A stretch of 64,000 nt of DNA from Ectocarpus siliculosus (Eukaryota; Sar; Phaeophyceae; Ectocarpales; Ectocarpaceae), in the NCBI GenBank assembly GCA_000310025.1, contig FN649728.1, positions 3,502,173 to 3,566,172 of the forward strand, written 5' to 3'. Within the stretch, counting starts at the first letter, position 1, and each line of letters starts with the position of its first letter. The position numbers and the translations under genes are program-made. The notes under the pieces are model-generated. The model was not told where the DNA came from. It searched no databases and saw only the letters and a list, made by a program, of their open reading frames with translations. Below are positions 1 through 64,000 of the stretch, piece after piece.

Positions 1-2200
1 CCGCGCCCCAGGAGTCGGGCGCGGGCGACGTCGGCGATGGCGCCCCCTCGAGCAGGGAGGGCGCGAGCGTCGCCCCATCTACCACGTCGACCGGGATGGC
101 CGATGTGGGCGGCGGCGAGGACGACCGCCGCAGCAGCAGCAGCAGCAGCAGCCGCGGTGGCGGCGGCGGCAGCAGCAGCAGCAGCGGTGGCGGCAGCGAC
201 AGCGGCAGCGACACGGATATTCCGGCGCTCCGCGGGCCCGAGGAACGGAGGCTCGCCCGCTTTGGCGAGCCGGCCGAACTCACCAGCCGCCGACTCAGGG
301 AGAACCCTCGCCGGAACACGAGGTACGAGTCGTCAACGAGTGCCGAAGGTCTGCTCGCCCGCCATGCATCGGCGGCCGGGCTGCCCACCCTGCCCATCAA
401 CAGCACGGAGGAGTACACCCACTGGATGCTCGCGTGTGTGGTCGACGTGGTGGAAGGGCTAGAGGCGAGGGCGGTGCAAGCGCTGCTGTGCGAGCGCGCG
501 GAGGAGGCCAACATCGCGCGCCAAGAGGCCGAGGACTTCCTGCTGGGAGAGGAGGACCTCGTGCTCAACTCTCCAGACGCCTTCGTGAGGGCCCTGGCGT
601 CGACCGAGCTGAGTACAGAATCCCCCATAGGCAAGCGTCCGAGTGACGTTGAATCCCCCCCCATGACCGTAGCCGGCGTTGCCAAGTCTGTGTACAGAGA
701 GGGGTGGGAACAGGCCATGAGGGAAGAGTTCGTCGATGGGCACTTGGACACGGGAACGTTTTCATTCGTAGACGGTACGCCAGAGGGGCGTAGACCTGTG
801 AGTTCTAAGTGGCGTTTTACTTGGAAGACGAACAAGGAGGGGAAAATCGAGAAGTTCAAAGCGCGTCTGGTCGCTAGGGTTTTTTTGCAAATTCCGAATG
901 TGGACACTTCTACTCATCCTCCCCTTGCCCATCATCCGCATCCATTAAACTGATGCTTGCGGTAGCCAATGAGAAATCATTGATACTCAACCACTGGGAT
1001 GTCAAGCAGGCGTTTACACACGCTAAGTTAGACGAGGATGTGTTCTTGAGGCTCCCCGCGGGGTGCGGGGAAAAATCCCACAAAGTTGTGAAGGCTGAGC
1101 GTGCTATTTACGGCTTGAAGCAGAGCGGCAGGCAGTGGGGGTACCACGCTGCCGACACGCTTGTAGAAAACGGGTTCGAGCAGTGCAAGGCGGACCCGTG
1201 CGTCTTCCGCAAGATGAAAGACGATGTCGTGGTGATGATTATTGTGATTTATGTGGATGACATTTTGGTGGCTGGGTCTGATGATGATTGCAAGGAGTTG
1301 CTCGCTTCCCTCAACAAGGCATTCCCCACCGAAGACCTTGGAGAGTGTGTGTGGTTCGACGGGTGTGCCGTTGAGAGAGACCTAGAGGCTGGGACCCTTA
1401 GAATCTCCCAAACCGCGTACATTGACAGCATCGTGAATCGCTTTGATGTGCAATCGACCTCCCCCATCCCTGCTTCCCCTGGTGCCGACCTAGGGCCGAA
1501 GCGAGATGACGAAAGTGGAGGGGAGTGGCCGGTGAGGGAGGCCATCGGCAGCATGATGTGGGTGTCGACGTTCTCGCGCCCGGACATCTCGTTCGCTGTG
1601 CATGCGGTAGCGCGCCACGCCCATGCCCCTGCCGAGAGGCACTGGAAGGCGATACGGAAGATCCTCGCCTACCTCAAAGAGACGAGGGACCTCGGGATCA
1701 CCTATAAACGGGGATCGGGGCTGGGGCTGGCGGTGTACGTGGACGCTAGCTACGCCGACGCTAAGGATAGACGTTCGGTGTCAGGGCTGGCAACAACGGT
1801 TGGAGGAACCGTCATCAGCCACGGTAGCAAGACGCAAGCTATCGTATCTTTGTCGTCTACGGAGGCAGAGTACATTGCTGCCGGAGAGGGTGTGAAAGAA
1901 GCTTTGTTTGTGGGTGCAGTGCTCTCGTTTATTGCCCCAGAGACCAGTGGCGGTAGCATTCAGGTCCTTGAGGACAATCAGGGGGGCATGGCCTTGGTGC
2001 AGAACCCCCTTAGCTCAGCGCGTAGCAAGCACATCGACGTGCGGTACCACTTCATTCGTGGATTGTTTAGGTCGGGTGACATCTCGATCAAGTTTGTGTC
2101 GACGTCGGAGCAACATGCAGACATGCTCACCAAGGCTCTTAGCAAGAGCAACCTGCAGTACCACCGGAAAAAGCTGATGAATTTGCCGGAGCTTCTGTAG
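1..2200 (+). mobile_element. Ty1/copia LTR retrotransposon, 3' part of the polyprotein (linker, reverse transcriptase, RNase H)
   Basis: The element is cut by the window edge, so gag, protease and most of the integrase are missing. Bases 96-953 encode a low-complexity Ser/Gly linker and then the start of a copia reverse transcriptase (WEQAMREEF, SKWRFTWK, KARLVAR). Bases 953-2200 continue in another frame with DVKQAFTHAKL, GLKQSGRQW, the catalytic YVDD box near 1249-1260, then the RNase H region (STEAEYIA, DNQGGMAL, SKHIDVRYHF, HADMLTKAL). The frame change lies between about 890 and 930. Reading the 953 frame back to about 915 gives the expected SASIKLM, so a one-base indel probably broke a single ORF. 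The copy is not intact as sequenced. A 3' LTR should begin shortly after 2200 (a purine-rich stretch is at 2212-2224), but I could not define its ends. Family assignment is very secure. Confidence 0.95.
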
Positions 2201-2951
2201 GATTTTCTAGCGCTTGGGGAAGGTCATGTATACCATGCGGGGAAAGATGCATTACTGTCGCGGGCTGTGTCCCATTGGCAGGAGTAGGAGGCTTGCCTCG
2301 CATTCTTGTCTTCGCCTTGGCCTTCCTGATAAGTGCGGCCGTTGTGATCCGCCGTGATAGCAATGGTTTGTGTTGGATGGGGTTTATTTTCGAGGGGTTT
2401 TGCCCGGGCCCCGGGTTTCCCCTCGACCACCGTATTGGCATTTTATTGATGTATCCGGGGTGTTTTTGCCCCACTGATGGTTAGTCACTTGCGTGAAGAA
2501 CCAGGGAGGGTGTTCGTGGGTCTACGGACATGGTTTGGACATGTTAGCCGTACGTACAAGTGTGACGCAGATGGTGTAGAACCTTTTAGGTAGGGGTACG
2601 GTGATGATGCACCGGGGCCCCCTTTTGTTGTGTGCAGCAGCCCTGCTGCCACTCCTCCTTTCTAAGCACGACAGCGCCCTGGGTACGGGCGTTGCCTCAC
2701 CGTCTGAAGTTAATACACTACACAAACAACACCCGATAAGTACGCGGAGTACGGCCGACAAACACCAACCGCGACAGCAACATCATCACATGATTCTATG
2801 CCTACTCCTTACCAAGGCCAGGGTTGTATTCACCGCCGGGGATACACCGGCCATGCCATTCCACACAGACAGACAGGTTACATAAAAAAAGCGTTGGGGG
2901 GCTCAAGATCACGACACCGGTGATTCTGGCGTCTACAGCTGGGGCACCGGT
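2201..2951. other. Non-coding stretch downstream of the copia ORF; probable LTR region
   Basis: No supported gene is visible. Its position immediately after the RNase H domain makes it the expected site of the copia 3' LTR. The second LTR lies outside the window, so the boundaries cannot be fixed by repeat comparison. Short open frames on both strands here show no recognisable motif. Confidence 0.4.
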
Positions 2952-3024
2952 CACTCCGGTGGCCTAGTGGTATCCTCGAAAACCGCTAGTCGCAAAGGTC
3001 GTGAGTCGAATCCCCACCGGGGTG
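2952..3024 (+). repeat. tRNA-like sequence, probably the head of a tRNA-derived SINE
   Basis: A 7-base acceptor-like stem pairs 2952-2958 with 3018-3024, including one G-U pair. An A-box-like stretch (TGGCCTAGTGG, 2960-2970) and a B-box-like stretch (GAGTCGAATCC, about 3003-3013) are in the right order and spacing for an internal RNA polymerase III promoter. The D arm has only two or three pairs and the anticodon arm does not fold into a 5-bp stem, so this is unlikely to be a working tRNA. A related sequence sits at 8978-9045 on the other strand, which favours a dispersed tRNA-derived repeat. Confidence 0.45.
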
Positions 3025-3312
3025 AAAAATAATAAATTTGCGGGTGAAAGCGAAATAGTCTATAGCGGAAAAACTCTCGTGAGACCAAACTTCAACGTTA
3101 GCACCGTTGACGACGCGTTGACGAGGGAAAAGGACAGCTGGACCCTTCTCGCGATAGAAAGTAAATACAGCACGGACCGCAGGAGGAAGGCGGGGCACGA
3201 AAATGAGTGAAAAGAAGAAAAAAGCTCCCTTCCTGTTTGTGTGACCCTGGATGGTTGTAGTTGTACGAAAAAGTACACTGAAAAATGTAGTACTCTACAA
3301 ATACTGAAGATA

Positions 3313-3634
3313 TTAGATAAAATATTCCATCTGACAAAGTCAACGTTGACTGGTCAGATGGTCTGATTATATCCAGCAAGGGACACCTGCACGACTTCGA
3401 ATACCCGCTGGAACACTTTTCTTTGCGCAAAATTACCATTGCAAAACAGCAACAACGTCTTGCGGGGGGTCCGCCCCGGAGATCCCTACTCTAAACCCCT
3501 GTGATTAAGCCGCAAGTCTATGTGTTCCAGCCGGGTGCTAACGCGCTCTGAACATATCTTTAAATAGATAAAACTAGACCATCTGACCAGTCAACGCGTG
3601 CAATTGACTGGTCAGATGGTCTAATTTTATCTAA
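3313..3634. mobile_element. Candidate MITE (about 320 bp, terminal inverted repeats, TA target site)
   Basis: The left end (3313-3343) and right end (3604-3634) are imperfect inverted repeats beginning TTAGATAAAA and ending TTTTATCTAA. Both ends are flanked by TA (3311-3312 and 3635-3636), as expected for a Tc1/mariner-type non-autonomous element. The terminal motif is repeated inside: 3565-3594 and 3604-3633 form an almost perfect 30-bp hairpin with a 9-base loop and one G-U-compatible difference. The left end with 3346-3374 forms a weaker second hairpin. There is no coding capacity. Transposon class is inferred only from structure. Confidence 0.5.
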
Positions 3635-4240
3635 TAGAAGAGTGTACAGTAGTACACGTCTCACCACTATTCAGGCACAATTCTGAATAGTGCCGGTGCC
3701 CGGTATAGTGCCGGTCAAATCGCCTGGACACATACCGGCACTATATCGGGACACCTACTACATTTTCCGCGCGCGTATTACAATTTGAAACCGCGAAAAA
3801 GCTTCCGCGACCCTGTCGTTAGCAGGGTAATCGCGGGGAGGGAGGCAACTTACACACGCGCGAACTGGTCGAGATCGGAGTTATTGTATAATGGATGCAT
3901 GGATGTGTTCCGACGAAGCGAGAGTCATCAATCATCAAGTGTTGTTGTTGGTGTGCGTGCAAAATGCGGCGGAACATACACTATAGTGCGTGCACAATGC
4001 GACAATGCGGTGGAACAAGAGGTAAAAATAGGAGAAACAGCTGTAACAACCCGCATGACCTGGACTGATGGATCGCGTGTGTACCATTTTATTTTTTTCT
4101 CCCATCATTGGACTCTGCCGTCTGCCCCTCTGGACCCCATCCACCACTTCTACTAGCTACCAACGAACAACACGCAATCCTACCCGGCCTGCCCCCCCCG
4201 TCCCTGGGGTAGGCCGAGGTTCCGCGAGTGGATCTAGACC
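3635..4240. other. Spacer with further short hairpins, no gene
   Basis: Visible inverted repeats include CACTATTCAG with CTGAATAGTG at about 3663-3690, and TATAGTGCCGGT with ACCGGCACTATA at about 3702-3745. The rest, up to the LINE 5' end, has no recognisable coding motif. The 123-residue open frame at 3785-4156 has no family signature. Confidence 0.4.
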
Positions 4241-4379
4241 TCGAAAGACCACCCAGCAAAGACGGATATACGGTCCCTAGCACTTTTGTTGAGAGGGGGA
4301 TCCTGAGTTTGGCGGTTGGGAGTTACTGCTGTCGTGAGATCGGGGTAGCTCGTGAACCGCCAAATATGGTAGCTGCAAA

Positions 4380-4676
4380 ATGAGACTAGATCCTAACGCC
4401 CCGGCTTGGACACCGTGGCCATGCAGCAGCAGAGAGCACGGTGAGGGTGGCGGAGTAACCGCACGCCGTGGGGGTATGCCCCAGAGAGAGGAAAGGAGAG
4501 AGGCCGGAGCTGGACGGCCACACCGCTCCGGGACAAGAAGACAACTCTATGGGAAACAAGGCAAGAACCGGGGTAACTGTCACGTTAGCCCGAGTGTTCG
4601 CAAGAACATAGCAAAAAAAAAAAGAAAAGGGGAAGATGGAGGAAAAAAAGGAGGGGTCAGGCGGCCCGTAGGCTAG
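4380..4676 (+). CDS. Short basic ORF at the 5' end of the LINE (possible ORF1)
   Basis: This 98-codon ORF has an ATG start and is rich in Arg, Lys and Gly. It shows no zinc knuckle, RRM or coiled-coil pattern that I can recognise. The internally deleted copy at 25823-26505 conserves the same start and most of the same reading frame (25959 onward), which argues that it is a real part of the element and not a chance frame. Whether it is translated is unknown. It could act as a nucleic-acid-binding ORF1 analogue purely by charge, but that is inference. Confidence 0.4.
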   Translation: MRLDPNAPAWTPWPCSSREHGEGGGVTARRGGMPQREERREAGAGRPHRSGTRRQLYGKQGKNRGNCHVSPSVRKNIAKKKRKGEDGGKKGGVRRPVG

Positions 4677-4714
4677 CTAAGAGAGCAGCGCGCGCCGCGC
4701 GAAAGAGACAGCAG

Positions 4715-7700
4715 GGTCAACTTCTTAGGGTAGCAACCTGGAATGTGCGGACTTTGGCTGTAAACGGGGCCAATGGATGCGGGCGAGCCTACAGCGTTCT
4801 ACACGAGGCAGCGAGACAAGACGTATCGGTGGTAGGAATGCAGGAGACACGGAGGGCAGGTCGAACGGAATTTGCAGCAGCGGGTTTCCGGGTGTTCTGG
4901 TGTGGCACGGAGACTGGTGGAGCGCATGGTGTGGGATAGCCGTCAAAGAGTCACTGTGCAAGACATCCACGTTCACTACGGAGTTTATTGACGAACGCTT
5001 GATGGCCATGAGGTTTACGTTGGCAGGCCACCGTGGAGCGGTCAACTTCGTAGCCGCGTATGCTCCAACCGAACCTTCAACCGCAGACAGCAAGCGCGTG
5101 CTCTGGGAAAAACTTGACAGTCTCGTGCCGAGGATCCCTTCCAAAGAATGTGTGTATGTCCTGATGGACGCCAATGCCCGGACGGCAGATAGGCTGGACG
5201 GAGGGGACGGAAGGGTAGTAGGAATGTACGGGCGTGATGAGCTCAACGCCAATGGCATGCTACTGTTGAACTTCGCAACGGAAAACAGGCTAGCTCTCAC
5301 GAACACGTTCTTTGAGACACGCAAGGGCGGGATATGGCACAGTGTCGGGAACCGATTGCAAGCGCCTTGACTACATCCTGACAAGGCAGGCATATCACGG
5401 CCGCGTATCTAACGTGGTTGTCATCCCCCAGCCGGTTCGCCCAGTCAAAGCAGACTCAGACCACAACATGGTAGTAGCCACCGTCAACCTCGCTTACAGG
5501 CATGCCCACAACCGTGCAGTCCGGACAAACCGAAACAGAAGCAATTCATCCGACGGGAAATGCAGTTCGAAGCAGCACGGTGTGCGGTGACTATTCGGTT
5601 CCTCCTCGACCTCGACAAACGACTGGACAAGCGAACAACCACCGCCGCGGAATTGGCGACCGACTTTACCAATGCTCTCCTCGAAGCAGCGCGGACGACC
5701 CTAGGGGATGAACCGCGGAGACGCCGCACGCAGGAGTGGTGTGAGACCCCAGACAAGAGAGCAGTGCCGGAGGAGGCCCTTACCAAACGGCGGGTAGCGC
5801 GCCGAGCGATGAGGGGCAATTGGAACTCAGCAACGTGGAGGGGTCTGAAAGCAGCGTGTAAGGGAGTGGCTACAGCAGTCGAAACGGGCATTTATGCCCA
5901 CCTGGACGGGTATGTGACTGAACTCGAAGCAATCTACAAAGAACGCGACATGCGAGGACTGTACCAACAACTCAAAAGATCAGTGGGCCTCAGCGGGAGA
6001 CAAGCGGGGGGACAGCAGTTCGTCGCGGATGAGAACGGCGTGTTTCTCCGGAACAGGGACGACATCCTCCAGCGGTGGGCGAGATTCTTCAGCACCCTGC
6101 TCAACACCAAATCCCCTACCCTGAACCCAGACATCATCGAACGAGTGACGCAGCGGCCAGCGACACATGACACTCAACGGTTGGGAGAGGTGCCAGAACT
6201 CGAGGAGGTGAAACGGGCAAAGAAAGGCCTCAAGAACTGGAAGGCACCCGGCTATGACTCCCTCCCTGCCGAGTTGCTCAAGGTCGATGACGACGAACCC
6301 TTCGTCCTGGGGCACCTCTATACCATCCTCGTAAAGGTGTGGAACGGAGGAGATATTCCGCAAGGGTGGAAGGATGCAACCATCAAGGTGCTGTACAAGA
6401 AGGGTGACCGGTCCACCTGTAACCACTACAGGGGGATTTCGCTACTATCTCACGTAGGCAAGGTCCCCTTCAAGATCATCACCAACCGTCAAAGCGCCTT
6501 CTGCGAAGCCAACAACATCCTCCCGGAGAAACAGTGCGGATTTCGACCCGGGCGAGCCACCGTCGACACGCTGTTTGTCGTGCGCCGCCTCCAGGAGCTG
6601 GGGCGGAGAAAGAAAATACCGCTCTATATGTGCTCCGTCGACTTGAAGAAGGCGTATGATTCGGTGGACCGAGAGATGCTATGGAAAGTGCTGGCCAGGG
6701 TCGGGATTCCCGCGAAGCTGATCAAAGTCATCCGCCAATTCCACGATGGAATGCGGGCCCGGGTGCGCATGGACGACGGAGCTATCGGACTGGTTCTTTG
6801 TGACGCAGGGCGTGCGACAAGGATGTGTGCTATCCCCACTGCTTTTTAACATCTTCTTCGCCGAGGTCCTCGCGGTCGTTGTCATCCGATTCAGCGAGGA
6901 TCATGTTGTTCTGCGGAGCCTGGTGTGCTTGGAGGAGGGGAAGACGGAAGCGGGGGGGGCGGAGGAGACACCCCTTGACCGAGTACGGAGGGCAGTATGG
7001 GGGAAGCTATATGCCGATGATGCCGGCGTCGTATCGAGGTCTGCAGAAGGACTGGCGAGAATGATGACCATCACCGTTGAGGTGTTCGGGGAGTTCGGGC
7101 TGACGGTATCGGAGAAGAAGACGGAGACACTCCTGATGCGCGCGAAGGACAAGCCGACTACACCACCACAGCCCCCCCCGCCTCCACCGCTGACCATCGA
7201 AGCCGCGGGACAGAAATACGCCCAGACGACCGAGTTCCGGTACCTCGGTGGCCTCGTCAACGAACATGACGACCTCACCCGGGAGATCAACTACAGGAGC
7301 AGAGGAGCGTGGGCGTGCCTCAGGCGATATGGCCGGGAGCTCTTCGACAGACCGAAAGCGCCATTCCGACTCAAGATCCACCTCTTCCAGGCGGAGGCGA
7401 TGGAGGCAATGCTGTACGGCTTCATGACATGGTCACCACTCAGCGGCCACTACCAGACGCTGCGGTCGATACACCACCGACTGCTCCTTCGAGTTATCGG
7501 GTACAAGCGCAAGAAAGACACCTACCGGCAGCTTTCCTACGCCCAGACGCTGAAGAGGGTCGGGTGCCAGAGCGTTGAAGCCACGATCCGACAACGACGC
7601 CTATTGTTCGCGGGAGCATTGGCAAGGCAGCCGGACGGGCGACTCCCGAAACGAGTGATGCTCGGTGAACTGGCGGGGGGGGAGAAGCGACGTAGGGGGG

Positions 7701-8059
7701 GACAGGAACAGAACTGGCCGAAGTGTGTGCTCGACGACCTGAAGGCATTCGGGGCCGACCACGGATCTACGAAAACCGATCCATGTTGTCTCGGAATCCC
7801 GGTACCGAAAGACACGGCACCGAAGTTAAAGTGGACGGAAGCCGCGAAGGTGGAGGGGGGAGTACCCTGGCATGCGGCGGTGCTGCAGGGAGGTGAGAGG
7901 TTCATGACCTCCTGGCACGAGAAGGAAGACGAGGCCAGCCGACAGCGAGCGCTCAAACGAGACCACAAGCCAACAAACAATGGGGCGGGAGGGGGGCAGG
8001 AGACGGACGAGACGGCGAGGGAAGAAAGTAAACGAGAAGAGACGGACCGAGTGGCATGA
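4715..8059 (+). pseudogene. LINE ORF2 region: endonuclease and reverse transcriptase with frameshifts
   Basis: The polyprotein would nick target DNA (APE endonuclease) and prime reverse transcription there. The sequence falls into successive open segments in different frames: about 4715-4939, 4777-5370, 5312-5590, 5560-6849 and 6746-8059. Each carries the next expected motif block, so the breaks are small indels and not rearrangements. The reverse transcriptase keeps its catalytic aspartates (YADD near 7010). The segment after the palm ends in a charged tail rich in Lys, Glu and Arg. Decay or sequencing error cannot be separated here. Confidence 0.9.
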
Positions 8060-8715
8060 TACGTGCCGGATTGAATTTCTTTTAGCCGATTCCCCCCCCC
8101 CAACGCTGCACCATTGCACCAACCCCCCACTAGTGATGACGTACCATTACCATGTACCGCTGGTTGGTGGCAATGTTGGCGTGTTTGCTTGTTCGCTCGT
8201 TAGTGGTCTCTCCACCGTGTGCCTTATTCTGTCTCTTATTTCTCTGTTACTTTCGGCCTGGTCCCTTTTTGTCCTCGCTCTTTTTCTTTTTCGTTTTCTT
8301 TTCTCTTTTCTTCCTGTTTCCTTTTATTGTCTCTTTTTTTTTCTCTCTTTTTCTCTTTTTCCTCTTTGTCGCTCTTTTTCATCTCTTTTTCTGTGTCAGA
8401 TGGCCTTGTCTCTGCTTGCGTGTGATCCACCAAGATTGAACTGAACCAAGGGGGTGTACCTCTTTCTCTCTGGCCCGTGATGCTGACTCCTAGTCTCAGT
8501 TGTTACCTCGCATAGCGCGCCGAGGCGGAGGACTCCAGAATATCTGTCGTTGATTTCTATTGGCTTGCGGACCCCTCGGGGCCAGTTTGTTTGAGCGTAC
8601 CTTTTTAACGTAAGTTAGCCTGTGACCACGGGAATCGACCGCGTCAAGTGTTGGAACAGTACGGACATATGAAGGTACTGGGTAGAGAGAGATCGGAACT
8701 GTTTATAATGTGAAG

Positions 8716-8746
<31 letters not shown>

Positions 8747-8977
8747 CTAGCTAGACGACCCAACCGGGGTCACACAGGAGGGGCAGGGGTCACATAGGAG
8801 GGGGGGTTGGACCCCCTCCTGCGGTTCCTGCCTGAGATATATTTTATCGCGGGAAGGGTACAACAATCCCTTCGCTCTCGACTTATGAAGTCGATCTACG
8901 CATACGTAGTTTACTAACAACGAGCTTTGCAGCGCGTCGCTTACAACTTAGACCAGGATTTATTTAGTGAGAAAAAG

Positions 8978-9045
8978 AACTCACTTTGCCGGGCCTCGAA
9001 CCCATGACCTGACCCTTACTTAGTAGGCTGCGAGGGTACCCACTG
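8978..9045 (-). repeat. Second tRNA-like/SINE-like sequence
   Basis: On the minus strand the sequence carries an exact B-box consensus (GGTTCGAGGCC, near 8993-9003). The upstream blocks TACCCTCG, CTACTAAG and GGTC line up with TATCCTCG, CGCTAGTC and GGTC in the element at 2952-3024. The A box and cloverleaf are degenerate, so a functional tRNA is unlikely. The parallel with 2952-3024 suggests both belong to one tRNA-derived family. Confidence 0.4.
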
Positions 9046-9943
9046 TCAATGTCTTCGCACGTATCCAAACAAAGTACACGTCTGTTCGGGAAGGAAGAGA
9101 GATACACAAGCACGCCTGCACAAATCGCTGCTTCTATCCCTCTAACGTGCGCGGATGTACAAGACAAATAATGTTTCCCTCGAAACGCGGCGAATAGTCT
9201 ATCGCGGGGCACACGACGTGTCGAGATCAGGATAAACTACGAGATCATGATAAACTACAATGGATTGGTTTTGCAGACTACATATTCTCTTTGTTCCGCA
9301 ATCTCTTGCGCGCGGGCGAAAAATCATTTGAAACCGTCGTTGTGCGAAGGACATACTTCCTCGTCGGGAGGTTGCAGCGGTGCGTCCCGAACCTCTCGTT
9401 GGCAGAAAATTGGTAGGCACACAGCTACCAGCGTCGAAGGACTTGTCAATCCAGCTGCAGATTGGACGGGGGCTTCAATTTAGTGGAGACAACGTTTAGG
9501 CACAAATCGAGGTCGGAGTAATTTGGTGTCGGCAGCACCTGCTGCATGCTCGTGTTTCGTGCTTGAGAGTGAGTGTCGGTCACCGACACAGCCAACCGTC
9601 AACGTCGAAGGCACCAGTCAAGCTGAAACTTGCGGAGGGCTTCTAAAGTAGTGCAGGAGAGCCGATGGGGTGATTTCTCGCGTCTCGGGCGTTCTGACAG
9701 AAAGTGATCATTCATTCCCTTCATTAATTCACATTTTGTATTCCCGTTCTGTGAAACCTATAATAGAGACCGTATCGGTCTCTTAGAGGGACCAAGGCCT
9801 TAGCGGCACAATGGTAGCGAGATTGCACATACTGTAGAACAGGTGAACACGAGAAGGAAACACCAGACGAATGTTTCAGTACCAACCTGACTTTCGCAGA
9901 GCCGGCGGCAGCGGGTGCTTGCTGTCGTGGCGAGGCGCTCATC

Positions 9944-10177
9944 ATGCCCCTCGATGACATCTGTGACCTTGGTGACGACATCACTCGCACAGCTTGGGCC
10001 ACCCGGGAAACAGAAGACACCGCATCGATCACCAAGACCATTCTCACGCACGTCAAGGCCAACACCACAGCAAATACCGCGCCCGACATCCTCTGTACTC
10101 CGTCTAAGGACGTATCCTTGTGGAACACTTTCCACCTTCCACTAATCAACCTCCTAAAGGGAGCCGTGCTATTGTAG
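9944..10177 (+). CDS. Small hypothetical ORF
   Basis: This 77-codon frame starts with ATG and has a fairly even amino-acid composition: an acidic N-terminus, a Thr/Asn-rich middle and a hydrophobic end. I do not recognise a domain. It lies in a repeat-rich region with no neighbouring gene on the same strand. It overlaps a longer open frame on the minus strand (9724-10305) that looks less protein-like. It may be a chance ORF. Confidence 0.12.
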   Translation: MPLDDICDLGDDITRTAWATRETEDTASITKTILTHVKANTTANTAPDILCTPSKDVSLWNTFHLPLINLLKGAVLL

Positions 10178-11089
10178 CGTAGCACGGGAAACGCGGCACC
10201 GGCGCCTCGGCTGCAGATCGTAGGTTCCTTCAGTAGGTAGCCTACAGCAGTCGTCGCATGTAGGTCGGCTTTGTGGGAGCTGGTCTGTCTGCTGGCTGGA
10301 AGCAAACGTCGGTGGTCGTGCCGGTTCGCCTGAATCCTAAATACATGAAACTGTCACCAATTAGACCTAGCTCTCAACAACATGTACATGTATTTAAATA
10401 GTAGTTCAGTGCAGGTTCGTTCCAGGTACATCGGTGGTTAATCTCGAACGGGTAAACCCTCTGTGTTTGCATTTACTTTTCCTAATACGCCAGGACAGGT
10501 TACCGTACTGCTGTATGTAAGGATCAGTCTTATTCGTTGCCTGGCCAATTTGTCTAGTCTCACCGCTTTTGAATTTTTTTTCGATAGAGATGGATTCGTC
10601 GGGTCGCACTGATGAAATTATAAACAAAAAAATGTCTCACCGTGATTTTTTACGGACCGCCTTCGCGCGATTGGTAAGTTTTTGTGGAAATATAAAGCAG
10701 GGATGGGGTCGCAGACCCCCAACCCAACTTCCCCGATTGTATTCTTTATCCAACATATTGGTACACACAGGTAATGTATTGTAATACGCAAAACCTTGCC
10801 GAGGCTACTGTTTTTTACCCAGGCTCGTCGATCTTACTACAGTGGTGATCGTTGATTGATTGACAAGGTTCCCAACCTCAATCAACAATGTACTCATCAT
10901 CTTAGCGCCGCGACCAGTATGGACAAACCATAGTAGTGTACTCGTATTACCCAAACGTCCACGGTCCATCATTACATGATGAGTTGATTATTTTGTCCTG
11001 ATTCTGCGCGAAGCCGCCTACTATACTTTGTTTGATTTGCTGTGGTGAACGTAGAAGTCTACCATAGACTACACGTTTTGGGTACCGTG

Positions 11090-11205
11090 TGTTTGGCCTG
11101 CGCTTACGAAAGGCGTCTGCGTCAGTTGGACCGGACGGGAAAGTTACTGAGTAGAGACCGGATCGGTTTGTGACAACGTGAAGACGGCGACGACAGCAAC
11201 AACAA
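11090..11205 (+). repeat. Diverged 3' end of a LINE of the same or a related family
   Basis: The stretch ACTGAGTAGAGACCGGATCG followed by GTGAAGACGGCGACGACAGC and CAACAACAAGAG aligns by eye with the conserved LINE end (CTGGGTAGAGAGAGATCGGA, GTGAAGAC, then the CAA run) at 8675-8747 and 26440-26505. Substitutions are frequent and the CAA array is degenerate, so this would be an older insertion or a sister family. Confidence 0.45.
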
Positions 11206-12201
11206 GAGAACTCCTCCTGGTAAGTGTCAACCAAACAATTCCAAATGTATCTGGGTGTAGGCAGACTGGTGCCCGTTGGATGAGACGAGAAAACTGCCGC
11301 TGTTGATTTTTGTGCGTGTTTTCGTCCTATCTGCTTGTTGTGTGCATCTTTGACGAACTGCCGGGTTCACACAGGAGGACGGAAACACATGGACTCTGCA
11401 TATACTTGTAGACTCCCTCTGCTCCCTGTATTCTGCAGTAGTACAGGAACACAAGGGCATGGACGTAGTAGAGGAACACAAGGTATCAACTTGCTTGTCC
11501 GATTGCAACACACGCTGAAAGAACAAAGCCGTCAACAACACAGACAGGAGTGGTAGACAGGCTTAAACTGCGGTAGTCCAGAATACGCATACACGAGTAA
11601 GCGCACAATCGCTGCTGCTCTCCGTCATCCAAATAGGCAAGGCGGAGCAAACCTACGCACCCACCAACTGTGACGAAGAGGGAGGACCGGGAGCGTGGCG
11701 GTAACAACAACAACCTTTCGACAAGCATGCCGTAGAGCGGGGCATGTACCCTCCTTCGACATCCTCTTCTTCGGAAGCCTACTAAACTTTGAAGGTGTCA
11801 GTTGGCTGCTGCACTGAACCTCACTCGTCGACCATTATTCAATTAATTGATGATGGCCGCTTCAAAATGAAGGGCTTCGATCCGGGGCTACACAATAGAA
11901 CTCTTCTCGGGTGCTTGCTTGAAACTGATATCAAGGCAAGAAGGTTTCAGGAGTTCCTTCCCTCAAGTTTACTCACAAGCGCCCACGGCAGAGTACTACT
12001 TGGCACGAAAGTGCCGACTACAGCACGACTCTTCCACCTTGCCCAGAATCGAATTATCTCCCCGACCCAAGCAACAGACACAGGGTAGCACGAAACCACC
12101 GGAACGACCAACAGGTTGGCACCAAACAAACATGAAATACGAAAAACGCCAACATTCATCAAGTGACAAAACTCGATCTATCCGCGAGGTCCGGACAGAT
12201 T
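11206..12201. other. Intergenic stretch, nothing recognised
   Basis: Only short overlapping frames on both strands. No domain, no splice-bordered exon and no tandem array was seen. Confidence 0.4.
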
Positions 12202-12780
12202 GTTGTTGTTGTTGTTGTTGTTGTCTTCACATTAAAAACCGTTCCGATCTCTCTCTACCCAGTACCTTCGTATGTCCGTACTGATCCAACACTCGACGCG
12301 GTCGATTCCCGTGGTCACAGGTTAACTTACCCTAAAAAGGTACACTCAAATAAGCTGGCCCCGAGGGGTCCGCAAGTCAATACAAATCAACGACAGATAT
12401 TCTGGGATCCTCCACTCCCTCTTCGCGCTATGCGAGGTATCAACTGAGACTAGCAGTCACTATCTATCATGGGCCGGAGAGAAAGAGGTACACCCCCTTG
12501 GTTCAATCTTGGTACTTCACAACGCAAGCAGAGACAAGGCCATCTGGCACAGAAAAAGATAGAAAAAAAGAGAGAGAAAAAAGAAAAAAGAGAAAAAAAG
12601 GAAAAAAAAAAAAATGGAAACCGTAAGGAGAAGAGAAAATAAATGAAAATAAAATGAAAAATGAAAACGGGCGAGGACAAAGAGGGACCAGGCCGAAAAT
12701 AACAGGAAGTATGAGGCAGAACAAGGCACACGGTGCAGAGACCATTAACGAACAAGCAAACACGCAAACAAAACTCTCGA
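12202..12780 (-). mobile_element. 5'-truncated LINE copy (3' UTR only)
   Basis: Read on the minus strand, this matches the LINE 3' UTR of 8185-8747 in order: the long pyrimidine tract (12540-12700 as purines on the plus strand), the CCGAGGGGTCCGCAAG segment, then the terminal repeat, here (GTT)n on the plus strand at 12202-12226. 5' truncation of this kind is the normal product of target-primed reverse transcription. The open frames seen here (12450-12823 minus) come from the pyrimidine tract and are not genes. Confidence 0.9.
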
Positions 12781-13657
12781 TTGTGCAAGCAAGTATCCAG
12801 ACTTCATCAAAAACGAAGGCCAAGACGCATCGAGAATACAGCCTTCAGAGAGGACAAGGCCACGGGTTTTGCGAGTCGCTGAACCTCCAACAATGCGCAC
12901 CGTGTTCAAAGTGACGCCTTCGTAAGACCATGCGACGGAACACGTGTGAAGAGCGTGGCCACTCTGGTGATCAAATTCAACACCACAAAAACCGGGGAAG
13001 GAGGAGGCAGGGGCATCCAACATACACGCAACCCAACGCAGAAGACATGGCACAATACCAAACTACCACATGAAAAACACAAAGAAGCGGAAGAATGTTG
13101 GCACGAAACAGCACGCCAGGATACAGAATAAAAAACGAAACACTTACAGGTCGAAAACGAAAAATACGAGAGTTACCGCTGTACCCATGCCCATGATTTG
13201 GAGCTCGCGACTTCATGTGCCACGCTGCTGTGACTGTACCCTCGTTCGATTTGTGAGGCACAACGAGCGTCCTTGCCACCAGTTATCTCGAGGAACCCTG
13301 CCGGCACTCCCAATGCACACGAACTCACAAAACCCCGCATTCTTCATCCGCCAGCATCGATAGATAACCTCTTTCTCAGGGAAAATGTGACGCGGCCACT
13401 CCGCGAACACAACAGTATGCATTGCACATGATACAAAAAATGCCTCAACCTGAATGCTGCGCCGGCAATACATCGTCGGGCCTTGGAACATTTTCGAATA
13501 TGCTATAGATGCAGGCGGGGCTGACCTAGCTTACGGAACACGAAACACCACACACGGCGTGGGCCGGTGAGGTCGTTGTTCTCGGGCTGTCCCGAGGCCC
13601 TGCTGCTGTTCCAAGCCCAGGCCCGCCGAGAGAGCCGGCCGCGCCGGTAAAACAGGG
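12781..13657. other. Intergenic spacer between the LINE fragment and the 3' end of the glycosyltransferase gene
   Basis: No supported gene. The last part presumably holds the 3' UTR of the minus-strand gene that ends at 13658. No clear polyadenylation signal was identified. Confidence 0.4.
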
Positions 13658-16600
13658 TCACGGCTCCCGAACGGGCTCTGGCTCTGGCTGTGGCGCTAGC
13701 TCTTCCTCTGTCTCGGACGGGGGAGGGTACTCGAAGGGAAACATACGGACAACCGTCTCCGGCTCCTTGTGCAGTATCTCTTCCCTCCACTCGGTGATGA
13801 GCGTGATGTAGCCCGAGTAGGGCTTCTCGCAGCGGTAGGCGTCCGGGATATCCTTCGTTCGGGGGTCGTTGAGAGAGGACCCGATCATCACCTGGGAGGA
13901 GGCCACCGCCAGGCCGCTCACGAACGCTCGCACACCGGAGTCCTGATGAGGCAACAACAGCAGCACGGCGCGCGTTAGTGTATGCACGAAACGAATTTCA
14001 CGCGGGGTAGCGTGAAGCCAAGTCAGCACTGGGCACACGGGGAGGGCGGGGGATCATTTTGCACTCGGGAGCGGTCGTCAGATCACAGATTGAGCAGTTC
14101 GACGAGACCGAGCAATGTTGCTTTGACCTGTGGACCCCGAAAGAGTGGGCTAAGCTTTTCCATGTATTCCGCGGGAAAGGCGGAGGCATGTTGACGACCC
14201 AGCTGCTTGCGCAGGAAAAAACACACAAAAAAAAAACACGTAGTTTTGCTCTCCCACAACTCACGTCGATCTCAGTGAAGAAGTGGTGCAGCTCGTTGTG
14301 GAGGGCTTGCGGGTAGTCGTCGTTTATCAGGTCCAGCACGGCCGCCCCGTGCGCCTGGGCCTGAGGATCGCCACCAAAACCGAAAATGAAACAAGGGCAA
14401 CAAAAGGTGAGGTAAGGCAAGTCCAGCGGAGAGACACACATCACCGCGGTGTGCATGCAGTGGTATCCAACTGGCTTGGTGTCAACAACGCAGGTGACCT
14501 GCGCCCCCCCCCCCCCCCTACATCCTCTTGTTCGTGGTCCCAAGATGACGCACCAACGACAAAAAATGACTGTCCCCGTTGAGCATCACTCCGCGAAGAA
14601 GGCAGGGTGCATCCACGCCATTCATCTCTACCAACATAAGACCCTCTACGACCGCGTTGTTGGCAACTCTAGCACGCAACAGGTACCAATTCCCGGGATG
14701 CGATCAAAAACGACCTGAACATGTGCGGTGCGGTTCGATGCGGAAAGCGATGTACGCTACTCACCGAGGCCTTGTACGTCCCAGAGGTCTTGCCGTACAG
14801 GTCGGTGTTGAACAGCACCTGGTGAGTGCCATACCCGAGGGCCACCCTTTGCTCCTCGACGAGAGCCTTCACCTGAGTTGGGGGGTTTTGGTCGACATTG
14901 TTCGCGTCGTGGACACGTGGGCGTAACTCGTCGGCGCCGAATACAGCCAGGGAATCGCGGCTATGCAAAACAATCCCCTTGGGGAGTCCTACCTAGCTAG
15001 AACAGCGCTTCCCTACTACATACCGCCTCTGTAAAAAACTTCACAAGCTCAGCTCCAACGAGGTGGCTTGCTGCGGTGCATGTGCCTTGGCAGCCATCGT
15101 GATGAGCGAGACAAGCGCCCGCAAAAGTACTCAGGGCATGCGCACATACGCTGCAACACGGGTCGCCACGTGCGGACCTCTCAACCATATCATCATGTGT
15201 CAACTAGCGCGACGCTGCCAAATGGCACGGTTGCGACGTCCGCTCCTTTCCAGAGAGTTTCTGCGAAGGAGCGGTTCGGAACAACTGCGTAACAGACTTG
15301 AGCACACCGGTTCGGAACTGGCAACGCCGTTCGACGATCCCGTGGCTGACCTCGAATGGCACGTAGTCAAGTAGACTACGCAAAAAAAAAAACATCGTAC
15401 GTTCATGACGCGGTTATCCTCCCATCAACCGTCACAAAGCGGCTGCACCGCAATGCTAAAAGTCTGCCCTCGGCCGTGGGAGGACCACAATCCGCACTCT
15501 TCCACACAAGAAGCGTCACGCACGTGACGCTAGCGGCTGTACTGCCCCCCTCAACCGCCCGAACACAACTATAGTCATTCGAACTCACCTCTTTGTAGCA
15601 CTCGGTGAGGTCTCCGTTGGCCAACTCTGTCCTCCATTGCACTGCCACAAATTCCCCAGTCTCCCAGTCCTGGTCGCAGCACAAGCATATCCATTAATAA
15701 CCGCACGCAGCAGCAGCGGCACAGAAAGGAGAGAGAAAAAAAAGGGGGGGGGGCAAAGCTTAGGAGGCAGGCAACGGTCTCGCGGGCGTTTACACGACAA
15801 AGGTCGTATTGGAGGCGTAGCAAAGAGTCAACCCCTTTGAAGGAAAAAGAAAAGCCCCCCCAGCAGTGCGATGCGCTGCCGGGAGTAATCCTGCTTTCAG
15901 CAAAACAAAGTTGTACTTCAAATTCGTAGCACAACGGAGAGCTTTCCATCAAGGACTTGGGACTGACATCGTATTCGGAACTCCGACACAAGAGCACGCA
16001 TTCACTCGCTCGCTCAACTCTTGATCCTGCAAACGGGTGACCGCTGAGAGGTGAATCATGCGCGCTCACTTCAGAAGCGTTCCTGACTGTCGGGCAAAGA
16101 TCAAACCGCCTCAACGTCAAGGGCGCGTCTACATCGCTCGCTCAGCGGCCATCCTGGTCGACGAAACGCCGCTCATTGGTCATTCTCGCAAAAAAACAAC
16201 AGCAAAGGACTTCTTCCCGTCTACCCCACAGTATTGCCAACAACGTACATGGACACAACGGAAAGTAGCCCCCTGCTCACGTTTCCTCATGTGCTGACGA
16301 TCGGGCGTAGCGGCATTTCAACGAGGGCACCCCGACAAGCCCTCACGTACGTACTCCAACGATCGCACCCCAGACCTACATACCTTCTGCGCTTCAAGAA
16401 GCATTCGGACGATGCCCACGAAGAACGGGTTTGGCCTGAGAAACTGAAGAGCTTCCCGTTCTTTGCCGCTTTTCCACGTCGACTCCATCGCGATCACCTT
16501 GACGCGGGGGGGGGGGGGGCATGGGGGGCAAAAATAGCAAACGCAAAGTTTCAAAGCTCCGAAAACAAAACTAACGGCAGCACCGGCTGCGGTCCGCTAA

Positions 16601-19600
16601 CCAAAAATATTTTCGACAAACTTCGGGATTGGACGGGGTTGGGATAGGTGAACAACCGCTTTTAAGCTTGGAAGGGGCCGAGATCCCCCATAACGTAGCT
16701 TGCTTGGGCCGAAATTCGAGGGATGCCCCCCCCCGACGAAACTGAAAGACACGCTATCAGCTGCAGGCCACCACATTCTGCGTAGAGGCGTGTCTACACC
16801 CAACTCCGACAAGCATGGCCATAGAACCGCAACAGCAACAAAAGATGCTACATATGGCATCGCTCGATGGGCGCGCCCGACGTGTCGTACAAAGGGCCCA
16901 GCAACAGAACCTGGTCGCCAAGTTAATAGTCCTGAAAAGGGGATTTCACGGTACGAGGAGCGAGGCCGAAATTATACGGCAGTTTTCCCGATGTCTTGAT
17001 GCACAGGCTGGAGAAAACAACCCATCCAGACCCTTCGTTGCAACATTTTAACAAACAAAAAAACTCCCTTTTAAGAGCATGAAGGCCAGAAATAACCGCC
17101 GGATTGCGGCGTGTGTGGCTGTGCTTGCAACAGCAGCAGCGTCACGGCAAGAGAGGGCCAAGACTCTAAACGTTGACGCCGATAAAATGGACCCATCGAT
17201 TCCGCACGATTCTTCGTTCCTCATCGGGCAAAACTCGGGTATTCCGTGCAGAGCTATATATCCGATGCAAGAGGGGATTCCCCAATACACAACTTTGCCC
17301 TGGTGCCCATAGTCGTCTATTCTGTACAGCGGCTAGGTAAACACGTGGGTTGCGATGGTGAAAGAAACCTAGACGAGGGGTATCAAAGCATCCAACCGCT
17401 GTGCTGTGCTACACATTGCCGCATGACGGCCGTACCTCAATGTAAAGACAGCGTACCGCCCGTGCCGCGAAAGACACTAAACCATCGCGGGGTCCAATTT
17501 CCAGGCCCAATAGATATCTCCAAGGCGACAACGGGTCTCTCACACCCACCTCTGTAGCCCCCACTGACCCTCAACTTCCCGTAGTCGCCATATTACAATG
17601 TAAAGAGAACCCGCCATGTACTCGAGATGAGAAAGAAATGAACAATTTTGCCCATCGTCGTCGCCATCAACACCTGATACTTGTCGGAGTCCTTGAACAT
17701 GTCGACAATGTGCTCTTCGTCAGTGGCGTGGCGGAGGAGCACCTCGTGAGTGTCAGATCTGAGGGTGAAACGCGCGGGGCGACGCGAAACGGCACAAAAA
17801 TGTCGGCTAACGACAAACAATGCGGGCGACTTTAAGTACGTGCCACACCGTTTTACCAGCCCTACACCGCAATCGAGCGCGTCGGTTGTGTGCACATCTG
17901 AAGGGGCAGGGGATGTCTCACACAAAACACAGCTACAACGTATCCGGAAAAAGTGCATTCGGGGTCGTTCAACCGCACGCGTGCTACGCGCCAGATTGTG
18001 GAACAACACGACTTATCATGTTCACGCTATATTCACCAAAAGGCTCCCATTGGGACGTTAGTTTCGGGCACCCCACGGTTGACGCAAGATGACATGCTCA
18101 ACGTATTCTCATGGGTTGGTGTGCCGGTGGTTCTCATTTCCTGCACGCAGCACCATGTGCTGGGGGCCAGCTTGTTGGGCGGAGATTTTGCCAGCGAGAC
18201 TCGTCCACAAGAGCCAGGGTTCAGTGACGCTTCGATTTGTTGTCGCGTATGCGTAGTTGCAAATTCTCCTTGTGAGCTGAACTTGAATAAAAAAGCGGAG
18301 TTGAGAGCGCAAGCTCTGAATATCTAAAAAAGGGCGCATTCAAGCTCCGAAGCTACAGTGGGTAGCGGGTGAATGGGTTGTCTGCAGTACGGTATATCGC
18401 TGCACCGATTGCGACGTGTGGACGAGAAGGGAGGTTTGCATCGACCTACCGAATGCGAAACATGTTGAAGAGGGCATTTCCCCGCTAGGTTGCAACGTTC
18501 CGTGGAGTTGATGCAGAACTCAACCAACAAACCGCGCAAGCTCCAAAATACGCAACATGGGTAGGGTTCTGGCGCCACACGGTCAGCTTTACCTACAGTT
18601 AAGCTGACAGTGAGAGATCCGTATGCCTGAAACCAGCATGCGGGTCGTTCTTGCCCATTCTCATCTTCTCGCTTCTTGGGAAACCGGACTGTAACGGGTT
18701 TGAACATTGGTTCGCCAGGCTACCTCTTCGCGGAACACGTCCCCGGGACATAGCGTCAGTTCCACGGATGCTTGGCGAGCTCCGAACATTGCGTGGCAAT
18801 GTACCGGCGAGCTTCCGGCATACTCCTCTCAGAAGGAAGCTTGAGAAAAGGTCGCTGATGCCAGAGAAACACATGTCGCAGAAAGAAAAAAAAAATCCAA
18901 ACCTTATCCTCAAAAAGACAAGAACGCAAGACCACCGTCGCTTTCTTGCGCCAAAAGGCTGGGGTTCTTCTCCACCCTCGCGTCCCGACCTCCAAAAGTT
19001 CCTCGTGACTGAAGTCAGGACCTGACGCAGTGCCACTTCGTCGTTATCATCGGATATATGACGGCACGGGGGAAAGCTAGAGAGTCATCAAACGAACCTG
19101 ATGGTGGTGAAAGCCTCCGGGGGTATTCTTCCGTCGGCCATCATGTTCCGGAAGCTGGTCAGGTCCAGGATACGGTGGTACCTGTGTGTGAATCAACCCA
19201 GAGCCGGCAACGGGGCAGTGCCCGACAGCAGTGGACACGTTCTTGTCATGCTTTTCCCGAAACGTGCCTCACCATATGGCACACTCTCGATACACGCGCC
19301 AATCGAATAGAACAGTTACTCACGTCTGCGGAAGACACCGCACAAGGAGAATCCATGCATGCCGTCGGCAACGGCATAAATCACGACGGGCTCTACGCCT
19401 AGCCCCGTAGGACAGCTGCCCCTACGACAACACAGTAGACGGACGGGATATTGAAAAAAACTGCAAAGACAACGGAAGGACGCCATGTGGGCAGTGACTG
19501 CAGTTGCCCGCCCCCCACCCCCCGCCCGCCCGCCATGAAGAACCCCCGAAACGCACAGGCCCAGCATTGACGATTCGGCGGTGACTGCTCCCCCGCAATA

Positions 19601-22313
19601 CTCCCCGTTCATTGCGCCAAACAAAATGGGGGACGAACCTTTACCGATAGAAGGGGATCGAAATTCACCACCCATACACACCAAACAGATTTAGAAGAGA
19701 GACACTGTCACCTGTCATCCCACATATTCTGGACGTCGATGTTTCCACCTTTTTCGGAAAAACTCTTCCGGACGCACCAGCCGGTGTCATACATGAGGAA
19801 AGCCAGACAGGCTGGAAGTAGTTTTCGCGATCAGCAGGGTCATACAGGGTACATTGACCTTTAACGTCCACTCCTCGTTCTCGACCAACAAACCCGTCAA
19901 GACCGTCTTGGTCGCCTCACATGCACAGCTCTGAGAGATCCCAGTAGGCGCCGAGGCCGATGGACGCATCCTCCAGCTTTGCCACCCTGTTTCGAGAGAA
20001 ACAACCAGAGTTAGACTTTTTAAGACAGATCTGTCAGTATTTCTTTTTGGGTTCGCTGGGCTCTTCCGAGTCCACAACGCATCGGCTGTGTGAGCTGTTC
20101 GAGCTTTGGAAAAGTCACTGATGGTAGCTCGCACCTGATTCACGCCAACACTTGCCTTTCATCTCGCATCACATCACGTCTTGATGACACTACTAAAAAG
20201 TACTGTGCTCTGGTGAGCCCACCCCGAAGGCGCAACTTGCAACAAGACCAAATATACCGAGTACGACGGACGCACATATGACGTCGCAGCCCCGTTCGAA
20301 CGTTCATCACATCAAAATGTCTTCCTCGCCACTCGTGCGCACGCACGTGCCAACCAGGAACGAGAAAAACAAAAAACGTATCTTATTATCATATCAGGAT
20401 TCTAGAAAAAAAACACTACCCATAGCGCACCAGCAGAACCTGGCAACAACTACACCATGCAACAGAGGTCGTCACGACACGGCTTGGCAAAGCACAGCAC
20501 ACGACGTCACCACAGAGCAACCCGTCGACGCAGGAACACAAACGACCCTACAACGCATCGGCCAACCAAGCGGTAGAGGAACAGCCCTAGAGGAGGGAGA
20601 ACTTGGGGTGTGAGAGCAAACTTGTAGCCGGCCCCCTCGCCTTGTCCCCCCTCGCCCCCGATACACACCTGGCGTCCTTGACAGGGTACTCGACGAACGT
20701 CCGTCCGAGCGCCTTGGCCATGAAGATTCCGTCAGTCACGAGGAACTTGTTGCCCCCTAGCTGCTCCCTGTGAGATTGCACAAACCACGATACATTGTGA
20801 AAAAAAAACACCAAGAACGCAGGAGGCGGGTGGACGGGCGGGTGGCGGGAGGGGGACTTTGGTGGGGATGCAATGATACTGGTCAAAACACAACAGCGTT
20901 CGACCATCGCCGGGGGCAATGCGTTGCAACCCTGCCTTGCGCAACCCTAACCCACAGCTGCCGCCTAGGACGCATTCCATATGCCCGCCTCGAAGTGAAG
21001 CGTGCCGTGCCCACTGCGGCCGCCATTCAGGATGCTGTGCGGGTCGGAGTAAAGTTGAAGGGATTATAAATGTATGGTGTATGCTTGTTGAAGTAAACAC
21101 TCATGTTCAATCTAGCTGCAGATGTTAGCCTGCTCTTGACGCACTCTATACTACCACAGGATGTTGGAAAAAAAAAAAACAGCCGAAAAAAACATCTCGG
21201 ATAGACATACAGCGAGGTTCGGCTGCCATGGCGCACACGACAAAACTGAGAGCGTGCTTCCTCTACGCTGTCCTTAACAGCACGGAAATTCATGCTAATG
21301 CTCACCTGCCGTTGACGTAAACTACATAGCCGTTCGGGTCTGGCTCGTCTTGCAGCTCCGGTACGCCCCAGTGAGCCATGCATAGCGTCGAGTCCCAGGC
21401 GGGAGGAGTCGCCAGCGTCCCTTCCGTCAAAGGCTGTATGTGTTGTTCGTTGTGACGTACATACCATACACGAGTCACGGACCAACGATCAGTTCTTTTC
21501 GAGAGGATGGGTTGGGGGGGAGGGGTAGGGGGGGAGTTGCATGTCTGAAAAATCGAGCAAACATTAAATTCTAAAGCACTACCAGGTACGTGCTTTCAAC
21601 CAGTGGTGAAGACTACCAAAAGAGGTTAGCACACACTCTCGCAGGTTTGAGTTGGAATTGGGAAGACAACACTACGACCGAGGCAAGCGGCTACGTAGGT
21701 GGTCGAGTCCGAAGCCCTGTTTGCTGCTGTGCCTGATGGGCACCGGAATGATCAGCCACACCTCCGATAATACTCAGGGTTTCCTTGCGGGTGTCGCGCG
21801 CACGTACAAGTGCTCGAGATACAGCCATGGTGCCGCACAACACGCAAGCCAAGTATTGATCAAGCCAGACAAAACCGACGGGAGAGTGTAGCAAGGGCAC
21901 ACGCCGCCATATGGGCTTCATGTCGAGATGTCCGTCGGGCACGCGGACGTACTTCGAGCCCGGCCCCCCTCTAGGTACCCCGATCTTGATCCCGGTTCCA
22001 TGGCAGTTTGAATAGGGCGGAACCTGCATTACGCCTAATAGCAGCAAAGGTTGAGACGGGACAAGAAACAACTGACCTGCTCCTGCGGCCCCGCACTCGC
22101 CCCGTTTTCCCGGACGTCGAACGACTCGCCCACCGTCCCCACCGTGATCTCCGGGAGATGCCGAGCGTGGTTTTCGCTCTCGTATAACCTCCCTTCCTTC
22201 TGCTCGCGCCCTCCCTCTCCTCCGCCCCTCGCCCGCCTTCCCCTCAACGATTGCAGCGGCGCGCTCTCTTGCTTCGTTTGCAGGTGCGGCCCGTCTCCTC
22301 CCGCGGCATCCAT
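13658..22313 (-). CDS. Putative protein O-fucosyltransferase-like glycosyltransferase, 13 exons
   Basis: Proposed exons, in order: 22077-22313, 21901-22023, 21306-21433, 20669-20767, 19921-19986, 19712-19811, 19098-19181, 17674-17758, 16384-16497, 15589-15669, 14765-14872, 14265-14360, 13658-13942 (stop TGA). Phases match at every junction except 19921-19986 to 19712-19811, where one base is out of register. The product is about 534 residues. Family-like blocks are GNKFLVTDGIFMAKALGRTF (near residue 170), LGAYWDLSEL, YHRILDLTSF, FLRPNPFF, FVAVQWRTE and a C-terminal AFVSGLAVASSQVMIGSS. This order resembles GDP-fucose O-fucosyltransferases: substrate loop with AKxLGRT, a YWD block, an HxR-like strand, then a late acidic/serine block. 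The usual His-Arg pair reads Gln-Trp-Arg. It would transfer a sugar, likely fucose, in the secretory pathway. The first exon and N-terminal anchor are uncertain, since two overlapping frames are open in 22244-22784. Confidence 0.6.
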
Positions 22314-24890
22314 ACGCTCGCCGACACCGTGGTCAACGCGACCGTCAGCGGCCGCGTGGCTAGCATAATCCCCGCCCCGAACCCCCGCAGACGCATCTTC
22401 AGCATCACCAACAGCAGCAACGCCGAGGAAGAAAACATCGGCACCCGGCGTAGCTTCACCTACACTACCGTAGGTTCCGGCGACACCGGAATCGCCACGG
22501 TTGCTACCTCCAGCCACGCCATCACTTCCTGCAGCGGTCCGAACGCCTTCCTCTGTTGCCCAGCCACCTCGTGCAACGATCGATATCAGTCTTGAGAGGC
22601 GCCAATCACGGTGGAAGCAAAGCGAGAAAGAGAGAGAGGAGGGGGGAGATAGGAAGAAAAGAGGAGGGCAGTTACATGTTAAGTTGGACATGGCAAATAC
22701 TTTGTGCGGACGACATGTCCATTTCTTACTGCTTCCTACACCTAAGAAGTAGCACCAAACCATAACCTTTATTATTAACCGCACCGATCTTCTGCGGCGA
22801 GACCCTGGGGACGATTCAAACTTGTCCCCGTTACTTTGCGGTAATAACAGCGGTGAGGTAAAACCGAGGGCTGATACGCGGAAATCACCGGTGCGGAACG
22901 ATACGTAGCGGCAGTATCTGTGGTATCGGTCATCACTGCTGCTGCTCGGCAGTCGCGGTGAAACTGGTGCTGATGTTGCTTGGTATGTAGTCCGTAGTCC
23001 CTAGAGGGCCAGGGCGGAGACCAACAGGGCAGGCTTTTAGGCAAACGTCCGAGCGATAAAGCGGTAATCTTTTCTGATTGTTGATTGTCGTGCGGAAAGT
23101 CTCATCTTCAAAATGCTGCTGGTGCAAAAATGTATGCACCGGTACGGTCTCTCCGCACAGAAAGGAGGACAACGCCGAGTGCGCCTGAGACCAGCGCCCG
23201 TCTCTGCGAGCTCGGAAAACGTAGAGAGCGAAGTGTACCATCAACAGCAGTGAGGAAGTTGCTTGGAAAAAAATCCGGAGTTGTTGTTCACCAGCACCAC
23301 GTTGTGTCTGGAACTCATCACGGTTGTCTGCGGTATGTGTTGTGCTCTTATTTTTATGCATAGATACCAAAAGTCGGCGATGGTAAATTTCCAACAATAC
23401 CTGCGTGCGGCTTTGCGGCGTGTGCGCCTCCGGCATGCTCTCGCTCTACCCTACGCACCACTTTCCCAGCGGCTTTGCTCCGGGCAACTCACCCGTCAGT
23501 CACTTTTCGTAGCCCGGGTGGTGAGCCCGACGACCTCGTGGCACCAAACACCCTTTCCTGAGAGATGGGGCCTGAAGAGTATAGCAGTGTGTTGTACTAA
23601 ATAATGTCTACACACCATGTGGAGTTGGTTTTGGGGCCGGGTTGGACGAGACCGCTCTCGATATAAAACGGGACCCAGGCGATCAAGAGCAACACGATAT
23701 CTGCACACCCCAGCGCTCCCTCTGTGCTCCTCAACAGCAGTAGATGCTGCGGGTGTTTCTTTGGAAATATACAGGGACTTTAGGTGGCGCTTTTCATTTT
23801 GTATCGAAGTAACGGAATTCCGTGTTCCGCCGCTCTGCAGAAAAGCACCGCTTGGTTTCCTTCCCTTCTTCCCTTGTCTCTCTCGGTCGCTCGCTCCTTT
23901 GCCATCGCAGGTCCAACTCGTACATCTACGAACTCGCACGCCGCAACAGAAGCAGAAGCTCTCGGCTGCGAAGAGGTTTTCAGAAGGTCTGGTGTGTGGC
24001 ACCCCAAACCACAGCTATTCCACGACGAAGGTGTTGGGGATGACGATGTTGGTTTGAGGTTTGAGGAGAAACGGGAAACCTTGCCCGATTTTGTACGGGC
24101 AGCGGACTCACGTGAAAAACAGAAGCGGCCTCTCCTTGACAGCAGCAGATGCTGCCCGCCGCTTTCGACGACCTGCCTGTCTCGGGTTTCCTCCACAAGC
24201 GCTGTGCATGGACATGTCTTGTTTGTTTCCTCTGTCTGGTGTAGGGCACAGGGCACAAGCGACCTCTGGTGAGCTTAGAACTCCCCACCCGCCCAAACGA
24301 AGCCCCAATGAGAAAAGTGGAAAGTGGCGACACATCTGACGCACGGGGATGTATTGGGCGTGTCCCCGGGGTTGGTGGGTTATTACGCCGCATTATTGCA
24401 TTTATTTTTCTTTCTGTGTGCAAAGTGCTGCGTTTTGGCGAAGATTTGGCGACCATAAACATGGGTCTAATCATGTAAGAAATTCTGGACATCGTCTGTG
24501 AAGAAACAATCCCATCAGTTCTGGTGTGCTGCGCGTTGTTCACATCTCAAACATCAGAGGGTTACGAGTTTGCCGCCGCTGAACCACTCACGGCCATTGC
24601 TGCATAGGGGTATACCAGGGCTGGTTTTCTACATTCGCCGCAGTTTTTAATATTCAGAGGTCCGACTGCTGTCTGCTCTTCTATCTAGCCAATTGCTCCG
24701 CAAAACAACGGAGAGGAGAGGCAGCGTCACAACAATGGAGGTTTATATTTTCAAACATTTGCGGACAAAGATTTTGTTTCACTGTTTATGGGAGAAAATC
24801 TTCGGCAAAATATTCTCACACGTTTTGAAATGGGGCAGGTCGCAAAAATGTTTCCCAAGAGCGGCGGGATTAGTAGACGACCGCCCCTTC
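22314..24890. other. Intergenic region upstream of the glycosyltransferase gene
   Basis: It should contain the 5' end and promoter of the minus-strand gene; two overlapping minus-strand frames (22035-22784 and 22244-22459) make the true start unclear. Further on, only short unrelated frames were seen. Bases 24441-24468 are identical to 26547-26574, a short dispersed repeat. Confidence 0.4.
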
Positions 24891-25740
24891 CGTCCTAAAC
24901 ACCAACCACTGCGCAGCGCACACTCAACGTAGCAAGCTCATAGAGGGATCCGGACAACCCTAGAGTCACCGTGTCAATGTTTTGCCGGCTGATACATGGC
25001 GGAAGCTCGTCAAGCGTGCACAAAAAAACAAACAGACAGGGGTGGTTTGGAGGGCACGGAGAAAGCGTGGTTTGTGTCTCCGAACGGCAGAAAGTCGGCT
25101 GCTTGAGAGGAGAGGTGAGTACAAAACTATCCAGCTCTCGTCCTCTAGACCATCGATTCATGTTTTGTTTTCTTGGGTGTCTTCTCCATCAACGGCTCTC
25201 ATCCGGGTGTGCGTGGTTCAGCAGTGGACTCACTCAACAGGTAGGGAGGCGCGTTGCTGTGAACGCGATGTGTTGAAAAAGTCATTTTTGGGACGGAGGA
25301 ACAAGGGCTCTATACTCAAGTGAAAAATAGACCGAAAAAAACGTTGTGTCCACAACTTTGCCCGCACAACGATGTGCCTCCCTGCCGGCTGAGCGCGGCC
25401 ACTGCCAACCCACGCACAACCGGATGAGAGTCGTTGACGGAGAAGACACCCAAGAAGACAAAACATGAATCGATGGTATAGAGGACGAGAGCTGGAAAGT
25501 TTTGTACTCACGTGTCCTCTCAAGCGGCCGACTTTTTGCCGTTGGGAAGCGCTGACGCACGTACGTTTTGGTCTCTTTTTGACACCGAGAACATTTTTTC
25601 TCGCACGCCCGGAGCGCTATCGCCACATATTGGCGGGCACAGCATCAGCTCAGTGCATCAAGGGTTGTGGGGAGCCCTTTGCGAGCTCGTTACATTCAGT
25701 TTCCATGACGCATTTGTGGTTTGTCTGTCCCAAATCGTTT
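24890..25740. repeat. Long imperfect inverted repeat (two arms of about 350-380 bp around a short centre)
   Basis: The plus strand of 25085-25260 reads like the minus strand of 25370-25560. Shared landmarks include GTGAGTACAAAACT, CCAGCTCTCGTCCTCTA and CATCGATTCATGTTTTG followed by CTTGGGTGTCTTCTCC. Weaker similarity continues outward: CAAGCTCATAGAGGG, ACAACCCT and GCCGGCTGATACATGG in the left arm match the opposite strand up to about 25730. The centre is about 25270-25360. Matching open frames on opposite strands (24982-25323 plus, 25282-25626 minus) are consequences of the repeat. It may be a foldback transposon or an inverted duplication. Confidence 0.75.
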
Positions 25741-25822
25741 GGTACCAGTAGACCACGATTCGTGCCGCACGTGCGATGCATTTCGAGAAAACCACACGAT
25801 AAAGATAAAGTGGATGTATCTT

Positions 25823-26474
25823 TCGAAAGACCACCCAGCAAAGACGGATATACGGTCCCTAGCACTGTTGAGAGGGGGATCCTGAGTTTGGCGGTTGGGA
25901 GTTACTGCTGTCGTGAGATCGGGGTAGCTCGTGAACCGCCAGCTTTGGTAGCTGCAAAATGAGGCTGGATCCTAACGCCCCGGCTTGGACACCGGGGTTA
26001 TGCAGCAGCAGAGAGCACGGTGAGGGTGGCGGAGTGACCGCACGCCGTGGGGGTATGCCCCAGAGAGAGGAAAGGAGAGAGTCCAGAGATGGAAGGCCAC
26101 ACCGCTCCGGGACAAGAAGACAACTCTATGGGAAACAAGGCAAGAACCGGGATAACTATTACATTAGCCCGAGTGTTCGCAAAAAACCAAGATTAAACCA
26201 AGGGCGTGTGCCTCTTTCTCTCCGGCCCATGATAGATAGTGACTGCTAATCTCAGTTGATACCCCGCATAGCGTGAAGAGGGAGTGGAGGATCCCAGAAT
26301 ATCTGTCGTTGATTTCTATTGACTTGCGGACCCCTCGGGGCCAGTTTATTTGAGTGTACCTTTTTAGGGTAAGTTAACCTGTGACCACGGGAATCGACCG
26401 CGTCGAGTGTTGGATCAGTACGGACATACGAAGGTACTGGGTAGAGAGAGATCGGAACGGTTTTTAATGTGAAG

Positions 26475-26505
<31 letters not shown>
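25823..26505 (+). mobile_element. Internally deleted LINE derivative (5' end fused to 3' UTR)
   Basis: Bases 25823-26190 match the LINE 5' region 4241-4605, including the conserved ATG frame. From about 26191 the sequence matches the LINE 3' UTR from about 8437 to 8747, ending in the same (CAA)n tail at 26474-26505. The whole endonuclease and reverse transcriptase region is missing. The junction lies in an A-rich stretch and shows no splice-site motif, so it is not a spliced transcript copy. Keeping both ends is the structure expected of a non-autonomous element mobilised by the full LINE. Whether it is a family or a single deletion cannot be told from one copy. Confidence 0.9.
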
Positions 26506-26506
<1 letters not shown>

Positions 26507-28368
26507 TCGCGCGCAAATGTTTGACAACATTCCAAGTTTTTTTTCAAAGATTTGGCGACCATAAACATGGGTCTTATGCACCAAGTTGATGGTCGGTGCT
26601 GCGTGATTAATTAGGTAAGATGTCCGGCTTAGGTCGGTACGCTGGGTTGTGTCACCACACCCGGCAAAGCGAGACTTGCCTCAAGCAAGGATGTGGTGGA
26701 AAGCGGTGCTTTCATCTTGTAATATTGTGCGAGATATATCCGACCACAACGCGTACACGGAAACACAGACAGACATGTTGCCATTGATGTGGCGACCACC
26801 CTGAAGACCACCACTACTTCGCTCCTCGAGTGGTCAGAGGCGACGTCGTCTTCAAGGCTCGGGACAAATCGCGCCGGACGAAGCAGCAGGGAAAGGCAGA
26901 TGCTGCAACAGCTCTTGTTGAACAGCATAATCTCCAATAGGCGAGTGAGCCTGAGCATGGTCCTGGTCGGGTGTGTGTGAACATGTAGAATACTCTTGAA
27001 AATTGGCCTGATAACATATGTATTCGAACGGCGTGGTGTTGGCGGCGGTGTAAAAGTGTCTGCGAGAGTGCTACAAAGTTGTGCGACACGTGCGATGAAT
27101 AGCACCCAAGGTCTCTGGAGAAACACCCCCCTTTGTTTGAGCAACAGGAAGTCTGATGTGGTTGCGGTTGGTCCTGACTTGGAGCTTTACTCAGATGCCC
27201 CGCGCCTCGGCGCAATCTCCCCGATCTCCGCGCAAGTGTTGTTGACAGAATCAAGCACCGCAACCGAGTGTGGCACCTTGCGTGAAGTCTCACACGAGGT
27301 TGTTGATCTTGACAAATAGGACTGCTGTACTACAACACGGCCACGATGCGAAGAAAACAATTTCGTGTGTACGCAAGCATTCGACTTCACGGCTGAGAAT
27401 CCTTCTCGCGATTTCTTTTAACAACACCGCTGGCAATAGCCGCGAGGCGCGTACGCCAGCGTTGGCGCGCGCGAAGCGAGCTCCAGTAGCTCGGTACAGC
27501 GACCTAGGCCTACCCACTGCCACCAACAAAGCTTGGGGTGTGGGTTAGGGTTAGGTCTATTATAGTTAGTCCTTGCGCCGTGGTGTAGCCTGAGGGCTGG
27601 ACACCGTTGCTGGTTTCGTGTCTACGTCTAACAACCACTCAAAAACTGCTGTTAAACTAATAGCGACCTGCACGCAAGTCACCAACGATGGCGTATCTAT
27701 GGCGCTCCCGCAACAGCAGAGGGGGGCGGAAGAAAAAAAGGTCATGGAGTGGCCTTCCTCCTGCATGGCCCCTGCTGATACGCATAAACTACTTGAACCT
27801 GTAAAGACCAACGTCCAGAATGGAAAGGGGTGGCGCAAACCTGAACGTATTTAGCCTCGTTGCGGCCTACCATACAGCAGCGCTGACCCGCTCGTAGAAA
27901 CATCCAATTTGAGTTACACGTTCGTGATCGATGCACCCAACCTTGACCTGGTAGTGGACGTGGATATGTTTGTTCAGCGACAACTAATGACCCGCCAACC
28001 AATGTTGATCTTCTCGTGATAACGAATGGCAGTCCCGTCGACAGCGATCATGTCGTTATCTACGGCTGAACTTCGTGCCGTGCGTGATGGGGGGCTCGTT
28101 TTTACCATGCGGAGATGAGGTTGTAGAGGCTACGTCTGTGCAGCTGTGACGAGACTGTTCGCGCACCGGTGGCGAGACTGTTTGCGCACCGCCGAAATCC
28201 CGGCACGTCCATTTGGGTTTTTGGGCCATTGGAGCATTCTTCCGGGCGCCACATCTGAGGCAATGCTATCTACTCAATCGATTTCCGTGACCCTGCAACG
28301 GCAGTCAACGTATATATACCCGTCCGTGTGGATCTTGTCCCGGTTTGTTTACCCGTCTTGTTGCACAG
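26506..28368. other. Intergenic region between the LINE derivative and the LRR gene
   Basis: It holds one copy of the dispersed 28-base repeat (26547-26574), a short telomere-like TTAGGG run (27545-27555) and a small 22-base tandem (28148-28190). No exon with recognisable coding content was found. The 5' exons and promoter of the LRR gene probably lie in the right-hand part. Confidence 0.4.
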
Positions 28369-31300
28369 AACGGCCCGCTGGAGGAAGCACAGATGTTACT
28401 CACGGAGTTTGAAGCAAACGGCGATGACTTGGAGGAGCTCAAAGAAGCCAGCAGGAAGGCGAGGACAGCTTTCGTGACAGGAAGCACTCTCGACATCAAG
28501 TTCACCGCAGCGACCATAGCCATATCAACTGGCTACCTCCACAAGAGCAAGGCAAGTTTGTTGTAATCCAGAACGTCTGGACTTAGCCGCCCGCTTGTAT
28601 CACACATTTTCGCAGGGGTCACGCGGTCCAAAAACATCAGATTCCGGGAGGGCATGACCGGGTGATCATCCAGCTTAACCTTTTTCTGTAGCCTGTGCCG
28701 CTGGCACCATGTTGCGGGATTCCCAGCAGAGATGACGACAGTCTGTTGCTACAGACAACAGATGTGACGCCAGAAGCCAAAGTATGCGTTTGGTTGTGTT
28801 CGCGCATGTAAGCAAGCATGTGGAAAGTTTGGTGATTGCCTGAAAAGACCCGAACCACGTTCTGGAGGCGACTTTGTAGGAAGAATAAAAGTAATTCGTC
28901 CCAACCAAGACCAGTAGTCTACGCAGCAAAATTGATTAAGCGAACATATGGGATAAAGTATTCAATCCGTGCTTTAGGGTTAGGGTTAGGGTTGGGGATA
29001 GGGTCTGCGTGCCCCCTCCCTATTCTTTTTCTAGCGTGCGTAGGCGGTCCGCCAAGACGCGCGATGCTTGCCAAAGGCAACGTGGCTTGAAGAAATTATG
29101 ACCAACAACATACCCGCCCCCACCGCGCTGCTCGCCGTCAGGCTGGTTCTCCGAGTGCGACCAAGCAGGGTACGGTAAAAGGGTCACTAGAAAACATCGT
29201 GAATCACTTTGCTACGACCTGGGCTGATCCTTCGCGTGCTGGCACGGCCGAAGGCAGGAAGGTCTTGTCGTTCCTGCTGAACCTCGCATCGTGCGTGTGC
29301 GTGCTCCCGCCGGACAACGTGCCGGTCGTCCCCGCGCTAGACAGCCGTCTCCTCCCAGCTTTTGGTGCCCTTTGCAGAGGTCGAGCCAGAGCTGCGTCGC
29401 TTGTACCCTGATGTTGGGAACGCCGCCGTGAAGGCGATGCTTTAAGGAAAAGACGATGCACAGCCTGATGGAGCTGGCCATGGAGGTAGATGAGGACGTG
29501 ACGAGCTGCGCGAGCAAAGACAAAATCATTCAGATCCTGCTAGCTTCGGAGAAAGCACTCCTGCCTGGTGGAGCAACGGGAGACGACACTCTTGTTGAAG
29601 AAGACGCTCGGTCCCCGCTTCCATCGGGAAAGGGCGCAGGACCGGCCGTGGTTGCACCGATCCCGGGGCCACCGGTGGGGAGTGCCAGCACGGACCGCGC
29701 CGTTCTTATGGCGGTGTACCACGAAACGAACGGGCCGCCGGAGAAGAAAGCACGGCCATGGGCAGCCGCGAAGGGAGCCTGGCAGAAGAGGAAAGGGTGG
29801 GGAAAATCTTCCCCTCTTGGAAATTGGGACCGTGTTACCGTGGATCGTCTAGGTCGGGTAACAACGTTGGAACTACAATTCAACAACCTGAAAGGTGCGT
29901 CTACAGTCATAGCGTATTGTTTATTTTTCGAATTTTCTACGGGATGAAAGCACGATTCATTGGTAATGATATCCACACACATATTCACCGATGACTGTTG
30001 TAATGCATGGCGTCTACCCGTCCCGAGTACGCTTCTGAAGGAAACATACACGAAATTCCGCCCAGTATGGATTTGCTGCAGGTATTCGACCAACCAAATC
30101 GGAGTGTGTGTGTTTGAAGAGCGTTGACTGCCACGTGCCTGCGGTAGCAGCACGTGAATCGGCTTGCTTGCTTAAATGATTGCCAGGGTGATGTTCTTTG
30201 TCTTGACAGTTTTAGGCTCGTATTTTACCGTAGATTCTTAAGAACGGTGGCATGCTGCTCCGGGAACCTCAAAATAGGCCGGGGCGACGAGCGTAAAGCG
30301 TTGCATGTTGCTAAACTTTTTCCAACTGTCGCGGGCTAATCCATATGTCGTCGTATGCTATGGACGCTTTAGGACCGATTCCGTCCGCGCTGGGAGGACT
30401 GACGGCTCTGCAAACCCTGCACGTGCACAACAACCAACTGAGCGGTGAGTGGTGCTACAGTTACCCCCCGCCAACATCTGCGTGCTCCCACGAAGCGTTG
30501 TCGCTGTCGCACGGCAACAAATTAAGTTCTTGAGCTCCTCGGCCATGTTCCAGTGTGACCAACTATTTTTCTGAGCAAAGCTTGCTGATTTCGACCACTC
30601 ACCCTTGAGACGACCTTCGTCCTTGGTTGCGTTCGATGCCAACGCCACAACCATTTTCGGAGTACACAAGTGCATTTAATCGGTCGTTTGGACGCACGAA
30701 GATGCGATGGTCCTCACCCCCCGCCCTTCCCCGTACCACCGCGTACAGGTCAGGAGAAGGCATGACAATTCTCTCGCATTTGTGAAAAACTCTGAAGGGT
30801 TATTTGGGATGCACGTCGACATGCATCACATATACCTGGAGGACATGCACAAGATTGAACCCCACCATATTCTGACCGCGTTCGGCAGCAGAAACGGTCT
30901 ATCGCTGGTGCCCCAAGTATGTAGCAAACGTTGTGCTTGTTTTAGTCCTTCGGGTCAACGCTACCACCACATTGCCCAGGTGTTATTCCGCCGGAGTTGG
31001 GTTGGCTAACGGCGCTAACGGATCTAGAACTCCAAACCAACAAGCTCACCGGTGAGCATCATTGTTGGTTCTACTTTCAAGACGGCACCTCTATTTTTGT
31101 GTTGGTCGATGCTGGCTTATCCAATCGTCGTTCTTCTCTGTGCTCCCAACTGATCCCGGTGACATTCGCTGGGTTTCGCTGTTTGTACGGTCGAGTCCAA
31201 GTCCAGAAAGTGCTGGGAAATGAACTGTTCGTGTGACGATACGTTGTGTTTTGCAAGTACGGAATCGCGATTCCCTGGTGTGGCAATTTTGTTCGCGATT

Positions 31301-34300
31301 GAAAAATAGATATCTGCCGTCGCCTTCAGACATCATCTGCCCGAATCATTTTGTTAACGATGTTCGTTTTCCTTGTAAGCAAACGCTACTAGATTCGACC
31401 CTAATAATCTTGAATACTATTGACACCAGAATTTAGTAGCGTGCACGATCGGCTTCAAACGCTGTTTTCGGTGGCATGACGACGCACATGCGTGAATTCT
31501 CGCCCATCCCCGGCCGTGAAATGCAAGACGAATCTCTCAATCGCTACTGAGTTTTGTTTTGAGCCCCTGAACGCGTAGTGAAGGTGGGCATGCACGACAA
31601 ATGTCCTGGGGTACACCCAGAGGACCACAGGAGCGAAATTTATTCTTATCTCGTTTAGCAACAGAATGATTGCAGCATGTTAGTGCTTTCGAATGGCAGA
31701 AGCGTGACATCCTTTTTTTCGGATTTTGCGCTGCCGCCAAATCCCTCAGGCCCCATCCCTCCAGAGTTGGGCAAACTGACGGCGCTAAGGAAACTAGACG
31801 TCAGCGGGAACAATCTCTCCGGTGAGAACTTGCGTTTGACTCTCTCGCGTGTAGCGAGTCTGACTGTTGGTGGTTGGTACTTTGGGGTGTTCTATGCGTA
31901 CACTAGCGTATCGTCGTCGTTAGTGCCCGGTGTCCACCCCATGTCAAGCCTGGTTTCTTGTTGCCGATCAAACCACATGATTCAGGGGGCACAAAAAATC
32001 CCTTCCAGTTACACAAGTGGTTGGTTGCTCGCTTGTTACACAAGAGCTTCTTGGTTGGAGGAAAGTAGACCGGGCACCGGCTCTGTAGCAGCCGTACAAT
32101 GTTCCGATCGGCGACGGCGATGAATAACCCGTGGCACTCCGACATGGATGTTCTTCGCTCTTGGGAGGAATGAATTGGTGGCTGCAAGGTATCAGCCTTC
32201 TGTGTGTCCCCTCCCTCCATGCGTGCGGTGGTGTTCGTTAACTAGGTTCAATCCAGCGGGAGCTTTCGCAGCTAACACATCTGTTCTCCACTTGGTTCAT
32301 CGGGAGCTACTTCGACGGTGAGTTGTTGCGTAGCAAGAACATGACAAGAATGGCTTGGCCTGGTCCCTGGCAGGTTTCTGATGCCACGGATCGCGTTTGG
32401 GTGATTTTTCCAGTATGAGCGTATAGGTATGTTTGGACACATCGGCCGGGGTCGCACAAAAGGGAAGCCACACAGTGGTAGTTTGTTGGTCTGTCCGCCT
32501 TCCTTCTGTCTTGATTTTCGTACATTTTTATGCGAGAAGGAGCTCCTGAAGCCGTTGCCTTCACTCGTCTACTGTCAACTCCAGCTTCATCTCCACTTAA
32601 ACGAACCAACCACTTTCTTCGACGTTTCTGGAGAATGTCGGTAGTAAGATGGCTACCTGACCGAGACGGTTTGAGTTATAGTAGAGATGGTGGAATCCCA
32701 TCAGCCAAAATATTTCTCCTTCAAGAGTCGACGGCTCGATCAAGTTTTGGGATGATGCCGGAGAGAATGCGAAACAGCAGTGAATGCTTGAGACCATCCG
32801 TCCATCTTTCGTTCGCGTTGCGATCACTCCGAGCATTGATTCTGCCTCTCTGTGCTGAACGGGTTCTCTGCGCTGGCGGGCATGTGTATTGTGTGCAGGC
32901 TCTTTAGACGCGCAGGGGACCTCTCCAAATTCAACACAGCTGGAAGGAGGCATTATATTTATTCGCAACACCCGATCATATGTCGGCCAAGCTGCCATGC
33001 CTTCGTATGGACCCACCGGCGTTGTCGAGAAGCTTCTAATGTTGAATACCTAGGCTTTCCATTGTCGTCTGATATCCATGCACGCATGTAGCCTGCTGCT
33101 AGGTACGATACTGATCCTAACTGGTCAAAGAAGCAACGCCCCCCCCGAGCAAACAAGCTGGACGGTATCTAGTACAACACAGTTGAGGACATTCACACCT
33201 GTGTACTTAGTGACACTCGCCTCTACACCAGTTTACCGTGGTGGTCCGGGCAGCAGCAACAGGTGGCCTTGAGTGTGCTCGGATCTTGGCGCAGTACCAT
33301 ACAATATACACGAGTATTTCGATGATATATCCTCGTTCTCCGTGCGGATCGTGTCATGCAAGATTTGATCTTGTTGAGGCAGCCAGCGGCCTATGGGGTT
33401 CCATCCCGTTCTGTGCTTTGTCGTCGCATTCACGGCCATCGGCCTACGACTGTACATTGTGGGGAACCACCTTGCACTTCTTTTCGATTCGATGGGGACG
33501 CTGGACCCTACCTTCAAACGCGGCGCGATGCGTCGCTCCGCTCCCGAGATTCATTAGTATCCCGATAGCGATCCGGTCAGTCGCCGGTCCCGCGAGAAAT
33601 TCGTCCTGAGAACCCCCTCCTAAAATGGGGCGCAGCGCTGAGTGCAACGGCGAACTTGTGCCGCGTTCCAGCGCTACTGGAGAGCGGCCGTGAATCGCGA
33701 CGCGGAAGAAGCCATATCTCTCCCCCGACCGGTTTCAGTCGACGTTACGAGGAAACGGTTTCCCTTCGCCACACCCGCACCGCTACGTCGGGCGGAAAGC
33801 ATTATACATTTACAGGGGCCTCAGGTGTACGAAACCATTTCGAACTAACGTCGCAGGATATTCCAAAATGACATTGGGTTGCAACTCTGTGGGTCACGAT
33901 GGTTGGCGCGTTACCGGCATCCCCCGCGCCAAGCATGCTCATAGAGCTTTTGCTAACATGTTTTTTCTTAGCGAGCGCAAGATTCTTCGCCGAGGAGTGC
34001 GCAACCGCCCAACTCGCAGACGAAGCACACGCAGGCGCAATTAGTGGCTTGCGCTAATAGCGACGACCACATCCCCGATAGCAGTCATGACATCTTCGGA
34101 GATTCCTTTTCTTTGTCTCGAGGCGTAGGGTAGCGAAAGAGATTTTGCAATTGCATGACACGAAGAGACGATTTCACGAGGTGTTCCATTATTTGTTCCA
34201 GATTCGAACCTTCTTGTCACCTTGAGATTTGCAGAATTTCCATCACAGTATTCCCACGTATTTGTTTTTGTGCTTTGCGATCCATTGCGCACAAGCCTAG

Positions 34301-34889
34301 TCTGCTCTGCCGCTGAAACGGTAACATATCGAGGTTAGGGAGTACGTCGACCGACTGTAGTAGAGACTCTAGTAATATATACTGCACCCGTTGCACGCTC
34401 ACCGACTGTTTTGTTTCCTCACCAGGAGCGCTTTCATACTTCACAAATCGTGGCAGGGAAATAACGATGCTCGTAGATGTCTACCATACCGTGTACCTTG
34501 GCCTCTTCCCCAGACCTACCCGGTGCAGCCGTAAGTGAAAGCTACTTTGTTCGGGGCATGCTCTAGACAAAGACAACATGCCGGGGCAAACGACTTACGA
34601 TGAAACAAGCGGACGAATGACACGGTCAATAGAATCCGAAGTAGGCGGTGGTTCGGTTCGTCAGCGTACACATCTCAGCCCGCGGAGGCTCCGGGAATTC
34701 TAGAATGAACGTGGTTGACTTGATTGAAGCCTGTTGTTCGTGCTATCAGGGAGCGAGGACGATGTCGTGGCGTTGCTCCCCGAGGACTGCGCCGTGTGGT
34801 GGGACGACCCTGACTACCGCACCTCGGAATGGGACGACAGCGACTTGAAACCAAGCGACCCTAGCGACTACGCGAGCAGAGTGGGCGAG
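28369..34889 (+). CDS. Leucine-rich-repeat protein with one LRR per 72-base exon (partial model)
   Basis: Proposed exons: 28369-28551 (donor GCAAGT), 28692-28781, 29169-29894, 30373-30444, 30980-31051, 31750-31821, 32246-32317, 34750-34889. The N-terminal 300 or so residues are helical and charged (EEAQMLLTEFEANGDDLEEL, DEDVTSCASKDKIIQILLAS). The LRR part starts with AVLMAVYHETNGPPE and RVTTLELQFNNLKG, like plant-type N-terminal LRR caps. Then come exons encoding PIPSALGGLTALQTLHVHNN, IPPELGWLTALTDLELQTNK and IPPELGKLTALRKLDVSGNN, plus a degenerate fourth. Each repeat exon is exactly 72 bases and phase 1-1. The last proposed exon is acidic (CAVWWDDPDYRTSEWDD) and could instead read on to 35294. 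The first exon is missing. Exon 29169-29894 needs two one-base corrections. A ligand-binding or intracellular receptor role is inference; no kinase, ROC or NB-ARC domain is seen. Confidence 0.75.
28974..28991 (+). repeat. Interstitial telomere-like TTAGGG repeats
   Basis: Three perfect TTAGGG units are followed by TTGGGG and ATAGGG variants, in the intron between LRR-gene exons 28692-28781 and 29169-29894. A shorter run (TTAGGGTTAGG) is at 27545-27555. Confidence 0.85.
30373..30444 (+). other. LRR-encoding exon module 1 (72 bases, phase 1-1)
   Basis: The acceptor is ...TTAG and the donor GTGAGT. The exon begins with two bases and ends with one base of split Gly codons, so it can be added, lost or swapped without changing frame. 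It encodes one 24-residue plant-type repeat (PIPSALGGLTALQTLHVHNN and the start of the next turn). Confidence 0.85.
30980..31051 (+). other. LRR-encoding exon module 2 (72 bases, phase 1-1)
   Basis: The acceptor is CCCAG and the donor GTGAGC. It has the same length and phase as its neighbours and encodes VIPPELGWLTALTDLELQTN then KLT plus split Gly. Confidence 0.85.
31750..31821 (+). other. LRR-encoding exon module 3 (72 bases, phase 1-1)
   Basis: The acceptor is CTCAG and the donor GTGAGA. It encodes PIPPELGKLTALRKLDVSGN then NLS plus split Gly, the closest of the set to a plant-type consensus. Confidence 0.85.
32246..32317 (+). other. Degenerate LRR exon module 4 (72 bases, phase 1-1)
   Basis: Length, phase and splice borders (ACTAG acceptor, GTGAGT donor) are conserved. 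Most consensus leucines and the asparagine ladder are replaced (IQRELSQLTHLFSTWFIGSY). It may be a diversified or decaying repeat. Confidence 0.65.
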
Positions 34890-37659
34890 GTAAAGAGGAA
34901 AAGCAGGTGGCTTCGTGTATGCGTGTGGGTCACCACGAAAGGGAATATCAGGTCCGTTTTGCAACTGTTTCGCCACTTACTCCAGTATAGGGGTAAAGGC
35001 GTTTATCACGCACCCGACGTACCCCCCAGGCTCTTGTTCTTCGGCCATTGCGTTAGCCATCACCGGGTTTCTCCCACACCCCTCCGTCCACCATTGGTTT
35101 CCCGTGGTAAGGCGAATTGTTTTGAGGGTACTGCCCTCTCGCAGTTCATGTCTCCCGATGAAGATGTTTTATTCTCTGTTCTATCCTGGCGCAGTGGTGT
35201 CAATGGAGTTCCGTCGATGGTCTGCCCTGTTGCATTCTTTTTCCAGGAACGAACTTCGTTCCTTGTTCTTTCGCCCGCCTCTACCTTAGGTTGAGTGTCA
35301 TGTGGTGAGCAGGTGAAGTTGAGACCCACCGGTGAGGTTTTTTTCATGTGTATGCATCCCCTTCATGGTACGGTGGAAGTCGCCTTTGCTAGTGTGGCAT
35401 TTCTGCTGCCCGCCGTGCCCACAGTAAGAGAGAAGGCGGGATTTCACTTCCGCGTACAGTTTAGCTGAGTTTGATGTAACCCTACAGTAGCTCTGTTTCC
35501 TGTGGTGCACTACTGTATTGTAGGCCGATGCCTTCGAAGGGCATGTGCTGGTTTCGATAGCTGACCTCGTCCACCTTGCGTCATGATGACGAAGCGGTCC
35601 TTGTGTTCCCGCGATTTTCTCTTGGTAGTCATGGTTGCCGAAGGACTCAATCACCGGATCTTCACTCAGTTGGTCTTGAGGTCTCGCTAGGTTTTCTGGT
35701 ACATTGAGTAACGTGTCGAGGCCACCTCGACGGTGCTTTCGTTCTCCCCCGTGTGCCGTGATGTCAAGTACGCCTGGTAGTTGTTGGTCCACGAACCGAA
35801 GGGTTTCTGGGTTGCAGGAGAGCACCGAGACTGCTTGGTTACCATCCCATAACTTCCGGACGTGCTTCAACCTTTGGGTAAAATTTCTGGACGCACCAGA
35901 CGGGTTCGGACAGGAGAAAGCCACACTGCCGGAGTTTTCCCTTCGCCCTTCTCTTGCACCGCTACAACATTTTTCGCAAAAAGGATTCAGCCGTTCCGGT
36001 CCCTCGTTGACGTTGAGGGTGAAATCCCAATGGAATTTTGCGCAAAGGCGAAAATGATCGTTTCAACAATTTTTTGGAGGATTGTAAGAAAATAACTGCA
36101 CCGACACCCCAGGTGGCAAAGCTACTATGAGGCAGCCGCTACTTTCCCACTGTGTATGTTGTTCCTGTGAAGACGACCAGCGGCGGTGGGAATGCGCTTC
36201 ACGTTCATTCTTTGACGTTCACCCATTCTTTGAAGGTCACTCGCTAGCATCGGTACTGAGGCAGGTTCGTTTTGGCCGGTGAATTTCCTTTGTGTACGTC
36301 ACCGTTGGTGTGTGATCTGTATCACTCGTCACAACCGCGGCGGAGCAGCTGAGAGTGGCTACTGGTGAGCTCTTGTGCACGCGGTGCGCGTTCTCATCTG
36401 CAACGACCAAGGGTATGTTCGGACCGACGCTACGCTTCCAAAAGCAGGGTCTATGTCAACAAACGCATTCCCTTCATCTGTGGGGAAATAGGGTCACGGT
36501 CGTTTCGATTTGTCTCGGGTAGGAAACCTTGTGGCAAAGAACGTATACCACGTGTTTCGACCATTGCAGGATTGCAATCAAGATCATATCACACTTCAGC
36601 CCCAAAAACCTTGAAGTCGATCGGCCCGCACTGAGGGGACGACTCCGAAGCTCACGAGGGCTCCTCGTTGGTTTGAAAACGGTTGACGAGTTCGTGCTGA
36701 GGAGACCGCCTCTCCATTAAACCCCTCACAACGCCATTACGAAGTGACATGCGGCCCCAAATATATTAAATGTAATGTGAAGAGGAGGGCAGTATGATGA
36801 TCGCAGGTCTTTCTGACCTACAGTAGTCCCCCTGAGGTCCAAGGACACCACAACCACACCGCGCGAACCACACACTGGAGCGGCGAGACTTTTGACATGG
36901 GTCAGACCTTCAGGGCTATATAGGGGGTTTGCTCTCCAGAGGGGATTGATCGCGGGTCTTGGATCGTCTCTTTCTATGGATGTTCCTTGGGGACGTCGAC
37001 CTTCAGATACCGAAACCGGTAGGCGCGTGTGCTTATTGTGCGTACACATCGACCGTGCTTTTTCCCGCTGACAAATTGGAAAGTTCACAGGACCACATAC
37101 GCTAGTGTGTTTTTATTATCAGCATCGACCGCGCAAACCTGCTGATCAATGAGATAATGTCCCATCTGTCCTGCCGCCAGTCTACCCACCTTTCGGGGTA
37201 CGTTTCTGACGTATCCGCCAGCGTCACACAAGGGGAAGGTCACAAAAAGCTTGACTATTGTATAACTTCTACGCGATCGAGATCCACCGGCCGGAATATG
37301 GAAGTTGACCTTGGGTTAAAAAAACCGGCACCTTTTTCTCTTTCTCTCTCTCACCGCCCAGTCAATCGACTATTATTACTTGTGCAACCCATATTTATTA
37401 TCGTACCGAAAGCCAACCCGTCGAACTCCCGAAAAAGGGTGGCGATGAATCACGAAGCAACGCCCCAAAGCACTCTCTTCTGCCGTGGCTCTGAACAAGG
37501 AGCTTTGCGAGCTCGCCCCACCGATGTTCCTCACCTCCTACCCCTGACATGCAGGGAAACGCGGTATATTCAGAGGCAGGCAAGGCCAGTATCACCGTCG
37601 CCGTGGGGTATCCAATCACATGACCAAACCCAAGTCCTTACACAGAGCTATTAGACAAA
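34890..37659. other. Region between the LRR gene and the acidic-protein gene
   Basis: No gene with a recognisable domain. It contains one long minus-strand open frame (35298-35924) and a shorter one at 36726-37088 on the same strand. Both might be remnants of a transposable element, but neither shows a known motif. Confidence 0.4.
35298..35924 (-). CDS. Hypothetical open frame, 208 codons, no recognised family
   Basis: It is the longest uninterrupted frame in this gap. The codon at 35924 is GTG, so the true start is unknown; it may be an exon or the inside of a broken element ORF. The composition looks like a real soluble protein: charged, with several His/Cys clusters (SYCGHGGQQKCH followed by SKGDFHRTMKG). 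These could bind metal, but they fit no standard zinc-finger spacing I know. No splice borders were established. Confidence 0.3.
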   Translation of the reverse strand: MAFSCPNPSGASRNFTQRLKHVRKLWDGNQAVSVLSCNPETLRFVDQQLPGVLDITAHGGERKHRRGGLDTLLNVPENLARPQDQLSEDPVIESFGNHDYQEKIAGTQGPLRHHDARWTRSAIETSTCPSKASAYNTVVHHRKQSYCRVTSNSAKLYAEVKSRLLSYCGHGGQQKCHTSKGDFHRTMKGMHTHEKNLTGGSQLHLLTT

Positions 37660-39550
37660 CTAAGGACGTCTAGGAGTCGCTTTCTTGCCCCCTTTCAAGT
37701 CAGCGCTTCGCTCCGAGCCATCAGAGTCGTCATCAAGGTCGTCCTCGTCGTCGTCGTAAGACTCGAAGTCATCTTCGTCGTAGCTGCCAAGGTCCGCATC
37801 TTCATCGTAGCTACTCATGTCCTCCTCGTCTTCTAACCGTATTTCTTCGTCACTGTAGCTGCTGTCATACTGGCCTACCCCGGCAGCAGCATCATCGTAC
37901 GAGCCCTCACCCGACGCGTAAGACGCTTCATCGGCATCGAAGTCTGTTCTCGTGCCCTCGCTTTCGGTCGCGCTAGTTCCCGTGTCGCCTTCCGAGAAGC
38001 GTTCATCTGACAAATCCGACTCCTCTTCTGATTCAGGAGAATAGTCCTCCTCGCCATTGTCGTCGTTTCGACTTGCATCTGTCATTTGCTCCTCCCCTCC
38101 CTCCCCCTCTTCGTTCTCAGAAGAAGAATATGAGCTTCCATTGTCATTTTCTTGGTCGTCAGATAGACTCGGCTCTCCCCCCGATTGGCCGAAGTCATCC
38201 TCCTGAGAGGCCGCCTCCTGGTTATCGCCTGCACAACCCAACGGACGTTTTCGTTCAGCAAGTAGACAAAAGAGATACTTGAACGAAAAAAACAAAATGG
38301 GAAATGACGGATCGTGCAACGAGCTAACAAGAAGTTGATCCCAAACGTTTGTGATGCGTTCGCTCAGCCTTAGCATGTCTTAAATGTGGACGAAAAGACT
38401 GTTGTAACGTTGACAATCCAAAAACAAGCTGGGGAAACCAAAACGCAATACAAGCACGCCGAATAAATAAACCACCACGATCCCTCATCGTAGCACTCAT
38501 GCACCGTAAAAATGGAACGGACAATCTCCAAAACAAATCATGCGGACGGTCCACAAAAATATCTCACTTCCGTCCCCCTCATCCCCGTCTTCGTCGTCGC
38601 TGTCTTCAGCCGCCAGGGTAACGGTCGAATCTCCGCCGAAGTACTCTTGGTGTTTTCCTGCCGGCGACCACACATCCGAAAAGTAGGGAAAAAACAGAAG
38701 CACAAACGCTTGGCGTATAAATCGTGAAAAAGAAGGGCCTGCAGCGTCACGGCGTCGGTACAAGGCTTGGTGCCACATGGAGTTCGGGCTGATGGCCGCG
38801 CCATGGCGAAGGCGAGCGCATGATCCCTGGTGAAAACACCGGGAACGGAACAAATCCTTCCGACAATATGGCAACACCACCACACGCGTACGCCGAGCAG
38901 CACTACCCACGAGAACACCCACATCGTCCCGTACCTTTCTTGACCTCGATAATGCCGTCGTCTGCGCCGAACAGAGTGCCCGCCTTCTTGATACCCTTCC
39001 TGCTGGCGACGAGACCAGAAACGACACACCATACATCGGTGAATGCAGGTACGCAATCAACTGTCTCAACGCTCGACCATCAGAACCAATGCGACCGCAT
39101 TCAATGCAAGACACAACCCAAGAGATGGTATGAGGTGATCGATCGCATTCACGACAGTGAAAAATTTCATTTCCCCCAAACGACCGGTATCGACCAAACG
39201 CTTGCCATGGCATACCCATCCTTCGAAGGTGTCAAATCGGGGGAACGGCGTCGCTGGACCGTAGGGAAACGTTTATCGCCGATCAGCTCAACGCGAACGA
39301 CCAGCTAGTCACACCAAACCCGTAAGCTATCTTAACCTTCCTCGGACCTGAAACAGATCACGACGCAAAACAGCGAACACGACGCAGGCATGACTGTCCC
39401 CATCTACGCGATATGTCTCGCCACCTTTTGCCATCCCTCGCTTTCTCCATCATCTTGGCCCTCAACTCTTCTTTGCGCACAGCAGCCGCTTCAGCATCGC
39501 CCCCCTCTGCCTCCTGATCATCGCCAAGACGTTTGCGGCGGCGGATGCGA
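37660..39550 (-). CDS. Acidic-tailed protein of unknown function (3' exons)
   Basis: Proposed exons: 39425-39550, 38935-38999, 38568-38657, 37660-38228 (stop). Phases agree at all three junctions. The N-terminal part is basic and helical (RIRRRKRLGDDQ, VRKEELRAKMMEKARDGKRK), followed by GIKKAGTLFGADDGIIEVKK and GGDSTVTLAAEDSDDEDGDE. The last exon is about 190 residues of Asp, Glu and Ser with repeated SYDEDxD motifs, ending in a short basic tail. Such tails occur in nucleolar and histone-chaperone proteins, but I see no folded domain that would settle a family. The 5' end is not resolved. The exon at 39550 needs an upstream exon ending in two bases, while the UBX exon at 39821 ends in phase 0, so this is probably a separate gene beginning in 39551-39793. 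Confidence 0.55.
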
Positions 39551-39793
39551 CTGATTAGAGTCAGAGACACTGCTAGCGAGCGCGGCGGCAGTCGCGATAA
39601 ATCACACCGACTTGCGATGGCAGTGACGGTACATCAACTCCACCGACGAACACAAACAAACAAAACCCTTGACATCTAGCCAAATGAAACTGTCAGGGAG
39701 ACACAGTGCGCCCTCCGTGGCACGCCCTCCGTGGCAGATCTGCCACGCGTTATCTACCAAGCGCTTCTTAGGCAACCTCAGAATTCATGCCCG

Positions 39794-42700
39794 TCATGTG
39801 GAGTCAGCGCTGGTCAATACCTGTTCGGCGGCGAGCGCAGCGGCCGTGGTAGCGACCAACCTCGCGGATGGCGCAAGGCCGAGGGACAGCAGGGTGGACG
39901 AGTGACAGCTTTCGTCGGACGCGGCCAGTTCGCGTTTGGGGAAGGCCGTCTTGAGCACGAGGTCGGCTCCAAACCCCTTCAGGTTCGCACAACAACGCAA
40001 GGCACATCAACACAACCAGTCGCCGGATACAGAACAGTTCATGCCGAAGACAGGTGAAATGCTAGGTTCGCGAGTACCTCAGACGCCAATCTTGGAAACG
40101 ACAAATTACAACGTTGTGAAGCCACGCCTTTTACGCGTCCACCCTAAGTGTCCACCTTAAGTCATAGCTGGGCCCAGACCGCAAACCAAAACTCATTAGA
40201 GAAGCTCCAGAAGCAAAAAGACGTGAATGGGGGCTACGAACCCTGATCCGCTTGGCAGTCTTTCGTCGAGCAAAAGCGAGGGACAAAGTTGGGGATGAAA
40301 CAGTGTGGGCACGTGTCGCTCTTACTGCGCTTGGTAGGCGCAGGTACGCGCAGGTACAACTGGCGTCGAGCGCATTCTAGATGGATTTCATTCCGGAAGT
40401 TGCGATACTCTCGCAAGTGTTCATACCGGCACATCCGGAGAAAACGGTACGACCTATGGATACGTGCATAGTCATCACGTACGTGAACCGCCACACCGAC
40501 ACCGTGTCTTGAGAACGTCGTGTCAAGGCAAAGTGAAACGACTCCTGAACAACAAAAACGGGGAGGTGGACAACCTCCTACAGAACGAAAGCACAAACTT
40601 GCACCATGCAAACAGGAGGCCATAGAGCCAGCGCGAAAACGCCTCTACCAAAGCCACCCATACCTGCCTCCAGTCATAAGCCTCCTTGCTAAGACATGCT
40701 CCACTGTGCCAATCGTTGCCCTCGGTTTGCGATTCTGTGGTTGCCCGATTGGACGACTCAACAAATACATGAATGGGCAAGGCGAAGGCCGGTCCTTACT
40801 CGACACTACAACTACAACGTCGTAGCATTGCGACCCGATTCACTCCATGCCCTGGGGAATGCAAGCCCTACACACGCACCTCCTCTTCCTGCAGAGTTCG
40901 GAACAGTTCCCCCAGTGTCGAATCCGCCTCCATAGTCAGTTTCACCACTGCCTCGTGGCCGCCTGTTCATCCAATGATTATCACATCAGGATAAAGATCG
41001 TGCTTTGTTGTACCAATTCATTGCTTACCGATGATATTTTTTGTGGTTTCCATGCTAGCCACCCCTTCGCGACTGTTTCAAGGCCACAATGCCAGTTGAA
41101 GCTGGCGTTAAATCTGGCACGTACAAGGTAGGCAGCCCATTAAGGACACGTCGCCTGGATTGATGCCAATGTCAACGAAATGGGCAATATTTGCGGCTGG
41201 AGAGGGAAAACTACACGGTGCGACTCGATTTTTTTCCTTTTTTTTTGTACATGGTGTGCTGGGGAACCTGGGGGTTGAAAGGCCTAAAATCAGAAACCGT
41301 TGCCGCTAGCGAGCGTGCATTTCCGCTGTCGGGACACGCCGCCCATGCCAACAAGGCAATTTCGCCTGTTCGCTCGACCTTACAGACCCGCCAAGAGAGC
41401 GCGACTACTGTAGCCCATACATCGGAATATAGAATGAATCCAGTGAAGTCAGTGTTCAGTTCAAGGGCAGAGAAAGCGAGCGATAAGGATGGTCTCAAAA
41501 ACCTGGGTTGATCGATGTGATGATTGGCGTCAAGCGCCGACGTTCCAAGAAATGACGTCATTTCAACACAAGTCTTCCGAGTATGTGCTACTACAGAAAC
41601 TCTCTTCACAAAGGGAACATAATTATTTCAGGCTTCTTCTCCTGGTCGGATTCCCAGCAAACCCCCCAGTGTTAGGCCTGAACGGCGAACAAGAGCGTGT
41701 TAGAAGGCATCCGCACGAAATAGATACACAAAGCATACCCGAAGAGTCCGTGATCTCCAGCTTGGCCACGGTAGCCAAGCGCTCCCTGGCCTGCTTGATC
41801 CTCTCGAGCTCTTCCTCGTCTTCCTCGTCTTCTGAATCGTCGTACTCGTCCTCTGTTCAGGTTTCCGGTGTCAAGACAGATGGCAGCACTCGGGACGCTT
41901 GAAACCGTTTTTTGTGCATAGAGCATCTTGTGCTATAGTCCACGGAAGCCCGTGTATCCTTCTCAATGTACCGCCATCGTGGCTGCGATGTCTTGCTCGA
42001 CTGTAGGAGGCACTTGCCGCCAACATAGGTCACGCAAAGCCAACCCTGTGATCGCATTCCCCTCGTCATCGTCGGGGCACGTCTATACAACTTCTCACCG
42101 CTGTCTTCTTCGATCTGCGGCATCTTGATGCCCTTGTTCCAAACCTCCACCCTATCCTGCACAGACGCCAGCACGGCCATGTTCCTGCTCGAAGCGGTTG
42201 GGGGGAGCGTGCTGGTCATGGCTAAACAACACCATAATCGAAACCAAGGCCAAAAGCGAGCCTGTATTGCGCTCATTACTCCTTCACTCAAATCCTTCCA
42301 GCAGATACATACCATTTAACGCCCAAGATGTCTCCGTCCCCACAGAAACCACGGCCAGTGCATTTGCATGAACGACACAGAAATTGTGGAGACATAATCA
42401 AAAAGGAAACCTACGGGAGACAACACACACAGCAGAAAATCCAACAATCACTATCGCGGATAACCCTAATATCCGGTGCAGCATTCGCCCCCAACCACAC
42501 GACACAACTACACCCCACTTTTACACAGTACAGTACCTGTGCAAGAGAGTGAGATGGCTCTCATCCCCGTCTTTGTGCCTGAACCCAGCTAGGCGCAGGG
42601 CCTCCAGCATTGGAGGGTGCGGCGCCAGGACTTCCTCGTACGCCTTGCTTGTCGTCGACAGAGTCCGGTACTTGGGGTCCTGCGCCCGAAATTGTTGCGT

Positions 42701-45700
42701 TTCGGCGTTTTGGTCAGAGCGATTTCTTGAAGAAATCATGCCCCCTTTTCGCACATTTGACGCATGGCCCGTCCAAAAACAAAGCGAACTACAACGGAAA
42801 ACCTTCCACCCCCTACGGCGCCCTCTTTTCGCTTTCCGTCACCTCCGGGAACTTGTAGGCCGACATGAGCACGGTGATGACGGTGCGGGCGGCCTTCTTG
42901 GCGGCGGCCACGGCGGGGGCGTTCTCGGCTGCGGGGCCCCCTCCTTCGGGGAGCTCGCCCTCCAGCGTCTCGCCCAGGGCCTTGTCGACCTTGAGGCAGA
43001 GGCTCTCCTTCTTGCGGGAACCCAGCACGGCCAGCCCTACAAAATAGGGCAGTACGAGGATAAAGCGACTGCATTGTACAGCTTGCCGCCAATAGGTTCT
43101 CTCTCCTCACGCCGCGGCGTACTGCCCCACCCCTTCATGGCCAGAGGGAAGCCCAACCGCCTGATTCTACAACCCCGGCAGGGAGAGGTACTGATATCGA
43201 TAAAGCGAAGGTTGTGTGTGTGTGTGTGTGTCGGACACGGTTCGAAACTACGGAACCCTCGGCATCATCAGCACTAAAAAAGGACGAAGCCAGGGTGCTG
43301 TCGGCGTTCGCCGGGTGAGGTTCTTGTTGCATAGAAGCAACACCACCACCATCAAACATACCCCACATAGCAAGCCATCCTGTTCTGGATGAACCGCAAG
43401 CAATCCCGTCGGCCTGAGAACACACCGTCTGACACCCGTGGCGTAAAATCACGCACAACGCGGTACACGTATCGCGTGGAAATAGGGGGCTGAAAAAGAC
43501 ATGCAACCTTTTTCTAGAAGTACAGGGGCTGGCTGCGAGGAATTCGCTGGCAGGGAGGCACAACTAACCTGCCACGTGAGCCAACTTCCGGCTGATGCCC
43601 CTCAGCTCCGCCTGGCTTTTCTGGTGTTCCCGCAGCGCCTGGTCCTTGGGCGGCGGCATGCCCATCACCACGCCCATCATGAAGGATTGCATCTGAACCA
43701 GAAGATTTCATTCAATCAAGGGTTGGATACAAAAGGGCGGTTGTTGAGCCAGCAGTTATCCGTTAGCAAAATCTGAAGCCGCCGCCAAGAACAACACAAG
43801 CTGTTCAGGGCTAGGAGGAGCGACAGGGTAACGGACCCGCCTCCACCATCGCCATATGTGCAGCATGTGCAAGGTGACTTTGATCCCACTAAATAACTGC
43901 TGCTAGTCTCTCAAGGGTCGGGAAAAAAATATTCATATACGCACAAAGCGGTCAACGCTACAATACATCGTCGCATCCATGCGGAAGGTTGGAAGCATAC
44001 TTATGTACGTGTTACGCGTTCTCGAGGCAGGACTTGACGTGTACAGGGCACAACGCAGGTGTCATATCACGCCAAGCGAAGCAGACCACCAATTCACTTC
44101 CAAAGCTCATTCTCTCTCCAATCAACGTCCACATTCCTCCAAAGTCTTTCAATGTTGGAGCCACGTCTCGCGAAGAGTAGCATGTCTCACGAACCCACCT
44201 CCCTTCGACAACCACCACCCCCCTTCGACAACCAACTCCCGAGGCACGCCAGGCAGCATTCATGACGTCATCATCATCATCGTCGTCACCCCCCGCTAGA
44301 TGCATCGTCACGAACGACTCTTCCTACCTAGCAAAATATCTAAAACAGCTGCATATCTGGAGACCACTACCTACCCTCTCCAAGGGGGCTTGGTGGCACG
44401 GCCTCCCCCTCTCCTTACACCCCTGGGGAGGCCGCGCCTGGGGGATCACGTATGGTGAACCGACCACACACCTACATACCTCGTCCTGCGCAAGCCCCCC
44501 GACGAAGTTGTCCAAGATAATGCCGTCTTTCATGCCGAACACGGAGGGGAAGGCGTGGATGCCCAGCACTTCCGCGATGCTCCTTTGCTTCTCGGCGTCC
44601 ACCTTAGCCACCCGGAACATGCCTCCAGATCTCATGGCCGCCTTTTCGCAAGTGACAATTGTTTTATTTAGACACTCCTTATAATTGGACGTTTGAATTG
44701 TTTCCGGCCAAGCTCTTGTTTCTCGTCACATCCGTGTTCAATACATAGTGCATACCATAGTTTATCTTGGTGTGGCGTTTGAATGCAATAAGGAAAGAAT
44801 CAACACCAACGCTGTCGTGCAACGACACATTCACACCGACACAGCGAGTGGTGGGAACAAGAACACCGCACGAACGGCATAATCTCCAATTTAACACCAA
44901 GAGTGGCCATGGAAAGTGCCTGAGTAGTGTCAAACGTAGGTGAAACACTTGGAGAAATCGGAGTCGGTGAAAAACAACGTTGATGAAAGCTACAAGACGT
45001 TGATGAAAGCTATAATTGCTTTGAGGTCGAGAAACAAGCGTTGGGTCGAAGGAAGAAAACACACCGATTGACAACCATTTGTTTTCATAGAGCCACTACA
45101 CTCAAAATCGACAGCCGTGAAATATGAGCTGGGCGCGCTACCTGGCCAAGTACGAAAGGTTGTCCACTACACATTTGTGCCACGAACCTCTTCGAGAGCC
45201 GGCGTGAGCTGCTTGCAAGGGCCGCACCACTCGGCGTAGACGTCCAGGATGACGGGCACGGGAGACTCGAGAACCACCTGGAAGAAGAAGCACCAACGGC
45301 CGTCGCTCGGGAGACTAAATAGAAGGATACAAGGTATCGTCTGTGAATATATTACGTCACTGGAGAAAAAAACAAGCCATCGTACGAGGACCAGGCGGTA
45401 CTGAGATGGAGTAATTCCAAGGGAAACGGTGGGGTAGGGGGGGTCGCACCTTCTGCAGCGTCTTGTCCGTGACCTCGAACACCACGTCCTCGCGCTTTGC
45501 TGGCGTGGGCGCGGGGGGTTCGCTCTTCTTGGTGGTGCTAGCCTTGCCCTCCTTTACACCCTTCTGGTGCACTCCCTAAGTGAAGACAACGTCGGGAGAG
45601 AGCACAACCTTAGCACACACCGAAGCCAATAGGCTACCATGGCATGAGTTGAGGTCCTCTCGCGCCAAGTTCGTCGAGCGAATGCGGTCAAAATCAACAG

Positions 45701-48700
45701 CTCGGCAAGTTTTTCACAGAGAGCGGTCCAGATTTCCCACCCTGCTTTCGCAAGAGGACACGATGTGGTTGGCTCTTGGGCAATCGCCGCATTCAGCATT
45801 CAGGCATGCAACCTGGTCGCCAGCTCCACAACACGGCGGGCCACAACACCAACAACTTCCACCTCACCACTACCAACAAAACATCAACGAAATATGCGTC
45901 CGCCACAGGGCATGGTTCGTCTGTGTCGCTGGTGGTTGCATCAGTCGAGCTATCTATCGCGTCGCCATCAATCGTCGGCCATCGTGGCAACGGAGTTGTA
46001 TCCGACGCCAACAAGGCGTTTGTCTATGGAGCTGTTGGTTTTTGCACCAGTCAAGCCATCCATCCGGTCGCAATCAACATCCGCCTATCGTGGTTGCTTG
46101 CACCTGGACGGTCTTCTCGAACTGCTTCTGGTCCTTGCGGCTGCCGCCTTTGCCCTCGATGTCCTTCTGCCACTGCATCAAGAGCGCCTTGCGCGCTACC
46201 TCTTCGTCCCAGCCGTGCTCAACCATCTCCTCGATGCTCTGCTCGAACTGCATCGACAGCACCCTGTTCGCGACCGACCGAGACATCGGTACCATGCAAT
46301 CGAATGCCGCTGTTGTCGGTAGACCATTGACCTCGCATCTCTACAACGCCGGCAGGAAGCGACTTGCCGGGTGTTCCCCGACCCAGCCTACGTTTCACAG
46401 GGATGAACCAGGAGCTGGCTATCATCCTTGCACGACGGGTGTTGGTGGGAGAAACCAAGCATGCGGCCACAGCAGTTCGACGCATCATCCCTAGGCGGAC
46501 GAGGTAGTTGACCGAACAAGCCAAAACGAAGCAGCCAGCAGGGGCAACGTCAATCAAAACACGTTAAATGCCGAGTACAAGCCCTCGGCGAAACACGCAA
46601 CTCCCGGCCGGGAGACTCGCCTGTCCTCCTCCTCGAGGGCGTGCAGGGCCGCCGTGCTGTTGCCCCCGGCCTCTCTCATGGCGGACATGGCCACGTCGGA
46701 GTCCCACCCTCGCTGCTGCAGGTCGGCCAGCCCTTCCTCGTACCTGCAGCATCCATCACAGCGTTGGACAGCGCACATCGAAAATCAAGAAGAAAAAAAA
46801 AAAAACAGTGAATACATTCATACGCTGCCATCACACGCTCGTGTCAAAAGTGAATAACGTAATGAATAAAAGTTAATATCTCATACGCTGCCATCCCACA
46901 CTCGTGTGAAAAGTGAATAACGTAATGAACAAAAGTTAATATCTACACTGGCTGCATTCATATTGGCGCACGGCGACCATCACACGCGTGTGAGAATGGA
47001 AATATGTGAAGATGCTGCAGCTGGTAACCTACGTTACACCTCCGAACGTTCAGTACGGTACGCACGGCGATTGTTCGCTGTGTTGCTTCGTACGGCGGCC
47101 CGCAGCAGTCTCATATTTTTCTCGTAGGTGCAGGGTAGAGATACTTCTGTGGGCCGACGACCCAAATTATTCTCCCTGGAAATACGCACCTCTCCAGGTC
47201 CTCTTCCTCCTGGGCGGCGAGAGCCTCAGCGGCTGCCACGACGTCTCCCCCGGACGCCTCAAGCGCGGCAGTCGACTCCTCCGCCTCCCAGCCCATTGAA
47301 ACCTGTGGCAAAAAGCAAGTGAAATAAGACGAAGTTGTCATGATGATGACATTTATCCGCAGACAACACATGCAAGAAGATGGCAAGCAAGCATCGGGTT
47401 GGTACGCAGGGGGCAAAAAAGAGTGTGCGCAAGAGACACACAAATACACGTCGACAAGGTGTTGGATGCGATTTTTGTTCAAGTACCGTTGATGAAAATC
47501 TCATTTGGTCGAAGACAAGAAACACTCGAGGGAGTCCTTGACACAGGTTAAGGTTGAGCCAACAGATGGAAAACGCAAAAACAAAGCCTTAGGGAACACA
47601 TGGCAGAGCACACCCACTCGCACACCCACAAGCGACCAAGGCACACACCTACATGCCGACCACCAAATCCAGGCGAAACGTTCCAGTCAAGGAACGGTGC
47701 GCACGATACACTACCGCGAAACGCTATTCTACACACAAGAGGTCACCCGGCCCCCAACAACTTCTCCATTGCGCGTTACTAGATATGATGGTGACCTCGG
47801 CATGCACCATCAGCTTAGGGTACAAACGCCACCAGTGCCTGTCCGTTCTCACCAACTGGGCCACCCCAGGGTCGACAGCACTGGGAGGCACTCCGCCGCC
47901 ACCATCGCTATCGCCACCCGCGTCCGGCACGAGAGCATTATCAGCACCAGAGGAGGCTGCAGCACCGGCAGAAGCCGCGCCAGTAGCAGCGCCAGCCTCT
48001 GCGGCGGCGCCGTCGACAGCTGGAACGGTCTGGGCCGGGTTGGGGCCCACCGGCCTCCTCTCGCACACGTCCCCGTCGCACACCACCTCGTACTCCTGCT
48101 GATGCGTTGTATTACATCGCGGTGGGTGTTCACTTCTACATACATGCTTCGTACTTCACGGGGCATATCCATTGTCGTTGTTGTCAACCTCAAACTGGTT
48201 CGGCTTCTCTCGACTTCTTTTCTACTCGAGAAATTAATCTCCATCGTCGACTGCTTCACACCCCGACTCGTAAAAAAAAAAAAAAAAGGCCTCCGTGACT
48301 GCTCTCAACTCTTCTTGGTATTTTCTTCTCTTGTTGCTGCCGCTGCTGGAGCTCTTGTTGTTGTTGGTGGTGGTGGCCAGGCTGATACCCTGGCGTTGAT
48401 CATCGTGCACACCCAGTACATCAACACCTCCGCGTTTCGCAACCCCTTCTGCTCAGACCGACCGAAAAGGGAGCCAGTACCTACCTTTTGCATGGGATAC
48501 AGATAGGGCCGAGGCTAGGGCTCCTGATTCCTCTTGTGGGCTACAAGCTGGCTTGGGCGCCGAGGCCAGGGCTCCTGATTCCTCTTGTGGGCTACAAGCT
48601 GGCTTGGGCGCCGAGGCCAGGGTACTTGATTCCAACTGTGGGCTACCAATGGCCACTACCGGTACGTGGGTTTTCGTGCAAGGGGCTCCTAACCCGCAGA

Positions 48701-51700
48701 TGACATGAGACAAGACACCACACCCCCCCGGAACTACTTTCAAAGCATCGTTGCTCGACATCGAAGAGGGTGCTGAAATCAGAGGATACATAACGTTCTC
48801 GGAAAGCTCTCCACGAGACGGTTCCAACGCCTCCCGATACTTTCGGCACAGCCAGTGTTTCTTCCTGTCAAGTAATCGAGCTCTGAAATTCGGGCCAGGG
48901 GGTGTGATATCTTATGCAACCCACGGCAGGCTTAAAGACTTTTTTTCATGCTGGGCATGAAGTTCTTCACTGCCAAGTGGTCGAGCACCGGCGGCGCTAT
49001 CTGTGCACAACGTCAAGCGCACGAGAACCAAGCGCAATTGTTGAGAGATCACACACCTGTGGGAGAGCGCCGCCCTGCTCCTGGCCGGCCTGGGCATCGT
49101 CCCCGCCATCGACAGCTGCCTTGGCACCGCTCAAACCTCCGTTCTCCCCCTGTGAGTATTGTCATGCGAAAGTTGGCGTGTTGGTTACTGTGGTGGATCC
49201 ACTAATGACATCCGTTCTGGCACGAACCCTCATACTATACCCAATCCATTAGCCTCGAATGCTCCTGTGTTATTACGCCCCACATTCCAACCAACCCAGT
49301 GGGGAGACACACGCCATCGGCAGGCATGAAACAAAACGAACCGCATGCAACCGGATCTCGCGTGCCTAGAAAGTTTCCTTCAAACAGCGAGCTTTCTTCA
49401 AACAGCGACATTTACACGGTCCTACCTCACTGGTCGCCGAACTCTACTATCATTTAGAGGGGATGGGTGGCGAACTGGACTTTCGTCGCACGAACAGACC
49501 ACCGCGAGACATACACAAGACTTGCGAACACTCCCCGTCCTCGGAGGGAACCTCCAAGACCCAAAAGCACCAAGCAGCCGTTCCAACACCTTCCTTGTCA
49601 GTGCAGCCAGAAAACACTCGCCACGACACAGCGCACCCAAATGTCCCAAAGGGAACGACAAAACATCAACAATTCCAAAGTGGCGGGAAATTTTGACAAG
49701 AACAGTAGGACCAGAAGGTCGTCGAAGGTGTCAAGACCACAACGTTTCGCGACAAGCACGGAGCTCCTCCATAAACAAAAAAAAAGAATGAGAAAAAACA
49801 ATCCCAATCCTTCGGGCAAACGACCAACACTTTACTTCTCTCTTCCTGGAAACCGTCTACAAAATGACGGATCCCGGAGCTGACCGTTTCCGTTCACTCA
49901 AACCAAGCTTTGGCACACTAACCGCTAGAAACCGGGAGTGGAACTCCTTGCGAATACGAGCGAAGAAACAAAGAAGAACAAAGCGTCAGCAGCGGCGACC
50001 ATGCCAGTGTCTTGCCACACGACGCAAACATCTCTCGACCCTTCCACCTAAATAAACACAGGTGTACGCTGCATCGTCCCAACAGGCGTACGTACCTCCT
50101 GCTGCTCCTCGTCCTCTCCGACTCCCGCCTCCGAGAATTCGATGCCCAAGCCATCCTGCGAATCGCCGAACTCCGACAAATCCCACGAGTCCAGCCCATC
50201 CTCGTCTCCCGCCTCCTTCCCCTTCTTCTCCTCCTCCTCCTCGTCGTCGTCGTCATCATCACCATCGCCACCGCCGCCGCCTATCCCCAACCCCGCGCCC
50301 CCACCCCCCGCACCTTTGTTTCCCTTGGCTGGGGCACCGTCGGCACCCTTGCCCCCGCTCGAGCCCCCGGAGGATGATTGGGCGGAGCCCCCTGCGGCAG
50401 CGGCGGCGTCGCCCGACTCTACACGATTGCCGTTCAATTCATACAGATACAAAAAAGCGTCGAAAATCCATGAAAAAAAAAAACACAGCAAAAGGTGGGA
50501 GATGCGTTTGTTTCGCTTGCGTGAGTCACACGACAAGGTCGGTCGACAACGACCAATCGGCACCATGCCCCCCGAAGCGTTCAAGACGCACGAAATTTAT
50601 CGATCGCCAGGTTGCATGAACGGCGAAGTGGCGCACGGATAAATACGGGACGATGCACCGACGGAAACACGGTGAATTGAGTTACGGTATGCCCCGGTGT
50701 AACCAATGCCGGAAACTAGCGAGGTAGCGGGATTGAGCCATCCACTCCCTGATCGGCACCACAACCAGCAGGCGTTTTCGGTCTCAACTGCACAAAAATA
50801 GACACAATCGAGGTCAACCAATCCACCAAGAAAACCTGGGTCAGGTGACACACAAACGTAAATGCCAATGCAACAGCAGTGACAATACAGCATCGGCCCG
50901 ATCACAAGAGACCAAACCACACACTTGGCTCAGACTGGCGTTCGTATACTGGGTGAAGGCTGAGCACCAGGCTGTCAGATGGCATAATTCATGTGGAACT
51001 CGCTCTGACGCTCGATTCAGCCACGCTTTCGTTCCTTCGACCATCCCATCATCTGCCCGATATCGCTTTTTATCATCATACCGTGTCGACAAACTGCCTG
51101 AAATTGAGCCTTGAACGTGGTCGGTTCTACACATCAACGTACAACTCGCTCCCGGGAAGCACGTTATTCATGCACGGCTTCAATCCCACATATCTCGAAG
51201 CGAAAAACGGCCGGGCCTTCGTCTAGTGGGTCGTGTGCGGTGTACCCCCCCCCCCCGGGAGCAAGGCTCGACGGCATCACCAGTCACGAGCATCTCTCTC
51301 ACCATCCGTGCCGCTTTCCCCCTCTCGGCCCGCCCCCTTGCTCAAGTTAGTCAGCACCGTCCGCGCGTAGCTCCAGCCGCCCAGCTGCGTCTCCATCCCT
51401 GGAGAGTTGCGCCGCATGTAACGGTTGCGCGACGACGACGACGACGACGAGGGAAGGAGAGGCACGATAAGAGTCGGCGGGGGCATGGGCGCAGGAAAAT
51501 CATGGAATGAGATTCCTTTTCAGTGGCACCATTGACGGGCGGGACAAAGAGACCGGCGCGAACTCATCTGTCGGGTGTTGGGGCGGATACGGCACAAGCG
51601 AATCACTCTTTGGCTGCGGCGGAGGGCAACGAGCGCGAAGGCCCGTGCCGTGCTGGCATGTCCCAGTGGTCTGGTATGGGTAAGGTCCTCAAAATATTTC

Positions 51701-53631
51701 TCGAGGCTTGGTAAAGCCGGAGCTCGGGCAGGCCAGGGGCGGGGCAAAAAATGGTCATTGGGCTCCCCTCTTGGAACCTCTTCAGAAAGTACTTGCAGCA
51801 GGTCGTGACGGCAACAACAGCCCGAGTTCCACACAGCAAAAACAGCTGACACCTTTATTGGCAACAAGCCACAACTCTCAGCAGCAAGTTGAGGGCATGT
51901 GCGAGAGGAGGGCCGGGGACCGGGCATTGAAGAGAGAGAGAGAGAGAGGTCTAGAGAGAGAAAGACAGACAGACAGACAGACAGACAGACAGTTCGAGCC
52001 TCACCTGGTCGTGGCTGTACCGTTGCTCCATTACCGCCACCACGGTTTGATCGCTTGGAACGCTGCGTCGCCACGAGTCCTCGAACAGTCCGGGCTGCAG
52101 AGCTGAGGAAGATTGTGGAATGATTATCCAGAAACGGTCACGCAGCCGTGCGAGCTCAATCGAAAGGCGGTCTTCTCTTTGCGTTCTCTGTTTGGGTACC
52201 GACCGCTTGACAATTCAACAAGATATGCTGCACACCGTACAGGGAGATGCAGAGCTCGAGGTTACAGAGAACGGGCTAGCCACGTCCTTTTTCCTGCGGG
52301 TTGTAATCTAACCGGCGACGACGCTTTCTTTCATGGATACCCCGCATACAAGTACAAGATACGACAGCAGTGGCTCGTTCCCGGAATGGTGTGTGAGGAG
52401 TGGTGTGTTCGTCCCATCTATTCTGGCGCCGGTTTACAGGCCTTTCTGCGTAAATACCGGACGTATTAGCCAGGGTCACACAAGAGGAAGGTCATAAAGG
52501 AGCTTTTTTCATTTTCTTTTGTGTTTTGTTGCCCCGCCTTTCCCCTTCGGTGCACTGGAATGGTTTGCAAATAGACATTGCATGTGTACACTAGGGAAAG
52601 CTGCCCAAGATACCACACACCCTGGGCCAATTTTCGGATCTCATTTACTCCACAGCAGCGCCGAAAGGACGACGTCGGAACCCCTCGCCGTGAGCTTTCC
52701 GAAAACGCACCCTTTGGATTATGCATCCTCGTCGCAGTCGAGCTCGGAAAATCGGTCCAGGGTGTGTGATATCTTTATATTGAATCACCTCGATGTACGG
52801 TATGCACCGTACATGAGCGATCATTCAAGAAAAGGTTGCACAGGCCAAATAGCACTGCCGTGTACGTTGCCTTCACACCCAAGATGAGCAGCTGAAGGCC
52901 CTCTCACCTCTCGAAGGGGTAGGGGGACTCTCGGGATAGGGTCAGGTGGTCGACGGTAGTGGAGGTGAGAGGTGCTCCTCCAGAGGCCAAACCGTCCCCG
53001 CCGTTGTACGAGTGCCTTCGGCACCGAAAGCGGCAGCAAGCAGCAGCAGCAGCAGCAGCAGCAGTAGCATTAGCAGCGTCAAGTCGTACATACAAAACCG
53101 AGCAGCATTCACAGGCACTGTGGCACCGTGGTGAACACCAAGGCTGCGGTGCTTACTGCAACCGTCGAGGACTGCACTACGGTAGTGCTGCACGTCTACT
53201 GCTGTAGAAGAGGCTGGACGCATGTCTCGCATCGCATGAGGTGTATTGTAAAACGTCCAGGTTGTGCACCTCCCGTCTTTAATGCATTTCGTCTCCAAGC
53301 ACATTCACAATCCATCCACATGATGTAAGGGCGGTACACAGGCGGGGGGGGGGGCGTTGTGTGGTCGAGGATGCGTACTGGTGTTGCTGCTGCTGGTGAG
53401 TGTAGACCAGCAGCAGGATAGCGGCGGCAGCAGCGGTCACAGGTCGTGGTTGTATGTCAACTTGCATATGCATCGCAACCACCGCCTTTCGAAACGAGGG
53501 AGCCATCAGCAGAAGCCAGAAGCAAACCTATACCTCGTTCCAGGCGATGACGACGACCCGTGGTGGCGACGCCTGGTGCTGACGAAGCCGGAGGCCTGAT
53601 CGACGGCGGCCAGCAGCGCCGCCGCCGCCAT
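39794..53631 (-). CDS. Multidomain putative Cdc48/p97 adaptor: three UBA-like domains, thioredoxin (CGPC), PUB and UBX
   Basis: Twenty exons: 53534-53631 (ATG), 52908-53015, 52005-52102, 51303-51515, 50096-50418, 49057-49149, 47796-48095, 47190-47302, 46621-46743, 46104-46263, 45450-45575, 45188-45277, 44480-44641, 43569-43692, 42843-43036, 42537-42679, 42099-42184, 41739-41852, 40880-40962, 39794-39976 (stop). All phases match; one donor is GC (46620). Predicted 977 residues. Residues 1-411 are low-complexity and acidic, with exons 1-4 least certain. UBA-like segments lie at about 412-448, 449-489 and 490-530 (DLQQRGWDSDVAMSAMREAG; MVEHGWDEEVARKALL). Thioredoxin spans about 575-669, with WCGPCK (Cys603, Cys606) and a HAFPSVF cis-Pro strand. 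PUB spans about 745-822 (DPKYRTLSTTSKAYEEVL, LRLAGF). UBX spans about 890-965, with the FPK loop (TAFPKREL) that contacts p97 and LGLAPSARLV. UBA binds ubiquitin and PUB/UBX bind Cdc48, so a ubiquitin-dependent Cdc48 role with thiol chemistry is inferred. Confidence 0.8.
42537..43036 (-). other. PUB (PUG) domain exons
   Basis: Exons 42843-43036 and 42537-42679 join in phase 0. The first ends with AARTVITVLMSAYKFPE and the second begins DPKYRTLSTTSKAYEEVL and continues to LEALRLAGFRHKD. This matches the PUB core, a helix followed by an (N)P-x-KYR-x-L block and a final L-x-x-x-GF. PUB domains bind the C-terminal tail of Cdc48/p97. Confidence 0.75.
45188..45277 (-). other. Exon carrying the thioredoxin active site
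   Basis: The exon is 30 codons, phase 0-0, with a CCAG acceptor and GTTCGT donor. It encodes VILDVYAEWCGPCKQLTPAL, the central strand and active-site helix start of a classical thioredoxin. Both cysteines and the intervening Gly-Pro are present, so the site should be redox-active. This differs from the inactive UAS thioredoxin-like domain of FAF1, FAF2 and UBXD7. Confidence 0.9.
46818..46943. repeat. Tandem duplication, 63-bp unit, two copies
   Basis: The unit beginning TCATACGCTGCCATC and ending AAAAGTTAATATC occurs at 46818-46880 and again at 46881-46943 with a few differences. It lies in the intron between the first two UBA exons of the UBA-thioredoxin-PUB-UBX gene, and further diverged pieces follow to about 47000. 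Confidence 0.85.
48508..48655. repeat. Tandem repeat, 51-bp unit, nearly three copies
   Basis: Copies begin at 48508, 48559 and 48610 (GCCGAGGC, GCTCCTGATTCC, TTGTGGGCTACAAGCTGG). The third is diverged and incomplete. The period is a multiple of three, and on the minus strand the array is open as a 17-residue repeat. It lies in the intron between exons 49057-49149 and 47796-48095. Confidence 0.9.
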
Positions 53632-54968
53632 GGCCGTTCGTAGGATCATGAGCATCCTTCAACACGTGTCCTACGCTGCTCCTCTCGTCTTTCGCGGCAG
53701 CGATGCTGCGACGGATCAAGCTTTCCTCCCTTTCGTCTGTCCTCTGGACAGTCACACGCTTCCCAGCAACAACACAACACAATCTCTTGTGTGGTGTGGT
53801 TACAGACGCGGTGTTGCAGCACAGAGCCAGCACACTTGACCAGCACGCGGCACAGCAGGCTTGTCGGAAATTGAGGGCAACAGCAGAGAGGGAAATTGCA
53901 CCGCACACACCCCACCCCCACGGGGCCCCGTCGCTCAGCATTGATTGGAACGTGGGTCATTCGCTACAACAATTGGTGGAGCCGGTGAACGATGACACGA
54001 TGACACCATGCATATCAATAGCTCCAGAGCTAACTCCACACACTAATCAATACGATGGAGTGAAGGAATGTACTTATTTTTGCTGTTGCCATCAAGCGTC
54101 TCACGCGGCGTTCGCAAATGATGAATTGCAGTCATCCACACGTTAACACTTGTCGGATGCTTCGGTGTGCTGTTGTTGTTGTACGCTGCTTGTCACGTTG
54201 CCAACACTGCCACTAACTACACTGCCAACGTTTTGAAGTGTGAGCATTTACATGGTGCTGCAACAGTGGTACCACCCCGCACGAGCACGCCGTACAGTGA
54301 CTAGACTCAGAAAAGAACATCTAAAGCGAGACAACAGCAACAACAGATGTTACCACCGAGCCGTAAACTGCTGTATCCGCCCTACCTAGCGAAGATCATC
54401 GTTCTTTGTGGATCGACGAAGATCAATGGTGGACATATATATGTCGAGGGATGAAAACAGGAAAATCCACGGCATACCGAACGTCTGCAATGTGCGAACT
54501 TAGCAACGTTCATATGGTTGTCCGAGAGGCTCAGCCCTTCCCCCCCCCCCCCCTCACTGTAAATTCGCGCCTGGACGACGTCATTGAATGTACGTGCTCT
54601 CTTGAACACAACTGATTGCGGAAAACCCGCGGAACATACAAACAACCACTACCACCATCTCATGTGGTATTCAATTAGTAAAACCCCTTGCTACATGAAC
54701 ATCCATATCAAGAAGCTCCGGCCGGCCAAAACGTTGCCCTGCTCGGTAAATGTGTCTGTCATCATGACAGACTATTCTCGCGGCTCTTTCCAATCGCGTT
54801 TGTTTGATCCCTGAAAAGCCTACAATAAAAGCGTCAACAGGTTAAAGAGTCTGCCCAACATCCGCTGGCAAACAACCATGCGAAAACAACCCGCTTCGGT
54901 CGTCGTGTGCAACAAGACTACAAACGGCACAGCTTCGAACCGCGTGTCTAGACCACAAAGACTGAACA
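53632..54968. other. Intergenic region: upstream of the UBA-thioredoxin-PUB-UBX gene and downstream of PRORP
   Basis: Both neighbours are on the minus strand, so this about 1.3 kb must hold the PRORP 3' UTR and the promoter and 5' UTR of the UBX gene. No further exon was recognised. A C-run lies at 54541-54553. Confidence 0.4.
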
Positions 54969-55421
54969 TCACGCTCGCAACAAGCGCTCCACGAGCTCCG
55001 CCTTCTTGCCCGAAACTTTCAGGCCACGACTTCGAAGCTCTTCTTTCAGGGAGACCACTTTCATGGACGACCAGCGCTGACGGTGCTGCTCGTTCTCAGA
55101 GGCAGTTTCATCGACGTCGGATACGCGTTCTTCTGCGCCGTCTTCCTTCAGAGAGTCCTCTATAGCATCAGCCGCGGTTGATCTGGATGTCTCCGGGGGG
55201 AGTACTGCTCTTGCCCCTCGCTCTCCCGTATGTCTGATTCCTGGTGGCTGCGAAGCTGCCCCCCCCGTGGTTGTTGATATTGAGTCAGGGTCCCTGGGCG
55301 TTGCTTTTGGTGCTGCCGGTACTGGCGCTGGGGGTATCGCTGCTGCGGCTGCTGCTGAACCCACATCTTCACCTCTACGCGCCCCGACAGGTGGTCGTCG
55401 CGCCCCGGCAAGCGGTCGTGG

Positions 55422-55468
<47 letters not shown>

Positions 55469-58400
55469 GTTGCTGCTGACTCTCGCTCCCATCATGACCG
55501 CTTACAAATGGCTGCTGCCGAACAGAGTCCTCGATTATCCCGTCGTCACTAAGAACGTCGGCAAATCGGGCCTCATCTAACCGATCCTTCACCCTCGCGG
55601 CATCTGCAGCTAGCACTCTGGCGTACGGCGAGTCTCTTGAGACACCACCGGTGGTCTGAGCATCGGCGAACAGTGCCTCGGCTACCAACGCGTCGGCTGC
55701 GGTGGCGTCGGCCCTGGCTCGTGCGGCCGCCCGCTTTGCTGCCACCGCTGCCTCTTCGACCGTTCCCTGTCAATAGAATAGTATGAACGCGCAAAATACA
55801 GGAAGGGGCCGCGTTGTATTGGTAACTCCAACAACAGGGGGTCGTGTGATCAGAAATGCAAGTTTGGCGTAGAACGTCCTGGCTTGCCGCCATCGCTGAC
55901 TCCTCATCGATTCCCCGAAAGCAAAAAGGGGCCAACCAACACATGCGAGGGAGATCAGCGCACATGTTACAATGTGTTGGGCGTTGCCGCGATGTTGAGC
56001 CCGGTATTCAGGTGAGACTTTACTGCTGTGAAAAGGAAGGATACAGAAAATGTTTTGGCTGCATGCAAAAGACCGCTTTGGCTGCATTGGATTCAACGTC
56101 TTGTCGCTATCACGTAGAGCAGCACATCTTATGAAAATACAACGGTCCACAGCTGCAGGTGTCCCCAGGACTCGGTCCACTACTTGGAAACTGCTTGTTA
56201 TGGATCGTTAAGAACGGCTGTCCAACTCCTACCTTACTCGCGTGTGTTCCCGGCTGGTGCGTCAAACATACACCGACAGGTGTAGACTGGCGCCCACAAA
56301 TATGATGGCACAAAAAACACACAAACTCATGTAGTATGTACGTCGTGGAGTTGAATTGCATGTTTGCATGTTTGGGCAACCAGACCCTTGGAACTGGAGG
56401 GGGTTCACGTCCGTCAACGGGGGACAGTCACTTTATCGCCAGATATTATGTGGCGGCGCTTACCGCGTACGAGATAAGTAGCGTGCTACGGTCCGATCCA
56501 CACCTCTGGAAAGCGGTGACTGTCTGATTGTTTTCGCCAGCAAAGCATGTAGGGTTGAGGGTATGTATTCATGGAGGAATACTGTTGGGCGCCCAACATC
56601 TGAGGTAATCTCAGTCAAACGGAGGGAAGACAGGGATACCGAGTACGGCCCACATGTACCTGGGTGGAGTGGGAGGAGCGAGAATGCTGCTTCCTGACTC
56701 GCATGGACTGCAGTAGCCCCCCGACCTGATCACAACCGTCGTCAAGAGCGGAACAAGAGCACACACCAGTGTCAGATGTGTAGACCAGCAGTTATTCGAC
56801 CAAGCCAATCATGGAGATGAGCAGAATCAAAACCAACCGAGACCCCCTTTCTTTCAGCGGAAAAGCAAACACGTGCGTGCCAGCAACGTGATCTTGTCTG
56901 TTGTGAATTTTTCTGGTGCTCTTGCGTTTGTTTTCAAAATCAAACTCATGACACAGTGCTCTGAGAATGAGCGACATACGCCAGATTTTCACAATTTGGC
57001 AACAATAATGGCGTAGTGGACGAAAACGAACTTGCCAACTCTTGTGCCTCTAGCAGTCCGTGAAGACCCACCACCACCACCACCACCACCACCACCACGG
57101 CGACACCATCACGAACGCAACCGGAGCACCCCGCACCTTTCTAAGCGTGTCATCTTCCGCACCACCAGTACGAGCACCACCGCCAGAGCTAACCATAGCA
57201 ACATCCCTCGCACTGCCGTCGTTGGTTTCTCCCGGAGGACTGTCCGCATGTATATTCGGGTGGGTCTTTCGCGGGGTGGGCATGAGCTTGTCGAGCCCCA
57301 TTCTCAATCCCCGCTGGACGTCGATGCACAGCCACTCATCGTCGGCCCCGGCGGGCACGTGCCAACACCCCTGGGTGACAACGAAAGGCGGCGATGATAT
57401 TGGGCGTGGGTCCACCATTCGTAATCCTTATGCCGGCGTGCTCGGTGTTACGTGAATATGGTTTACTCGATCATCACGTACATCTGCGTATGACATAGCA
57501 CAAGTGGATTACGACGCAAATATTTGACGGCTGCATCTGCAGCATGGGTTGCCTGTAATTCGCATTTTCTTGACGGCCTTACCCACGCTCGTCGCGCGGC
57601 AATGAGCCAGTGACGCGGAGACCCGCTACAAGCAACAACAAGTAGTCAACGACCATATAACCAAGAACAGGACGGCAAACCTGCTCTCGCCGCACCTGGC
57701 GTTAGAACTCAATCCTGTAGATGTCGATGTCTTTCGGGAAAGCGTGCCATGTGATGGGATTTCGACCGTGCTTGTGACAAGGCGTCACCGACAACTTGTG
57801 GGAAGCGTTTGCAACCGTGCACCGACCTTCCTGGCAAACCGTTTCTCTCCCCGTCACTGGTGCAACCGGTTTCCGCTTCTTTTCCCAATCGGGTGCGCCT
57901 TGGTTAAATATCTCAAGACAAGGCCACGATATGACTGCGTGCGTGCGTCTCGCGTATTAGGAAAGGGAAGCCAGTATCTGCGACTGCGGGCCCGAGCCGG
58001 AGAAATACAACTTCGATGCGCGCGTATCAGCATCATACATGTACCATCAACCACGGCACAAAACAGTGAAACCATCGACGGAGACAGCAGCAACCAATAC
58101 CATCGCCACAAGGTAGATATCAAGGTGGAGGTTTCGGATGTTTCACCTGTTCGCTCTTCTGCACGTCTCGCGTGAAGGCGGGGGGCGGCTGGATGGCAAC
58201 CTGTGGGGGGTTCGCTGGCCAGCCTTGCGGATTTAAGCCCTGGTGGGTCCAACCGCAACGCCGAACATCAAAGGGGTAGCATGGTGGAGTGTGTCAAAAC
58301 CTATCAATACACTGGCTCCGATAGCAAAACGTCTGGAAAGCCCACATGGTCTATATAGGACGATAGCGAAAATCTCCATCAATGTTAGGGGTCTGCACTT

Positions 58401-61400
58401 GCATATCTACAAGAACACAGATATTTTCAAGCTCCATCATATCCGTTCAACAACTTCAACGGCCAGAGGCATGCAGAATAGATTTGCGATGAACAACGCC
58501 AACGCCCCTGCCGGCGGCCCTGCACAGCATTCCGCGTGCGTCAACCAAACACCAGCATTTCACTTCGCGGGATTAACAACTCTCGCAAACACTACTCCCA
58601 CAACACCATAAGCCAAGAGACACCGCGACAAAAAAACCCCGTCGAACCAGCACACGGCTTGCACGAAACTTAGGCCGCACGCACTAAAAAATTGGTCACC
58701 TTTCCCATGATATCCTTTAGAGGGTATGTAAGCTCGAACTGGGCGAGCTGCGTGGTCCTCCACCGCAGGTACGGCACCGTCTCGGCCAAAGACATGCGGT
58801 GATCTCTGAAACCCATAAAAACGAAGCACCGAGAAATCGCGCGAGAGTAATAACCAAATATGGGGGCAGCGTTAGGAGGCAACCCACCTACATCGCAGCG
58901 TTCGGCGTGCGTTGATATCGGGCACGAACAAACGCGGCCGTGTCAGAAAAATATGTGCGTCGTCGGAGAGACTCGATTCGACATATGCTGGCGGTAGCCA
59001 AACATAGGCGCGTATATCAAATGATAGTACGCCAACGTGTGAAGGGATAGGAATATTCCGTGCGGATCAGGTCCCGCCATTGCGTGAAATTCCTGTCGCT
59101 TTCGCTGGAACTCAAGATGAAATGGTTTCCCTTTCGGTTGTTGTCGAAGCGCAAACTGAGGAAGCATGCCACAACTGCTGCACGCTCCGTTGAGTGATCA
59201 CATTGTTGCGGTGTATGTACTACCCAGCATTCACGACCTGGCCTGCACTTTACGCACCTTGTCCTGTCGTTGGAGATGACCGTCATGGGAATATCGTCGA
59301 ACGCAACGGTCGCGTACATCCAGTACCAGTCGTCCGACGCCTCGTCAGAGCACTCGTAAAGCTGGCACGATCAGCAATGAGAAACAAAAAATGTGAAAGA
59401 AAACGCGTTGAAATGGGTATCATCTTCAACTTTCAGCATGAATGAATGTTTCTCATGGGGACGAAGCCGTCTCCGTGAGCAGAAAGCCGGAAAGCTTCAA
59501 CACTAAACGAAATAGGTTCGATGCATACAGTACTTTGGATGAAGTAATTCTTTCGGGGGGAATACCAAAAATACGCTTGCAGCTCATGAGCAATGACGCC
59601 CGCTTGGAGTCGAGAATAAAAAACAAACTTGAACGAAAAGTTATCTCAAAACGCAACAATGGTAAAGCACCTACATATGCGTTTTTGTCATCCTTTCAGC
59701 CGCAAGATCGGCCACGGCTCCAAAACAGATGAGCAGCCGCTCCAACAATAATTAATGGCGATCGTCGTGACTGTCACGGGTGAATGGCTGCGGTTTGAAA
59801 TTGCAAGCATGCCTCTTCTGGGCCAAAAGGATAACCAGTTCGGGCGTCATTTAGGCACCATCCTACAGCTAAAAAAACCCAACAGGGTAAACAATCGCTT
59901 TGCGACCCGGCCGCAGATAAACTTGGCACATCGGCTAGGCAACCAGAGCGTGACTCGAATATTCCTGTAGCAAACCGAGGATAATACTCGTGTGCGAGAA
60001 GTCGGTCGAGAAGTCCACGGGACATGTTATTCCCCCGACGATCACTTTTTCCAGCTCAGTACGCTGTAATGGGCGGCGAAACGAACCCTAAGTCTGCCAT
60101 CCACCCTACCCCTTTGGCGAGATAGCGATCAACGCGGGGCCGTGGGCGGGGAGGTGGCACACTCCGCATTCGAAAGGATCTACAACGAGCGCTCAATTAC
60201 TACCCCGTTGTCGACACATGATAGCCCCACGTCAACTCAGAAAATGCTACCGCACGGTAGACGCCCATATATCCGCAAGCCTCACCTGAGACTTGGCACG
60301 CCATCGCTTGACAATAGCCTTGTTCAGAGGGTTGGACATGTACCTGAACCCGCCCCGTGCGGGCCTGAGGACAACCAACCCACCGGGTGCACAAGACGCC
60401 AGAGCACCAGAAAATTGTGAGTAACAGGAAGCGATAGCAGCAGAAAAGGTGTCAATACAGTCGTTGCACGCGGCGGCAACAAACAAACCAAAAAACGGTC
60501 ACCCCAGAGGAAGTACGACATGTCAAGAAAGAGTGCGTGCCGCTGGCGCGCCGCTCCGCAAGCACACAAAGCTTGGAGAGAAACCATGCTCCCTCTCACT
60601 AACGTGTTCTCATGAGATTCTTCGACCTAAGTCTACACCGGATCAGAGCTGTCCTCGGTGCCTAGCAACACACGCCATATTTTACTCTTGCCGCATCCGG
60701 TGAGTTTCACTGCCGTCGCTCTGAGGACGCTCTGGGACAAAATTCAACAGCTTCGAATCAAACTTCCTTTTATGTACCGTGAAAGTGCGTGTTATGGCAC
60801 CGACGTGCGATCGTTTTTCATCCCTCTCTTGGCTTTTTTTCGCACCCCGGTGCCATAACCCCCCCTCGGTGTTTGCCATGGGGATTGGGTTTTCGTCGCT
60901 TGGCAACGACGTTGATAAACAGGGCGATTCACTTCGTGAGCTCGGCAACCAGGTTACCGCTTTTTTTTGTTCCTCTATTTTTTTTTGTTGCGGTAACCAT
61001 GAATGGTGGTCGAGTAGATCATGTTGTGCGGGGTCAAGAACCCTCACTCCGCGCAAGGGGGATGATCGCACCACGTTGTGCAAAAATGGTCAAGCATCCT
61101 CAAGGCACTTACACAGTGCTTACAACTGTCTCTGGAAGTGAAAGCACCAGAAAATAAATTAAGTCATACGCAGCTGTCATCCGTACGCAAGGAAGAAAGC
61201 ACAAGATGCCGAACACCTTTGCAGCATGCAGGGCACCCTTCGTGCGACCCGCCGAATACCTCACGGCGCTTCGCGCTTGGTGATGTGAGCCTGGTCCGGT
61301 GAGAACCCGGCGTGCTCCGTCCCGGCTTTGCAGGGATACGAGGGATGCACGACTATGAGTACACCCCCTCCCCCCCGCCCCCCGGTGCCATAACACCGAT

Positions 61401-63959
61401 GGGTGCCACATGATCGGTGCGGAAATGTAACCACAAAATTTCGATTCAGATTTCCAACACACCGCCGGTGCGATGACATCGATGTGTGCGATACGGAAGA
61501 AATCACAGTGTGATTGTGCGGTGCTCTTGAGCCGTTTCTACGCGCACACCTCGACAGAACGAAATGCATGCATGAAAGGAATGGCGCCCCGATCGATACC
61601 TACCGGCATTACAGCCGTCGTCACAGACAGCGCAACGTGGCCAGGAGGGTACCGGTACCTTGCGGAAGCACGCGAAATTCCGCCCTAAGCAGGGTAGATA
61701 TCGTTGATATGGCACCGGACGCGTTAACACCGATACCGGTGCGGAAATCAAAATTACAATCATACCGTTCTAGTACATATTGCACACACCCCGGTCCCAT
61801 CAAAATGCTGTTCTGCTTTTCATTGCACACCCCGGTGCCATAACACCTATTGGTACGAAATCAACGATGGGTGCCATGACACCCACTGTAACGGTAGACA
61901 CGAAGAGCTGGCAAACAATGCAATCCTATAAAACCATAAGTCACCTCCAAGCATGAATTTCACTCTCTCAGTTGTCGCTGACGCAGTTCCCTTCAAATCA
62001 GTGCCCCCTGCACATCGACGCTCACTCCTTTCCGCCCCCGTCGCCATTTCACACGCACGTTATAGAGTGCACACACGTCTGTGATATGATCTCAATCAGA
62101 GTTCAGTCCTCGTCGGTGTCATGCCTGACGCGGGTAGCTCATTTAGCGTCCGAAATACGACACATTTCACGGCGAAACGACAAATCCGTTAGCGATCCTT
62201 TCGACGGCCCAAAATTATCCAAACACTACTTCAGGGGAGAATAAACCCGGTCGCCTAGCAAGAAGCACCACAATCAGTTCACTCGTGTGCTGGCTCATTT
62301 GTGAATTTGATATCATATCACAGCACCCAGTTATCAGCGCCCAACACTTACGAGTTATCGTAGAGGTCCCCCACGCGGTCGATGTATTTCTCGGCGATCA
62401 GAACTAGCGGTCGCTCCCCCTTGGCCTCTAGCGCTTGTACCATCAGGTCCACCTGGGGTAAGCTTTGCGAGCGCGAAGAACATTGGAAGAAATAGTAGAT
62501 AAGCACCCGTTGACTACAGGCCAACAGCTATGTGAGCAACGCGTACGAAACGCATGGGTTGTACAGGTCCACCACTTTCTGGCAGAGTTTGCCGATGTCA
62601 TAAAACCAAAGGGGGCAGTGAACGGCACTCCACCCGACCGACTAAGCGCGCGTATGGTTGTAGATCAAAGTCGCCAATGTTGTCCACACAACGACTGGAA
62701 GCGGGTAGTTGATGGTCAACGCAGTTGGCGATGAGACAGCGCACACAAAACGAGAGTTGGAGACAACCACTTGCTAGAAAAACGAGTACTACGTACGTGC
62801 ACCCGTCTTATTAGCGGATCAAGTATTTCCCTCACGATCTCAATCGCGAAAAGAGGTACCATCAACGGGAACCCTGGTTCCCGTGGCACTGTGTTCACCT
62901 GAAATGAAATGCGCTCCCCTTGTGGTAGGCAACGTTAGCAGAGTCGATCACGGCCGTGTAGGTCTTGCCGTCAGCCTGGTGAACATGCATTTGGGCAGCG
63001 GAAGCAATTGTCATCGACAACATAACATACACACAAAAAATCAGTGCGCCAGAGGTGACGCACATACTATTCTAGTGGGTGAGCGTGACAAGGCATCGTT
63101 GTGGCATTTACATGCGTGCAATAACTGCCAATGCGGTCATGGTTGGGAGCACCAAGGCCGTGAAATGAATCCCATGACATGGAGGATGCGCAAGTTCCGT
63201 CACAACCCTCCGTGGAGGCAAAAGCAACATTGAACTTCCCTCTTAACATGGGGGCAAACCCACGCAACCCGCACGGAGCTTCACTCAAAAACATCGATTG
63301 TGTTGCAACTCTTCCGGATAAATATGCGCATACGTTTGCAAGCCGTTCACTCCAGCCAACAAGAGAAAATTTCACTCCCGGGCGACCGACGGAATGCACT
63401 TCCTGCCGACACCGAACTACGCGCCGAAGGGGGATGGCAGTCTCTCATCCTCCTGCCGAGTACACTTCAGTCGGGCAAAAAAGAAGAACCGACCCGGATG
63501 GCTCGTGACACGTACTCCGAAAAAGCAGCAATTTGGTGCCCGAACTCCGCGGGGTCCTGAAGTCATGCGCCCGCACCCAGACAACCAGTCTGCATTTAGG
63601 CGTCCCCATGGCCCAAGTAAATGGCGTTCGGGTATGGTTGTTGAACGCCACAACAAACAGCGACACCACAGCACTCATCCGGCATCTTCTCGTCGACGCG
63701 TGGAGCACTGGATCGATACAACCTTACCCTTCTCTCATGCGTACTGGCCGATAGTGGTTCCACGCCACCTTCTCGCCCTTGTATGAACGCACAGACCTTG
63801 AAAATATGCTGTGTGACCGGCTAGATTGCCCTCACCCTTTGCGCGTGCAGCCAGTCGACGAAGATCTGCAGCTGTTCCTTCTGGTCCTCGTCCGTGAAGC
63901 TGTAGAAGGGGTTCTCGTTGCCTTGGCGCTGCCGGCTCCTCGCAAGCATCTTCGTGTGC
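54969..63959 (-). CDS. PRORP: Protein-only RNase P (PRORP) with C-terminal polyQ and SAP domain; 5' end outside the window
   Basis: Visible exons: 63836-63959, 62803-62975, 62352-62452, 60286-60343, 59258-59361, 58700-58805, 57137-57370, 54969-55766 (stop). Phases match throughout, apart from one missing base near 62900 inside exon 62803-62975. PRORP removes tRNA 5' leaders without RNA. The NYN-type nuclease core is clear: YTAVIDSANVAYH (first catalytic Asp), RPLVLIAEKY, EASDDWYWMYATVAFDD (two Asp), and MTVISNDRTRDHRMSLAE (last acidic residues). Exon 57137-57370 begins GCWHVPAGADDEWLCI, the His and Cys of the structural zinc site. The PPR domain should lie upstream of 63959. The last exon is unusual: Ala/Arg-rich helix, about fifteen consecutive glutamines, Pro/Ala linker, then VVSLKEELRSRGLKVSGKKA, a SAP domain ending the protein. 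The organelle or nuclear target cannot be judged without the N-terminus. Confidence 0.85.
55432..55482 (-). repeat. CAG repeat encoding polyglutamine in PRORP
   Basis: About fifteen CAG codons (CTG on the plus strand), flanked by a few CAA or interrupted units, lie in the last PRORP exon between the nuclease and the SAP domain. Such arrays are length-variable; the assembled length may not be exact. Confidence 0.9.
57064..57099. repeat. (CAC)n microsatellite in a PRORP intron
   Basis: Ten or more CAC units lie just downstream of the donor of exon 57137-57370. They create apparent poly-His and poly-Trp frames that are not coding. Confidence 0.9.
60787..61850. repeat. Cluster of dispersed GGTGCCATAACACC-type motifs in a PRORP intron
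   Basis: CCCCGGTGCCATAAC occurs at about 60845, 61380 and 61830. Inverted or variant forms lie at about 60788 (GTGTTATGGCACCGACG) and 61709 (ATGGCACCGGACG). GGTGCGGAAAT follows at about 61417 and 61738. The pair at 60788 and 60845 can form a hairpin. It lies in the intron between exons 62352-62452 and 60286-60343 and may be the debris of a short inverted-repeat element. Confidence 0.6.
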
Positions 63960-64000
63960 CTGCAACAAGGGTGAATTGGTCAGCGCACGCGAAAGAAACA

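Follow-up and report, generated by a model that had tools for sequence, protein, structure and literature searches.

The window analysed is a 64,000-nucleotide stretch of the Ectocarpus siliculosus genome (contig FN649728.1). On its minus strand, 20 exons between 39794 and 53631 were assembled from splice sites, phases and codon scores into one frame of 928 residues, terminated by a stop codon. Window coordinates of the exons and features are listed below.

53631-53534, 53015-52908, 52102-52005, 51398-51303, 50418-50096, minus strand: exons 1-5
49149-49057, 48095-47853, 47302-47190, 46743-46621, 46263-46104, minus strand: exons 6-10
45575-45450, 45277-45188, 44641-44480, 43692-43569, 43036-42843, minus strand: exons 11-15
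42679-42537, 42211-42099, 41852-41739, 40962-40880, 39976-39794, minus strand: exons 16-20
52005..53631, minus strand: exons 1-3 (residues 1-101), insecure N-terminus with a signal-peptide-like start; codon scores weak or in the wrong frame
47853..51398, minus strand: acidic, Ala/Gly-rich region of exons 4-7 (0 Pfam families)
47225..47864, minus strand: UBA domain 1 (Pfam UBA), residues 350-379, interrupted by an intron
46621..46743, minus strand: UBA-like unit 2, exon 9, marginal
46104..46263, minus strand: UBA-like unit 3 in exon 10, covering the beginning of the domain
43678..45482, minus strand: thioredoxin domain, residues 517-616, exons 11-14 (Pfam)
45215..45226, minus strand: CGPC active site, residues 545-548, the sole CXXC of the whole protein
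42539..42899, minus strand: PUB domain, residues 699-764, exons 15-16 (Pfam PUB, under the cut-off)
39845..41778, minus strand: UBX-like domain, residues 828-912, exons 18-20
39935..39943, minus strand: FPK in place of the FPR loop of UBX (alignment to UBXD4 and UBXD2)

Eighteen of the 19 introns were GT-AG and one, at the exon 9 donor, was GC-AG. Codon log-odds were positive in the model frame for all of exons 4-19 (16/16; range 9.4 to 41.6), the training set including exons 8-19 themselves. For exon 17, an acceptor giving 42221 was discarded because it shifted the frame and introduced stops; with the following AG, which starts the exon at 42211, the frame was restored. The preliminary description had all 20 exons fitting in phase. 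The single frame and its proper splice sites were retained, but exons 1-3 were unconfirmed: the codon score of exon 3 was −18.1 in the model frame, against +4.0 in a frame that clashes with the phases of exons 2 and 4. Exons 1 and 2 reached only +3.9 and +1.2 in the model frame. Exons 1-3 are thus insecure; an alternative start is Met 103, in exon 4. The predicted gene is established at the level of sequence from exon 4 onward, as are its intact thioredoxin active site, one UBA and the PUB.

The middle of the locus reads as one predicted gene because the open stretches upstream of exons 11, 12, 13 and 15 contain no in-frame ATG. Moreover, an in-frame stop lies immediately upstream of exon 11 and no Met occurs between residues 461 and 560, so that the thioredoxin could not start alone in the model frame. 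Wrong joining of two or more adjacent genes (a UBA protein, a thioredoxin and a PUB-UBX protein) would accord with the stops met by the frame 9 codons past exon 10 and 1 codon past exon 14, and with the ATG that opens exon 14. It is nevertheless improbable: neither the thioredoxin block nor exon 15 has an in-frame ATG to start from, the splice phases are consistent across exons 4-20 and the thioredoxin match requires exon 14, into which it extends by five residues.

Eight families were listed by Pfam for the whole protein, among them Thioredoxin (E 1.7e-19; 70.1 bits, cut-off 23.5), UBA (2e-8) and PUB (5.1e-7). The thioredoxin domain also matched solved thioredoxins and protein disulfide isomerases. 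Its active-site stretch, WCGPCK, is of the reductive CGPC type in classical surroundings, and a downstream FPS is at what we take to be the cis-Pro position. Judged by its sequence, a thioredoxin with WCGPCK and FPS is unmistakable, as had been described from the reading frame.

Three UBA-like units had been proposed, and they fared unequally. As a fragment, unit 1 exceeded the Pfam UBA cut-off (E 3.5e-7; 30.4 bits, cut-off 22.4). Unit 3 gave a weak, partial match (E 0.0022, 18.2 bits under the same cut-off, profile positions 3-23 of 37), and unit 2 had no Pfam UBA match in the fragment profile search, only UBA_HYPK at E 0.062.

The PUB core was significant in profile searches and fell below the Pfam cut-off of 34.3 bits, both in the whole protein (30.0 bits) and as a fragment (E 6.3e-8, 32.9 bits). 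In a single-sequence search, the best PUB match had an E of only 1 and ranked below an unrelated receptor. The Cdc48-tail contacts of the PNGase PUB are given as N41, K50, Y51 and R55 in the available part of PMC8181520. In an alignment to mouse PNGase PUB that itself has an E of only 1, two of these four were kept (the KY pair) and the other two were serine.

The C-terminal domain was more degenerate. As an 85-residue fragment it scored below the Pfam UBX cut-off (12.5 bits, cut-off 21; E 0.17), with OTU1_UBXL at 0.0076. UBX was unlisted by Pfam for the whole protein and for a 129-residue fragment, in which OTU1_UBXL stood at 0.018. A whole-genome UBX search gave two matches, neither of them at the 39794..53631 locus. 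The UBX of UBXD4 matched the domain at E 0.36. When the PUB-UBX part was used as one query, its best match was an unrelated acidic protein (E 0.4), with UBXD2 at 0.76. An E of 0.17 over 24,736 families corresponds to about 7e-6 for UBX alone, by our own arithmetic and from one of three query lengths tried; since UBX had been named beforehand, the term 'UBX-like', and no more, was accepted. The FPK loop of the preliminary description is present, the canonical UBX S3/S4 loop being FPR in the excerpt consulted.

Several known systems share parts of this layout; the literature sources were available in part. FAF1, FAF2 and UBXD7 (UBA-UAS-UBX) similarly have a ubiquitin-binding N-terminal part, a central thioredoxin fold and a C-terminal UBX, to which the UBX-like domain corresponds. 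Their UAS has no CXXC in the passages available, in agreement with the preliminary description, whereas the window protein has CGPC and an intervening PUB; the match was to Thioredoxin, with no UAS family among the eight. The p97 adaptor UBXD1/UBXN6 (VIM-PUB-UBX) is alike, as far as excerpts describe it, in having PUB and then a UBX whose loop is not the canonical FPR; the window protein differs by its extra UBA modules and active thioredoxin and by having no VIM pattern. PUB and UBX also occur together, according to partial sources, in PUX2 and Leishmania LiPUB3.

An active-site thioredoxin on the Cdc48/ERAD path is found in C. elegans PNG-1, a thioredoxin-PNGase with disulfide-reductase activity in vitro according to the extract seen, and at another locus of the same genome (C26), where thioredoxin, PNGase-core and PUB exons follow in a row as separate matches, not assembled into a full gene model. 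Unlike these two, the window protein has no PNGase core, the transglutaminase-type core being absent among its eight Pfam families. A further Ectocarpus gene, Esi0071_0018, could be compared by its description only: in the portion of the source available it is annotated 'PUB domain, zinc finger protein thioredoxin', PUB and thioredoxin being thus named together in a brown-algal gene, and its assignment includes a C2H2 zinc finger, for which the Pfam result of the window protein has no counterpart. Toxoplasma ATrx1 and its heterokont relatives, likewise compared by description only, are thioredoxins of lineages with red-derived plastids; some of the heterokont relatives are cytosolic and some plastid-targeted, and no PUB or UBX is mentioned for ATrx1 in the literature passages searched. 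In an account of the algal selenoproteome, a Sec-containing 'PUB domain-containing protein' family is, in the extract available, among the least widely distributed.

A thioredoxin-PUB query against viral contigs gave 43 loci, all of them (43/43) within query residues 12-131 of 279, i.e. the thioredoxin part. For the PUB-UBX part, relatives were encoded by 0/600 pattern matches in viral contigs and 0/583 in prokaryotic genome contigs. Both collections being viral and prokaryotic, these searches are uninformative on eukaryotes. In the same genome, a CDC48_2 search gave only two weak exon matches, so that Cdc48 tails are unreadable here. A DER1 search of this genome gave 7 rows on four contigs.

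The leading reading, held tentatively, is one nuclear gene for a predicted Cdc48-linked, ubiquitin-binding protein disulfide reductase. From the N-terminus it would consist of an acidic, disordered region, between one and three modules of UBA type, an active thioredoxin, PUB and a degenerate UBX. The UBA modules would hold ubiquitylated clients while the PUB (perhaps the UBX-like domain too) docks on the Cdc48 hexamer; by reducing disulfides of the client, the CGPC thioredoxin would free the chain for threading and unfolding. From the families we infer that the protein binds ubiquitin and Cdc48, acts as a reductase and couples reduction to unfolding; on this anatomy, disulfide bonds may be cut while ubiquitin-tagged proteins are unfolded.

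The VIM helix has the pattern RX5AAX2R; neither this nor the SHP pattern was found in a pattern search of the predicted 928-residue protein. Ubiquitin-binding, dithiol and Cdc48-type modules do stand together in the predicted protein, according to the gene model and profile matches, but to call two of them Cdc48-binding was an overstatement because only 2/4 PUB contacts are kept, the loop is FPK and not FPR, the UBX is below the cut-off and VIM and SHP are missing. The same four observations would suit a ubiquitin-binding thioredoxin in which PUB and the UBX-like domain no longer bind Cdc48 and work with other partners instead. We regard this as unlikely: the KY pair of the PUB is retained, and UBXD1, in the passage available, binds p97 despite a UBX loop changed to SGG.

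Identical anatomy would also be expected of a redox adaptor or sensor that reduces no substrate, its dithiol reversibly switching the adaptor itself or Cdc48 and so regulating unfolding. The listing of Esi0071_0018 as increased under copper and one other stress would fit such a role, if that gene is a relative. The reductive, classical CGPC site and the in vitro reductase activity of the worm PNG-1 thioredoxin argue against it, and it appears distinctly unlikely.

The translation of exon 1 has a signal-peptide-like hydrophobic stretch with ASGF. Among hydrophobic starts, the A-x-x-F motif was found in 7/87 on the real strands, 3 of the 7 being nested ATGs of exon 1, and in 4/60 from nonsense controls; as a bipartite presequence, the exon 1 start is suggestive and not beyond chance. 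F directly after the putative presequence cleavage site suggests the stroma over the periplastid space. With exons 1-3 insecure as well, there is scant probability that the protein is periplastidal and forms the redox component of SELMA import, even if sUBX and sPUB are among the SELMA factors listed for P. tricornutum, Toxoplasma cannot do without apicoplast thioredoxins located at the periphery of the organelle, and heterokonts have plastid-targeted relatives of ATrx1, all according to partial sources. A broader proposal, very doubtful at present, would be a so far unnamed class of adaptors in algae whose plastids are red-derived: a single polypeptide would bracket the Cdc48 hexamer, with the UBX-like domain at the N-domain and PUB at the tail, a ubiquitylated client held by the UBA modules would have its disulfides reduced during threading, and the whole would possibly act as a periplastidal redox arm of SELMA.

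Cdc48 unfolds proteins by threading them, a process that a disulfide loop obstructs. The literature searched yielded no account of the full UBA-Trx-PUB-UBX combination. As far as that literature goes, the combination is uncharacterised, as the preliminary description had supposed; its parts have precedents in C26, PNG-1 and Esi0071_0018, and the theme of a reductase on the Cdc48/ERAD path in PNG-1 and C26. In the excerpts available, reduction ahead of retrotranslocation is credited to ER reductases such as ERdj5. A Cdc48- and ubiquitin-tethered reductase, if true, would place disulfide reduction at the unfoldase itself, and the UBX + PUB type represented by PUX2 and LiPUB3 would gain, with the window protein, a member that has a redox domain.

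Twenty exons were joined on the minus strand by splice-site and phase assembly, from 53631 to 39794, and gave a protein of 928 residues followed by a terminal stop. The introns (18 GT-AG and one GC-AG) had a mean length of 582 bases. Codon log-odds were trained on exons 8–20. In the model frame they were positive for all 16 of exons 4–19 (range 9.4 to 41.6, exons 8–19 being in the training set), and at least one alternative frame held a stop in 13 of these 16; exon 20 was left unscored because it contains the stop codon. The gene model was directly supported from exon 4 onwards. Scores were weak for exon 1 (3.9) and exon 2 (1.2), and exon 3 scored –18.1 in the model frame versus 4.0 in another. 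The statement in the preliminary description that all splice phases fit is arithmetically true over the 20 exons, but residues 1–101 (exons 1–3) are insecure, and exon 4 offers an alternative start at Met 103. The neighbouring features in the window were:

1022-1768, plus strand, RVT_2 reverse-transcriptase stretch (Pfam E 2e-23)
6851-8026, plus strand, RVT_1 reverse-transcriptase stretch (Pfam E 2.2e-5, below cut-off)
37660-38379, minus strand, very acidic open frame downstream of the gene, with strong codon bias (no Pfam family at E 0.01)
54969-55769, minus strand, upstream same-strand neighbour with a SAP domain at its end (Pfam E 4.6e-13)

The introns also contained repeats. A common 22-base end sequence was found in introns 6 and 2, at 48890-48911 (minus), 52752-52773 (minus) and 52609-52630 (plus), with a search pattern built from two of these sites; the copies at 52609 and 52773 face each other, resembling a short inverted-repeat element. 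Direct repeats were present at 48508-48660, as three copies of 51 bases, and at 46818-46943, as two copies of 63 bases.

Read on beyond exon 10, the model frame meets a stop after 9 codons, and beyond exon 14 after 1 codon; exon 14 itself starts with ATG. These features would suit several genes wrongly joined. However, no in-frame ATG was found in the open stretch upstream of exons 11, 12, 13 or 15, an in-frame stop lies directly 5′ of exon 11, and residues 461–560 are devoid of Met. Moreover, the Pfam thioredoxin (Trx) match extends to residue 616, with its last five residues in exon 14, so that this domain appears to need the exon 13-14 join. A single gene is judged much more likely.

Searching the whole protein against Pfam returned Thioredoxin (E 1.7e-19), UBA (E 2e-8) and PUB (E 5.1e-7, 30.0 bits for a cut-off of 34.3); UBX was not listed. 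The predicted thioredoxin with its active site was borne out, the site being intact, and this part matched TXNDC5, ERdj5, and mitochondrial and bacterial thioredoxins (among the 60 listed of 249 matching sequences of solved structures at E ≤ 0.001). Three UBA-like units had been proposed. As fragments, unit 1 was confirmed (UBA, E 3.5e-7), giving direct support to at least one UBA, and unit 3 in part (UBA, E 0.0022, covering the first part of the model); unit 2 was marginal, its sole match being UBA_HYPK at E 0.062. The PUB fragment gave E 6.3e-8 and 32.9 bits, a good E-value that, as for the whole protein, stayed below the bit cut-off of 34.3; a PUB was directly supported and, judged on the HMM, was accepted. 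The C-terminal 85-residue fragment matched OTU1_UBXL (E 0.0076, 17.2 bits, cut-off 22.7) and UBX (E 0.17, 12.5 bits, cut-off 21), and a 129-residue fragment matched OTU1_UBXL (E 0.018) with UBX absent. Against solved structures, the PUB part had eight matches, with PNGase PUB (E 1) ranked under an unrelated receptor (0.78); the UBX-like part had two, both UBX (UBXD4, E 0.36; UBXD2, E 0.91); and the joined part had three (an unrelated acidic protein, 0.4; UBXD2, 0.76; a designed protein, 4.2). These structure matches are weak by themselves. Of the UBX domain with an FPK loop that had been described, the loop is there, and the C-terminus is best called UBX-like.

In the available portion of PMC8181520, N41, K50, Y51 and R55 of PNGase are the residues holding the p97 tail. 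The window PUB has S, K, Y and S there, i.e. two of four kept, in an alignment at E 1 with numbering matched by us. FPK aligns with the UBX loop of solved structures, given as canonically FPR in the excerpt consulted; as UBXD1 is described there as retaining binding with an SGG loop, divergence of the UBX loop does not settle the matter. A search of the protein with VIM and SHP patterns gave no match.

In exon 1, a stretch resembling a signal peptide comes before ASGF. Control counts of open ATG starts that combine a hydrophobic stretch with a small-x-small-F motif were made on both strands and in reversed nonsense sequences. The motif followed 6/55 hydrophobic starts on the minus strand (three of the six being nested ATGs of exon 1), 1/32 on the plus strand, and 3/43 and 1/17 in the nonsense sequences. 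Since the controls also contain it, this start is suggestive only. Portions of published work list sUBX and sPUB in the P. tricornutum table of SELMA, the periplastidal import machinery, and describe cytosolic and plastid-targeted heterokont relatives of ATrx1, the Toxoplasma apicoplast thioredoxin.

The 189-Mb assembly (492 contigs) was searched exon by exon, all lists being lower bounds. Residues 354–928 gave at least 21 rows, comprising 13 of the gene's own exons and eight in or at the Trx part; the best non-self match, on contig C15, had 45% identity (E 1.6e-4). Profile searches gave at least 50 rows for Thioredoxin, at least 13 for UBA, and at least two for UBX, the window locus being absent among the latter. 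PUB gave at least 19 rows, 10 above cut-off, spread over many contigs, including small ones, which may reflect expansion of the family or a foreign origin of some contigs. By eye, 2 of the 19 listed PUB rows had a Trx row within 10 kb on the same strand: the window gene and C26:5542255. A second locus with Trx and PUB exons side by side is therefore present. Two loci were noted:

C26:5542189-5551295, minus strand, Trx, PNGase-core, jacalin-like and PUB exons in a row (Pfam and structure matches)
C6:403501-408000, minus strand, UBA and PUB rows 0.7 kb apart (profile searches of the genome)

On C26, the Trx exon carries ATWCGPCRR (E 5.6e-12). The PNGase-core exon matched three PNGase structures (best E 5.2e-16), and its sole Pfam match was to the Rad4 transglutaminase-like family (24.2 bits, cut-off 27). 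A jacalin-like stretch (E 9.3e-7) precedes PUB (E 1.1e-15); a Cys-rich piece had only zinc-ribbon matches in Pfam (E 0.14 and worse), and one further piece had no Pfam family match. These exons probably form one candidate Trx-PNGase-PUB gene, and the C6 rows are possibly one candidate UBA-PUB gene.

Thioredoxin, PUB and UBX domains together were not found in the openly licensed literature searched, which does not prove their absence. The available parts of the sources report UBX and PUB combined in a Leishmania protein, and a Trx replacing PUB in C. elegans PNG-1, which reduces disulfides in vitro and whose rescue depends on Trx. Ectocarpus Esi0071_0018 is described in a similar excerpt as 'PUB domain, zinc finger protein thioredoxin' with the label Cu_Hypo_up, where we read Hypo as hyposaline. 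By the features tested, a FAF1-type adaptor was rejected because there is no UAS (a domain reported to lack CXXC), UBXD1 because the VIM pattern is absent and further domains are present, and PNGase because the core is missing; the protein recombines parts of all three. The best-supported reading from sequence is a putative ubiquitin-binding thioredoxin docking on Cdc48. It would bind ubiquitin and Cdc48 and may act as a reductase, and reduction of clients may be coupled to Cdc48 unfolding.
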